A stretch of DNA of 51,721 nt, from assembly GCA_903913645.1 (NCBI GenBank), contig CAIWMA010000201.1:1-51721 (forward strand), in the 5' to 3' direction. Positions 1-51,721 of the stretch are shown piece by piece; positions within the stretch are counted from its first letter, which is position 1, and every line of letters starts with the position of its first letter. This DNA comes from an uncultured Bacteroidales bacterium (GTDB lineage Bacteria > Bacteroidota > Bacteroidia > Bacteroidales > UBA4417). A model generated the notes under the pieces. That model ran no database searches. It worked only from the letters and a program-made list of their open reading frames with translations, and had not been told where the DNA came from. Both the position numbers and the translations under genes were made by a program.

Positions 1-1
1 A

Positions 2-3000
2 CCGGCAAGTGCTTTGGCTGCTTCAATTACCAGCTCCACCAATGTAACCTGTGCCGCAGGAGCAACCGGAACCGCGACTGTTGAGGCCAGCGGCGGTACA
101 TCTCCGTACACATATTCCTGGAATTCAGTTCCGGTTCAAACCAATGCCACTGCCAACAACCTGATTGCAAGCGCATATACAGTTACAGTAACCGATGCAG
201 TTGGTTGCGTAGCAACTGCTGATGTAACAATAACTGAACCTGCACCGATTGTCGTAACAACAACCAGCTCAAATGTTTCTTGTTTCGGCAATGCAACAGG
301 AACGGCTGCTGCTGAGGTCAGCGGAGGAGTTTCTCCTTATACTTTTGCCTGGACAACAGTTCCCGTACAAACAACAGCAACTGCCACAAACCTTGCTGCC
401 GGAACATATACGGTAGCTGTTACTGATGCATCAGGTTGTATTAAATCTTCTTCTGTAACCATTACTCAACCACCAACCCAACTTGCAATTTCTATAACCG
501 ACCAGGTAAATGTAGCTTGCGCCGGGAATACAGGTTCTGTTACAGTCGATGGAAGCGGCGGCATTCTACCATACCAATATAATATTGATGGAGGAGCGTT
601 CCAGGCAAGCGGAATATTCAGCAATCTTTCAGCTGGAGTATATAGCGTGAACGTTAAGGATGCCAATAATTGTACTGTTAATGTAGCCGTTACCATCACC
701 GAGCCGGCAAATGCCTTACATGCTTCGATTACAGATCAGGTAAATGTTTTATGTGCAGGCCTTGCAAATGGAAGTGCCTCGGTTACTGCTGTAGACGGTG
801 CAACCCCATATTCCTATTCGTGGAATACTGTTCCTGTACAAACTGCAGCCACAGCCTCTAACCTGGCAGCCGGTACTTATATTGTCACGACAACAGATAA
901 ATTGAGTTGCTTTGTTGAAAATACCGTAGTAATCACGGAACCTGCCCTTGCGCTTTCAGCTACAATAACAAACCAGGTTAATTTCGATTGTGCAACCGGG
1001 ACCAACGGTTCAGTTACAGTCGAAGGTGCCGGTGGCACTCCAAACTATCAGTATAAGCTTGATGGCGGATCGTACCAGGTAAGTGGTATTTTTACTGATC
1101 TTCCAGCGGGAAGTTACATTGTAACAGTAAGAGATACTAACAACTGCGAATCGCCTGTTCCTATCAAAATTATAACTACAGGATTAGTGCTTGCGGTAAA
1201 TGACTCATTCACTACTACCGAAGATACTCAGCTTGATGCAAACGTTATGACTAATGATCAGGTTTTATGCAATCTGCCAATTACCGTTACTGCAAATACT
1301 TCTCCACTGAATGGTTCGGTAGCAATTAAATCAGACGGCACATTTACATATATTCCGTCGCTCAACTACAATGGCACTGATTCCTTCGACTATACCATAA
1401 CGGATAATGCCGGCGGCTCCTCAACAACCAAAGTTACAATTACCATTAATCCTGTTAACGATCCTCCTGTAACCTTAAATGATTCAATTACCGTAAAATA
1501 CAATACTCCAACTACAGGCAACATACTTTCAAATGGACATATCGATCCTGATGGCACAACACTTACTGTAAATACAGCTCCGCTTGTAGACCCGGCAAAT
1601 GGAACTTTTGTTATTGCTGCTGATGGAACCTATACGTATTCGCCTAACCTTAATTACACCGGGAATGATTTAATCATTATAAGTTTGTGCGATGCCGGAA
1701 TTCCATTACCACCAGCTTGTACAAATGATACCCTTTTCATTACCGTATACCCTCCTAATCAGCCACCGGTAATTGTTCCTGAGCATATAGGTTTGTGCCA
1801 GGATGGTACTTTTACGGGAACATCAGCTAATGGCGGAACTGTATTTAACGGGGATACTGATCCTGAGAATAACCTTCCGTTAACTGTAAATACTATTCCA
1901 ATCCAAGATGCTTTACATGGTATTTTCTCAATTACAGATGCCATAACCGGCACCTTTAATTATACCCCCAACAGTGGTTATTCGGGATCGGATATTGTAG
2001 TTGTGAGCATCTGTGATTCAGGAATTCCTGTTGCATGTAGTAATGATACTATTTATATCGAGGTTCTGTCTGCGGTTGTTGCCGATGCTGGATTTAGCCA
2101 GAAACTATGTAATTCTGATGTTGCCTTCCTTGTCGGGAATTCACCAGGAACAGCTTCAGGTAGCTGGAATGTAATTTCGGGCCCGAATACACCATCCATT
2201 TCACCCGCAACCGGCAATGTAGCAACTGCATCCGGATTGATTGCGAGCCCTGTACCTTATGTTTTCGGGTATTCCATTGATAATGGTGGTTGTGTTTCGA
2301 CCGATACCATGAGTGTGATAAACTACCCACCTGCAACACCTGCTTTTGCCGGTAATGATCAGACCTTCTGCGATGGAACCGGAAATGTGACAGCAACTTT
2401 TGAAGGCAATACTCCATTGAACGGAACAGGTATATGGTCACAACTTTCAGGACCTGGAGCAGCAACCATAGTTGATCCAACTAATCCTAATTCCAATGTA
2501 TCGGATCTTTCATCCGGAACATATACTTTCCAGTGGCTGATTAGCAACGGAGTTTGCCAGGATAATGCAGATGCTGTAAATATAACTGTTTCACAGCCCG
2601 CCACGGTTAATGCCGGAAGTGAACTTTCAACTTGTGAGTCAGCTCCTGTCCCTATTTTGGATGCTGATGCACAAAATAGTTCTTCTATTATGTGGTCAAC
2701 TACAGGCAACGGCACTTTTGATGATCCTACAATTATTAATCCCGTATATACGCCTGGTACTCTTGATTTAACAATGGGTTCAGTTAAGCTCTTCCTGACT
2801 GCAAAAACCAACAGTCCTTGCCTGGATGTAAGCGCCTTTACCATTCTCACAGTTAATAAGACTCCGCTTGCCAATGCAGGACCTGATGAAGGAAGCATAT
2901 GTGTTGGAACCAGCAAAACAATAACAGGGGCAAGCGCTTCCGGATACAGCACTTTGCAATGGACAGCTACGCCCGATAATGCAGGAACATTAACAAATGC

Positions 3001-3955
3001 AGAAACCCTGAACCCGACTTTCACACCGGCAGCCGGATTCTCCGGAGCGGTGGTGCTTACACTCCAGGTTCAGGGATTGGGATCCTGTAACACGGTTACA
3101 GCTTCTGATGATATGACAATTGTGGTCAGCACTTCGCTGGTTGCAAACGCAGGTCCTGATCAAACCATTCTGCCCGGCACAACAGCTGCATTATCTGGCC
3201 TTGTTTCAGGTGGATCCGGGTTCTATTCCTGGAGCTGGCAACCTTCAGGTTTACTTGTAAATTCCTTAATCGAAAACCCGGTTTCCCTTTCATTGAATTC
3301 TGACACAACATTCATACTAACTGTCCTCGACATTACCTCGGGTTGTACGGATGATGATTCCGTAAACATAATTATGGATACAAGGGGAATTCCGATTATT
3401 GCCGTTGGCGATCACGACTCGACTCTTGTGAATGTTCCGGTTACAATTAATGTTCTTGCGAATGATATGAATCCGGATGGTGATCCATTGATAGTTAGTG
3501 TTTGCGGATTCCCAGCACATGGAATTGTTATACTTAATTCAGACAATACCTTCACCTATACACCATATTCTGATTACGAAGGAGAAGATGCGTTTTGCTA
3601 CCAGATTTGCAGTACTATTAATCCAAATTATTGTGCAGATACCATTGTACAACTTCGGGTAAAACCACCGAGCCTGGACGATCTCCATGCTTACACCGGA
3701 ATATCACCCAATAGCGACGGCATAAACGACGTATGGAAGATACAGGGAATTGAGAAATATCCAAATAATTCGGTACTTGTTTTCAACCGCTGGGGCGATA
3801 AGTTGCGTGAATTTTCAAATTACAATAATACCACCCACTCGTGGAATGGAAAGAATGAAAACGGTGATCCTTTACCCGACGGAACTTATTTCTACATCCT
3901 GGATGTAAAAGATGTGGGAGTGTTAAAAGGGTGGATTTATCTGCGCGGAAAGTAG
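2..3955 (+). CDS. Giant SprB-repeat surface adhesin, type IX secretion type B sorting domain (5' end outside window)
   Basis: The frame is open at the window edge, so the true start and signal peptide are missing; 1,317 residues are visible. Modules in order: five SprB-type repeats of 75-80 residues (to about nt 1185) with a GG-x-x-PY-x-Y core and an AGTYxVxVTD...C...ITEP end; three cadherin/Ig-like modules (about nt 1186-2065) with DGTFTYIPSLNYNG-like signatures; PKD/Ig-like modules starting ANAGPD or similar (about nt 2080-3390); one more DGTFxY-type module; and a gliding-motility-associated C-terminal domain (residues about 1231-1317: SPNSDGINDVW, FNRWGDK, PDGTYFY). That last domain is the known type B sorting signal of type IX secretion, so export to the cell surface is inferred. 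The PorP/SprF gene downstream fits this. Likely role: adhesin or gliding-type surface filament; the ligand is unknown. Confidence 0.9.
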   Translation, partial: PASALAASITSSTNVTCAAGATGTATVEASGGTSPYTYSWNSVPVQTNATANNLIASAYTVTVTDAVGCVATADVTITEPAPIVVTTTSSNVSCFGNATGTAAAEVSGGVSPYTFAWTTVPVQTTATATNLAAGTYTVAVTDASGCIKSSSVTITQPPTQLAISITDQVNVACAGNTGSVTVDGSGGILPYQYNIDGGAFQASGIFSNLSAGVYSVNVKDANNCTVNVAVTITEPANALHASITDQVNVLCAGLANGSASVTAVDGATPYSYSWNTVPVQTAATASNLAAGTYIVTTTDKLSCFVENTVVITEPALALSATITNQVNFDCATGTNGSVTVEGAGGTPNYQYKLDGGSYQVSGIFTDLPAGSYIVTVRDTNNCESPVPIKIITTGLVLAVNDSFTTTEDTQLDANVMTNDQVLCNLPITVTANTSPLNGSVAIKSDGTFTYIPSLNYNGTDSFDYTITDNAGGSSTTKVTITINPVNDPPVTLNDSITVKYNTPTTGNILSNGHIDPDGTTLTVNTAPLVDPANGTFVIAADGTYTYSPNLNYTGNDLIIISLCDAGIPLPPACTNDTLFITVYPPNQPPVIVPEHIGLCQDGTFTGTSANGGTVFNGDTDPENNLPLTVNTIPIQDALHGIFSITDAITGTFNYTPNSGYSGSDIVVVSICDSGIPVACSNDTIYIEVLSAVVADAGFSQKLCNSDVAFLVGNSPGTASGSWNVISGPNTPSISPATGNVATASGLIASPVPYVFGYSIDNGGCVSTDTMSVINYPPATPAFAGNDQTFCDGTGNVTATFEGNTPLNGTGIWSQLSGPGAATIVDPTNPNSNVSDLSSGTYTFQWLISNGVCQDNADAVNITVSQPATVNAGSELSTCESAPVPILDADAQNSSSIMWSTTGNGTFDDPTIINPVYTPGTLDLTMGSVKLFLTAKTNSPCLDVSAFTILTVNKTPLANAGPDEGSICVGTSKTITGASASGYSTLQWTATPDNAGTLTNAETLNPTFTPAAGFSGAVVLTLQVQGLGSCNTVTASDDMTIVVSTSLVANAGPDQTILPGTTAALSGLVSGGSGFYSWSWQPSGLLVNSLIENPVSLSLNSDTTFILTVLDITSGCTDDDSVNIIMDTRGIPIIAVGDHDSTLVNVPVTINVLANDMNPDGDPLIVSVCGFPAHGIVILNSDNTFTYTPYSDYEGEDAFCYQICSTINPNYCADTIVQLRVKPPSLDDLHAYTGISPNSDGINDVWKIQGIEKYPNNSVLVFNRWGDKLREFSNYNNTTHSWNGKNENGDPLPDGTYFYILDVKDVGVLKGWIYLRGK

Positions 3956-4126
3956 AAAAAGGAAATTCTAAGAACGGAGCGGTGTAACATAAATTTATCC
4001 CTGCAAACGATTGAAGTTTTTAAAAGCAACAACAAAGAGGTTCATGATAAGAGAAATACAACAAGTGAGAAATTCATCAGCCCAGGCTGGTTGGGCATCT
4101 GAACTGTAATCAAAACCAATGCACAG

Positions 4127-5044
4127 ATGAAAAAGTTAATCCTCATAATCGTTTTGTTTACAAGCCTTTCCGGTTTTGCTCAACAGGACGTGCTCTTCAG
4201 CCAGTATATGTTCAATAAGCTGACAATTAATCCCGGTTATGCCGGCAGCCGTGAAGTGTTCAGCGCTGATTTGGTTTACCGGTATCAATGGGTAGGCCTT
4301 GAAGGCGCCCCACGAACTCTTGCGCTGAGCATGCATGCGCCTTTGCGTTATGATCATATTGCAGTGGGAGGTTATATTTACAATGATCAGATTGGGCCGC
4401 AAATTGACCAGGGAGCACTTTTAACCTATGCGTACCGCATCAATTTACCAAAAGGAAAGTTATCATTTGGTATACAGGCAGGTATTAAATACAATAGCAT
4501 CGACTGGAATAAAATCCTGCTTGAAGATCCGGATTTTGTCTTCCAGGGCGATCAGAAAAGTAAGGTGACACCAGATGCAAACTTTGGGATTTATTATTAC
4601 TCAAACCGAATGTTTGCAGGAATTTCATCGAAACAACTCTTACAAAACGAGTATGGAATGGTTACAGGATCGGATGGAAAGAAAACATACTCGAAACTTC
4701 TCCGGCATTTTTATGGCATAGCAGGCATTGCCGTTCCGATTTCCGATATGGTTGTTTTCAGGCCGTCGGTATTGGTGAAATATGTAAAAGATGCGCCCTG
4801 GCAAATGGATTTGAATGCAAGCTTCCTGTTTAACGATTTATTGTGGCTTGGTATGTCGTACCGTACCGATGGCGACCTGGTGTTTTTAACGGAATTTAAT
4901 ATCGGCAGGAAATACCGCATAGGGTATTCCTATGATGTGAATGTGAAAGACAGGATTCATTACAATTCAGGATCACACGAAATAAGGCTTGGTATTGATC
5001 TGGATCTGTTGAAAAACAGGATGTATACTCCAAGATATTTTTAG
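4127..5044 (+). CDS. PorP/SprF family type IX secretion outer-membrane protein
   Basis: A 305-residue protein with a signal peptide (about residues 1-18, ending SGFAQ) followed by the family signature QDVLFSQYMFNKLTINPGYA and later YRYQWVGLEGAPRT. The rest is an amphipathic beta-strand pattern ending in RYF, as expected for an outer-membrane barrel. Members of this family are needed for secretion or surface attachment of proteins with a type B C-terminal domain (SprF for SprB; PorP in Porphyromonas). The gene lies 171 bases after just such an adhesin and 33 bases before a PorE-like gene, so it is probably the adhesin's dedicated partner. The ATG at 4127 directly begins the signal peptide. Family assignment is firm; pairing with the upstream adhesin is inferred from position. 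Confidence 0.93.
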   Translation: MKKLILIIVLFTSLSGFAQQDVLFSQYMFNKLTINPGYAGSREVFSADLVYRYQWVGLEGAPRTLALSMHAPLRYDHIAVGGYIYNDQIGPQIDQGALLTYAYRINLPKGKLSFGIQAGIKYNSIDWNKILLEDPDFVFQGDQKSKVTPDANFGIYYYSNRMFAGISSKQLLQNEYGMVTGSDGKKTYSKLLRHFYGIAGIAVPISDMVVFRPSVLVKYVKDAPWQMDLNASFLFNDLLWLGMSYRTDGDLVFLTEFNIGRKYRIGYSYDVNVKDRIHYNSGSHEIRLGIDLDLLKNRMYTPRYF

Positions 5045-5077
5045 TTAATTTTTCTTCTAGCACTTAATGACCCGAGT

Positions 5078-7651
5078 ATGAACAAGCGATTTTTAGTTTT
5101 ATTCATAGCTGTTACCCTCGCAGGTACCGTGGCTCAGGCTCAGATATCCCAGGCTGATAAACTTTTTAATAGTTTCAGCTATTCTTCAGCTATACCCATC
5201 TATCTGAAAATTGCCCAAAAACCCGGAGATCCTGATCGTAATTATGCCATCATCAAACTGGCCGACTGCTACCGCCTTTCTAACGACCAACTGAATGCCA
5301 AGGCCTGGTATGCAAAAGCTGTTACCCTGCCGACAAGTGGTAATATTAATTGGTTCTATTACGGGGAGGCATTACAATGCGCCCAGGATTATGATTTGGC
5401 TAAGGAAGCGTTCGAAAAATACGATTACCTGGCTCCTGATGATCCACGTGGAAAAGCATATGCCGCCTTTTGCAATAACATTCAAAAGCTAACTGAAATT
5501 CCGGTCAACTTTGAAATTAAAAATGTAGCCAGCCTTAACTCCGATAGGTCCGATTTTGGACCTGCATTTTATGGTGACGGAATTATTTTTGTTTCCGACA
5601 GGCGACAGAATTTTATGGACAGCAGAAAGTACGAATGGACTAATTCCAATTACCTCGATCTGTATTATTCCACACCTAAATATCTCGATGAGTTTTTCCA
5701 GGAAATGAATGAGCCTAAATCGTTTGGCGGTAAATTTAACCAGACCTATCATGATGGCCCTGCCTCCTTTGCACGTCACGACAGTTTACTTTATCTGACA
5801 CGTGCCGAAAAAGGCAATGAGAAAAAAGATGCTGATAACTTCAGAACCGACAGGCTAAAAATATTTTACTCCAGTTTCAACGGATCGTGGTCAAAAACAG
5901 AACCTTTCTTTTTAAACTCTGATACATATTCAGTCGGCCACCCTGTGCTTACCCCTGATGGGAATACGTTATATTTTGTTTCGGATATGCCTGGCGGATT
6001 GGGTGGTACCGATATTTATTCCTGCCAATGGAATGCCGGCACGTGGGAACAGCCTGTCAACCTTGGTGAAAATGTAAATTCATTCGGCGACGAAATGTTC
6101 CCTTCCGTAAATGGAGATCAGCTTTATTTTGCTTCCAATGGCTTTGCCGGCTATGGCGGGCTTGATATTTTCAAGTCAACACTTTCTAATGGCAAATGGT
6201 CGAAAGCTGAAAATATGGGCCTTCCGATCAACTCCTCTTTCGATGATTTTGCTTTGATTTTAGACGCCCGTGGCCGGACAGGCTTCTTCAGTTCAAACCG
6301 ACCTGGCGGAAAAGGAAGCGACGATATTTATGCATGTAAACTTATTGACAAGAAATTACAGAAAAAACCTTGTATCGATGCAGCTCAGCTTGCCAAGCAT
6401 ATTGAAGATTCACTTTCGGTTACAATTTCGGGTTTTGTAAAAGACAAACAAACACAGAAACCGTTAGCCGGCACAACAGTTTTCCTGTTGAACACAGAAA
6501 CAGGTAAAGTAAAAGTGCTGAAAACAGATGAAAACGGCCAATTCAAAACAATGGGGAGAAAAGGCGTATTATATATCGCAAAAGGAATGGAAAACAATTA
6601 TTTGTCCGATTGTTTCAATTTCCGGTTAGCCACTACAGATACTTCGCATGTGGCTACAACGCCCAGGGATATTGTTCTCGACCGCCTCGAGCTGAACAAG
6701 ATAATTAGTATTGGAAGCATGAATTACTCTGTTGAAACCATTTACTACGATTTCAATAAATGGTTCATCCGCCCGGAAGCATGTATTGAACTCGATAAAC
6801 TGGTACAGGTAATGAAGGAAAATCCTGTTACCGTTGAACTCGGTTCGCATACCGACAGCCGTGGCAGCAAAGAATTTAATCTTGACCTGTCGCAGAAACG
6901 TGCTGAATCAGCTGTGCGCTACATCGTACTCCAGGGTATAGATGCGTCACGAATTACTGCCAAAGGATATGGCGAATCGCAACCCATAAACCATTGTATC
7001 GATGGTATGCCATGTTCGGCCCGCGAACACCAGGCTAACAGGAGAACTGAATTTAAAGTTACAGGATTCACCAAAACAGAGGCAAATTCTGACTATGACA
7101 TGAATAAATTTGCCAGCAATGAAGAAATTCCTGTTTACCTTCTCGACTGCAATTTCTTTAGCGATTGCATCCAGGACAGGAGAATGACCAAAGTAAAAAC
7201 CGCTGATGCAAACAAAGAAACTGCTCCGGCTGAAAATACGATTCAGCCAACAGCTAAGGCAACAAAACAGGCAAAGGAATTAAAACCAGTTAAGGAAGGA
7301 AAACCAGCAGTTGCCGAAAAACAAGCGAAGAAAGCAGAACCTGTTAGTGTAAAAGAGCAACCGAAAGAAATAAAAAAGCAGCCGGTAAAAGCTAGTTCAA
7401 GTGCTGTAAATTACAGGGTTCAGATATACGCACTTAACAGGGAAAAACCGTTGGTTGATCCTGAATTCGAGGGCCTGACAGATGTACAGATGTATACCGA
7501 AGACGGAATGTTTAAATATACCGCAGGTGTTTTCGATACCCATGAGGAAGCTCAGCAATATCGCGCCGAAATGGTACGAAACGGATTCAGCGATGCATTT
7601 GTGGTAACTTTTGCAAACGGAAAACGAATTTATGTAAGCCCGTCATACTAA
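5078..7651 (+). CDS. PorE-like periplasmic protein: TPR, beta-propeller, CRD, OmpA, plus SPOR-like C-terminus
   Basis: 857 residues with a signal peptide (1-22, ending VAQAQ). Then TPR-like helices (about 28-130); PD40/WD40-like propeller blades (about 150-430; LTPDGNTLYFVSD, GGTDIYSC, FPSVNGDQLYFASN); a carboxypeptidase-regulatory-like beta domain (about 449-495); an OmpA peptidoglycan-binding domain (about 550-655; YYDFNKWFIRPEA, GSHTDSRGS, NRRTEFKV); a Lys/Ala/Glu/Pro-rich linker (about 700-770); and a final SPOR-like module (about 776-857; YRVQIYAL, FKYTAGVF, AFVVTFANGKRI). The first four modules match the order of PorE, which anchors the type IX secretion machine to peptidoglycan. It is probably co-transcribed with the PorP/SprF gene (33-base gap) and is followed by a strong terminator. 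The extra SPOR-like end is unusual compared with textbook PorE. Confidence 0.88.
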   Translation: MNKRFLVLFIAVTLAGTVAQAQISQADKLFNSFSYSSAIPIYLKIAQKPGDPDRNYAIIKLADCYRLSNDQLNAKAWYAKAVTLPTSGNINWFYYGEALQCAQDYDLAKEAFEKYDYLAPDDPRGKAYAAFCNNIQKLTEIPVNFEIKNVASLNSDRSDFGPAFYGDGIIFVSDRRQNFMDSRKYEWTNSNYLDLYYSTPKYLDEFFQEMNEPKSFGGKFNQTYHDGPASFARHDSLLYLTRAEKGNEKKDADNFRTDRLKIFYSSFNGSWSKTEPFFLNSDTYSVGHPVLTPDGNTLYFVSDMPGGLGGTDIYSCQWNAGTWEQPVNLGENVNSFGDEMFPSVNGDQLYFASNGFAGYGGLDIFKSTLSNGKWSKAENMGLPINSSFDDFALILDARGRTGFFSSNRPGGKGSDDIYACKLIDKKLQKKPCIDAAQLAKHIEDSLSVTISGFVKDKQTQKPLAGTTVFLLNTETGKVKVLKTDENGQFKTMGRKGVLYIAKGMENNYLSDCFNFRLATTDTSHVATTPRDIVLDRLELNKIISIGSMNYSVETIYYDFNKWFIRPEACIELDKLVQVMKENPVTVELGSHTDSRGSKEFNLDLSQKRAESAVRYIVLQGIDASRITAKGYGESQPINHCIDGMPCSAREHQANRRTEFKVTGFTKTEANSDYDMNKFASNEEIPVYLLDCNFFSDCIQDRRMTKVKTADANKETAPAENTIQPTAKATKQAKELKPVKEGKPAVAEKQAKKAEPVSVKEQPKEIKKQPVKASSSAVNYRVQIYALNREKPLVDPEFEGLTDVQMYTEDGMFKYTAGVFDTHEEAQQYRAEMVRNGFSDAFVVTFANGKRIYVSPSY

Positions 7652-7674
7652 CCAATATTCTCAATGCACTTACC

Positions 7675-7713
7675 AACCGGGCTGCAACTTTATGTTGCAG
7701 CCCGGTTTTTTTT
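7675..7713 (+). terminator. Rho-independent terminator after the PorE-like gene
   Basis: Perfect 14-bp stem AACCGGGCTGCAAC (7675-7688) with its complement at 7694-7707, loop TTTAT, followed by a run of T to 7713. It has no T-run on the opposite strand, so it mainly ends the secretion cassette and not the converging sirtuin gene. Confidence 0.92.
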
Positions 7714-7745
7714 ATATTCCGGCGGATTTTAAATTCGCAGCTGTA

Positions 7746-8441
7746 TTAAATAACAGAACTTTCCATCAATTCTTTCACCAGTTTAGGTACTCCTGTTCCC
7801 GCAGTTTCGCGCAAAACGGTCAAGTTTTTAACACCCGAAAGCATTTCCGCATGCGGATCAATCAGGTATACCGGTGTGCTATTTTTCACATAATAAACCA
7901 GACTGGCGGCAGGATATACATTCAGCGAAGTTCCTATGACTATAAAAATATCAGCTTTAGACGATAGTTCCATAGCAGGCTCAATCATAGGCACTGCTTC
8001 GCCAAACCAGACTATATGCGGCCTGAGTTGTGAGCCTTTTTCACACAGATCGCCTTTCTTCAATTCCCAGCCATCGAGCGTATACACCAGGTTTTCATCA
8101 ACTGTACTACGTACTTTTTTGAGTTCGCCATGCAGGTGCATCACATGGGTTGAACCGGCTTGCTCATGCAGATCATCCACATTTTGAGTAATAATCTGAA
8201 CATCAAACTTTTTCTCAAGTTCAAGCAATGCAATATGCCCTGCATTAGGTTTTGCCTCATACAACTGTTTGCGTCGCTGGTTGTAGAACTCCAAAACAAG
8301 TGCCTGGTTTCGTTGCCATGCTTCGAAAGTAGCTACATCCTCCACCCTGTGTTCTTCCCATAATCCGTTTGAGTCGCGGAATGTGCGGATTCCGCTCTCG
8401 GCACTTATTCCGGCACCAGTGAGAACTACAATCTTTTTCAT
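7746..8441 (-). CDS. cobB: Sir2-family NAD-dependent protein deacylase (sirtuin) lacking the zinc cysteines
   Basis: 231 residues. Rossmann/NAD motif GAGISAESGIRTFRD (residues 9-23), QNVDDLHEQAG (86-96), catalytic His104 in LHGE, and RPHIVWFGEAVP (140-151). Tyr53 and Arg56 in FYNQRR match the Tyr-x-x-Arg pair that marks class III (SIRT5/CobB-type) sirtuins, which remove succinyl and other acidic acyl groups. The zinc-binding region between His104 and Arg140 has a single Cys (133) where most sirtuins have four, so the structural zinc is probably absent. This seems common in Bacteroidota homologues from memory. It removes acyl groups from lysines using NAD, in the cytoplasm. It stands alone on this strand, with a long palindrome upstream. 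Confidence 0.92.
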   Translation of the reverse strand: MKKIVVLTGAGISAESGIRTFRDSNGLWEEHRVEDVATFEAWQRNQALVLEFYNQRRKQLYEAKPNAGHIALLELEKKFDVQIITQNVDDLHEQAGSTHVMHLHGELKKVRSTVDENLVYTLDGWELKKGDLCEKGSQLRPHIVWFGEAVPMIEPAMELSSKADIFIVIGTSLNVYPAASLVYYVKNSTPVYLIDPHAEMLSGVKNLTVLRETAGTGVPKLVKELMESSVI

Positions 8442-8479
8442 TTCAGCCTTTTTTTACAATAATAAAATTATTTCTACAG

Positions 8480-8572
8480 ATTTCGAAACAAGGATTAACG
8501 ATTTTTGAAGTGCGATTTTCAAAACCTGCGCTTTACTTCGACAATCTTAAATCGTGGCTCCTTGTTCGATAT
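8480..8572. repeat. 93-bp imperfect palindrome in the sirtuin-mdh spacer
   Basis: Left arm 8480-8504 (core TCGAAACAAGGA...ACGATTT) is the near reverse complement of right arm 8549-8572 (core AAATCG...TCCTTGTTCGA). Inner pairs GAAGT/ACTTC and GCG/CGC continue the fold. It lies upstream of the sirtuin and downstream of the mdh terminator. It looks like a dispersed palindromic intergenic repeat, not a gene. Confidence 0.6.
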
Positions 8573-8608
8573 TCATTTTTAACTTTTCATTTCTACCATT
8601 TTCTTTCC

Positions 8609-8643
8609 AAAAAAAAGCACTCCCCACGAATGAAGAGTGCTTT
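8609..8643 (-). terminator. Rho-independent terminator of mdh
   Basis: Read on the - strand: stem AAAGCACTC / GAGTGCTTT (8635-8643 and 8614-8622), 12-base loop, then a T-run corresponding to the A-run at 8609-8616. It starts about 20 bases past the mdh stop codon. Confidence 0.88.
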
Positions 8644-8664
8644 AAAATTACTTCAAAATCGTGT

Positions 8665-9609
8665 TTAGTCTTCGAAAATATGCATATTATCGAGTGCATC
8701 CATCATGCCTTTTACCGAAGCTGCTGATTCTTCGAGAAGTTTTTTCTCGGCTTTATCAAGTTTCAATTCGATAACTTCTTCAATTCCGGAAGATCCCAAA
8801 CGAACAGGTACACCGAGGAAAACATCTTTCAAACCGTATTCACCGTTCAGCCTGGTGCAAACAGGGAAAATACGTTTCTGATCATCAACGATTGCTTCAA
8901 CCATCTGAGCAGCAGCAGCACCCGGAGCATACCATGCCGAAGTTCCCATAAGGTTAACCAGCTCACCGCCGCCTTTACGGGTGCGATCAACAATTTTATC
9001 AATTTCGTCCTTATTCAGCAATTCAGTGATTGGGATACCACCAACCGAAGTATAGCGAGGCAATGGAACCATGGTATCACCGTGACCGCCAAGCAACATG
9101 GAGTGCACATCCTTTGGGGAAATGCTAAGCGCTTCGGCAATAAAGCTTCGGTAACGACCGGTATCAAGAATACCAGCCATACCGAAAACCTTGCGTTCCT
9201 CTTTCATAGCAGCTTTATAAGCGCAATATGTCATTACATCCAACGGGTTGGATACAATGATAATGATTGCCTCTGGCGAATATTTAATAACTTTTTCGGT
9301 AACATCTTTAACAATAAGCGCATTGGTTTTAATTAAATCGTCGCGGCTCATGCCCGGCTTACGCGGCAAACCCGAAGTAATAACTACAACACCCGAACCT
9401 TTGGTTTTCAGGTAATCATTAGTACAACCGGTAACATGGGTGTTAAAGTTATTGATTGAGGAAGTCTGCCAGATATCCAGAGCTTTGCCTTCGGCAGTTC
9501 CCTCTTTGATATCAACCAAAACAACCTCGCGTGCCAGGTCTTTGTGTGCAACAACATTAGCTACAGTAGCGCCCACATTTCCGGCACCGATTACAGTTAT
9601 TTTTTTCAT
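8665..9609 (-). CDS. mdh: Malate dehydrogenase (LDH-like class)
   Basis: 314 residues, normal for the family. NAD-binding GAGNVGATVA at 8-17 with an acidic residue ending the second strand (VVLVDIK), which favours NAD over NADP; substrate-loop arginines in SGLPRKPGMSRDD; the VSNPLDVMTY segment; and the proton-relay His in GGHGDTMVP. These place it in the lactate-dehydrogenase-like malate dehydrogenases rather than the E. coli type. It interconverts malate and oxaloacetate in the cytoplasm. The next upstream gene, malic enzyme on the same strand with a 137-base gap, also uses malate, so the two form a malate node. An imperfect promoter element (AACTTTTG, 9713 to 9706) suggests its own promoter, and it has its own terminator. 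Confidence 0.95.
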   Translation of the reverse strand: MKKITVIGAGNVGATVANVVAHKDLAREVVLVDIKEGTAEGKALDIWQTSSINNFNTHVTGCTNDYLKTKGSGVVVITSGLPRKPGMSRDDLIKTNALIVKDVTEKVIKYSPEAIIIIVSNPLDVMTYCAYKAAMKEERKVFGMAGILDTGRYRSFIAEALSISPKDVHSMLLGGHGDTMVPLPRYTSVGGIPITELLNKDEIDKIVDRTRKGGGELVNLMGTSAWYAPGAAAAQMVEAIVDDQKRIFPVCTRLNGEYGLKDVFLGVPVRLGSSGIEEVIELKLDKAEKKLLEESAASVKGMMDALDNMHIFED

Positions 9610-9746
9610 GATTTAAAATATTTCTATGTTTTAAACGATAAATTCAACGTCAGCTAAATTAATAAACATTTACATTGTTAAATATATCTGTGAGAAAATA
9701 TTTAACAAAAGTTCATTTGCGGATTAAAATCAATAAATGCAGCTCT

Positions 9747-12038
9747 TTATTTACCGTAAGCAGCTGCTCTTTTCTCATGCGTTTGGGCATCAATCACGGC
9801 AATAGCGGTCATATTTACTATTTCGTTTACACTTGAACCCATCTGAAGTACATGAATTGATTTGTCGAGACCCATAAGTATCGGCCCGATTGCTTCGGCA
9901 CCTGCTAACTCCTGAATAAGTTTATAGGCAATATTTCCAGCAGTTAAGTACGGGAATATCAGGGTATTGGCAGCAGCACCAACTAATTTACTGAAAGGGA
10001 AATGTTCGGCAAGCATTTCATTATTTATTGCAAAATTTGCCTGCATATCTCCATCTACTATCAGTTCAGGATGATCGCGATGCAAAATAGCTACTGCATC
10101 TCTTACTTTGATTGGGATATTTCCTTCAACTGATCCGAAATTGGAGTATGAAAGCATAGCAATGCGGGGTTCAATGTTAAATGCACGTACAGCTTCTGCC
10201 GTCTGGAGAGTAATCTCAACCAGAGTTTCGGCCGTAGGATTCATATTAACAGTAGTATCAGCAAAAAAGAATGGACCTTTCTTGGTAAGCATAATATACA
10301 TGGCCGAAATCCGGTTGGTATTTCCTTTTTTCCCGATGATGCGCAATGCCGGGCGGATTGTTTCAGGATAACTTGTTGTTAGACCTGAAATCATGGCATC
10401 GGCATAACCGTTTTCGACCATACTTGGAGCAAAAAAGTTACGATGTCCCATAAAATCGAGAGCAAGCTGTTCATTTACCCCCCTGCGCTGACGTTTTTTA
10501 TAATACTGTTCAGCAAAAAGCTGGCGCATCTCGAGTTGCTCTTTTTTTGTAGGATCAATAATTTCAACGTTGGGCAACTCAAGATCATATTCTTCTATCA
10601 GCTGGGTGATTATCTTTTTGTTCCCTAAAAGTATAGGAATAGCTATTCCTTCATCCAGAACAATTTCAGCAGCCTTCAATACTTTATAGTTTTCTGCTTC
10701 AGCAAATACTACCCGTTTGGGATTTGCCTGTGCACGGGCTTTTATCTGCTTGATAAGCGGATTGGTAAGGCCGAGGCGTTTGGTAAGTTCTGCTTCATAA
10801 GCCGGCCAGTCGGTAATTGGTTTGCGTGCAACTCCTGTTTCCATCGCAGCTTTGGCAACAGCAGTGGCAACATACAGGATCAGGCGTGGATCACTGGGTT
10901 TAGGAATAATATATTCACTGCCAAATTTCAGATTCTTTGCGTTATATGCCACATTCACCTCTTCGGGAACCGGCATTTTAGCCAGATCAGCTAGAGCGTA
11001 AGCGGCTGCCAGTTTCATTTCCTCATTTATTGCCCGGGCCCTAACATCAAGAGCTCCACGAAACACATATGGAAATCCCAGCACATTGTTCACCTGGTTG
11101 GGAAAGTCGCTACGGCCGGTACCCATAATGATATCGGGACGTGCAGTTGTAGCTTCAACATATGAAATTTCCGGAACCGGGTTGGCAAGTGCAAACACAA
11201 TCGGGTTTGGTGCCATTTTCATCAGGTATTCCGGTTTTACTGCACCAGCTACTGAAAGACCAAGAAACATATCGGCACCGTCCAGAGCTTCTTCAAGTGA
11301 GTTGATGTCGCGTTCGGTTACAAATTCTGCCTTATATTTATTCAGCCCTGTCCTTTTCGAATTCAGCACACCCTTGCTATCGAGCATTATTATATTTTCC
11401 TTACGGACGCCTAATTTAATGTAAAGCCTTGTGCAGGAAACAGCAGCAGCCCCGGCACCGCTCACAACCACTTTCATATCCTCTATTTTCTTGCCATTTA
11501 TAACAAGCGCATTCAACAGGCCGGCAGAAGTGATAATAGCCGTACCATGCTGATCGTCGTGCATCAATGGAATATCGAGTTCTGCTTTAAGTCGCTCTTC
11601 AATTTCAAAACATTCTGGCGCTTTAATATCTTCGAGGTTTATACCACCGAAAGTCGGAGCAATGGCTTTAACCACAGCTACAAACTTATCAATATCTTTT
11701 TCATTCACTTCGATATCAAAAACATCGATATCGGCAAAAATTTTAAACAGCAATCCTTTCCCTTCCATTACAGGCTTGCCGGCTTCAGGGCCTATATCGC
11801 CAAGACCCAGAACAGCAGTACCGTTTGATATTACCGCTACCAGGTTGCCCTTGGCTGTGTACTTGTAAACATCGTCGGGGTTTGCCTTTATTTCGAGACA
11901 GGGCTCGGCTACACCCGGTGAATAGGCAAGCGATAAATCGCGCTGCGTGCTGTGGGGTTTGGTGGGAACTACTTCAATTTTGCCTGGTCGTCCTTCGGAG
12001 TGATAAGTGAGGGCGTTTTTTCGAATGAGTGTTGTCAT
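9747..12038 (-). CDS. maeB: NADP-dependent malic enzyme with C-terminal phosphotransacetylase-like domain
   Basis: 763 residues, the length of the hybrid MaeB class. The N-terminal part (about 1-430) is malic enzyme: [30 protein letters not shown], the metal-binding [10 protein letters not shown] segment, a dinucleotide fold at [10 protein letters not shown] and FALANPVPE. The C-terminal part (about 435-763) resembles phosphate acetyltransferase ([24 protein letters not shown]). It decarboxylates malate to pyruvate, making NADPH. In hybrid enzymes the second domain is thought to be regulatory (acetyl-CoA responsive) rather than catalytic; this is family knowledge, not visible here. It is transcribed away from ruvA, with a near-consensus promoter element (TTACTTTG, 12092 to 12085) 47 bases upstream. 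Confidence 0.95.
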
Positions 12039-12418
12039 GATAACCTTTTGTTAATCATTATAATAATAAAATATTTTTATAGTGCAAAGTAACAAACAAA
12101 AGAATGGTTTCTGAACGATATTCTGTTTAAAACTTCGATATCGAATGCAATTTGAAATGTGTCTAAATTACCAATTGATTTAAAATCGGGCTCTAAAAAT
12201 GGTTGCTGTTGAAAGTTAGTTGAATAGCATGATTAAACACAATAAATCCATGTTTTATTATTCCTCCTAAATAGTTACTTTTGCGCTACCTTGAAAAAGT
12301 TACCGGAAAAAGCAGGGCATTCAAAGCTATTATTTCTACTAAATGTAATGTCAGGCCCAATATCATTTTTACCCTTTACAAACTTATAATCCGTTCATTT
12401 TCAATTTAATAAACTCAC
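12039..12418. other. 380-bp divergent spacer maeB / ruvA
   Basis: This A+T-rich region separates two divergent genes. It contains a near-consensus maeB promoter box (12085-12092, - strand) and a perfect ruvA-side box (12276-12283, + strand). I see no small ORF, RNA gene or repeat in it. Confidence 0.6.
12276..12283 (+). promoter_or_regulatory. TAnnTTTG promoter element for ruvA-sprA
   Basis: TACTTTTG matches the Bacteroidota -7 consensus exactly. It lies 136 bases before the ruvA ATG, which would leave a leader of roughly 125 bases. No clear -33 box was found. Confidence 0.5.
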
Positions 12419-13003
12419 ATGTATTCCTTTATTGAAGGTAAAATCGCTGACCTGAATCCTACTACCGCAGTGTTGGCTTGTCAGGGGATAGGATATTCTA
12501 TCAATATTTCGCTCAACACATATACCCAGATCCAGGGAAAAGAATCCTGCCGTTTGCATACGCACCTGGTAGTTCGTGAAGATGCGCTGATACTTTATGG
12601 TTTTGCTGATACAAGCGAAAAACATGTTTTTCAGCAACTTATATCAGTTTCCGGAGTCGGACCGAATACCGCCAGGCTCATTTTATCCTCACTTACATCA
12701 GCCGAAGTAGCCGAAGCAATTGCCAGTGAAAATGTAAAATTGCTCCAATCCATAAAAGGCATTGGTGGCAAATCAGCATTGCGGATAATAATTGATCTGA
12801 AAGATAAAATTATGAAGGACCTGCCGGCTGGCGAAAATTTAATGTCGGCGCACAATACAGGCAAACATGAAGCGTTATCTGCATTAGTAATGTTAGGCTT
12901 TAACAGGCCCGTTGCCGAGAAGGCCCTCGATCAGGTAATTAAAGCCAACGGAGGAACACTACCGGTTGACCAATTGATAAAAAGTGCACTGAAAATCCTC
13001 TGA
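12419..13003 (+). CDS. ruvA: Holliday junction branch migration protein RuvA
   Basis: 194 residues. N-terminal OB fold (about 1-63; MYSFIEGKIADLNP, LVVREDALILYGF), two helix-hairpin-helix motifs (SVSGVGPNTARLIL and SIKGIGGKSALRII) and the C-terminal RuvB-contacting helices (EALSALVMLGFNRPVAEKAL). RuvA tetramers bind Holliday junctions and load the RuvB motor; ruvB is not in this window. The gene sits 67 bases before sprA on the same strand and is probably co-transcribed with it. From memory, a malic enzyme - ruvA - sprA - gcvH order is common in Bacteroidota. Confidence 0.96.
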   Translation: MYSFIEGKIADLNPTTAVLACQGIGYSINISLNTYTQIQGKESCRLHTHLVVREDALILYGFADTSEKHVFQQLISVSGVGPNTARLILSSLTSAEVAEAIASENVKLLQSIKGIGGKSALRIIIDLKDKIMKDLPAGENLMSAHNTGKHEALSALVMLGFNRPVAEKALDQVIKANGGTLPVDQLIKSALKIL

Positions 13004-13070
13004 TCAAAGATTACAGTTGCACAATTAGTTATTGGCATTTTTAAAATTAAACTAATCAGCTAACCATTAC

Positions 13071-16000
13071 TTGTTGGCAGTAAAAGACAAAGAATCCAGC
13101 GGTTTGAACAGATATATCAAATACCTATCCAGGCTTTCTTTCTTTACTATACTTATATCTCTTTTCTGGGGAGTGAGTGCATCGATTGGTTTATCTCACT
13201 CGGATCTTGAAAAAGGCCATTTTATAACTCCTCCCGATTCAATACGTACTGACGGATCTTTACGTTTTCCCATCCCCAAAAGCCAGAATCCATACGATGT
13301 AACGCCTTCCGGAGGTTTATACCTGAAAAATCCTTCGAACCAGAAACAGGATGTAATCTACGACCCTAAAAACAATGAATATACAATTACCAATAAAATA
13401 GGCTCTATCGATTACCGGAATCCGGCGTCCTTTTCGTTCGACGAATACCGCAAATACGATACCCGCCGTGCATTGGACAGTTACTGGCAGGAACGCGCCA
13501 ACAGTTCTTCGTCGGCAACGAGGCTCGGTGTAATTCCCCAACTCCGGGTTGGAGGTGAACTTTTCGAACGCGTTTTTGGGGGTAACACAATAGATATCAA
13601 GCCACAAGGTAGTACTGAACTTACTTTTGGCGTAATTTCAAATCGCCGCGACGATCCCTTTATCAGCCAGAAATTGCGCCGCACCACGAATTTTGATTTT
13701 GGCATGAAAATCCAGATGAGTGTTCAGGCCAAAATTGGTGACAAAATTGAATTCAATACCAATTATAATACAGAAGCCACTTTCGACTTTGAAAATAAAC
13801 TTAAACTCAAATACGAGGGCAAGGAAGACGAAATTATCAAACTGATTGAAGCCGGTAATGTAACTATGCCTATTAACAGCACGCTTATAACCGGAAGCCA
13901 GAGCCTCTTCGGACTCAAAACCCAGCTTCAGTTTGGCAAGGCTACCGTTACCGGCGTATTCTCGCAACAGCAGAGCCAGGTTCAAAATATCACGGTCCAG
14001 GGCGGAGCCCAGACACAGAAATTCTCTACCCGTGCGCTTGATTATGAAGAAAACAGGCACTTTTTCATCGGGCAGGCTTTCCGCAACCAGTACGAAGGTG
14101 CTGTTGCCACACTCCCTGTTATTACCTCCAATATCAATATTTCGAAAATAGAGGTCTGGATAACCAATATTGGGGCTGCGATAACCGAAAACCGTAACCT
14201 CGTTGCTTTCCAGGATATTGGCGAAACCAATCCATATAATCCGAACATTCACTCTACATCGCAGTCAACCTATCCCGACAACGGATCAAACGACCTTATG
14301 CAGCAGTTGGATACAACCCAGGTGAGAGACATTAACAAAGCATCCAATTACCTGATCACCGCCAAAGGTTATACCCCCGGAATTGATTTCGAGAAAGTTG
14401 AGAGTTCCCGGAAACTCAACAGTTCCGAGTTCATGTATAACAACCGCCTGGGTTTTATTTCGCTTAACACGACCATAAATCCTGACCAAACGCTCGCTGT
14501 TGCTTATCAATACACTATTATCGGTGACGATAAGGTGTACCAGGTAGGGGAATTCTCCGACCAGGGAATTCCGACTAAAAGCTGCCTGGTGGTTAAATTG
14601 CTGAAAAGCACTTCTGTGAATACCCACGTTCCTTTGTGGAACCTGATGATGAAAAATGTTTATAACCTAGGTGCTTACAATATTAATAAGGAAGACTTCA
14701 TTCTCAATATTCTGTATACCGGCAACAGCAATGCAGTACCAACAGGATTTTTCGATAACGGACCCGCGGGAATTAAAGGGATTCCGCTCTTACAGATATT
14801 CGGATTAGACAAACTGGATCCTCAATTAAATACTCCTCACGACGGAATCTTTGACTTTATCGATAACGCGGCTAAAAACGGAGGTACCATACAGGCATCG
14901 AACGGAAGGGTATTTTTCCCCGTTTTGGAACCTTTCGGAAGTTACCTGCGGGCTAAAATCAACGACAAAGTGTTTGCCGACAAATATTGCTACGATTCGC
15001 TGTACACCATGACTAAAACCGGGGCTCAGCAATATCCTGACAAGAATAAATACCTTATGCAAGGGGAATATAAGTCGGAATCAGGATCGGAAATTTCGCT
15101 CGATGCCATGAACGTGCCCCAGGGATCGGTAAAGGTAACAGCCGGTGGCGTACAACTGGTCGAAAACGTGGATTATACAGTGGATTATACGCTTGGCCGT
15201 GTAAAAATTATCAACGAAGGCATACTCAATTCAGGAACCCCAATTAATATTCAACTCGAAAACAATTCCTTGTTTGCTGTCTATAGCCAGACTTTACTCG
15301 GAGCTCATGTCGATTACAAAGTGAACAAGGACTTGCTTCTGGGAGCAACTATACTTAACCTTTACGAGAGACCTATTACTCAAAAAACCAATTATGGCGA
15401 TGAGCCTATTAATAACACCATCTGGGGAGGAAGTGTTAATTACCAGAAAGAATCGGAGTGGATTACTAAAATAATTGATAAACTTCCGTTTTACAGTACC
15501 AAAACACCATCAAAACTTCGTGTAGATGCTGAATTTGCACAATTTATCCCCGGCCACTCAAAGGCAGTAGGAAAAGCAGGGACCTCTTACATTGATGACT
15601 TCGAAGGAGCAAAATCCACTATTTCGCTTACCAATATTTCGTCGTGGTCCATTGCCAGTACCCCGCAGGGACAAACTACATTGGGAATGTTCCCAGAAGC
15701 CGCTACAGGTACACGATTAGCATACGGATACAACAGGGCCATGACCTCCTGGTATACTATCGACCCTTCGGTATTCTACGATAAATCGAATTCGCGCCGG
15801 CCACCTGGCATCACCAATAAGGATCTTTCAAAGAATTCGGTCCGTGTAGTTTACGAAAATGAATTGTTCCCCAATAAGGAAAATCAATACAATCAGCCGC
15901 TGAATCTGAATGTCTTCAACCTTGCCTTTTTCCCCGAGGAACGTGGACCGTATAATTACGATGTTGAAGCCAAACCACCTTTCTCCAGAGGAATCAAGGA

Positions 16001-19000
16001 TCAAACAGGCTTATTGAAAGATCCCGAAACCCGTTGGGGTGGTATTATGCGCAAAATGGAAACCTCCGATTTTGAAGCTGCCAATGTTGAATATATTACA
16101 TTCTGGATGATGGATCCATTTACGGAATCATCAACTCAACTGGGGAAAACAGGTGGTGATTTGTATTTCAATCTTGGTGACATTTCGGAAGATATTTTGC
16201 GCGACGGTCGCAAATCCTACGAAAACGGACTTCCAACTTCAGCCGTAATAACCGACGTTGATACCACAGAATGGGGCCGTGTGCCAACCAAACAGGCTTT
16301 AACACAGTCATTCGACAGCAGGCCCGAATCGCGCCCTTTTCAGGATGTAGGATACGACGGATTACCAACATCGGATGAGCAGGGATTCTTCTACGACAGG
16401 TTCTTAGCCCAGATCGCGCAAAAGTATGGTGCGAACTCAACCGCATATGTTCAGGCCAACGACGACCCTTCGACGGATAATTTCCACTCTTTTGTAGGTG
16501 GAGATTATGACAGTGACCCTAAATATACTAACATCGTTGAAAGGTATAAATTATACAACGGACCTGATGGAAATTCCCCGGCTAACAACGATAACAATTC
16601 CAATAACATAGGACAGCGGAATCCGAATGTTGAAGATCTGAATAACGACAATACTCTGAGCGACCAGGAACGGTATTTCCAGTATGTAGTTCACCTTCGG
16701 CCTGAAAACTTGGTTGTAGGAGAAAATTATATCACCGATATGTATGATTCAAAAGGAACGGTTAAACTTCCTGATGGATCGATGGGTGGAGTTAAATGGT
16801 ACCAGTTTAAAATCCCTGTTCAGCAACCTGATAAAGTTGTTGGGGGAATTCAGGATTATAAATCGATACGATTTATGCGTATGTTTTTTAAGGACTGGGA
16901 CACCGCTGTTGTGTGCAGGTTTGCATCACTCGAATTGGAACGGGGTGAATGGCGAAAATACAATAACAGCTTACTGACACCTGGCGAATATATTCCCGAC
17001 CCGAACCAGGACGGAACAACTTTCGATATTTCGACACTGAGTATAGAGGAAAACGGGAGCAGGATTCCTGTTCCGTACGTTGTGCCTCCCGGAATTGATC
17101 GTGAAATAAATGTTGCTACAACCAATTACCAACAGCTGAATGAGCAGGCAATGGTGTTTAAAGCCTGTAACCTGCTTGATGGTGATGCCCGCGGTGCTTA
17201 CAAAACTACAGATTTTGATTTCAGGGATTACAAGAATCTGAAAATGTACATTCATGCTGAAAAAGCTATCAAGGAGCAGGAACTTAAAAAGGGCGAGCTG
17301 ACGGCATTTGTAAGGTTTGGATCCGACTTTACGACGAACTATTATGAATATGAGATACCTCTCTCTTTCACTCCATGGGGCACTTCAGCCGGCGATCCGG
17401 CAGCTATATGGCCGGAGGATAATATCATGAATATTGAGCTGGCAAATCTGGTTGATGCCAAACAAGCCCGCAACAATGCTATGAACAGTTCGGGTTCGAC
17501 CATAAGCATGACCACACCTTATAGCATCGCCGATCCGAATAACAGGAATAATAAAATCACTATTGTCGGGTCGCCCAGCATGAGCGATGTTAGAGCTATG
17601 ATGATAGGGGTTCGGAATCCAAAGCGCAGTCCAAATAAATTAGGCGACGACGGCCAGGCAAAATGTGCCGAAGTATGGGTAAATGAATTACGGCTTACCG
17701 ATTTTAACGAAAAGTCGGGCTGGGCCGCCAATGCAAGAATATCCACAAACCTGGCTGACCTGGGTAATGTAATGCTATCAGGAGCTTACAGTTCTGCAGG
17801 ATTTGGTAGCATCGAAAAGAAAGTGAACCAACGGCAGAAAGAAGCGATCAGCCAGATGGACGTTGCAACAAACCTGGAACTGGGCAAATTCCTTCCCGAA
17901 AAATCAGGCATCCGCATCCCGATGCACTACGATTATTCGCAAACTATTAGTAATCCCCAATACAACCCGCTTGATCCGGATGTATTGTATAAAAACCAAA
18001 CCGATGGGATGAACAAAAAGCAGAGTGACTCCTTGAAATTGCTTACTTCGGATGTAACGCAGCGTCAAAACCTGAACTTCATGAATGTACGCAAGGATAG
18101 GGTTGGCGCTGCTGCAAAACCACAACTCTGGGATATTGAAAATTTTGACGTTTCCTACGCCTATTCCGAAATCAAGCATCACAACAACGATATTGAATCC
18201 TTTAAACAAAAAACTTACCGTGGCGGACTGGGATATAATTTTACTGTAAATCCTAAAAATGTCAAACCATTCCAAAAAACAGTCCGGTCAAAGTCGCTTT
18301 CGATTATTCGCGATTTTAACTTCTACTTCCTTCCGAAATTACTATCGTTCCGTACCGATATGTACCGTAATTATGAGAAAAAACTACTCCGCAATAAGAG
18401 TGGCGCTGTTATTTTTATAGAACCGAATTATACCAAGCAATGGGACTGGAACCGTATCTACGATGTAAAATATGATTTAACCCAGGCTCTGAAGCTGGAT
18501 TACAGCGCAAATGTTAATGCGTATGTACAGGAGCCCTCGGGAGGTTACGAAAAACAAAACAGCAATTACCAGAATTACCGCGACACCGTATGGAATTCGA
18601 TAAAGAATTTTGGTTCAACGAACCGGTTTAACCAAATGGCCAATGTCAATTATACCGTTCCTTTTAATAAAATCCCGATACTAAACTGGGTTACCCTGAG
18701 TGCGCGTTATGGAGTAAAATACCGTTGGGAAGCGTCGCCACGATCGTTACAGGCGAGGTTTGGAAATACCATTGAGAATTCGCGCGACATACAATTGAAT
18801 GGAGGAATGCGGTTTACTACTTTGTATGATAAGGTTCCTTTCCTCAAAAAAGCACGGCTTGAATTGCAAAATAAGAGCCAGGCACAACCTGGTAAATTAC
18901 CGGGGCGGGAAATGGAAAATCTTAAAGCGAAAGATGCCAAAACTGACCTCGCCAAAAAACAAGGAAAAAAAGATGCCAAAGCTGACAGTCTTGATGTGCC

Positions 19001-20393
19001 TAAAAAAGACTATCTGAAAATAATCGGAAACTATTCTCTGGGCATATTAATGTCAGTGAAAGACGCCAACTTTACATATTCGAAATCTAACGGTATAATT
19101 CTACCGGGGTTTACACCTGAGCCAGGTCCTTTAGGAAACACCTGGGGTTTGAATGCTCCCGGGCTGGGCTTTATTTTTGGGAGCCAGAAAGATATTAAAT
19201 TTAAGGCAGCATCGTCGGGATGGATAACTACAGATACCTTGCTGAACAATCCTTATATAACCAGGGCAACAGAAAATCTTACCTTCCGTTCAACCGTGGA
19301 GCCGGTACGGAATTTTAAAATTGATGTAACTGCCGAACGGGCTTATGCGACCAGCTACACCGCTTATTACAAAGCCAACAGCAATGGTGAATTCACGAAT
19401 CCAACCAAACCTCAGGATCGTGGAAATTTCAGCATGTCGTATGTTATCTGGTCAACAGCTTTTACGAAAGATAATAGCAGTGACGAAAGTCCTGTTTTCG
19501 AAAAGATGCTCTCTTACCGGAAAACTATTGCCGAAAGACTGGCGAAAGAAAATCCCAACTCCGTAGGCACAGATTCACTTGGTTTCCCAAATGGGTATGG
19601 ACCTACACAGCCGCAGGTGTTGTGGGCTTCGTTTATGGCTGCTTACAGCGGAAAAGATCCTAACAAAATTAAATTTAATGCATTCCCAAAAATCCCGTAT
19701 CCTAACTGGCGTGTAACGTACAATGCCACACAGGGAATAGAAGTGCTGCGCAAATATTTCCAGTCATTCAGTGTTTCACACGCCTACCGTTCTTCATATT
19801 CTGTTGGTGGATTCCTCACCGATATCAATTACGCTGATATAGGAGGTTTCCCTGCTGCGCTTGATAATGCGAAGAATATCATACCCGAAAAACGAATGGA
19901 TGTAATTACAGTTACGGAACAGTTCGGGCCACTCATCGGGTTTGATATGACCATGAAGAACAGCATGCTGGCACGGTTGGAGTTCAAGAAAACAAGAAAT
20001 CTCTCATTAAGCTTCGTTAACAACCAACTTACTGAAATGCGCAGCAATGAAATAGTAGTAGGAACTGGTTACCGTTTTAAAAGCGTTCCTTTTAAAGTAC
20101 GATCGCTCGCTACAGGCAAAACAGTGACTATGAAAAGTGATCTCAATATAAAACTTGACTTTTCAATACGTGACAATAAAACAATTCTGCGGCGTATCGA
20201 AGAAAACAACAACCAGATTTCTACCGGAACAAGGGCTACATCTATCAATTTTTCGGCCGACTACATGGTAAGCCAGAAACTGAATGTGCGACTTTTCTAT
20301 GATCAGACCATCAGCAAACCACATGTATCTGCCCAGATACCAACTTCCAATACCAATGCTGGTCTTACGTTAAGGTTTACACTGGCGCAATAG
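13071..20393 (+). CDS. sprA: SprA/Sov, type IX secretion outer-membrane translocon
   Basis: 2,440 residues, the size of SprA, which forms the very large beta-barrel channel through which type IX substrates cross the outer membrane. Family features: an N-terminal hydrophobic export segment (about 18-40; LSFFTILISLFWGVSAS), long stretches of alternating beta-strand sequence, SprA N-terminal-type regions (LRVGGELFERVFGGN, IDIKPQGSTELTFG), the conserved YIDDFEGAKS and a C-terminal aromatic/hydrophobic strand (LTLRFTLAQ). A Lys/Asp/Ala-rich linker lies at about residues 1945-1980. No ATG is available near the start; two consecutive TTG codons (13071, 13074) precede the export segment, so a TTG start is proposed. 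It serves the adhesin at the left end and probably other exported proteins encoded elsewhere. Confidence 0.94.
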   Translation: MLAVKDKESSGLNRYIKYLSRLSFFTILISLFWGVSASIGLSHSDLEKGHFITPPDSIRTDGSLRFPIPKSQNPYDVTPSGGLYLKNPSNQKQDVIYDPKNNEYTITNKIGSIDYRNPASFSFDEYRKYDTRRALDSYWQERANSSSSATRLGVIPQLRVGGELFERVFGGNTIDIKPQGSTELTFGVISNRRDDPFISQKLRRTTNFDFGMKIQMSVQAKIGDKIEFNTNYNTEATFDFENKLKLKYEGKEDEIIKLIEAGNVTMPINSTLITGSQSLFGLKTQLQFGKATVTGVFSQQQSQVQNITVQGGAQTQKFSTRALDYEENRHFFIGQAFRNQYEGAVATLPVITSNINISKIEVWITNIGAAITENRNLVAFQDIGETNPYNPNIHSTSQSTYPDNGSNDLMQQLDTTQVRDINKASNYLITAKGYTPGIDFEKVESSRKLNSSEFMYNNRLGFISLNTTINPDQTLAVAYQYTIIGDDKVYQVGEFSDQGIPTKSCLVVKLLKSTSVNTHVPLWNLMMKNVYNLGAYNINKEDFILNILYTGNSNAVPTGFFDNGPAGIKGIPLLQIFGLDKLDPQLNTPHDGIFDFIDNAAKNGGTIQASNGRVFFPVLEPFGSYLRAKINDKVFADKYCYDSLYTMTKTGAQQYPDKNKYLMQGEYKSESGSEISLDAMNVPQGSVKVTAGGVQLVENVDYTVDYTLGRVKIINEGILNSGTPINIQLENNSLFAVYSQTLLGAHVDYKVNKDLLLGATILNLYERPITQKTNYGDEPINNTIWGGSVNYQKESEWITKIIDKLPFYSTKTPSKLRVDAEFAQFIPGHSKAVGKAGTSYIDDFEGAKSTISLTNISSWSIASTPQGQTTLGMFPEAATGTRLAYGYNRAMTSWYTIDPSVFYDKSNSRRPPGITNKDLSKNSVRVVYENELFPNKENQYNQPLNLNVFNLAFFPEERGPYNYDVEAKPPFSRGIKDQTGLLKDPETRWGGIMRKMETSDFEAANVEYITFWMMDPFTESSTQLGKTGGDLYFNLGDISEDILRDGRKSYENGLPTSAVITDVDTTEWGRVPTKQALTQSFDSRPESRPFQDVGYDGLPTSDEQGFFYDRFLAQIAQKYGANSTAYVQANDDPSTDNFHSFVGGDYDSDPKYTNIVERYKLYNGPDGNSPANNDNNSNNIGQRNPNVEDLNNDNTLSDQERYFQYVVHLRPENLVVGENYITDMYDSKGTVKLPDGSMGGVKWYQFKIPVQQPDKVVGGIQDYKSIRFMRMFFKDWDTAVVCRFASLELERGEWRKYNNSLLTPGEYIPDPNQDGTTFDISTLSIEENGSRIPVPYVVPPGIDREINVATTNYQQLNEQAMVFKACNLLDGDARGAYKTTDFDFRDYKNLKMYIHAEKAIKEQELKKGELTAFVRFGSDFTTNYYEYEIPLSFTPWGTSAGDPAAIWPEDNIMNIELANLVDAKQARNNAMNSSGSTISMTTPYSIADPNNRNNKITIVGSPSMSDVRAMMIGVRNPKRSPNKLGDDGQAKCAEVWVNELRLTDFNEKSGWAANARISTNLADLGNVMLSGAYSSAGFGSIEKKVNQRQKEAISQMDVATNLELGKFLPEKSGIRIPMHYDYSQTISNPQYNPLDPDVLYKNQTDGMNKKQSDSLKLLTSDVTQRQNLNFMNVRKDRVGAAAKPQLWDIENFDVSYAYSEIKHHNNDIESFKQKTYRGGLGYNFTVNPKNVKPFQKTVRSKSLSIIRDFNFYFLPKLLSFRTDMYRNYEKKLLRNKSGAVIFIEPNYTKQWDWNRIYDVKYDLTQALKLDYSANVNAYVQEPSGGYEKQNSNYQNYRDTVWNSIKNFGSTNRFNQMANVNYTVPFNKIPILNWVTLSARYGVKYRWEASPRSLQARFGNTIENSRDIQLNGGMRFTTLYDKVPFLKKARLELQNKSQAQPGKLPGREMENLKAKDAKTDLAKKQGKKDAKADSLDVPKKDYLKIIGNYSLGILMSVKDANFTYSKSNGIILPGFTPEPGPLGNTWGLNAPGLGFIFGSQKDIKFKAASSGWITTDTLLNNPYITRATENLTFRSTVEPVRNFKIDVTAERAYATSYTAYYKANSNGEFTNPTKPQDRGNFSMSYVIWSTAFTKDNSSDESPVFEKMLSYRKTIAERLAKENPNSVGTDSLGFPNGYGPTQPQVLWASFMAAYSGKDPNKIKFNAFPKIPYPNWRVTYNATQGIEVLRKYFQSFSVSHAYRSSYSVGGFLTDINYADIGGFPAALDNAKNIIPEKRMDVITVTEQFGPLIGFDMTMKNSMLARLEFKKTRNLSLSFVNNQLTEMRSNEIVVGTGYRFKSVPFKVRSLATGKTVTMKSDLNIKLDFSIRDNKTILRRIEENNNQISTGTRATSINFSADYMVSQKLNVRLFYDQTISKPHVSAQIPTSNTNAGLTLRFTLAQ

Positions 20394-20398
20394 TATGG

Positions 20399-20428
20399 TT
20401 TAAGGATTTCATGTTTAAGAGTTTCATG
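20399..20428 (+). repeat. 15-nt tandem direct repeat (two units) after sprA
   Basis: Two adjacent 15-base units, TTTAAGGATTTCATG (20399-20413) and TTTAAGAGTTTCATG (20414-20428), begin six bases after the sprA stop. They are noncoding. A separate two-unit 14-base repeat follows at 20501-20528. Confidence 0.7.
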
Positions 20429-20500
20429 TTTCATTGTCCAAACCCTTTGCCTGAAATCAAGGTAATAGCACTAAATACACTCAGCCTGGAAACTGGGTTT

Positions 20501-20528
20501 TGGAATTTGACTCTTGGAATCTGACTCT
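20501..20528 (+). repeat. 14-nt tandem direct repeat (two units), sprA-gcvH spacer
   Basis: Units TGGAATTTGACTCT and TGGAATCTGACTCT are adjacent and differ at one base. They lie between sprA and the gcvH promoter. Confidence 0.7.
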
Positions 20529-20584
20529 TTTATTCAGAATGATTCTATTTTGAAAATACTTTATCCCAGCATGTTTACAATGTG

Positions 20585-20592
20585 TAATTTTG
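20585..20592 (+). promoter_or_regulatory. TAnnTTTG promoter element for gcvH
   Basis: TAATTTTG, an exact -7 consensus, sits 23 bases before the gcvH ATG. This suggests gcvH has its own promoter with a leader of about 15 bases. Confidence 0.6.
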
Positions 20593-20614
20593 ACCCCGAA
20601 AAAAACAATATAAA

Positions 20615-20995
20615 ATGAATATTCCAGAAAATCTTTATTACACCAATGATCATGAATGGATCAAGGTAGAAGGTAATACCGGCACAGTTGGTGTTACCGA
20701 TTTTGCACAACACCAGCTTGGCGACATTGTTTTTGTAGACGTTGCAACAGTAGGCGAAACCCTGGCCGAAGGTGATACTTTTGGAACCATCGAAGCTGTT
20801 AAGACTGTTTCCGACTTGTTTATGCCTATCGATTCGGAAGTAATTGAATTTAACGAAGCGCTGAACGACGAGCCTGAACTTATTAACAAGGATCCATACA
20901 ATGCAGGCTGGATAGTTAAAGTAACCATTGCCGACACTTCAAAACTTTCGGATCTGCTAACTGCTGTGCAATACAAAGCATTAGTTGAAGCTTAA
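20615..20995 (+). CDS. gcvH: Glycine cleavage system H protein
   Basis: 126 residues, standard length. The lipoyl-attachment site is Lys63 in [15 protein letters not shown], with the usual upstream HEWIKVEG and [17 protein letters not shown]. The lipoyl arm carries the aminomethyl group between the P, T and L proteins of the glycine cleavage complex. The other gcv genes are not in this window. Lipoylation would use the octanoyltransferase and lipoyl synthase encoded at 47.7-49.4 kb. A 22-base gap separates a consensus promoter element from the start. Confidence 0.97.
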
Positions 20996-21039
20996 AAATT
21001 TATCGCTTTTCAAGGTCAGAAAATTGCCTTAAAGTTTTC

Positions 21040-21086
21040 AAATCAACACCTGTCTTCTTCTGTACGGGTGTTGATTTGTTGCTTTT
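21040..21086 (+). terminator. Probable terminator after gcvH
   Basis: An 11-bp perfect stem AAATCAACACC / GGTGTTGATTT (21040-21050 and 21067-21077) with a 16-base loop, followed by a T-rich but interrupted tail. It lies 45 bases past the gcvH stop. Confidence 0.65.
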
Positions 21087-21193
21087 ATGAATAAACGAAC
21101 AAAAAGTACTGATTTAAAATCGATTCTGTAATTGTTCTAATGTACTTATTCTTTTAATAGAATATAAGGGCCACAATCACAATTATTTAGGTT

Positions 21194-21862
21194 ATGGAAC
21201 TAAAGAAGTCAGCGAAAGCAGATGTTGGATATTCTTTCAGATTGGCCTGATATTTTCGATGGCTGCAGCGCTGTTTGCTTTTGAGTGGAAGTGTTATGGC
21301 ACATCGATTATACAATGAATAGCAACCTAAGAGTTAATACTGATACTGAAGAAAAAGTTGAAATAACACAGCAAAAATGCTCTCTCGCCTTTGCTGCCTC
21401 TGCCGTCAATATTCTCCATATAGTTCAGAACACTGCACAAATAAACGATAATATTGCTATTGCTGCTGAAGCCGACGAAAGCACCCAGGTAAATGAATAT
21501 AAATGTCCGGCAGTTGTTCGACTGGAAGAAGAACCTAAAGTCAAGGAGCAGGAGATTTTATCATTGGCGAAAATGCACCTCTTTCCCCTGTTGATGACCT
21601 GGCCCAGAGCAGGTTCCTTCAGCAAAATATCATATTCTATACAATGGCAAAGGAAAGTGGAATTCAGGGAACAGTAAATTTCATTTTTGTAATGGACGCA
21701 ACGATCCTGTTACCAATGTAAAAATCCTCCTGATATCCGAGTCATATACTATGAAGAAGAGCTGAAAGTAATATTGAATATTCCTGGAAGGGAAACAGAG
21801 AAACAAAGGGCTAAACTGGTTCGGCCGCAGTTTAATTTGCGCAAAAATTTAAACTTTCAGGC
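21194..21862 (+). pseudogene. Decayed energy-transducer TonB gene
   Basis: Pieces of a Bacteroidota TonB protein occur in the right order but in changing frames. ATG at 21194 gives MELKKSAKADVGYSF and then a stop. Another frame (from 21241) gives the membrane segment IGLIFSMAAALFAFEWK. A third frame (within 21285-21677) gives the acidic linker (AEADESTQVNEY, EEEPKVKEQEI). A fourth section (about 21564-21720) gives SRFLQQNIIFYTMAKESGIQGTV-like sequence, the start of the TonB C-terminal domain, ending at a stop. A last piece (21774-21862) gives IPGRETEKQRAKLVRPQFNL, the domain's end. At least four frame changes or stops mean no intact product. TonB C-terminal domains energise outer-membrane receptors; this copy cannot. 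Confidence 0.85.
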
Positions 21863-21934
21863 AGACAGAGTAAAATTCAGCACGGCCTATCCCCTTCTGG
21901 ATGGGAATTTATTAACATTTACTTCTTTGTTATC

Positions 21935-21966
21935 AAAAGCATATGTTTCCATGTATGCTTTTGTTT
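21935..21966 (+). terminator. Hairpin with T-rich tail before the DUF5020 gene
   Basis: Nine-bp stem AAAAGCATA / TATGCTTTT (21935-21943 and 21954-21962), ten-base loop, then GTTTTAC. It ends 35 bases before the next start, so it probably insulates the uptake genes from the pseudogene. Confidence 0.5.
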
Positions 21967-22000
21967 TACTTTCACGACTTCACTCACTAAAAATCAGAAC

Positions 22001-22708
22001 ATGAAAAGACTTCTTCCTTTTTTAATTGTCTTGTTTGTTGTTGCCTCATTGCAGGCACAGAATCTGCAGGTCCATTACGATTTTGGCAAAACCCGTAAAC
22101 TAGTGACCTCTACTGTCGAAATGTTTAAACCCGATAAATGGGGAAGTACTTTCTTCTTTATTGATATGAATTATGATGTCAATAACGGAAAAACAATGAG
22201 CCTTGCCTATTGGGAAATTGCCCGGGGCATTAAACTGGGCAAGAGCCCTTTTGCAGCACATGTTGAATACAATGGTGGTTTCGGACAGTTTAATATGGGA
22301 TCAAGCTATGGTGCTTATCAGATAAACGATGCCTGGCTGACTGGTATTGACTATAATTACAATAATAAAGATTATACGGGTGGTATCAGTTTCCAGTTAC
22401 TTTATAAATATATCCGCAATAAGCAGGATTTCGCTTACCAGTTTACAACCGTTTGGTATCTGCATATGCTGAAAAAGAAAGTAACTTTTGACGGTTTTGC
22501 CGATTTCTGGCGCGAGGATAATTCCTTTAGTGAAGAAGGCTCGACAACCACAAAGAATACGAAATTCGTTTTTCTTACTGAACCCCAGATATGGTATAAC
22601 CTAACTGAAAATCTTTCGTTCGGTTCCGAAATCGAAACGAGTGTAAATTTCTCAGGAAATAAAGGATTTATGGTTAACCCCACGCTGGCAGGAAAATGGA
22701 AGTTCTAA
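22001..22708 (+). CDS. DUF5020-family outer-membrane protein, Tsx-like
   Basis: 235 residues with a signal peptide (about 1-20, ending SLQAQ), then alternating amphipathic strands rich in Trp, Tyr and Phe, ending in a terminal aromatic (WKF), as in small outer-membrane barrels. The pattern (FFFIDMNYD near the start, YNGGFGQFNMGSSYGAYQIN) matches the DUF5020 family, which is related to the nucleoside channel Tsx; this is recalled from family knowledge. The gene sits 20 bases before an AzgA-type purine permease, so the two are probably one transcript and one pathway: nucleoside or base entry through the outer membrane, then uptake. Substrate not proven. Confidence 0.78.
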   Translation: MKRLLPFLIVLFVVASLQAQNLQVHYDFGKTRKLVTSTVEMFKPDKWGSTFFFIDMNYDVNNGKTMSLAYWEIARGIKLGKSPFAAHVEYNGGFGQFNMGSSYGAYQINDAWLTGIDYNYNNKDYTGGISFQLLYKYIRNKQDFAYQFTTVWYLHMLKKKVTFDGFADFWREDNSFSEEGSTTTKNTKFVFLTEPQIWYNLTENLSFGSEIETSVNFSGNKGFMVNPTLAGKWKF

Positions 22709-22728
22709 TTTTTATAAAATCGTAAACC

Positions 22729-24066
22729 ATGATCAATACAATCGACAAGTACTTTGGCCTTAAGGCTAACAAAACAAATATCCGTACCGAAACTATTGCC
22801 GGCATTACCACTTTTGTTACAGCAATGTATATCATCGTTGTAAACCCTGCCGTTCTTAGTGCAACAGGGCTTCCGTTTAATGCAGTGCTTACGGCAACAG
22901 TAGTTCTGAGTGCTTTTTGCACCATTATGATGGGGTTATATGCCAACAACCCTATTTTGGTAGCTCCCGGGATGGGATTAAATGCATTCTTTACATTTTC
23001 GGTAGTAATAGGCATGAAAATGCCTGTTGAAACAGCACTTGGCGCTGTTTTCTGGGCTGGAGTTATCTTTTTTCTCCTTTCCATTTTCAATGTGCGTACA
23101 CTCATTGTAAAGTCTATTCCAAAACAAATCAGGTACGCTGTTGCGGCGGGTATAGGTCTTTTCATTACCCTTATCGGTTTCGCAGATGCAAGGTTTATTG
23201 TTTCAAAAGGTACTCCTGTATTGGGAATGGCTCATCTGGATATGATTGCTTTAACATTTGTTATCGGTCTGATTATCACATCAATTCTTGTATCAAAAAA
23301 CATTAAAGGATCATTAATAATCGGGATAATTATTACCACAATCCTTGCCATTCCTATCGGGCGCTTTTATGGTGATGCCTCCGGGTTTAATTTTGGTGTT
23401 CCTACCCTGGTTTCGTGGAAGGGAATTTTCGCTGCTCCCGACTTCAGCCTGATCGGTAAACTCGATTTGTTAGGTTCATTAAAATGGGCTGTATTCCCGG
23501 TAACCTTCGCTATTCTGTTTACAGACATGTTCGATAGTCTATCCACTTTTGTGGGAGTAGCCGAAGCGGCCAACCTGGTTGATAAAAACGGCGAACCACG
23601 AAATATTAAACAATCATTAGTTGTTGATGCCATTGCAACAGGTCTGGCTGGTGTTTTAGGGACTTCATCAGGTACAGCTTATATCGAATCGGCAGCCGGT
23701 GTTCAACAGGGTGGACGAACAGGTTTAACTGCATTAATCGCCGGTTTGCTTTTTATTCCTTTTATGTTTTTGTCGCCATTGCTTTCAATAGTACCGATGA
23801 TAGCCACTGCCCCTGCCCTTATACTTGTGGGTGTATTTATGCTAAAACCGGTTCTGAAAATCAACTGGTCAACCATGGATGATGCGATCCCGGCTTTCCT
23901 TGCCATGGTTATGATTCCGTTTACCTTTTCAATTACACAGGGAATTATATGGGGCTTCCTGAGTTGGACCCTGATAAAAATAGCTATGGGGAAATACAGG
24001 GAAATTTCAGTCACACTAATCGTTATCGACATCCTTTCGATTTTACTTTTGTTGTCGATGGTATAA
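22729..24066 (+). CDS. NCS2-family (AzgA-type) adenine/guanine/hypoxanthine permease
   Basis: 445 residues with about 12-14 hydrophobic segments. Family signatures: a YIIVVNPAVLSATGLPF-like N-terminal motif, NNPILVAPGMGLNAFFTF, FTDMFDSLSTFVGVAEAANL, and SSGTAYIESAAGVQQGGRTG. These mark the AzgA branch of nucleobase:cation symporters, which imports adenine, guanine or hypoxanthine rather than uracil or xanthine; exact substrate is inferred from the branch. It is an inner-membrane protein. It shares an operon with the DUF5020 barrel protein (20-base gap) and is closed by a strong terminator. Confidence 0.93.
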   Translation: MINTIDKYFGLKANKTNIRTETIAGITTFVTAMYIIVVNPAVLSATGLPFNAVLTATVVLSAFCTIMMGLYANNPILVAPGMGLNAFFTFSVVIGMKMPVETALGAVFWAGVIFFLLSIFNVRTLIVKSIPKQIRYAVAAGIGLFITLIGFADARFIVSKGTPVLGMAHLDMIALTFVIGLIITSILVSKNIKGSLIIGIIITTILAIPIGRFYGDASGFNFGVPTLVSWKGIFAAPDFSLIGKLDLLGSLKWAVFPVTFAILFTDMFDSLSTFVGVAEAANLVDKNGEPRNIKQSLVVDAIATGLAGVLGTSSGTAYIESAAGVQQGGRTGLTALIAGLLFIPFMFLSPLLSIVPMIATAPALILVGVFMLKPVLKINWSTMDDAIPAFLAMVMIPFTFSITQGIIWGFLSWTLIKIAMGKYREISVTLIVIDILSILLLLSMV

Positions 24067-24086
24067 TAAGTTATTTATATTTTCTG

Positions 24087-24121
24087 AAAAGTCCGTTTAT
24101 CCTGATAAACGGACTTTTTTT
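24087..24121 (+). terminator. Rho-independent terminator after the purine permease
   Basis: Perfect 12-bp stem AAGTCCGTTTAT / ATAAACGGACTT (24089-24100 and 24105-24116) with a four-base loop and a T-run to 24121. Confidence 0.93.
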
Positions 24122-24213
24122 ATATACCTTTATAAAGTTGGTAAATTATCCGAAATTTATTCCAGGGAAACTGTTTTGCCAATTATTTGTTTAATAAATA
24201 CTAATACGATTTT

Positions 24214-25188
24214 ATGAGTGTTTTCAAGCCTGAAGTCTTTCAGGGGACTATGTCTGGTAAACGGTATTTTGAAGGGTGGTACTTTAAACATGTTTCTAAA
24301 GACCAGGAGCATGTGTATTCCTTTATCCCGGGCATTTCACTGAATCCGGAAAATCCTCATGCCTTTATACAGGTAATTAACGGGCTTACCGGTATAACAC
24401 ATTACATTGAGTATCCTCTTACCTCTTTCAGTTTCAGCAAAAAAACGCTCAAAGTTCAGATTGGCGATTCGGTATTTACATCGGATAGCATGGTATTAAA
24501 CATTGATTCTCCATTAATCAAGGTAAGCGGGCACCTTGGGTATTCGGGAAGCTTGAAATATCCGACTTCATTAGTATCGCCCGGGATCATGGGCTGGTAT
24601 TCCTTTGTTCCGTTTATGGAATGCAAACATGGTGTCGTTTCTGTTTCACATCGTATTGATGGAACTTTATTGGTTGACGGCGAAATACTTGATTTTTCGG
24701 GCGGGAAAGGTTATATCGAAAAGGATTGGGGTAAGTCATTTCCTGAATCCTGGATCTGGTTTCAAAGTAACAATTTTGCAAACTCCGACGCCTGTATTAT
24801 GATGAGCATTGCCAAAATTCCCTGGCTCGGAAGCTTTTTTACAGGATTCCTCGGCTTTTTGTATTTCAATGGCTCCTTTTATCCTTTCAGCACATACCAT
24901 AAATCAGAAATCACAGCGCTAAACCTGGCTGATGAAAAACTAACATTAGCATTTAAAGGTAAAAAACATCTGCTGAGTGTTACGGCAATACTTCGGAATT
25001 CCGGAATCCTTCTGGCCCCTAAATCGGGAGCAATGAGCCGCAGAATAAAGGAAAGTGTGGATTCGGAACTCGAGATTGTATTATCCGACCTGAAAGGAAA
25101 TGAAATTTATCGGGATAAAGCTTCGCGTGCCGGGCTCGAAGTAATTGAAGGGATTTTTGATATTGTTAAGATCAAAGAAAAAAGATAG
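24214..25188 (+). CDS. Tocopherol cyclase-family protein of unknown function
   Basis: 324 residues, no signal peptide or clear membrane span. It carries the family hallmarks: KRYFEGWYFKHVS near the N-terminus, IMGWYSFVPFMECKHGVVS in the middle, and GYIEKDWGKSFPESWIWFQS. In plants and cyanobacteria related proteins close the chromanol ring of vitamin E, but bacteria of this phylum are not known to make tocopherol, so the real substrate is unknown; a lipid or prenyl-type molecule is only a guess. It is monocistronic, preceded by a terminator and followed by a palindromic repeat. Family call is good; function open. Confidence 0.85.
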   Translation: MSVFKPEVFQGTMSGKRYFEGWYFKHVSKDQEHVYSFIPGISLNPENPHAFIQVINGLTGITHYIEYPLTSFSFSKKTLKVQIGDSVFTSDSMVLNIDSPLIKVSGHLGYSGSLKYPTSLVSPGIMGWYSFVPFMECKHGVVSVSHRIDGTLLVDGEILDFSGGKGYIEKDWGKSFPESWIWFQSNNFANSDACIMMSIAKIPWLGSFFTGFLGFLYFNGSFYPFSTYHKSEITALNLADEKLTLAFKGKKHLLSVTAILRNSGILLAPKSGAMSRRIKESVDSELEIVLSDLKGNEIYRDKASRAGLEVIEGIFDIVKIKEKR

Positions 25189-25288
25189 AATCTGATTTAA
25201 TATTTGTTTTTTAATTAAATCCATTTATCAAGTTGGATGTAGCTGAAGACATTTATATCTTCATTAAATAAATGCCGTTCCTTCTATT

Positions 25289-25337
25289 GCAGATTACAAA
25301 TCTGAAACTCTTTTGAGCGGGATTGCAAATCCCGCTC
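25289..25337. repeat. Two tandem REP-like palindromes
   Basis: CAGATT-ACA-AATCTG (about 25290-25304) is followed by GAGCGGGATT-GCA-AATCCCGCTC (25315-25337), a perfect 10-bp stem with a 3-base loop. Both share the GATT..AAATC core. They lie between convergent genes, and neither is followed by a T-run on either strand, so they look like a REP/BIME-type pair rather than an ordinary terminator. Confidence 0.6.
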
Positions 25338-25342
25338 AGCAA

Positions 25343-25966
25343 TTAATTGATCAACTCAAAGAAGCCTTTATCAACATTATAGCTGAATATTTCGCCGGTT
25401 TCTATTATATAATACCATCCACTGATCGTTAGTATTCCTTTTTCATATTTTTCAGCAATAAATGGATACGTAAGTAGATGATGGATCTGCTCCACGATGT
25501 TCATCTGTTCGGTTAGCCACTCTCGCGATGCATGATTACCTTCGGGTAATATTTTAAGCACTTTTTCTTTTACCGGGAGTGCCAGCTCCAGCCATTTGCG
25601 GGTATGCGGCAATTTCTGGAAATATTCCTCCGGTTTATAGAGCGCTGAAATACCACCACAATTTGAGTGACCGCAAACAACAATATTTTCAACTTGCAGC
25701 CCCTCAATTGCAAATTCTATCGCCGATATGGCAGCCAGGTATTCACCGGAATGCTGATAAGGCGGAACAATATTAGCAACATTCCTTATTATAAATAATT
25801 CTCCTGGCATAGTGGTGGTAATCATACTGGGCACCAACCGTGAATCGGAACATCCAATAAACAAAGTATGGGGATTTTGCTCTTTGCCCAATTGTGAAAA
25901 TAGTTGTTCATGCGTTTCAAAGTCATTTTGCCGGAAAGCAACGGCTCCTTCAATAAGTTTTTTCAT
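25343..25966 (-). CDS. can: Beta-class carbonic anhydrase
   Basis: 207 residues. Zinc ligands are visible in IGCSDSRLVPS (Cys, with the Asp-Arg dyad) and VCGHSNCGGISAL (His and Cys). It interconverts CO2 and bicarbonate in the cytoplasm. It is monocistronic on the - strand, facing away from amtB. A 48-base dyad at 25993-26040 surrounds its likely promoter element (TTCTTTTG on the - strand, 26018 to 26011), so a regulator may act there. Confidence 0.96.
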   Translation of the reverse strand: MKKLIEGAVAFRQNDFETHEQLFSQLGKEQNPHTLFIGCSDSRLVPSMITTTMPGELFIIRNVANIVPPYQHSGEYLAAISAIEFAIEGLQVENIVVCGHSNCGGISALYKPEEYFQKLPHTRKWLELALPVKEKVLKILPEGNHASREWLTEQMNIVEQIHHLLTYPFIAEKYEKGILTISGWYYIIETGEIFSYNVDKGFFELIN

Positions 25967-25992
25967 AACTAGCCAATAATTATAGAATGATA

Positions 25993-26040
25993 GTCTGGTA
26001 ATTTACTAAACAAAAGAAATGAGGTTTTGTACTACCAGAC
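25993..26040 (-). promoter_or_regulatory. Inverted repeat around the probable carbonic anhydrase promoter
   Basis: GTCTGGTA (25993-26000) and TACCAGAC (26033-26040) are perfect complements; inside them ACAAAA and TTTTGT (about 26010-26015 and 26025-26030) also pair. The near-consensus -7 box (TTCTTTTG on the - strand) lies within, 45 bases before the start codon. It could be an operator or a leader hairpin. Confidence 0.45.
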
Positions 26041-26288
26041 AGGAATAATTTCTATATTATTACCAAACCGGTAACAGCAAAGATCGCAAAACCGCATGGA
26101 ATCTTCGTTAAATAAGCATTCCTGTTTCATAGAATCAAACAAACTGTATTTATCTTTTATTTTTTTGTTGCATTGTTTTTTAGGGGGTACATAATATATT
26201 TTATACTTATTTCTTATATTGATAGATATTTTTTAGTTCATTTTCACTTTTTTTATATTATTTTTCGTCATAATATCATTTTAACATT

Positions 26289-26296
26289 TAACTTTG
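26289..26296 (+). promoter_or_regulatory. TAnnTTTG promoter element for amtB
   Basis: TAACTTTG, an exact -7 consensus, lies 37 bases before the ATG at 26333. It overlaps the TTG codon at 26294, so that TTG would be upstream of the transcript; this settles the amtB start at 26333. The preceding 290 bases hold the carbonic anhydrase promoter region and otherwise only A+T-rich sequence. Confidence 0.65.
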
Positions 26297-26332
26297 CAGA
26301 AAACAAGTTTAGTCGATTTAGCAATTACACCT

Positions 26333-27664
26333 ATGAAATTCAATTGGAAAAGAACTCTTATAACACTTGGTTTATTTTTTGCAGGCACAATCGGTTTGTT
26401 TGCAGCAAATAATACTCCCATAGATTCTGGTGCAACAGCCTGGATGCTGACTTCAACAGCGCTGGTTCTTTTAATGGTGCCGGGGCTCGCACTTTTTTAT
26501 GGCGGCCTCGTACGCACAAAAAATGTACTCGGCACGATGATGCATAGCTTTGTGGCAATGGGTATTATCAGCATTTTATGGGTTACCGTCGGGTATAGCA
26601 TGAGTTTCGGCAGCAATGTATTAGGTGGCTGGTTTGGCTGGAACCCCGATTATTTCCTTTTAAAAGGTATTGATACCAATATAATGTCTGCAGGAATTCC
26701 CGAATATGTTTTTTCCATGTTCCAGGGCAAGTTTGCAATTATAACTCCCGCCCTTATTGCCGGTGCAATTGCTGAACGTGTATCATTCAAAGCATATTTC
26801 TTTTTTATTGCTATCTGGAGCATTTTGGTTTACAATCCTCTTTGCCACTGGGTTTGGGCAAGTGATGGATTCCTCTTTAATATAGGTGCTAAAGGGGCTA
26901 TCGATTTTGCCGGTGGAACCGTTGTACATATTTCAGCCGGCGTAAGTGGACTGGTGGCTGCATTATTTCTTGGAGCACGCCGCGGCTATCCATACCAGGT
27001 TATCCGTCCGAATAATATGGTTATCGTAATGCTTGGAGCTGGTTTGCTTTGGGTAGGATGGTTTGGATTTAACGCCGGAAGCAGTATTTCCAGCGGGCTT
27101 AGTACCGCCCAGGCCTTAGTAGCAACCCAGGTAGCAGCTGCTGCGGGTGCCCTTGTCTGGATTATTATTGAATGGGTTCACCAGGGAAAAGCTACAGCAC
27201 TGGGATTTGCCAGTGGAATTCTCGCAGGCCTTGTAGCAGTAACCCCGGCTGCGGGAGTGGTTCAGCCATATGGTGCTATTATCCTCGGAGTGCTGGCTTC
27301 TATAATTTGTTACATGGCAATACAATTAAAAAATAAATTAGGATATGATGACAGCCTCGACGCTTTTGGTATACATGGAGTTGGAGGAATTGTAGGTGCT
27401 TTGTTCCTTGTATTCTTTATTCGTCCATCGTGGATGCAGGAAGCAGCCATAGCAGCTGGCGGAAGCTGGACCGTATGGAATCAATTGGGTGTTCAGGCGA
27501 TTGCAGTTGGTACAGCAGTTGTATATGCGGCTTTTATGACGTTTATAATTATCTATCTTCTCAACAAAGTTGTACCTTTCAAAGCAACTGAGGAAGAAGA
27601 AATGGCCGGCCTCGACAGGTCGTATCATGGAGAAAGAGGTTACGGAATGCTAAATGCCAATTAA
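26333..27664 (+). CDS. amtB: Ammonium transporter AmtB
   Basis: 443 residues from the ATG at 26333; the frame extends upstream to a TTG at 26294, but that overlaps the promoter box, and the ATG begins a good signal peptide (to about residue 25, LFAANN), typical of AmtB. About 11 membrane spans follow. Key pieces: MVPGLALFYGGLVRTKN; the channel Asp and first pore His in IDFAGGTVVHISAG; and the second pore His in FGIHGVGGIVGALF. It moves ammonium across the inner membrane. The P-II gene follows 26 bases later, the standard pairing in which P-II plugs the channel when nitrogen is plentiful. Confidence 0.96.
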   Translation: MKFNWKRTLITLGLFFAGTIGLFAANNTPIDSGATAWMLTSTALVLLMVPGLALFYGGLVRTKNVLGTMMHSFVAMGIISILWVTVGYSMSFGSNVLGGWFGWNPDYFLLKGIDTNIMSAGIPEYVFSMFQGKFAIITPALIAGAIAERVSFKAYFFFIAIWSILVYNPLCHWVWASDGFLFNIGAKGAIDFAGGTVVHISAGVSGLVAALFLGARRGYPYQVIRPNNMVIVMLGAGLLWVGWFGFNAGSSISSGLSTAQALVATQVAAAAGALVWIIIEWVHQGKATALGFASGILAGLVAVTPAAGVVQPYGAIILGVLASIICYMAIQLKNKLGYDDSLDAFGIHGVGGIVGALFLVFFIRPSWMQEAAIAAGGSWTVWNQLGVQAIAVGTAVVYAAFMTFIIIYLLNKVVPFKATEEEEMAGLDRSYHGERGYGMLNAN

Positions 27665-27690
27665 TTTTAACCTTCGCAAAAAAACACACA

Positions 27691-28038
27691 ATGAAACTAA
27701 TAACAGCAATAATAAGGGAAACTCAGCTGGATAAAGTGCGCGAAGCACTAATTGAAGCTGATATAAAACGAATAACAGTGTGCCGCGTTTCGGGTCACGG
27801 GCAGCAGAGGGTTGAAGAAATGTACCGTGGACAGATTATTATTCCCGATCTGATCCCTAAAATAAAAATTGAAATAGCGGTAAACGAGTCTTTTGTTGAC
27901 ATTACTGTTAACACCATATTAAAATCAGCCCGCACCAACGGTCCGGAAGGAAGCGTAGGAGATGGCAAAATTTTTATAACACCGCTCGAGCAGTGCATCA
28001 GGATTCGCACAGGCGAAAAAGGCGGCAGCGCTATATAA
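27691..28038 (+). CDS. glnK: P-II family nitrogen regulator (GlnK-like)
   Basis: 115 residues. It has the P-II fold signatures REALIEADIKRITV, the T-loop GHGQQRVEEMYRGQIIIPDL, and GDGKIFITPLEQCIRIRTGE. Compared with E. coli GlnB, the T-loop is one residue shorter and the uridylylated tyrosine (Tyr51) is replaced by Ile, so GlnD-style uridylylation is not possible; control by ATP, ADP and 2-oxoglutarate alone is inferred. A four-residue insert (GPEG) precedes the GDGKIF motif. It is co-transcribed with amtB and ends at a terminator. Confidence 0.94.
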   Translation: MKLITAIIRETQLDKVREALIEADIKRITVCRVSGHGQQRVEEMYRGQIIIPDLIPKIKIEIAVNESFVDITVNTILKSARTNGPEGSVGDGKIFITPLEQCIRIRTGEKGGSAI

Positions 28039-28067
28039 ATGAATTGATTTGTTGGGGTACAAGTCAG

Positions 28068-28097
28068 GTCTGGGATGTAAAAGTCCCAGGCTTTTTT
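28068..28097 (+). terminator. Rho-independent terminator after glnK
   Basis: Stem GTCTGGGA / TCCCAGGC (28068-28075 and 28084-28091, one G-U pair), eight-base loop, then six T. It lies 30 bases past the stop codon. Confidence 0.88.
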
Positions 28098-28171
28098 ATT
28101 TTATTGTCCAGATGTCAAACTCACATACTTTAAAATTACAAAAACTTATAATTCTGGATATAATAAGTTTG

Positions 28172-28197
28172 CACAGAAAATTTATTTATTTTCTGTG
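28172..28197. other. Perfect hairpin spanning the uvrC stop codon
   Basis: CACAGAAAAT (28172-28181) and ATTTTCTGTG (28188-28197) form a 10-bp stem with a six-base loop that includes the uvrC stop codon. On the + strand it is followed by TTTT, so it could act as a back-up terminator for amtB-glnK; on the - strand there is no T-run. Confidence 0.4.
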
Positions 28198-30002
28198 TTT
28201 TCCGGATGGAAATACTGGTAAACTATCTTTCCTTTCGCCAATCCTCCAACTTTCTGAATTTCAGACAGCGAAGCTTCCTTAATTGCTTTTACAGACCGGA
28301 ATTTTCGCAGCAATAAAGTTGATGTTGATTCGCCTACACCCGTAATTTCGGTAAGTTCAGTTTTAATAGTTCCTTTTTCGCGTCGTTTACGGTGATGTGT
28401 GATGCCAAAACGATGGGCTTCATCGCGTAATTGCTGTATGATGCGTAGCGTTTCCGATTTCTTATCAATATATAAAGGTAATGAGTCGCCGGGATAATAG
28501 ATTTCTTCCAGCTTTTTAGCAATGCCGATAACTGCTACTTTTCCATGAAGACCAAGCTTATCAATGCTTTCCATAGCCGAACTGAGCTGTCCTTTGCCGC
28601 CGTCAACAATTATCAATTGGGGCAAAGGCTGATCTTCTTCTATAACGCGTTTGTACCTTCGGAAAATCACTTCCTCCATCGAAGCAAAATCATTCGGGCC
28701 TTCAACGGTTTTTATATTGAAATGGCGGTATTCCTTTTTATCTGGTTTCCCATTGGTAAACACCACCATGGCTGCAACCGGGTAAGATCCCTGGATATTT
28801 GAATTGTCGAAACAATCAATGCGAACCGGATGCTCTTTTAAATGAAGGTCGGCCTGCATCTGAGCCATGATTCGGGTTGTGTGACGCTCAGGATCAACAT
28901 GCTCCAGTTGTTTGTGTTTTTCGAGCTGGTAATATTTGGCATTGCGTTCCGAAAGTTCGAGAAGTTTTTTCTTCTCACCACGAATCGGGGTGGTATACGT
29001 AACTCCCGGCAATTCAACATCAGGCTTAAAAGGAACAATAATTTCGGGTGAATCGGAATCAAAACGCTCACGCAATTCAACAATAGCAAGCAAAAGCAAC
29101 TCTTCTGGTGATTCGTCCAGCTTTTTTCGGATTTCGACTGTATGCGCCTGGATTATGCAACCGTTTATCACTTTCATGAAATTTATATAACCGGCAGTCG
29201 GCTCGTCCACATAAGAGAAAATATCAATATTGTGAATGGACGGACTTACTATGGACGACTTGCTTTGGTACCGGTCGAGCAGAACGATTTTCTCTTTTAC
29301 TATATGCGCTTTTTCAAACTGATAGGTATCTGCATATTCTTTCATCATACCAACCAGGTGCTGCCGTGCAGAAGAAATATTTCCGCGAAGGATATTCCTG
29401 ATTTCAACCAGCGATTGCCCGTAGTCCTCTTCAGTCTGAAGATTTTCACAAGGACCGAGGCAATTTTTCATATGAAATTCGAGACAGACTTTATATTTTC
29501 CAGCACGGATATTCGCCGCGCTCAAGTTCAGACTGCAGGTGCGTATCTGGTACAATTGCCGAACCAGGTCTAGCAGGGTATGCATCATTTTTACAGAAGC
29601 ATATGGCCCGAAGTAGTCGGAACCATCATTGATGCGATGCCTTGTCGGGAAAATGCGTGGAAAAGCTTCCTTTTTAATACAAATCCAGGGGTAGGTTTTA
29701 TCATCCTTCAGCATCACGTTGTAGCGTGGCTGGTATTTTTTAATCAGGTTATTCTCCAGCAATAAAGCGTCAAGCTCAGTTTCAACAACAACAATCTGGA
29801 TATCAACAATCTTCTGAACCAGTATCCTTACTTTTCCAATCAGGGATTCATTCTGCCGGAAATAGGATGAAACCCGTTTCTTAAGATTCTTGGCTTTACC
29901 AACATACAGTATTTTTCCATCCTTATCATAATACTGATATACCCCGGGACTGTCGGGCAGTTCGCGGACGATATTCTGGATATGGATGGAATGCTTTGAC
30001 AC
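28182..30002 (-). CDS. uvrC: Excinuclease ABC subunit C
   Basis: 606 residues, full length. GIY-YIG nuclease at the N-terminus (SPGVYQYYDKDGKILYVGKA), a UvrB-binding UVR-type region (about 200-235; ADTYQFEKAHIVKEKI), an RNase H-like nuclease core (RIDCFDNSNIQGSYPVAAMV, IVDGGKGQLSSA, DEAHRFGITHHRKRR) and C-terminal helix-hairpin-helix motifs (ITGVGESTSTLLLRKF). It makes both cuts around DNA lesions in nucleotide-excision repair. It follows thiL by 99 bases on the same strand, with no obvious promoter between them, so the two may be co-transcribed. Confidence 0.97.
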   Translation of the reverse strand: MSKHSIHIQNIVRELPDSPGVYQYYDKDGKILYVGKAKNLKKRVSSYFRQNESLIGKVRILVQKIVDIQIVVVETELDALLLENNLIKKYQPRYNVMLKDDKTYPWICIKKEAFPRIFPTRHRINDGSDYFGPYASVKMMHTLLDLVRQLYQIRTCSLNLSAANIRAGKYKVCLEFHMKNCLGPCENLQTEEDYGQSLVEIRNILRGNISSARQHLVGMMKEYADTYQFEKAHIVKEKIVLLDRYQSKSSIVSPSIHNIDIFSYVDEPTAGYINFMKVINGCIIQAHTVEIRKKLDESPEELLLLAIVELRERFDSDSPEIIVPFKPDVELPGVTYTTPIRGEKKKLLELSERNAKYYQLEKHKQLEHVDPERHTTRIMAQMQADLHLKEHPVRIDCFDNSNIQGSYPVAAMVVFTNGKPDKKEYRHFNIKTVEGPNDFASMEEVIFRRYKRVIEEDQPLPQLIIVDGGKGQLSSAMESIDKLGLHGKVAVIGIAKKLEEIYYPGDSLPLYIDKKSETLRIIQQLRDEAHRFGITHHRKRREKGTIKTELTEITGVGESTSTLLLRKFRSVKAIKEASLSEIQKVGGLAKGKIVYQYFHPENTENK

Positions 30003-30010
30003 GTATAGGG

Positions 30011-30041
30011 GTTAGGCTGTTAGACTTTTAGGTTTTAGAAA
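30011..30041 (-). repeat. Period-8 degenerate direct repeat, thiL-uvrC spacer
   Basis: Units GTTAGGCT, GTTAGACT and TTTAGGTT run from 30011 to 30034 with an eight-base period, followed by a degenerate fourth unit. A second repeated patch (TTCCAG / TTCCAG / TTCCGG) follows at about 30070-30103. Both are noncoding. Confidence 0.6.
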
Positions 30042-30101
30042 GTATGCTTTATAATTTAGTAAAAAACAAGTTTCCAGTCTCGAGATTCCAGTTTCCGGTT
30101 T

Positions 30102-31154
30102 CTACTCTTCATCCCTCATATGATTCCATCCCAGTGCTTCAATCTGAATCAGCGGCCCGTTATTGGTTGCCAGGAAAGCGCCTGCATTTGGTTCAGTCAT
30201 ATGCCCGATAATACTGATTCCTTCAAGCCCTTTAACTTTCTCGAAATCGTTCATATTGATAGTAAAAAGAAGTTCATAATCTTCTCCACCGTTCATAGCT
30301 GCAGTAACCGGTTGAATGGCAAATTCTTCGGCAGCAGCAATGGTCATGGCATCCAATGGAATCTTATCTTCAAAGATGCGACAACCAAGACCAGAATCCT
30401 CACAAATATGAAGAACTTCAGAAGCAAGGCCATCTGAGATATCAATCATTGAGGTTGGTTTTACGCCAACAGTTTTCAATAATTCAATAATGTCGGTGCG
30501 TGGTTCCGGTTTAAGCTGGCGTTCAAGGATATAATCGAAACCAGCAAGGTCGGGTTGCATGCCGGGATCTGCTTCAAAAACTTTCTTCTCGCGTTCGAGC
30601 AAAAGTAAGCCCATATATGCACTACCCAAGTCACCGGTAACACAAATCAGGTCATTCTCTTTAGCTGTATTCCTATACACAACATCCTCTTTTGCTGCTT
30701 CACCGGTAACTGTCAACGATAAAAATAAGCCATGTACCGAAGATGTTGTATCGCCACCTGCAAGGTCAACTTTATAACGTTTACAAGCCAGCTTGATTCC
30801 TTCGTAAATTTCCTCAAGAGCTTCTACCGGAAAGCGGTTCGATACCGAAATCCCGACAAAAAGCTGCCTGGGCGTGCCATTCATTGCCACAATATCCGAA
30901 AAATTTACTGTCGCGCATTTGTATCCAAGGTGCCTCAATGGCATATATGCCAGATCGAAATGAACACCTTCGACCAGTAAATCAGTGGAAACCAAGGTTA
31001 CTTTTTCACCATAGTCAATAACTGCAGCATCATCACCAATGCCTTTAATTGTTGAAGGTTGCTCACAAACAAATGAATCAGTGAGATGTTTTATAAGCCC
31101 GAATTCGCCTAAAGAAGATAGCTCGGTTCTTTTACTTGGTGTTGGATCGATCAT
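30102..31154 (-). CDS. thiL: Thiamine-monophosphate kinase
   Basis: 350 residues. It carries the family's ATP/metal-binding GIGDDAAVIDYGEK, STDLLVEGVHFDLAYMPLRH, the VNFSDIVAMNGTPRQLFVG segment, AGGDTTSS, and SMIDISDGLASEV. It adds the second phosphate to thiamine monophosphate, giving the coenzyme thiamine diphosphate, which the Dxs enzyme encoded at 37.7 kb requires. No other thi genes lie nearby. A perfect promoter element (TAATTTTG, - strand, 31178 to 31171) lies 16 bases before the start, implying a very short leader. Confidence 0.95.
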   Translation of the reverse strand: MIDPTPSKRTELSSLGEFGLIKHLTDSFVCEQPSTIKGIGDDAAVIDYGEKVTLVSTDLLVEGVHFDLAYMPLRHLGYKCATVNFSDIVAMNGTPRQLFVGISVSNRFPVEALEEIYEGIKLACKRYKVDLAGGDTTSSVHGLFLSLTVTGEAAKEDVVYRNTAKENDLICVTGDLGSAYMGLLLLEREKKVFEADPGMQPDLAGFDYILERQLKPEPRTDIIELLKTVGVKPTSMIDISDGLASEVLHICEDSGLGCRIFEDKIPLDAMTIAAAEEFAIQPVTAAMNGGEDYELLFTINMNDFEKVKGLEGISIIGHMTEPNAGAFLATNNGPLIQIEALGWNHMRDEE

Positions 31155-31170
31155 GAAAATAAATTTCCGG

Positions 31171-31178
31171 CAAAATTA
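31171..31178 (-). promoter_or_regulatory. TAnnTTTG promoter element for thiL-uvrC
   Basis: TAATTTTG on the - strand, an exact consensus, ending 16 bases upstream of the thiL ATG. Confidence 0.55.
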
Positions 31179-31189
31179 AGGTTTTCTTT

Positions 31190-31365
31190 ACCACGGAGGC
31201 ACGGATTACACTGAGGTACAAAGAGTTTTATTTAAAATATGATCCATTAACGTGCTGATTCCCCAATTTTTTAAATCAGTTCTCAACAATAGCACGAAAT
31301 ATCCTGAAATCATAGAACTTATATTTTTTCTCCGAAATCCTCCGTGACCTTAGTGCCTCCGTGGT
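31190..31365. repeat. Palindromic dispersed repeat, copy 1 (ACCACGGAG family)
   Basis: A 176-bp element with perfect 11-bp terminal inverted repeats: ACCACGGAGGC (31190-31200) and GCCTCCGTGGT (31355-31365). Further imperfect pairing continues inward (CACGGA / TCCGTG). The interior is A+T-rich and has no ORF. It occupies the spacer between thiL and the suf promoter. A second copy lies at 48396-48537. Confidence 0.75.
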
Positions 31366-31463
31366 TTTTCTTTTTTCATTTCCAAAAGTATAATGGTCCT
31401 GTAAGAGCTACTAAATCAAATTCGGTATTCATTTTCCGAAATCTGAAAACAATTCATACTTCC

Positions 31464-31511
31464 GCTTGTTTTTTACTAAAAGAACAAGCTATTAAGGTAT
31501 TACAATACCTT
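31464..31511 (+). promoter_or_regulatory. Two dyads upstream of the suf promoter (candidate operator)
   Basis: First dyad: GCTTGTT (31464-31470) with AACAAGC (31483-31489). Second: AAGGTATT-AC-AATACCTT (31494-31511), a perfect 8-bp palindrome ending nine bases before the -7 box. The second covers the place where a -33 box would be, so a repressor or activator binding here would control the operon. The regulator is unknown. Confidence 0.55.
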
Positions 31512-31520
31512 TATTATTAC

Positions 31521-31528
31521 TAACTTTG
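31521..31528 (+). promoter_or_regulatory. TAnnTTTG promoter element for the suf operon
   Basis: TAACTTTG, an exact -7 consensus, 62 bases before the sufB ATG. No TTTG-type -33 box is present at the usual distance. Confidence 0.65.
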
Positions 31529-31582
31529 CCCGCTAAATTTATTTAAACCAAGAATAAATAAGAGCCTGAACATCACTCAGAA

Positions 31583-33031
31583 ATGGAAAAAAATCAGAAT
31601 AATATACTTGAAGAAGTAACCACCAGCGATTATAAGTATGGCTTTCATACAAATATCGAGATGGACCTGGCTGCTGTTGGTCTATCTGAAGATACGGTAA
31701 GATTCATTTCGGCAAAAAAGAATGAGCCTGACTGGCTGCTTGAATTCCGCCTGAGCGCCTACCATCACTGGCTTACACTTACCGAGCCGAACTGGGCTCA
31801 TATTCACCATCCGGCAATTAAATACCAGGATATAATTTATTATGCTGCGCCCAAACGCAAAAAAGAACTTACCAGCCTTGATGAAGTTGATCCTGAGCTT
31901 CTCGATACTTTCAAAAAACTTGGTATCTCGCTCGAAGAACAGAAAAAACTGAGCGGCGTGGCCGTGGATGCTGTTATCGACAGCGTTTCGGTTAAAACCA
32001 CATTTACAGATACACTTTCGAAATACGGAGTAATTTTTTGTTCGTTTAGCGATGCAGTACAAAACCATCCCGACCTGGTAAAGCAATATATGGGAAGTGT
32101 TGTGCCAAGCAACGACAATTTCTTTGCAGCATTAAACTCAGCCGTTTTCAGCGATGGCTCGTTTTGTTATATTCCGAAAGGTGTTCGTTGCCCGGTTGAA
32201 TTATCAACCTATTTCCGCATCAATGCTGCAAATACAGGCCAGTTTGAACGTACATTAATTGTTGCCGACGAAGGTGCATACGTAAGTTACATGGAAGGTT
32301 GTACAGCGCCAATGCGTGATGAAAACCAGTTGCATGCAGCCATCGTCGAAATTGTTGCCATGAAAGATGCCGAAGTAAAATACAGTACCGTTCAAAACTG
32401 GTATCCGGGCAATAAAAAAGGCGAAGGCGGAATTTACAATTTCGTTACCAAACGGGGTATCTGCAAAGGCAGCCATTCCAAAATATCCTGGACACAGGTC
32501 GAAACAGGATCAGCTATTACATGGAAATATCCAAGCGTAGTATTGATGGGTGATAACTCGATCGGAGAGTTTTATTCGGTGGCCGTTACCAATAATTTCC
32601 AGCAGGCGGATACAGGCTCAAAGATGATTCATCTTGGGAAAAACACGAAGAGCACAATAATTTCGAAAGGTATTTCAGCCGGGCAAAGCAACAATAGTTA
32701 TCGCGGACTGGTAAAAGTGATAAAGCGCGCTGAAAACGCGCGTAATTTCTCTCAATGCGATTCATTGCTGTTAGGTGATAAATGCGGGGCGCATACCTAT
32801 CCGTATATTAAAGCGGAAAACCATACATCTATCATAGAACATGAAGCTACAACTTCAAAAATTTCGGACGACCAGCTTTTTTATTGCAAGCAACGCGGAA
32901 TAAGTTCCGAAAGTGCAATAGGCCTGATCGTAAATGGGTATGCCAAAGAAGTTCTTATGCATTTGCCAATGGAATTTGCCGTTGAAGCACAGAAGTTGCT
33001 GGCTATTAGTTTGGAAGGAAGCGTTGGATAA
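31583..33031 (+). CDS. sufB: Fe-S cluster assembly scaffold SufB
   Basis: 482 residues, standard for SufB. Recognisable stretches: [15 protein letters not shown] near the N-terminus, [43 protein letters not shown], and [21 protein letters not shown] near the C-terminus, where the conserved Cys lies that accepts sulfur. It forms the SufBC2D scaffold on which clusters are built in the cytoplasm. It is first in the suf operon, 95 bases before sufC, with a period-8 repeat in the gap. Confidence 0.98.
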
Positions 33032-33041
33032 GGAAGAATTT

Positions 33042-33066
33042 TCGATGTCGGATGATCGATGTCGGA
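33042..33066 (+). repeat. 11-bp direct repeat in the sufB-sufC gap
   Basis: TCGATGTCGGA occurs exactly at 33042-33052 and again at 33056-33066, three bases apart, just after the sufB stop. It is noncoding. Confidence 0.75.
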
Positions 33067-33079
33067 GGTTGAGAACAGG

Positions 33080-33119
33080 CTCATTATCACATTAACTCAT
33101 TAGCTCATTAACACATTAT
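33080..33119 (+). repeat. Period-8 direct repeat, five units, sufB-sufC gap
   Basis: Five contiguous octamers of consensus CWCATTAN: CTCATTAT, CACATTAA, CTCATTAG, CTCATTAA and CACATTAT. It ends seven bases before the sufC ATG, so it also forms that gene's ribosome-binding region. Confidence 0.85.
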
Positions 33120-33126
33120 TATACAT

Positions 33127-33873
33127 ATGTTAAGTATCCGAAACCTGAAGGTTTCCATCAAAGGGAAAGAGATTTTAAAAGGAATTAACCTCGAAGTAAA
33201 AGCCGGAGAGGTTCATGCTATTATGGGCCCGAACGGTACCGGTAAAAGCACATTGGCTTATGTTATCGCTGGTCGCGAAGGCTATGAAGTAACTGAAGGC
33301 GAAATTATTTTCAAGGGAAGGAATATCCTGGACCTTTCAGCCGAAGAACGTGCCTGCGAAGGTTTGTTTCTTGGATTTCAGTATCCTGTTGAAATCCCAG
33401 GCGTTTCAATTACTAATTTCCTCCGTACCGCTATAAACGAGCAGCGCAAATACAAAGGACTTGATCCTGTGCCTGCCGTTGAATTCCTGGCGAAAATGGA
33501 AGAGAAAAAGCAACTTCTTGAATTGCAGGAGAAATTGGCAAGCCGTTCTGTTAACGAAGGATTTTCGGGTGGTGAAAAGAAAAAGAATGAAATTTTCCAG
33601 ATGGCAATGCTCGAGCCTTCACTGGCTATACTCGACGAAACAGATTCGGGACTTGATATCGATGCATTACGCATTGTGGCTACAGGCGTAAACAAACTTC
33701 GCCGCCCCGATAATGCTACCATTGTTATAACTCATTACCAGCGTTTGTTGGAATACATTATTCCTGATGTTGTACATGTTCTTTTCGATGGCCGCATTGT
33801 AAAATCGGGTGGGAAAGAACTTGCCTTACTTTTGGAAGAAAAAGGCTACGAATGGATCAGAAGCGAATCCTGA
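33127..33873 (+). CDS. sufC: Fe-S assembly ATPase SufC
   Basis: 248 residues. ABC ATPase with Walker A GPNGTGKST (about residues 35-43), signature FSGGEKKKNE, Walker B LAILDETDSGLD and switch His in VITHYQR. It drives conformational change of the SufBC2D scaffold. It lies between sufB and sufD as usual. Confidence 0.98.
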   Translation: MLSIRNLKVSIKGKEILKGINLEVKAGEVHAIMGPNGTGKSTLAYVIAGREGYEVTEGEIIFKGRNILDLSAEERACEGLFLGFQYPVEIPGVSITNFLRTAINEQRKYKGLDPVPAVEFLAKMEEKKQLLELQEKLASRSVNEGFSGGEKKKNEIFQMAMLEPSLAILDETDSGLDIDALRIVATGVNKLRRPDNATIVITHYQRLLEYIIPDVVHVLFDGRIVKSGGKELALLLEEKGYEWIRSES

Positions 33874-33902
33874 TTTCAGGAAAGCAAAAACAGAATTTAA
33901 TT

Positions 33903-35324
33903 ATGGAAGCATCAATAGTTTCAACAATATATGACCTAAAAGAATATCTGAGCGGTGTTTTCGCTGACAAGCAGCAGGAAATCACCAGGAACGATACTCA
34001 CTTTGTAGCTGCCAAACGTGCAAAAGCTTTTGAGTTGTTCAGTAAAATGGGATTCCCGCATGCTGCTCTCGAAAAATGGCGTGGCACTGATCTTTCACGG
34101 GCTTTAAATCATGAATATCATGCTTTGCCGGAAGCACCGTCACCAGAATTGGATATAGATAAAATATTCAAATGCGATGTTCCGCATTTTGAAACGTTGT
34201 TAGTGACCCAGCTTAATGGCTGGTATGCTGACAGGAATAACCTGTTGCAGGTTTATCCAAATGGCATGATTATCGGAAGCCTGGCTGCCGCTTTCAGCAA
34301 ATATCCTGACCTGGTAAGTGCGCATTACGGCAATTATGCAGATGATAATTCCGAAGGCCTTACCGCGTTAAACACTGCCATGTCGCAAGATGGAATTTTT
34401 ATTTATATTCCTGATAATGTTACTGTTGAACAGAATATTCAAACAGTTAATATAACCGACTTTAAGCAAAACCTGTTTCTGAATACCCGTAACCTGGTTA
34501 TTTTAGGTGAAAACAGTCACTTACGCCTTGTACAATGCGACGATTCCATTAACCATGATGTTACTTTCATCAACTCAGTAACTGAAGTAAAAATCGGGCG
34601 TAACTCAACGCTTGATCATTATAAAATGCAAAATAAGGATGATCATACCACGCTCATCAACAGCATGTATTTTCATCAGGACGAAGGCAGTACTTTGTCA
34701 ACCAACGCAATAAGCCTGAATGGCGGATTGATCCGAAACCTGTCGCATGTTACCATGAGTGGAAGTCACAGCAGTGCCGAAGTTTACGGACTTTATCTTA
34801 TGGACCGTTATCAGCATGTTGACAACCAGGTATTTATCAACCACGCGGCACCTGATTGTGAAAGCCGGGAACTTTTTAAAGGTGTTCTGGATGATCACGC
34901 AAGTGGTGTATTTAACGGTCATATCAAGGTTCATCGCGACGCACAGCGGACCAACGCTTTTCAGACAAACAAAAACATTCTGCTTTCCGACAAAGCCAGC
35001 ATCGACACCAAACCATTCCTTGAAATTTATGCTGATGATGTAAAGTGCAGTCACGGTGCCACAATCGGGCAACTGGATGCAGAGGCATTATTTTATATAC
35101 GTTCCCGCGGAATTAGCGAAGCAAATGCCAAAATTTTACTGATGTATGCCTTTGCTGCCGACGTAATCAATAAAATATCGATACCGGAATTACGTCAGCG
35201 GATGGACGATATGGTTAAGAAACGTTTGCGCGGTGAACTTTCGCAATGCGAACAATGTGTCCTGAATTGCAGCACTCATGAGCACTCACATGTTGAGTTT
35301 AATATTGATCTGTCAAAAATCTGA
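33903..35324 (+). CDS. sufD: Fe-S cluster assembly protein SufD
   Basis: 473 residues from the ATG at 33903. The frame extends to an ATG at 33852, but that start would overlap sufC by 22 bases and add an unlike N-terminus; 33903 is preferred. SufB/D-fold signatures: FPHAALEKWRGTDLSRAL, LYLMDRYQHVDNQVFINHA, GVLDDHASGVFNGHIKVH, NKNILLSDKASIDTKPFLEI and VKCSHGATIGQLDAEALFY. It partners SufB and SufC in the scaffold and is needed for iron acquisition by the cluster. Twelve bases separate it from sufS. Confidence 0.97.
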   Translation: MEASIVSTIYDLKEYLSGVFADKQQEITRNDTHFVAAKRAKAFELFSKMGFPHAALEKWRGTDLSRALNHEYHALPEAPSPELDIDKIFKCDVPHFETLLVTQLNGWYADRNNLLQVYPNGMIIGSLAAAFSKYPDLVSAHYGNYADDNSEGLTALNTAMSQDGIFIYIPDNVTVEQNIQTVNITDFKQNLFLNTRNLVILGENSHLRLVQCDDSINHDVTFINSVTEVKIGRNSTLDHYKMQNKDDHTTLINSMYFHQDEGSTLSTNAISLNGGLIRNLSHVTMSGSHSSAEVYGLYLMDRYQHVDNQVFINHAAPDCESRELFKGVLDDHASGVFNGHIKVHRDAQRTNAFQTNKNILLSDKASIDTKPFLEIYADDVKCSHGATIGQLDAEALFYIRSRGISEANAKILLMYAFAADVINKISIPELRQRMDDMVKKRLRGELSQCEQCVLNCSTHEHSHVEFNIDLSKI

Positions 35325-35336
35325 TTCTCAACTGTG

Positions 35337-36569
35337 ATGAGCGAAATTTCAGAAGAAAAAATTCGATCGGTCAGGAATGATTTCCCGATTCTGTCGCGTA
35401 CCATTTATGGCAAACCTTTGGTTTATTTTGACAATGCAGCTACAACGCAGAAACCCAATGTTGTTATTGATGCCATTAGTAATTACTACCGGAATGATAA
35501 TGCCAATGTGCATCGCGGCGTTCATTATCTGAGTCAGCAGGCTACTGGTGCTTTCGAAAATGTCCGTAAGAAAGTCTCAACATTTGTTAATGCAGGAAGT
35601 TCAGACGAAATTATTTTTACACGCGGTGCAACAGAAGCCATCAACCTTGTAGCCTGCTCTTATTGCGAAACATTTCTGAATGCCGGTGACGAAATTATTG
35701 TTTCTGTTCTTGAGCATCATTCCAATATCGTTCCATGGCAGGTTGCCTGCGAGCGTAAAAGTGCTCACCTGAAAGTTATTCCGGTAACGCCGGATGGCGA
35801 TCTGGATCTTGAAGCATTCGGAAAGCTGTTGAACGATCGCACCAAAATAGTTGCTATAAGTCATATTTCCAATGCATTGGGGACTATCAATGATGTTGCC
35901 GAGATTGTAAAAATGGCTCATAATATTGGCGTTCCAGTTTTTGTGGATGGAGCCCAGGGACTATCGCATGGCCCGGTTGATGTTCAGAAACTTGGTTGCG
36001 ACTTTTACGCATTTTCAGCCCATAAAATGTATGGTCCAATGGGTATAGGCGGATTATTTGGGAAATCTTCCTGGCTGGAAAAAATGCAGCCTTACCAGTT
36101 AGGCGGCGAAATGATTGACAGAGTTACTTTCGAAAAAACCACGTATAACGAAATTCCTTATAAATTTGAAGCCGGAACGCCAAATGTAGCCGATGTAATG
36201 GGTCTTGGCGCTGCTATTGATTACCTCAATGAGTTGGGTTGGGATTTTATTACAGCTCAGGAAATCGATTTGCTCGAATATGCAACAGCACAGCTCCAGG
36301 CTATTGAAGGTATAAAAATCATCGGAATGGCGGCACACAAAGCAGCAATTATTTCATTCCTGATTGATGGAATTCATTTTTTTGATGCAGGAACAATTAT
36401 GGATCATTTGGGAGTTGCCGTCCGCACGGGTAGTCATTGTACACAACCATTGATGAATAATTTAGGAATTAATGGTACCTTGCGTGCTTCAATGGCATTT
36501 TATAATACCCGTCAGGAAGTAGATAAACTAATAGATGCAATTCAGCGAGTGAAAACTCTTTTTGCGTAA
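35337..36569 (+). CDS. sufS: SufS-type cysteine desulfurase
   Basis: 410 residues. A GTG three bases earlier (35334) is also in frame; the ATG is preferred. PLP Lys230 in FSAHKMYGPMG, active-site Cys368 in VRTGSHCTQPLM, and the N-terminal YFDNAATTQKP and VHRGVHYLSQQATGAFE mark the SufS class. It takes sulfur from cysteine as a persulfide and hands it to SufE, whose gene follows by 24 bases. Confidence 0.98.
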   Translation: MSEISEEKIRSVRNDFPILSRTIYGKPLVYFDNAATTQKPNVVIDAISNYYRNDNANVHRGVHYLSQQATGAFENVRKKVSTFVNAGSSDEIIFTRGATEAINLVACSYCETFLNAGDEIIVSVLEHHSNIVPWQVACERKSAHLKVIPVTPDGDLDLEAFGKLLNDRTKIVAISHISNALGTINDVAEIVKMAHNIGVPVFVDGAQGLSHGPVDVQKLGCDFYAFSAHKMYGPMGIGGLFGKSSWLEKMQPYQLGGEMIDRVTFEKTTYNEIPYKFEAGTPNVADVMGLGAAIDYLNELGWDFITAQEIDLLEYATAQLQAIEGIKIIGMAAHKAAIISFLIDGIHFFDAGTIMDHLGVAVRTGSHCTQPLMNNLGINGTLRASMAFYNTRQEVDKLIDAIQRVKTLFA

Positions 36570-36593
36570 TTGCGATAAAAACAGTGCAATAAA

Positions 36594-37022
36594 ATGACGA
36601 TTACCGAAACTATTGATCAGTTGATCAAGGAGTTCAACCAGTTCGACGATTGGATGGACAAGTATAATTACCTTATTGAAATGGGAAGATCGGTTCCTTT
36701 GATAGACGACACTCAGAAAACAGATGCTAACCTTATTACCGGCTGCCAGTCGAGGGTTTGGCTAAGTTCAGAGTATAAGGATGGTATAATTTATTTTACA
36801 GCCGACAGTGATGCTGTAATCACCAAAGGAATTGCATATTTACTTATCCGAGTATTCTCCGGTCATACTCCGGCTGAAATTGTAGACGCAGAAACTACAT
36901 TCCTTGATAAAATCGGATTGAAGGAACACCTTTCACCTACTCGCAGCAATGGATTGCTTTCAATGGTGAAGCAGATTAAACTTTACGCTTTTGCATACCA
37001 GGTGAGGGAGAAGAATAGCTAA
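36594..37022 (+). CDS. sufE: Sulfur transfer protein SufE
   Basis: 142 residues. The sulfur-accepting residue is Cys51 in LITGCQSRVWL, in the normal position. It shuttles persulfide sulfur from SufS to SufB. It is in the suf operon, followed by a 121-base gap with a period-8 repeat before sufT. Confidence 0.97.
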   Translation: MTITETIDQLIKEFNQFDDWMDKYNYLIEMGRSVPLIDDTQKTDANLITGCQSRVWLSSEYKDGIIYFTADSDAVITKGIAYLLIRVFSGHTPAEIVDAETTFLDKIGLKEHLSPTRSNGLLSMVKQIKLYAFAYQVREKNS

Positions 37023-37025
37023 TTA

Positions 37026-37057
37026 GAAAATTTGAGGATTTGAAAATTTGAAAATGA
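37026..37057 (+). repeat. Period-8 direct repeat, four units, sufE-sufT gap
   Basis: Four contiguous octamers: GAAAATTT, GAGGATTT, GAAAATTT, GAAAATGA. It begins three bases after the sufE stop. The sequence differs from the octamer in the sufB-sufC gap but has the same period. Confidence 0.8.
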
Positions 37058-37143
37058 TTTTCAAGCTATCGATTTCGCAGCTAAAGTACTAACTTTTCAG
37101 GACTTTCTAATCCCTAAAGCCTAACACAAAACCCTTTCTGAAA

Positions 37144-37467
37144 ATGAGAAAACAAATCGAAAAAGACATAATCTCCGAAAGAATTGTTCAGGTTATCAAA
37201 ACCATTTACGATCCGGAAATTCCTGTAAACATTTACGATCTGGGCTTGATTTATACCATTCTGGTTGACGATGACTTTGTAGCCCATGTTACCATGACGC
37301 TCACAGCTCCCAATTGCCCGGTTGCCGAAAGTCTGCCCATTGAAGTACACGAAATAGTGAAAAATGTAGAAGGAGTTACTGATGCAAAAATAACTCTCAC
37401 ATTCGAGCCACCCTGGGACCGGAATATGATCAGCGAAATGGGGATGCTGGAGCTGGGATTCTTATAA
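37144..37467 (+). CDS. sufT: SUF-associated MIP18-family (DUF59) protein, SufT-like
   Basis: 107 residues, single DUF59 domain: TIYDPEIPVNIYDLGLIYTI, MTLTAPNCPVAESLPIEV with the conserved Cys, and TFEPPWDRNMISEMG. Members help mature or deliver Fe-S clusters, and this short form is typically the last gene of suf operons in Bacteroidota. The exact step is not settled. It is followed by a probable terminator, which makes it the end of the operon. Confidence 0.9.
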   Translation: MRKQIEKDIISERIVQVIKTIYDPEIPVNIYDLGLIYTILVDDDFVAHVTMTLTAPNCPVAESLPIEVHEIVKNVEGVTDAKITLTFEPPWDRNMISEMGMLELGFL

Positions 37468-37538
37468 CAAGTAAAATTTTTGCAAAAATTTGATTTCTGC
37501 TGTTTGCCGCCATCTTTTCTAACAAATTGACATTCAGT

Positions 37539-37571
37539 AAGCCGGGGTCGAATTACAGAGCCCGGTTTTTT
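37539..37571 (+). terminator. Probable terminator of the suf operon
   Basis: Stem AAGCCGGG / CCCGGTTT (37539-37546 and 37561-37568, one G-U pair), 14-base loop, followed by a T-run to 37571. Confidence 0.75.
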
Positions 37572-37657
37572 GTTAACATTCCATAACTTCAATAATAACA
37601 GTAAACCAATTACGTTTAAGCAGGAAAATCTTACTTTTACAATCCAAAATACTGACT

Positions 37658-39562
37658 ATGACTCCCGCACAGGGCACATTGTTATCAAATATTGATTCGC
37701 CTGCAGACCTACGCAAACTCCCGATTGAAGAGCTTCCGCAGGTGTGTAAGGATGTGCGTCAGTTTATACTAGAAGTAATTTCGCGTAACCCCGGGCACCT
37801 GGGTGCCAGCCTTGGAGTGGTTGAACTTACAGCCGCCATTCACTATGCCTTTAATACTCCCGAAGATAAACTTATCTGGGATGTTGGCCACCAGGCATAC
37901 GCACATAAAATTCTTACCGGCCGGAAGGATATATTTTATACAAACCGCTCCTATAATGGAATAAGCGGTTTCCCCAGGATTTCGGAAAGCGAATACGATG
38001 CTTTCGGAACCGGGCATTCGTCAACAAGTATTTCTGCAGCGCTGGGAATGGCCGTAGCCTCGGAATTGCAAGGAGAAAAGAACAGAAGGCATATTGCTGT
38101 TATCGGCGATGGTTCCATGACCGCAGGAATGGCCATGGAAGCTTTAAATAATGCAGGTGTTTCAAAAGCAAATTTGCTGGTTATCCTGAATGATAACGGC
38201 ATTGCTATCGATAAAAATGTTGGCGGACTTTCCAAATACCTTACAGATATTACTACTTCGCGCACTTATAACAGGATCCGCAATAAAATATGGTGGCTCA
38301 TGGGTGGTAAAACACGGTATGGCGCTAACTCAAGAGAAGTAGTAAAACAAATAGGTAATGCGGTAAAAGCTTCGCTGCTAAAGGAAAGTAACCTGTTCGA
38401 GGCATTTGGATTCAGGTATTTCGGTCCTGTTGACGGGCACGATGTGGTGAAGCTGGTGCATCTGCTGCGGGATATGCAGAATATCCCAGGCCCAAAACTG
38501 CTTCATGTTATAACAGTAAAAGGCAAAGGTTACGAGAAAGCCGAACGCGACCAGACCTTGTTTCATGCGCCGGGTATTTTCAATATGGAAACAGGGGAAC
38601 TGAAAGAAACTGCATGCAAGAACCAGGCTCCGAAATACCAGGTTGTTTTCGGAAAAACAATCATCGAACTGGCAGAAATGAATGAAAAAATTGTCGGCGT
38701 AACGCCAGCAATGCCTACAGGTTGTTCACTTAACCTGATGATGGCCAAAATGCCTGACCGTGCTTTTGATGTAGGAATCGCTGAGCAACATGCCGTTACT
38801 TTTTCGGCAGGAATGGCAGCAAGCGGATTGATTCCATTTTGTAATATATACTCAAGTTTCATGCAACGCGCTTACGACCAGGTAATTCACGATGTTGCGT
38901 TGCAGAACCTGAATGTTGTATTTTGCCTCGATCGGGGTGGTCTGGTTGGTGAAGATGGAGCGACACATCATGGTGTTTACGACCTGGCTTACCTGCGGGC
39001 AATACCTAATATCACGATTTGTTCTCCTATGAACGAGGAAGAAATGCGCAATATGATGTACACAGCACAACTTGATGGGATGGGGCCATTTGCGATCCGA
39101 TACCCGCGCGGGCGTGGAGTGTTACCACACTGGAAGTCACCTTTTACCGCCTTACAGGTAGGTAAAGGACGAATAATCCGCGAAGGGAAAGACCTGGCAA
39201 TAATCTCGATAGGCCACATTGGCAACGAAGCTTTGGAAGCTTGCAATCTGCTGACAGATAAAAATATTGATGCCGCACTCTACGATATCCGTTTCCTGAA
39301 ACCTTTGGATGAGGAATTGCTTCACCTGGTATTCAGCCAGTTTAAAAAAATTATAACACTGGAGGATGCATCCATAATTGGCGGCTTAGGCAGCGCAGTT
39401 ACTGAATTTGCCAATGACAACAGCTATCACGAGGCTACAATTCATCGCCTTGGAATTCCCGACAGGTTTATTGAGCAGGGAACTCTTGAAGAACTGCACC
39501 GCGAATGTGGAATTGATTTGGATGGCATCATCGGAGCAGCAGTACATCTTGTGTCCAAATAA
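37658..39562 (+). CDS. dxs: 1-deoxy-D-xylulose-5-phosphate synthase
   Basis: 634 residues, full length. Thiamine diphosphate site GDGSMTAGMAMEALNNAG...NDN, N-terminal NPGHLGASLGVVELT, substrate segment HQAYAHKILTGR, catalytic Glu in FDVGIAEQHAVTFSAG, and FCLDRGGLVGEDGATHHG. It condenses pyruvate and glyceraldehyde 3-phosphate in the first step of the non-mevalonate isoprenoid route. It is monocistronic, between a terminator and a spacer; a near-consensus promoter element (TACTTTTA, 37632-37639) lies 18 bases upstream. Confidence 0.98.
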   Translation: MTPAQGTLLSNIDSPADLRKLPIEELPQVCKDVRQFILEVISRNPGHLGASLGVVELTAAIHYAFNTPEDKLIWDVGHQAYAHKILTGRKDIFYTNRSYNGISGFPRISESEYDAFGTGHSSTSISAALGMAVASELQGEKNRRHIAVIGDGSMTAGMAMEALNNAGVSKANLLVILNDNGIAIDKNVGGLSKYLTDITTSRTYNRIRNKIWWLMGGKTRYGANSREVVKQIGNAVKASLLKESNLFEAFGFRYFGPVDGHDVVKLVHLLRDMQNIPGPKLLHVITVKGKGYEKAERDQTLFHAPGIFNMETGELKETACKNQAPKYQVVFGKTIIELAEMNEKIVGVTPAMPTGCSLNLMMAKMPDRAFDVGIAEQHAVTFSAGMAASGLIPFCNIYSSFMQRAYDQVIHDVALQNLNVVFCLDRGGLVGEDGATHHGVYDLAYLRAIPNITICSPMNEEEMRNMMYTAQLDGMGPFAIRYPRGRGVLPHWKSPFTALQVGKGRIIREGKDLAIISIGHIGNEALEACNLLTDKNIDAALYDIRFLKPLDEELLHLVFSQFKKIITLEDASIIGGLGSAVTEFANDNSYHEATIHRLGIPDRFIEQGTLEELHRECGIDLDGIIGAAVHLVSK

Positions 39563-39862
39563 AGATTTGAGTTTTTAAAGCCGGATCATCACAAATTTTC
39601 AATTCAAAACTATTTCTTTCGGATTTATCCTGCCCGTATTGATGCCAGGTGGGTTCTGTATCTTGCCATTTCGACTAATTGTTCGTTTGATATTATCCAT
39701 TTTCGTTCGTTACCAAATTACCGTTGGGTTATTAAGAATTAACATCATTTCTGAAAACTTAGATTTTGCGAACAACTTTGATGCTTCAGAAACGTTATTA
39801 CTATATAGAAATATCTGTGAACTAACTGAGAGTTATTAGTAAAAACGCTTAACCTTAACATT
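39563..39862. other. 300-bp spacer between dxs and the lipoprotein gene
   Basis: A+T-rich region with one near-consensus promoter element (CAACTTTG, 39773-39780) about 83 bases before the next start. No repeat or RNA gene is recognised. A short ORF within it (39639-39839) has an unlikely composition and no family, so I do not annotate it. Confidence 0.5.
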
Positions 39863-40417
39863 ATGAAAACTAAATCCTGGGCTGGACTGCTATTGATTGT
39901 GGGCGTTGGAATCACATTCGTCCTTTTGCAATCGTGCGAAAAACTGAAACAAGCTACTACTTTTAAAATTAAATACGACTTACCGGATAGTCATTTCAAT
40001 ATAGATTCCACTTCACTTTCACATTTGAAAACTGAAAAGATACTGTTCTCACAATCAAACTCTGCTATTAATATTGACAGCATTGTTGGCACACATACCG
40101 GATTGATAGATCGTGTCACTTTTTACAAATTAAAGTTTTCAATTATTACACCGGAGACTGCTAAAATCAACTGGTTAAATTCTGCACGTATAACAGTAAC
40201 GCCTGAAGGAAGTTTGCCAGTAGAGATTGCAACATCTCCTACAATCAATGCAGCAGATCGTTCTATCGACTTTGTTGTAAAGGATGTTGATATGCTGGAA
40301 ACAGTTAAAAAGCCTTTCGTTTTAACGCTTTATGGTGATCTGAACGGCAATATCCCTACTTTACCAATGGAAACTTTATTGCAAAGCGGAATTGAGATTA
40401 CTATTAGTCCACTGTAA
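39863..40417 (+). CDS. Hypothetical lipoprotein
   Basis: 184 residues. The N-terminal hydrophobic segment ends in a lipobox-like VLLQSC with Cys25, so it is probably lipidated and anchored in a membrane. The remainder is beta-rich (KIKYDLPDSHFNIDS, KLKFSIITPETAKINWL, FVLTLYGDLNGNIPTLP), compatible with one small beta-sandwich. I do not recognise the family. It is monocistronic, closed by a terminator; neighbours give no clue. Confidence 0.75.
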   Translation: MKTKSWAGLLLIVGVGITFVLLQSCEKLKQATTFKIKYDLPDSHFNIDSTSLSHLKTEKILFSQSNSAINIDSIVGTHTGLIDRVTFYKLKFSIITPETAKINWLNSARITVTPEGSLPVEIATSPTINAADRSIDFVVKDVDMLETVKKPFVLTLYGDLNGNIPTLPMETLLQSGIEITISPL

Positions 40418-40471
40418 CCAGCATTTGTATAAGTTTGAATTCCCACATTCTCTGCATCCAATAAGTAAACT

Positions 40472-40501
40472 AAAAGCGTCAAATCCATGGCGCTTTTTTT
40501 G
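40472..40501 (+). terminator. Rho-independent terminator after the lipoprotein gene
   Basis: Seven-bp stem AAAAGCG / CGCTTTT (40472-40478 and 40491-40497), 12-base loop, T-run to 40500. Confidence 0.8.
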
Positions 40502-40791
40502 TTTCCAGGCGTTTTTTGTCAGAAGTATTAAAAACTTCAATATTCAGTTACCAAAAGAGTATGTTATATAAAACAATAAGTCTTGATTATTTCTATGTAT
40601 TAATTTCTTTCAATTTGAAAATAAGGTCCGCATACCTGATTCAAAATTCTATGTAAACACATGTATTTGGTTCTTTCAGAATAGAACGATGAAATACCTT
40701 TTGCAGGCGAAAAAACATGTCACAAATCTTGAGTAAAAAATCATAATCAGAAATATTTTTCAATTCATATCTATATATCATTATATTTACA

Positions 40792-40799
40792 TACATTTG
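40792..40799 (+). promoter_or_regulatory. TAnnTTTG promoter element for the TonB-dependent receptor
   Basis: TACATTTG, exact -7 consensus, 41 bases before the ATG at 40840. Confidence 0.6.
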
Positions 40800-40839
40800 A
40801 TATTACAACCAACCAGGTATAAACTTAATAATTTATCTC

Positions 40840-43458
40840 ATGAAAAAAGCGCTACTTTGCCTTGCATTGCTCATTTCTACAACTATCATATCTGCGCAAA
40901 ATGTGCTGACAGGTATTGTAACCGATGACCAGAAACAACCGGTGTCAGGAGTAAGTGTCTACGAAAAAGGCACTACTAACGGTGTATTTACTGACTATAA
41001 CGGTAAGTATTCGGTTCATTACAAGTCCGAAAACTCGGTAATAGTTTTTAGTTTTGTAGGATTAGTCGCCCAGGAGATTACGGTAGGGAAACAAACCTCA
41101 CTGGATGTCTCGCTTACCAGCAACAACATTTTGGACAAGGTGGAAATTGTAGGTTCCCGGCGTCCAAACCGCACCTCTGTTGAGAGTATTGTTCCGGTTG
41201 ACATTATTGAAGTTTCCCGTTTATTGTCTACCATGGGACAACCGGATGTAAACCAGATGCTTCAATATGTTGCACCTTCATTTAATTCGAATAAACAGTC
41301 GGGTGCTGATGGCGCTGACCACATTGATCCTGCCACCCTGCGCGGACTTGGCCCTGATCAAACACTGGTACTTATAAACGGGAAACGCCGGCACCAGTCA
41401 TCCTTAATTAATATTTTCGGTTCACGTGGCAGAGGAAATACTGGTACCGACCTCAATACTATACCTATTTCAGCCATCGACCGCATAGAAATATTACGTG
41501 ATGGTGCAGCCGCTCAATATGGTTCGGATGCAATTGCCGGGGTAATAAATATTGTTCTGAAATCGAATACCGACGAATTTACCGGCAGTTTAACTACCGG
41601 AGTAAGAAATGCTACTCCACCCAGCGAATACAATGTATTGGCGGAACCTAATAAAACAGATGGCCAGCTTACACAATTTAATGGAAACTACGGAACAAAA
41701 ATAGGTGAAAAGGGTTTTGTCAACATGACTCTTGACTATGGGAAACTTGAACATACCTTTCGTCGCGCCGACCCGACAAAATATGATGTTTACCGGAATA
41801 AATTCGGGGATGCCGCTTCCGAAAGTTTTGCAACGTATTTCAATTCATCATTCAGTACAGGAAAGAAAACTGAGATTTACATGTTTGGTGGTTACAACTA
41901 CCGGTTCACCGATGCTTTCGCTTTTAGCCGCGTCGCCGACGAAAACAGGAATGTGACCGAAATATATCCTACCGGATTCGATCCCCAGATTCAGTCTGTT
42001 ATCATTGACAAATCTCTTTCGGTAGGGATGAAAACTTTAATAAACGGGTTTAAATTAGATTTTAACAACACATTCGGAGGCAATAATTTCCAATATACGG
42101 TTGACAACACTTTGAATTCTTCGTTGGTGACCAAATCGCCAACACGATTTGATGCAGGCGGTTTTTCATTGAACCAGAATACAACTGCCCTGGATATTTC
42201 CAAATTATATCCAACAGTTGCAAAAGGATTAAATGTTGCCTTTGGCGCTGAATACCGTGTAGAGAAATACCAGATTGTCGCCGGTGAGGAAGGTTCTTAT
42301 AAAACCTACGGACAAGTAGTTTTTGCTGTAGATGGTACTGATACTACATTCAGACCTGGCGGCTCGCAAGGTTTCCCCGGATTCCAGCCTAGCAATGAGT
42401 TGAAGGAATCGCGCAGCAACTTTGGAACTTATGCTGATCTTGAGTTGGATGTTACAAAAAAGTTCGTCGTGAGTGCTGCCGCCCGTTTTGAGCAATACAG
42501 CGACTTCGGGAATACGATGAACGGGAAATTTGCCACCCGGTATAAAGTTTCTGATGCTTTTTCCTTGCGCGGCTCTTTAAGTACAGGTTTCAGAGCACCT
42601 TCGCTGGCACAAATGTATTTCAATACCACATTTACTGACATCGTTGCCGGACAGGCCATTGATAAAATCATTGCAAAAAACAATAGTCCTCTCACCCGCT
42701 CATTAGGTATTCCGGCATTAAAACAGGAAGTTTCTTTAAATGCAGGTCTTGGCTTCACCGCAAAAGTTAAATCGTTGTCCTTAACAGTTGATGCTTATTA
42801 TGTGCGGATCAAAGACCGTATAGTACTTACCGGTTCCTTTTACAGCGACGACAACGTAATAGGCGACGAACTCAAAAATCTCAATATCGGGGCAGCCCAG
42901 TTTTTTACAAATGCAGTAAACACAACTTCCAAAGGGGTGGATGCAATCCTGGGCTACTCTGTTTTACTTTCGGGTCACCAAAACCTCAGGTTTACGTTTG
43001 CCGGAAATTTTAACGATATGGTTATTGATAAAATCTATACCAACGATAAATTAACAGGAAAAGAAGATGTCTATTTCGGGCTTCGCGAACAATATTTTTT
43101 ACTTGCCTCGGCTCCTAAAAGCAAGTTTAACTTCGGAATTGATTATTCCAGAAATAATTTCTTTGCCAACCTTAAACTTACCCGGTTCGGCAAAGTGGAA
43201 CTTATTAACTGGAATGATAACGGAGATAATGTAATTGATGCCGGCGAGCTGGATACCTACAAACCAAAAGTTACAACAGATTTATCAGTTGGATATAACC
43301 TGAAAAACTTTACTTTCACTGTCGGTGGTGTTAATATCATGAATGCGTATCCCGACAAACATGATCCTGCCCTTACCGAATCGGGAGGAATCTGGGATAG
43401 TGTACAGATGGGATTTAGCGGCGCATTATACTTTGTTAAAATCGGATTTAAATTCTGA
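40840..43458 (+). CDS. TonB-dependent receptor with N-terminal carboxypeptidase-regulatory-like domain
   Basis: 872 residues. Signal peptide (about 1-19, ending IISAQ); a carboxypeptidase-regulatory-like domain (about 21-100; LTGIVTDDQKQPVSGVSVYE, GVFTDYNGKY); a plug domain (about 115-245; LRGLGPDQTLVLINGKRRH, IDRIEILRDGAAAQYGSDAI); then a 22-strand-type barrel to the C-terminal YFVKIGFKF. It moves a bound substrate across the outer membrane using TonB energy. The substrate is not evident: there is no SusD, siderophore or vitamin gene beside it. The conserved plug style resembles iron-type receptors more than the SusC glycan class. It is monocistronic with its own promoter and terminator. Confidence 0.93.
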   Translation: MKKALLCLALLISTTIISAQNVLTGIVTDDQKQPVSGVSVYEKGTTNGVFTDYNGKYSVHYKSENSVIVFSFVGLVAQEITVGKQTSLDVSLTSNNILDKVEIVGSRRPNRTSVESIVPVDIIEVSRLLSTMGQPDVNQMLQYVAPSFNSNKQSGADGADHIDPATLRGLGPDQTLVLINGKRRHQSSLINIFGSRGRGNTGTDLNTIPISAIDRIEILRDGAAAQYGSDAIAGVINIVLKSNTDEFTGSLTTGVRNATPPSEYNVLAEPNKTDGQLTQFNGNYGTKIGEKGFVNMTLDYGKLEHTFRRADPTKYDVYRNKFGDAASESFATYFNSSFSTGKKTEIYMFGGYNYRFTDAFAFSRVADENRNVTEIYPTGFDPQIQSVIIDKSLSVGMKTLINGFKLDFNNTFGGNNFQYTVDNTLNSSLVTKSPTRFDAGGFSLNQNTTALDISKLYPTVAKGLNVAFGAEYRVEKYQIVAGEEGSYKTYGQVVFAVDGTDTTFRPGGSQGFPGFQPSNELKESRSNFGTYADLELDVTKKFVVSAAARFEQYSDFGNTMNGKFATRYKVSDAFSLRGSLSTGFRAPSLAQMYFNTTFTDIVAGQAIDKIIAKNNSPLTRSLGIPALKQEVSLNAGLGFTAKVKSLSLTVDAYYVRIKDRIVLTGSFYSDDNVIGDELKNLNIGAAQFFTNAVNTTSKGVDAILGYSVLLSGHQNLRFTFAGNFNDMVIDKIYTNDKLTGKEDVYFGLREQYFLLASAPKSKFNFGIDYSRNNFFANLKLTRFGKVELINWNDNGDNVIDAGELDTYKPKVTTDLSVGYNLKNFTFTVGGVNIMNAYPDKHDPALTESGGIWDSVQMGFSGALYFVKIGFKF

Positions 43459-43538
43459 TCCGGTTTAAATTGAAGTTGAATAACATCCAATTCCATAATA
43501 AAAAAAGGTAATAACTTAATACCCTTGCTGTAGCATAC

Positions 43539-43579
43539 AAAACCTGGCAGGCTTGCAATACCTGTCAGGTTTTGTTTAA
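43539..43579 (+). terminator. Rho-independent terminator after the TonB-dependent receptor
   Basis: Thirteen-bp stem AAAACCTGGCAGG / CCTGTCAGGTTTT (43539-43551 and 43561-43573, one G-U pair), nine-base loop, then GTTT. It lies 80 bases after the stop codon. Confidence 0.82.
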
Positions 43580-43720
43580 AAAGGCTTCACAAAATGTGGT
43601 TTTTTTTAAATACTAAGCAGAGGTTAACCATCTCTATCAACCAAAAGTTAATAAATTCTTACAATACCGGCTGGTGGCTTAATTTTCTATTTCTTACATT
43701 TACGCCGGTAATTCTGCCCT

Positions 43721-45439
43721 ATGCAAAATATCTTCCGCAAAAAATCCATTGAAATGATCCTTCATCATGCCGACGAAGGAAATCCTGATTTGATGAAACG
43801 CCGGCTTGGCGTCAGGGATCTTACGGCAATGGGAATTGCTGCCATTATTGGAGCGGGAATATTCAGCACCATAGGTAATGCAGCTGCCAGCGGTGGTCCT
43901 GCAGTGTCGCTGTTATTTATTTTTACAGCTATAGCCTGCGGATTATCAGCCATGTGCTATGCCGAATTTGCATCAGCCATTCCAATCAGTGGAAGCGCCT
44001 ATACCTACGCTTATGCAAGTTTTGGGGAATTGATTGCCTGGATTATCGGCTGGGACCTTATCATGGAATATGCTATAGGAAATATAGCTGTAGCCATTTC
44101 GTGGTCAGGCTATTTTACAGGACTCCTGAACGGACTCCATATTTTTATTCCCGATTACCTTACCATTGATTACCTGAGCGCTTCCAAAGGATTTAAATTA
44201 GCAACAGAGCAACTTCAGTCGGGCATTACAGTTGCAGGGCTGGATTCAAACCTGCGTGAAGCATACCAGGCATGGATTTCGGCACCACATATCGGGAATA
44301 TACGGTTTATCGCTGATATTCCAGCGTTGGGAATTGTTGTTTTTATAACCTGGCTGGTGTATAAAGGTATTTACGAAACCAAAATGGCCGGGAATATAAT
44401 GGTGCTGATTAAAATTGGTATCCTGATGCTGGTTATTGCAGTGGGATCATTTTATATTGATCCGAAGAACTGGAGTCCGTTTGCACCAAATGGAATAGGT
44501 GGTGTGCTTAAAGGCGTTTCAGGGGTTTTCTTTGCGTATATAGGTTTCGATGCTATATCCACAACTGCGGAAGAATGCCGTAATCCGCGTCGTGACTTAC
44601 CCCGATCCATGATCTATTCATTGGCTATAACAACGATATTGTATGTAATTATCAGCCTGGTTTTAACCGGGATGATTCCTTTCAGCCAGTTAGGCGTTTC
44701 GGATCCTTTAGCTTTTGCTTTTGAGAAATTACATTTAACAAAACTATCCGGTATAATTGCCCTGGGAGCTGTAATCGCGATGTCGGGAGTATTGCTGGTT
44801 TTCCAGGTTGGCCAGCCACGCATATGGATGAGTATGAGCCGCGATGGATTGTTACCCCCAAGGTTTTCGAAGTTGCACAAGAAGTATAGAACACCCGCTT
44901 TTGCCACCATTGTTACAGGATTCATGGTTGCTATTCCTGCCTTGTTTCTGAACTTAACCGAAGTCACCGATCTGACGAGTATAGGAACTTTATTTGCATT
45001 TATCCTGGTTTCTGGCGGCGTTTTGATCCTTCATCCGAGGGGAAACAACGATATCAACAAAAGAGGGTTCAATGTTCCATATGCCAACAGCCGTCTGTAT
45101 CTGATACCGATTTGGACAGTAATTCTGTTTATAATCTGGATGTCAAATCCTGGATTTTTCGCCGGCATTTTTAATGGTAGCAATCATGTTTCCAAAGGTT
45201 TTCATAACCAGTTACCATTCTTTGTTTTTATTATCGGCGCAATAACTACCACTGCTTATGCGGTGATCAGGCAATGGTCACTAATACCTGTGCTGGGCTT
45301 GCTTACCAACCTTTACCTTATGAGCGAACTGGGAATTACCAACTGGTTGCGGTTTCTGATCTGGCTGGTGATTGGACTGGTTCTATATTTTGCTTACGGG
45401 ATGAAGCACAGCAAACTTAAGAATCATGTTTATGAATAA
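43721..45439 (+). CDS. APC-superfamily amino acid permease (cationic amino acid transporter-like)
   Basis: 572 residues, longer than the usual 450-500. The N-terminus FRKKSIEMIL...MKRRLGVRDLTAMGIA and the first span GIAAIIGAGIFSTIG are typical of the CAT/YfnA-type branch, as is the FAYIGFDAISTTAEECRNP region. About 12-14 membrane spans. Part of the extra length is a polar stretch of about 60 residues (about 145-205; FKLATEQLQSG..., REAYQAWISA) between spans. It imports amino acids by ion symport; the substrate is unknown. A near-consensus promoter element (TACATTTA, 43695-43702) precedes it. It is monocistronic. Confidence 0.92.
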   Translation: MQNIFRKKSIEMILHHADEGNPDLMKRRLGVRDLTAMGIAAIIGAGIFSTIGNAAASGGPAVSLLFIFTAIACGLSAMCYAEFASAIPISGSAYTYAYASFGELIAWIIGWDLIMEYAIGNIAVAISWSGYFTGLLNGLHIFIPDYLTIDYLSASKGFKLATEQLQSGITVAGLDSNLREAYQAWISAPHIGNIRFIADIPALGIVVFITWLVYKGIYETKMAGNIMVLIKIGILMLVIAVGSFYIDPKNWSPFAPNGIGGVLKGVSGVFFAYIGFDAISTTAEECRNPRRDLPRSMIYSLAITTILYVIISLVLTGMIPFSQLGVSDPLAFAFEKLHLTKLSGIIALGAVIAMSGVLLVFQVGQPRIWMSMSRDGLLPPRFSKLHKKYRTPAFATIVTGFMVAIPALFLNLTEVTDLTSIGTLFAFILVSGGVLILHPRGNNDINKRGFNVPYANSRLYLIPIWTVILFIIWMSNPGFFAGIFNGSNHVSKGFHNQLPFFVFIIGAITTTAYAVIRQWSLIPVLGLLTNLYLMSELGITNWLRFLIWLVIGLVLYFAYGMKHSKLKNHVYE

Positions 45440-45471
45440 CATGAGAATCAAGTATTTCAATTTGATATAGA

Positions 45472-45762
45472 ATGAAAGCTGTTTTCACAATCTATGTTAC
45501 AGTTTTCATACATTTGTCATTTAAAGCCAATGCTCTGTCGGCGGCGAATTATGCACCGGCTATTCACGGAAGTACGGGCAGGATGATGTTGATTACGAAT
45601 CCTGGCAGTTAAATACTCGGGGTGGAAACTTATGCTCTAAACTCATCTTTTTCAACTAATTCAGTTGGAATTCTGGCAAATTATACAGTGAAGAAATTTG
45701 TTATGTGTAAAAGTTATTCAGGTGGAGAAATGATATTAGCGAAGTTTGAAGAAGAAAAATAA
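45472..45762 (+). pseudogene. Small signal-peptide-like ORF broken by one in-frame stop
   Basis: ATG at 45472 begins MKAVFTIYVTVFIHLSFKAN, a plausible export signal, and runs 46 codons to TAA at 45610-45612. The same frame then continues open for 49 codons (ILGVETYALNSSFSTNSVGI onward) to TAA at 45760-45762. This looks like a small secreted protein gene with a nonsense mutation, or a fragment. I do not recognise the family, and the frame could be open by chance. The rest of the 408-base gap between the permease and the deaminase is A+T-rich and holds nothing else I can name. Confidence 0.35.
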
Positions 45763-45847
45763 TTTGAGGTCTTGAAAATTGAGCTTTTGAATCGAGAAGA
45801 ATTTAAGAAATTCATGTAAATTGGCTGATTACTTTATAGAAAAAAAT

Positions 45848-46387
45848 ATGACTGAAAATATCGAAACTCAATATATACGCCCGACATGGGATGAGTATTT
45901 CATGGAAGTGGCTCGTACCATTGCCAAACGCGCTACCTGCGATCGCGGGCGAAGCGGATGCGTAATTGCACGGAATAAACAAATTCTGGTGACCGGCTAT
46001 GTTGGCTCACCGGTTGGATTGCCGCATTGTGATGATGTCGGCCATCTTTTTAAACAGGTAACCCACGAAGATGGCAAAGTGACTAATCATTGTGTTCGTA
46101 CCGTTCATGCTGAGCAGAATGCAATTTGCCAGGCAGCCCGACTTGGAATTTCCTTGCAGGGAAGCACTTTGTATTGCCGCATGACTCCATGCCGCACATG
46201 TGCCATGCTTATTATCAACTGCGGCATCGAACGGGTGGTTTGTGAATTCAAATACCATTCAGGCTCCGAATCAGAAGGAATGTTTAAAGAAGCAGGAATT
46301 GAACTCGTTTATGTGAATGAGGAAGTACTTCAGTATGCCAAACAACAGGTTGATAATATTGATCCGGCAGAAACGGGTAAAGACTAA
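45848..46387 (+). CDS. Deoxycytidylate (dCMP) deaminase family protein
   Basis: 179 residues from the ATG at 45848; an in-frame TTG at 45821 would add nine unlike residues. Zinc site: VHAEQNAICQAARLG (His and catalytic Glu) and CRMTPCRTCAMLI (two Cys). RPTWDEYFMEVARTIAKRATC at the N-terminus is typical of dCMP deaminases, which convert dCMP to dUMP for thymidylate synthesis. It is convergent with a P-loop kinase 58 bases away. Family firm; dCMP as substrate inferred from the N-terminal motif. Confidence 0.92.
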   Translation: MTENIETQYIRPTWDEYFMEVARTIAKRATCDRGRSGCVIARNKQILVTGYVGSPVGLPHCDDVGHLFKQVTHEDGKVTNHCVRTVHAEQNAICQAARLGISLQGSTLYCRMTPCRTCAMLIINCGIERVVCEFKYHSGSESEGMFKEAGIELVYVNEEVLQYAKQQVDNIDPAETGKD

Positions 46388-46389
46388 GG

Positions 46390-46417
46390 GTGAAAAGTGA
46401 AGAGGGAAGAGTGAAAA
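46390..46417 (+). repeat. Period-7 direct repeat, four units, after the deaminase gene
   Basis: Four contiguous heptamers: GTGAAAA, GTGAAGA, GGGAAGA, GTGAAAA, starting two bases after the stop codon. It sits between two convergent genes. Confidence 0.8.
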
Positions 46418-46445
46418 ATATTAAAACTGAAAACGAACAACAAAT

Positions 46446-47003
46446 TTATAAGTTCAAGTCTTTAAGTGCTTCTTCAACATCTTGGTAAAGCTTCTCAACA
46501 GTTGAATTATTATAAAAAATAGTGTCAGCCTGATCAATACACTTCCCGATATTTTGTTTAGCCGGGTCCTTCGACTGCATTTCGCGTTCTTCGTTGGAAA
46601 TAAATGTTTTATATGAAATTCTGTCAGTTTCAGAGTTGCGCATAACTATGCGATCATAACGCAGTAATGGATCAGCATCCACAGCAAAAAGCAAAAAATT
46701 GCCTTTTTCGCGTAGCGATTCTACTTCACCAGGCGTGCGTATGCTTTCGATAATGCAATTCTTTCCTGTAAGTAAAGCCTGTTCATAAAGTTGGTCAATA
46801 ATGTAGGATGGCGAATGATCAGCACGCAGTTTATTGGCAACCGTTACCATGCTGTCTCGGTTAACCGGCAATCCCTGGCGGTTAATTTCTTCGGTAATAA
46901 ATCCCCGGACCGAGAAGTGCACAAATCCTTTTTCCTGTAAAAGGTATTCCACGATGGTGCCTTTTCCTGCTCCTAATGTTCCGGTAATTCCAATGATCAG
47001 CAT
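46446..47003 (-). CDS. P-loop nucleotide kinase-like protein
   Basis: 185 residues. Walker A GTLGAGKGT at residues 8-16, then SVRGFITEEINRQG and CIIESIRTPGEVESLREKGN, a pattern seen in nucleoside-monophosphate kinases and dephospho-CoA kinases. A lid-like Arg-rich part (RYDRIVMRNSETDRIS) follows. I cannot say which substrate it uses; databases often label such proteins dephospho-CoA kinase or AAA ATPase. The convergent dCMP deaminase neighbour makes a deoxynucleotide kinase role conceivable. It follows the LOG-family gene by 57 bases on the - strand. Confidence 0.7.
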   Translation of the reverse strand: MLIIGITGTLGAGKGTIVEYLLQEKGFVHFSVRGFITEEINRQGLPVNRDSMVTVANKLRADHSPSYIIDQLYEQALLTGKNCIIESIRTPGEVESLREKGNFLLFAVDADPLLRYDRIVMRNSETDRISYKTFISNEEREMQSKDPAKQNIGKCIDQADTIFYNNSTVEKLYQDVEEALKDLNL

Positions 47004-47060
47004 GATAGTATTGTTTTTGCAAAGGTCGCGCCAAATTTGTGAAAATAAAAAAGCAAAAAA

Positions 47061-47669
47061 TCAGAACTTGTTTTCGTGCAATTCCTTAATCCATTTTCCG
47101 CCATCCACTTTCACCGGTTCGTAGTTGAGAATCTTATCAAGAAGTACATTCTCATTACTTTCCGAAATCAGGTTGATGCGGTGTTCAGGCTTCACAAAAC
47201 GCTGATCGACAGAATGGTCAAGGAAGGCAAGCAATTGATCGTAATAACCAAGTACATTATACAGCGCAACCGGCTTTGAGATAATTTCAAGCTGGTTCCA
47301 GCTCATCATTTCAAAAAGTTCATCAAGGGTCCCAACGCCGCCCGGCATCGAAATAAAAGCATCCGAAAGTTTATCCATTACAGCCTTTCGTTCAGCCATA
47401 GTTTCAACTACATGAAATTCGGAAAGTCCTTTGTGAGCCACTTCACGATTAATTAAATTATGCGGCATTACACCAATCACTTTGCCTCCAGCCTCAAGCA
47501 TGGTGTCGGCAATAACGCGCATCAGGCCGACATTGCTGCCACCATAAACAAGGGTAATACTTTTTTCTATAAAAAGCTTTCCGAGTGCGATTGCTTTTTC
47601 GGTATAAACCGGGTTACTTCCGCTTGAGGAACCGCAAAAAATACAAATGGATTCGATTTTGTTGCTCAT
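47061..47669 (-). CDS. LOG-family protein (TIGR00730-type Rossmann fold)
   Basis: 202 residues. ICIFCGSSSGSNPVYTE at the N-terminus, LVYGGSNVGLMRVIAD, and the family's nucleotide/active-site motif MPGGVGTLDELFEMM. Such proteins split nucleoside 5'-monophosphates into base and ribose phosphate; plant relatives release cytokinins. The bacterial role is commonly unclear. It starts three bases after the lipB stop, so the two are surely co-transcribed. Confidence 0.94.
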   Translation of the reverse strand: MSNKIESICIFCGSSSGSNPVYTEKAIALGKLFIEKSITLVYGGSNVGLMRVIADTMLEAGGKVIGVMPHNLINREVAHKGLSEFHVVETMAERKAVMDKLSDAFISMPGGVGTLDELFEMMSWNQLEIISKPVALYNVLGYYDQLLAFLDHSVDQRFVKPEHRINLISESNENVLLDKILNYEPVKVDGGKWIKELHENKF

Positions 47670-47672
47670 TTG

Positions 47673-48377
47673 TTACGAATTATTTAGTTCCATATTAAAC
47701 ACCCTGGCAATCTTTCCTTTCAATACCTTTTTTACCTCCGCCAAATCCATTTCCTGACCCAATTCTGCTTGCAACGAAGTTACCTTTTTATCTGTAAAAC
47801 CGCATGGATTTATCAGGCTAAAGTACGACAAATCGGTATTTACATTAAAAGCAAATCCGTGCATGCTTACACCGCGACTTACACGAACTCCCATTGCACA
47901 GATTTTTCGGGTTTTACCGGGAATATCAGGATCGAGCCAGACTCCGGTTGCCCCGTCGAGCCGATGACCTTCAATTCCATAATGTTGGAGGCAAAGGATA
48001 ATAGCTTCTTCCAGTTTATCAATATAATCGCGAACTCCTTTAGAAAAGTAATCCAGATTCAGAATCGGGTAACCAACAATTTGGCCGGGACCGTGATAGG
48101 TAATATCTCCACCCCTGTTAGTATGAATAAATTCAGCGTTTTTGGCCTGCAGCTGAATAAAGTTTGCCAGCATATTATCCTCTGAGCCACTTTTTCCTAA
48201 AGTAAAAACATGAGGATGCTCCACAAAGAGTAAATAGTTATTGGTTAAATGTTCACTATTAAATGGCTGTTTCTGGAATTCAAGTTTCTGAGTAATTATC
48301 TCATTCAATAGCTTTTCCTGGTAGTCCCAGGCTTGCTGGTAGGGCATTGATCCCAGGTCTCGAAACGTCGTTTTCAT
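47673..48377 (-). CDS. lipB: Octanoyl-[acyl-carrier-protein]:protein N-octanoyltransferase LipB
   Basis: 234 residues. Substrate-loop RGGDITYHGPGQIVGYPIL, catalytic Lys in RKICAMGVRVSRGV and catalytic Cys in INPCGFTDKKVTSL. It transfers octanoate from acyl carrier protein to lipoyl domains such as GcvH at 20.6 kb. It is downstream of lipA (177-base gap filled by a palindromic repeat) and three bases ahead of the LOG-family gene. Confidence 0.97.
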   Translation of the reverse strand: MKTTFRDLGSMPYQQAWDYQEKLLNEIITQKLEFQKQPFNSEHLTNNYLLFVEHPHVFTLGKSGSEDNMLANFIQLQAKNAEFIHTNRGGDITYHGPGQIVGYPILNLDYFSKGVRDYIDKLEEAIILCLQHYGIEGHRLDGATGVWLDPDIPGKTRKICAMGVRVSRGVSMHGFAFNVNTDLSYFSLINPCGFTDKKVTSLQAELGQEMDLAEVKKVLKGKIARVFNMELNNS

Positions 48378-48395
48378 TAGTTCAGGTTATTTTTT

Positions 48396-48537
48396 ACCAC
48401 GGAAGTACTGAGGGCACAAAGGTACACGGAGCATTTTATTATTGCTGGAATTTCAGAAATTATTCAACCACACTCTTTTATCAGAAATACAAAACACTTT
48501 TCTCTGTGGTTCTCCAAGCATTCAGTTTCTCCGTGGT
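48396..48537. repeat. Palindromic dispersed repeat, copy 2 (ACCACGGAG family)
   Basis: A 142-bp element with terminal inverted repeats ACCACGG (48396-48402) and CCGTGGT (48531-48537); inner stretches CACGGAG and CTCTGTGG also pair imperfectly. It shares its ends with copy 1 at 31190-31365 but differs inside. It fills the lipA-lipB spacer and holds no ORF. Confidence 0.7.
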
Positions 48538-48554
48538 TTCTATTTTTTCTAAAT

Positions 48555-49412
48555 TTATATATGCTTCTCCGCATGATAACTGCTTCTCACCAGTGGTTTG
48601 CTTTCCACATGGGCAAAACCTTTTTCAATTCCAGCCAGTCTGTATTTTTCAAACAGTTCAGGATGAATATATTCCACAACTTTAAGGTGATCAGTGGTGG
48701 GTTGAAGGTATTGCCCGATGGTGAAAATACTGCAATTCACTTTTCGCAGATCATCCATCGTTAGCAGTACTTCGGTTTCTGTTTCTCCTAAACCAACCAT
48801 AATTCCAGATTTGGCTTTAAGCCCTGATTCTGCGATTTGCCTTAAAACTTCAAGACTCCTGTCATATTGAGCAGCGCTACGAATCCGAGGTGTTAACCGA
48901 CGCACCGTTTCAAGGTTATGTGAAATAATATCCGGTGCTGATTCAATAACTAACTGAAGCTGAACCGCGTTTCCTCCAAAGTCGGGAACAAGGGTTTCGA
49001 TGGTTGTTCCCGGGTTCAATTCTTTCACTTTTCGAACTGTAGCAGCCCAAATTCCTGAACCTCCGTCAGCTAAATCATCGCGGTCAACGGAAGTTAACAC
49101 TACATGTTTCAACTTCAAGTGCTTAACTGATAGTGCAATTTTTTCAGGCTCATTAACATCGACTGGCAGTGGTTTCCCGGTTTTGGTGGCACAAAACTTA
49201 CAGGAGCGTGTACAGATATCGCCGAGGATCATAAAAGTAGCAGTTCCGGCATTCCAGCATTCACCCATATTCGGGCACTTGCCGCTCGAACAAATTGTGT
49301 TCAATCCTTGTTGTTCCAATACACCTTTTACTTTCAGGTAGTTATCGCCTTTAGGAAGTTTGATTTTAAGCCAGTCGGGTTTACGTATATGTTTTTCAGA
49401 TTTATCGGACAT
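48555..49412 (-). CDS. lipA: Lipoyl synthase LipA
   Basis: 285 residues from the ATG at 49412. The frame runs further to 49538, but a perfect promoter element at 49438-49431 lies between, and the N-terminus MSDKSEKHIRKPDWLKIKLP from 49412 matches the family. Auxiliary cluster Cys in CSSGKCPNMGECW, radical-SAM Cys in CTRSCKFC, and the C-terminal RSSYHAE with its cluster Ser. It inserts two sulfurs into octanoyl-lysine, consuming an Fe-S cluster each time, which links it to the SUF operon here. Confidence 0.97.
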   Translation of the reverse strand: MSDKSEKHIRKPDWLKIKLPKGDNYLKVKGVLEQQGLNTICSSGKCPNMGECWNAGTATFMILGDICTRSCKFCATKTGKPLPVDVNEPEKIALSVKHLKLKHVVLTSVDRDDLADGGSGIWAATVRKVKELNPGTTIETLVPDFGGNAVQLQLVIESAPDIISHNLETVRRLTPRIRSAAQYDRSLEVLRQIAESGLKAKSGIMVGLGETETEVLLTMDDLRKVNCSIFTIGQYLQPTTDHLKVVEYIHPELFEKYRLAGIEKGFAHVESKPLVRSSYHAEKHI

Positions 49413-49430
49413 AGTAAATAATTCAGTAGG

Positions 49431-49438
49431 CAAAAGTA
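49431..49438 (-). promoter_or_regulatory. TAnnTTTG promoter element for lipA
   Basis: TACTTTTG on the - strand, exact consensus, ending 18 bases before the lipA ATG. Its position rules against the longer reading of lipA. Confidence 0.6.
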
Positions 49439-49510
49439 CTTGTTTTCGCGTTTGATATGATTTCATCCATCCGATTCTGCACTGTTCGTCGCCTGAAGTA
49501 GATAATATCG

Positions 49511-49518
49511 TAATTTTG
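49511..49518 (+). promoter_or_regulatory. TAnnTTTG promoter element for manA
   Basis: TAATTTTG on the + strand, exact consensus, 62 bases before the manA ATG, in the lipA/manA divergent region. Confidence 0.6.
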
Positions 49519-49580
49519 AGCCTCGAAATAAAAAACATTTAATTTTAACACACTGATAAATAAAGAATTGGAGATTTGCA

Positions 49581-50564
49581 ATGAACGAATTATATCCACT
49601 GAAGTTTAATCCCATTTTCAAAGAGAAAATCTGGGGCGGCGATAAGATACACACAGTTTTCGGAATGGATTACGCTCCACTGCCCAATTGCGGTGAAGCA
49701 TGGGTATTATCGGGATATGGCGAAGAAATCAGCGTAGTTACAAACGGTTTTCTGGCTGAGAACCAGCTCGATGAACTTGTTGATGTTTATATGGGCGACC
49801 TCGTTGGAGAGGCTGTTTTTGAAAAATACGGTAGCAAATTCCCTTTGCTTATAAAAATCCTGAATTCCAGTGATTGGCTTTCCATCCAGGTTCATCCGGA
49901 TGACAAACTGGCCGAAAGCAGGCATAATGATTTGGGGAAAACCGAGATGTGGTACGTTGCCGATGCAGAACCCGGCGCCCAGCTTATAAGTGGCTTTAAT
50001 CGGGACATGGATGCTGAAAAGTATCTTTCATATCTGAATAATGGAACCATCAAAGAGATCATGAATTATGAGACCGTCCATAATGGAGATGTATATTTTA
50101 TGCCTGCCGGAAGAGTGCATGCTTTAGGGCCCGGACTGCTTATTTTTGAAATTCAGCAAACCAGCGATCTCACTTACAGAATTTACGATTTTGACAGGGT
50201 AGATGATAAGGGTATTCCTCGTCAGCTTCATACCGACCTGGCACTTGATGCCCTCGATTTTACCAAACAAAATAGTTACAGAACCGAATATGAACCTGCG
50301 TTTAACAAGACTGTTCCGGTGATTGAAAGCACTTATTTCAACACCAGCATAATTCATTTCGATAAACCTGTAATAAAGGATTACAGCGGGCTTGATTCAT
50401 TTGTAATCCTTCAGTGTGCCGAAGGGAAATGCAGCATTGAATTTGAAGGTGGATCAGAAACACTTAAAGCCGGCGAAGTATTGCTTATTCCAGCCATTAT
50501 GGAACGCATACAGATTATTCCTATGGAGAAAACTAAAATTCTGGAGATTTACTATCCGCAGTAA
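49581..50564 (+). CDS. manA: Class I mannose-6-phosphate isomerase
   Basis: 327 residues, the short Bacillus-like form. Metal ligands in LSIQVHPDDKLAE (Gln, His), KTEMWYV (Glu) and FMPAGRVHALG (His); N-terminal NPIFKEKIWGG is typical. It interconverts mannose 6-phosphate and fructose 6-phosphate, feeding mannose use or GDP-mannose for surface sugars. It is monocistronic and divergent from lipA. Confidence 0.95.
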   Translation: MNELYPLKFNPIFKEKIWGGDKIHTVFGMDYAPLPNCGEAWVLSGYGEEISVVTNGFLAENQLDELVDVYMGDLVGEAVFEKYGSKFPLLIKILNSSDWLSIQVHPDDKLAESRHNDLGKTEMWYVADAEPGAQLISGFNRDMDAEKYLSYLNNGTIKEIMNYETVHNGDVYFMPAGRVHALGPGLLIFEIQQTSDLTYRIYDFDRVDDKGIPRQLHTDLALDALDFTKQNSYRTEYEPAFNKTVPVIESTYFNTSIIHFDKPVIKDYSGLDSFVILQCAEGKCSIEFEGGSETLKAGEVLLIPAIMERIQIIPMEKTKILEIYYPQ

Positions 50565-50572
50565 ATGCAAAT

Positions 50573-50608
50573 CCAAAGTCTTAAGTACCAAAATCCTAGT
50601 GCCAAAAG
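50573..50608 (+). repeat. Period 14-15 direct repeat after manA
   Basis: CCAAAGTCTTAAGTA (50573-50587), CCAAAATCCTAGTG (50588-50601) and a partial third unit CCAAAAG (50602-50608). It starts nine bases after the manA stop codon. Confidence 0.65.
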
Positions 50609-50661
50609 CATTGGGTGATGCTGGAAAGTTGATCTATGATTTATCTGTTTTATTTTATACA

Positions 50662-51720
50662 TTAATCTTCCAGGAGCGGCTGTGTTTGGAGCTCAGTCTT
50701 TTTCATGAGCCGGTAAACCGGATAATTATAAAATCCTTTCCCCCATTGGGGAACCAGGTATCGATCGAAATAATTCCATAGAATCAGAGCGTCGTTGGTT
50801 TGAGGTTCGAGCATATATGCGGCCAGATTTGCCAAAGGCTGGGCCATACGCACTACATAGTTTCCCGGAATGAATTCGACCGTATCCTTTTCCATCGTCC
50901 CTTTCACCGTATTGGTATAGTGGCCCTGGTTTAATCGTTCTGCAGGTTTGAGGTCAGTAATTCTATAGGTTTCAACCTCAAGAGTGGCGGATTGTGTCAG
51001 TTTCTCAACTTTAATACCATGTTTTAGTAAAAGGTTGGCAATTATAGGGTCGTGGAGTTTTATAATGTAAGCGTATGGAAACGAAACACTTTTGGCAGGA
51101 TAATAATCAGCCAGGTAAGGAGGATTTACCAGTTTCTTGCGATCACTTTTATGGAGTTGTTCCCTTCCTTCTGCATCGGTAGTGGCATCAACTTCATAAG
51201 CGTGTATTTTGATTTTCTCTGGTGTTGGCATTACTTTATATTCAATTGGAAATGAATCTGAAACTGCCGGATTGACTCCCCTGAATATAGTCTGAGCATC
51301 AACCTTTTTTAACATAACTTTGATTTCGTCAGAATGTGTTGCTGAGTATTCAAGTATTGAATGCAGCAGGTGATAACTACCTAAAACCCTCGTTTTGTAA
51401 TCGGCATACACATAATTTTCATTCAGGATAGCCAGACGGTTCCTAACGCCCATATAATTTGTAAGGTAGCGGGGTTCTGAAGCATATGAAATCCACCCAT
51501 TTTCAGGATTCTTCAGATCAGTGAATTCACCATAAAAGCAATTCACAACATTATATTTATCGTTTAAAATGCCTGAAACAACAGGCATCATCTTGTCACG
51601 CATAAAATTAATAAGTTCGCGATCGCCTGCCGGGTTCATCATCCATGTAAAAGTAACAGGTTCCTCGTGGTACGAACCATTGGTTGTGTGGCAATCCACC
51701 AATAGCGACGGGTCCCATCT
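50662..51720 (-). CDS. M14-family zinc carboxypeptidase-like protein (5' part outside window)
   Basis: The frame is open to the window edge; about 352 residues of the C-terminal part are visible. It begins RWDPSLLVDCHTTNGSYHEE, containing the His of the M14 third zinc-ligand motif (DCHTTNG). The H-x-x-E pair must lie upstream, outside the window. Next comes a glycine/tyrosine-rich segment with the expected RLAILNENYVYADYKTRV (catalytic Glu region). The remaining C-terminal part, about 200 residues, is a further beta-rich region. It probably cleaves peptides from the C-terminus, and the gene's signal peptide, if any, is not visible. No neighbour explains its role. Confidence 0.82.
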   Translation of the reverse strand, partial: RWDPSLLVDCHTTNGSYHEEPVTFTWMMNPAGDRELINFMRDKMMPVVSGILNDKYNVVNCFYGEFTDLKNPENGWISYASEPRYLTNYMGVRNRLAILNENYVYADYKTRVLGSYHLLHSILEYSATHSDEIKVMLKKVDAQTIFRGVNPAVSDSFPIEYKVMPTPEKIKIHAYEVDATTDAEGREQLHKSDRKKLVNPPYLADYYPAKSVSFPYAYIIKLHDPIIANLLLKHGIKVEKLTQSATLEVETYRITDLKPAERLNQGHYTNTVKGTMEKDTVEFIPGNYVVRMAQPLANLAAYMLEPQTNDALILWNYFDRYLVPQWGKGFYNYPVYRLMKKTELQTQPLLED

Positions 51721-51721
51721 C

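Follow-up and report, generated by a model that had tools for sequence, protein, structure and literature searches.

Positions 21194-21862 of the DNA analyzed here almost certainly carry a unitary pseudogene of the gcvH-linked TonB gene, which is intact in relatives and has decayed in place under neutral drift. The window, meaning the whole stretch of DNA under analysis, comprises bases 1-51721 of contig C201 from G000, a 5.71-Mb MAG of 593 contigs that is 93% complete. Its relevant features are listed below.

9747..12038, − strand: malic enzyme fused to a phosphate acetyl/butyryl transferase domain (PTA), 763 aa (PF00390, PF03949, PF01515)
12419..13003, + strand: ruvA (PF01330, PF14520, PF07499)
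13071..20393, + strand: sprA, type IX secretion translocon, 2440 aa, intact (PF14349)
20615..20995, + strand: gcvH, intact open frame, the upstream anchor
21194..21862, + strand: tonB pseudogene, the remains of a 231-aa gcvH-linked energy transducer whose frame is broken by eight gaps (frame-tolerant and DNA alignments, codon-position test)
22001..22708, + strand: DUF5020 gene, intact, the downstream anchor (PF16412)
40840..43458, + strand: TonB-dependent receptor (PF00593, PF07715, PF13715)

A DUF5020-type neighbor also lies 3′ of the intact tonB in G012, G008, and G009, and its start is visible in G004. Further along, a tocopherol-cyclase-like gene (24214-25188; PF14249) recurs near gcvH across the genus and directly follows it in G015. 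On the 5′ side of the sprA locus, positions 2-7651 of the same contig encode a CHU_C/SprB-repeat protein, a PorP/SprF protein, and an OmpA-PD40-CarboxypepD_reg protein, the domain set of which we take to be PorE-like. A plasmid search using the tonB-relic region returned gcvH as its sole match, and the papers listed by literature searches included none on this tonB locus.

The first-pass annotation had described fragments of a single TonB arranged in order over three frames, and three-frame translation of 21194-21862 indeed recovers the pieces that it quoted, in that order. In a purpose-written frame-tolerant protein-DNA alignment, the kind of comparison that the annotation had proposed, the region covers residues 1-231 of intact orthologues and matches one protein throughout, with 126/231 identities (score 489) to the orthologue of G004, 132/231 (score 520) to that of the sister genome G012, and 109/227 (score 354) to that of G009. 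By comparison, 20 shuffles of the G004 protein score 31-61, and the reverse strand scores 33. A MAFFT DNA alignment with G012, G008, G004, and G009 places eight gaps and zero insertions in the relic, at approximately 21229 (13 bases), 21306 (1), 21376 (5), 21411 (1), 21562 (1), 21693 (1), 21730 (1), and 21843 (1). None is divisible by three, such that every one of them breaks the frame; a ninth gap of 3 bases was dismissed, being the cut end of the query and not a lesion. The same alignment shows that the position of the ancestral stop no longer holds a stop codon. The raw frames contain 16, 4, and 12 stops, which are out-of-frame stops, the actual breaks being the changes of frame. Owing to the eight gaps, no single open frame runs from the membrane segment through the linker to the C-terminal domain, and the locus thus makes no TonB. 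A PF03544 (TonB_C) profile search at E ≤ 0.001 does not detect the relic, as would fit a decayed C-terminal domain, whereas the intact G004 orthologue scores 80 bits; only the full orthologue as query finds it (C201:21312-21842, E 2.3e-21). Three features characterize the relic as a pseudogene: it aligns colinearly with an orthologue that is intact at the same place after gcvH, it carries disrupting lesions, and it has lost purifying selection.

The loss of selection is evident from derived changes counted per codon position with G012 as sister and G004 as outgroup. On the window branch, tonB has accumulated 39/38/39 changes at positions 1/2/3 (222, 224, and 223 sites), as opposed to 8/8/33 on the branch of G012 (Fisher P 8e-5 for the contrast). 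Over the same window branch, gcvH shows 5/2/25 and the last 3 kb of sprA 48/28/172; both keep the third-position bias, so that of the three genes tested, tonB alone has lost constraint. Moreover, the per-site change in tonB (0.173) equals that at sprA third positions (0.174). Such equal change across codon positions at the silent-site rate makes the loss old when measured against the divergence of the window from its nearest sampled relatives (79% identity in the last 3 kb of sprA DNA). Since that divergence, the tonB gene has spent most of the time evolving neutrally. The neutral share of the window branch is estimated at 0.98, with a simulated range of 0.56 to above 1, and a cruder hand estimate from synonymous and nonsynonymous codons gives about 0.78.

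These figures bear on the term "recent" in the first-pass annotation, and thereby on a tonB still functional until not long ago. In favor of this, the gene has kept most of its length (669 of 693 coding bases, with the G004 gene as reference), the pieces are still recognizable, synonymous codons are in slight excess (26 vs 17.7 expected), and nonsense codons are absent; however, change that is equal across codon positions, together with a neutral share near the whole branch, makes such a late loss decidedly unlikely. As to the nonsense codons, the 217 complete codons, which carry 112 window-branch changes, include none, where random placement expects 4.7 (P 0.005). When an early constrained phase is allowed for, approximately 3.6 are expected (P about 0.03, hand computed). 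It should be noted that this test is post hoc and weakened by a mixed history, and no significance is claimed for it; a first phase of the branch under constraint accounts in part for the missing codons. Deletions account for all eight lesions, without a single nonsense codon, a pattern that could also be expected if sequencing or assembly errors alone had broken an intact gene, in a MAG of 593 contigs whose rpoB has one suspicious in-frame TAG close to the end of a contig. Against such errors, amino-acid-changing sites in tonB have evolved as fast as silent ones, unlike those of gcvH and sprA, which errors confined to one gene would not bring about. The adjacent 7.3-kb sprA, gcvH, and the DUF5020 gene are all open, and eight indels plus an excess of amino-acid changes would have to be invented within one gene. 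On this argument from the sequence itself, assembly error would be excluded, and we regard it as very improbable. The rpoB codon (G000:C53), located about 100 bases from the locus end where G012, G008, and G004 have lysine, is itself most likely an assembly error.

A remodeled gene, in which a shorter frame would encode a new functional protein, could be read from the frame at 21285-21677, which is open over 130 codons (130 aa). However, this frame includes neither the membrane segment nor the C-terminal domain, PF03544 is blind to it, and the substitutions show no codon periodicity, which leaves remodeling a negligible probability.

The gcvH gene is present in all 16 genomes of the genus, and an intact TonB of 227-234 aa lies directly 3′ of it in 7 of the 15 relatives (G003, G004, G005, G007, G008, G009, and G012), which bears out the proposal that the ancestral TonB has decayed in place. 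Identities of these orthologues to that of G004 (G012, 77%; G008, 76%; G009, 72%; G005, 68%; G003, 68%; G007, 65%) broadly track the species tree, making inheritance likely rather than transfer. No TonB is found downstream of gcvH in the other eight relatives (G001, G002, G006, G010, G011, G013, G014, and G015). A tblastn search for remnants in these (E ≤ 1), spanning up to 6 kb 3′ of gcvH and less where the contig ends, yielded just two chance-level pieces (E 0.85 and 0.89). G001 and G010 are 74% and 64% complete, and both contigs continue past the locus with the next genes visible. Relocation of the gcvH-linked tonB was considered and rejected, as there is no orthologue-level match elsewhere in the genomes without the gene; their best long matches are paralogues with 46-57% identity, and higher identities span only the C-terminal domain. 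The gene has therefore been lost in 9 of the 16 genomes, that of the window included. Thus, the first-pass notion of a recent loss at a conserved locus stands with respect to the decay and fails with respect to recency, the window representing one loss among those nine genomes.

The number of losses was evaluated on an ML tree of concatenated SprA, GcvH, RpoB, and three neighboring genes, in which G009 is almost without SprA and G010 without RpoB. If regain is impossible, six losses are counted (G000; G001; G010; G011-G014-G015; G013; G002-G006). This count is soft: three nodes have support of 44-59, the grouping of G000, G012, and G008 is unlabeled, and collapsing the former while leaving the latter open gives at least three losses. 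The genes following gcvH vary among the losers, in keeping with separate deletions, and separate losses are the most likely explanation for absence without remnants in the other lineages of the genus. The sprA gene is found upstream of gcvH in each of the nine genomes without a working tonB at this locus (window and eight relatives). Among the eight relatives, the entire compared C-terminal stretch of sprA is present in six; in G001 the contig end truncates it, and in G002 sprA ends approximately 3.4 kb before gcvH, with other open frames in between.

The gene order malic enzyme-ruvA-sprA-gcvH-(VanZ)-TonB had been described as conserved in Flavobacteria by the first-pass annotation. The portion sprA-gcvH-(VanZ)-TonB is borne out by 80 gcvH loci from GTDB genomes, 68 of them outside the genus; ruvA and the malic enzyme gene were looked at in the window only. 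Outside the genus, sprA ends within 1.5 kb upstream of gcvH at 37/68 loci, and a TonB lies within 2 kb downstream at 33 of these 37, compared with 6/31 loci without sprA in that place. A VanZ gene intervenes between gcvH and TonB at 28 of the 33, a count that may be low as VanZ was sought with one query sequence. Within an order sample of 119 genomes, including that of the window, 27 have a TonB match (E ≤ 1e-50) no more than 2 kb 3′ of gcvH on the same strand (hand count), and 26 of the 31 genomes with a TonB match at E ≤ 1.2e-66 have it linked to gcvH. In one order-level genome, the gcvH match counted (G088:C35:42671-43045) contains one in-frame TAA.

Other tonB genes, which the first-pass annotation had advised looking for, are not scarce in G000: 12 PF03544 matches were obtained, including two TonBs with ExbB/ExbD genes. 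One of these, on C2, adjoins a partial ExbD where the contig terminates, and a run of ExbB, ExbD, and a partial ExbD stands at the end of C400. Given that an ExbD-ExbD-TonB run is unbroken in G012 and G008, C400 and C2 are likely to form one operon split in G000, the join being inferred. The other is on C78, where TonB, ExbB, and ExbD are grouped. Further TonB_C proteins are encoded on C235 (283 aa) and C583 (261 aa), and in other matches the TonB_C domain is fused to different protein segments. The C2 TonB has a TonB_C domain and, across residues 23-231, is 49% identical to the intact G004 protein encoded after gcvH; it differs from the relic in its N-terminus, its linkage to ExbD, and its being intact, and is a paralogue, not the ancestor, of the relic. 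Multiple TonB homologues are reportedly the subject of one study in B. thetaiotaomicron.

The receptor at 40.8 kb, for which the loss was thought to imply the use of another TonB, is genuine by its domains, and other TonBs are available in the genome. G000 has 60 plug domains, second among the 16 genomes (range 17-64). Lower demand for TonB was considered as a cause of loss and rejected, because neither raw plug-domain counts nor ExbD counts separate the genomes that keep the gene from those that have lost it. The raw plug counts are 60, 35, 41, 30, 28, 35, 29, 28, and 40 in the losers G000, G001, G002, G006, G010, G011, G013, G014, and G015, and 38, 64, 28, 17, 46, 40, and 46 in the keepers G003, G004, G005, G007, G008, G009, and G012.

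Taken as a sequence of events, the gcvH-linked TonB, single in the lineage, almost certainly became dispensable soon after the split from the lineage of G012 and G008; substitutions and eight small deletions then gathered by neutral drift, and its job has probably passed to the TonB paralogues that are left, which would share ExbB/ExbD motors. This is the ordinary decay of a dispensable paralogue, that is, ordinary gene loss. Unitary bacterial pseudogenes decay in place between intact neighbors while their orthologues stay intact in relatives. The relic follows the same pattern and differs in nothing of substance, its lesions all being deletions. It resembles Bacteroidota TonBs of the sprA-gcvH-(VanZ)-TonB order in its position after gcvH, its length class, and homology over 231 residues, but unlike them it is frame-broken and without codon-level constraint.

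The retention of sprA in all nine losers indicates that the gcvH-linked TonB is not needed for keeping sprA, and the conserved sprA-TonB neighborhood does not mean that type IX secretion requires this TonB. One report (PMC12204202) suggests that a TolA/TonB-like transducer may serve the type IX secretion protein PorE; the tonB-loss data neither support nor refute this idea for other TonBs. It is conceivable, if rather improbable, that the sprA-linked TonB is a specialized transducer, perhaps for type IX secretion or envelope proteins like PorE, that is retained at the majority of sprA-gcvH loci but that the genus repeatedly drops, even though sprA and dozens of TonB-dependent receptors stay. 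Should this be true, comparison of keepers and losers could reveal a private client. The relic itself represents a clean and roughly datable loss of one TonB paralogue, and a genus that contains both keepers and losers lends itself naturally to the search for what an orphan TonB energizes.
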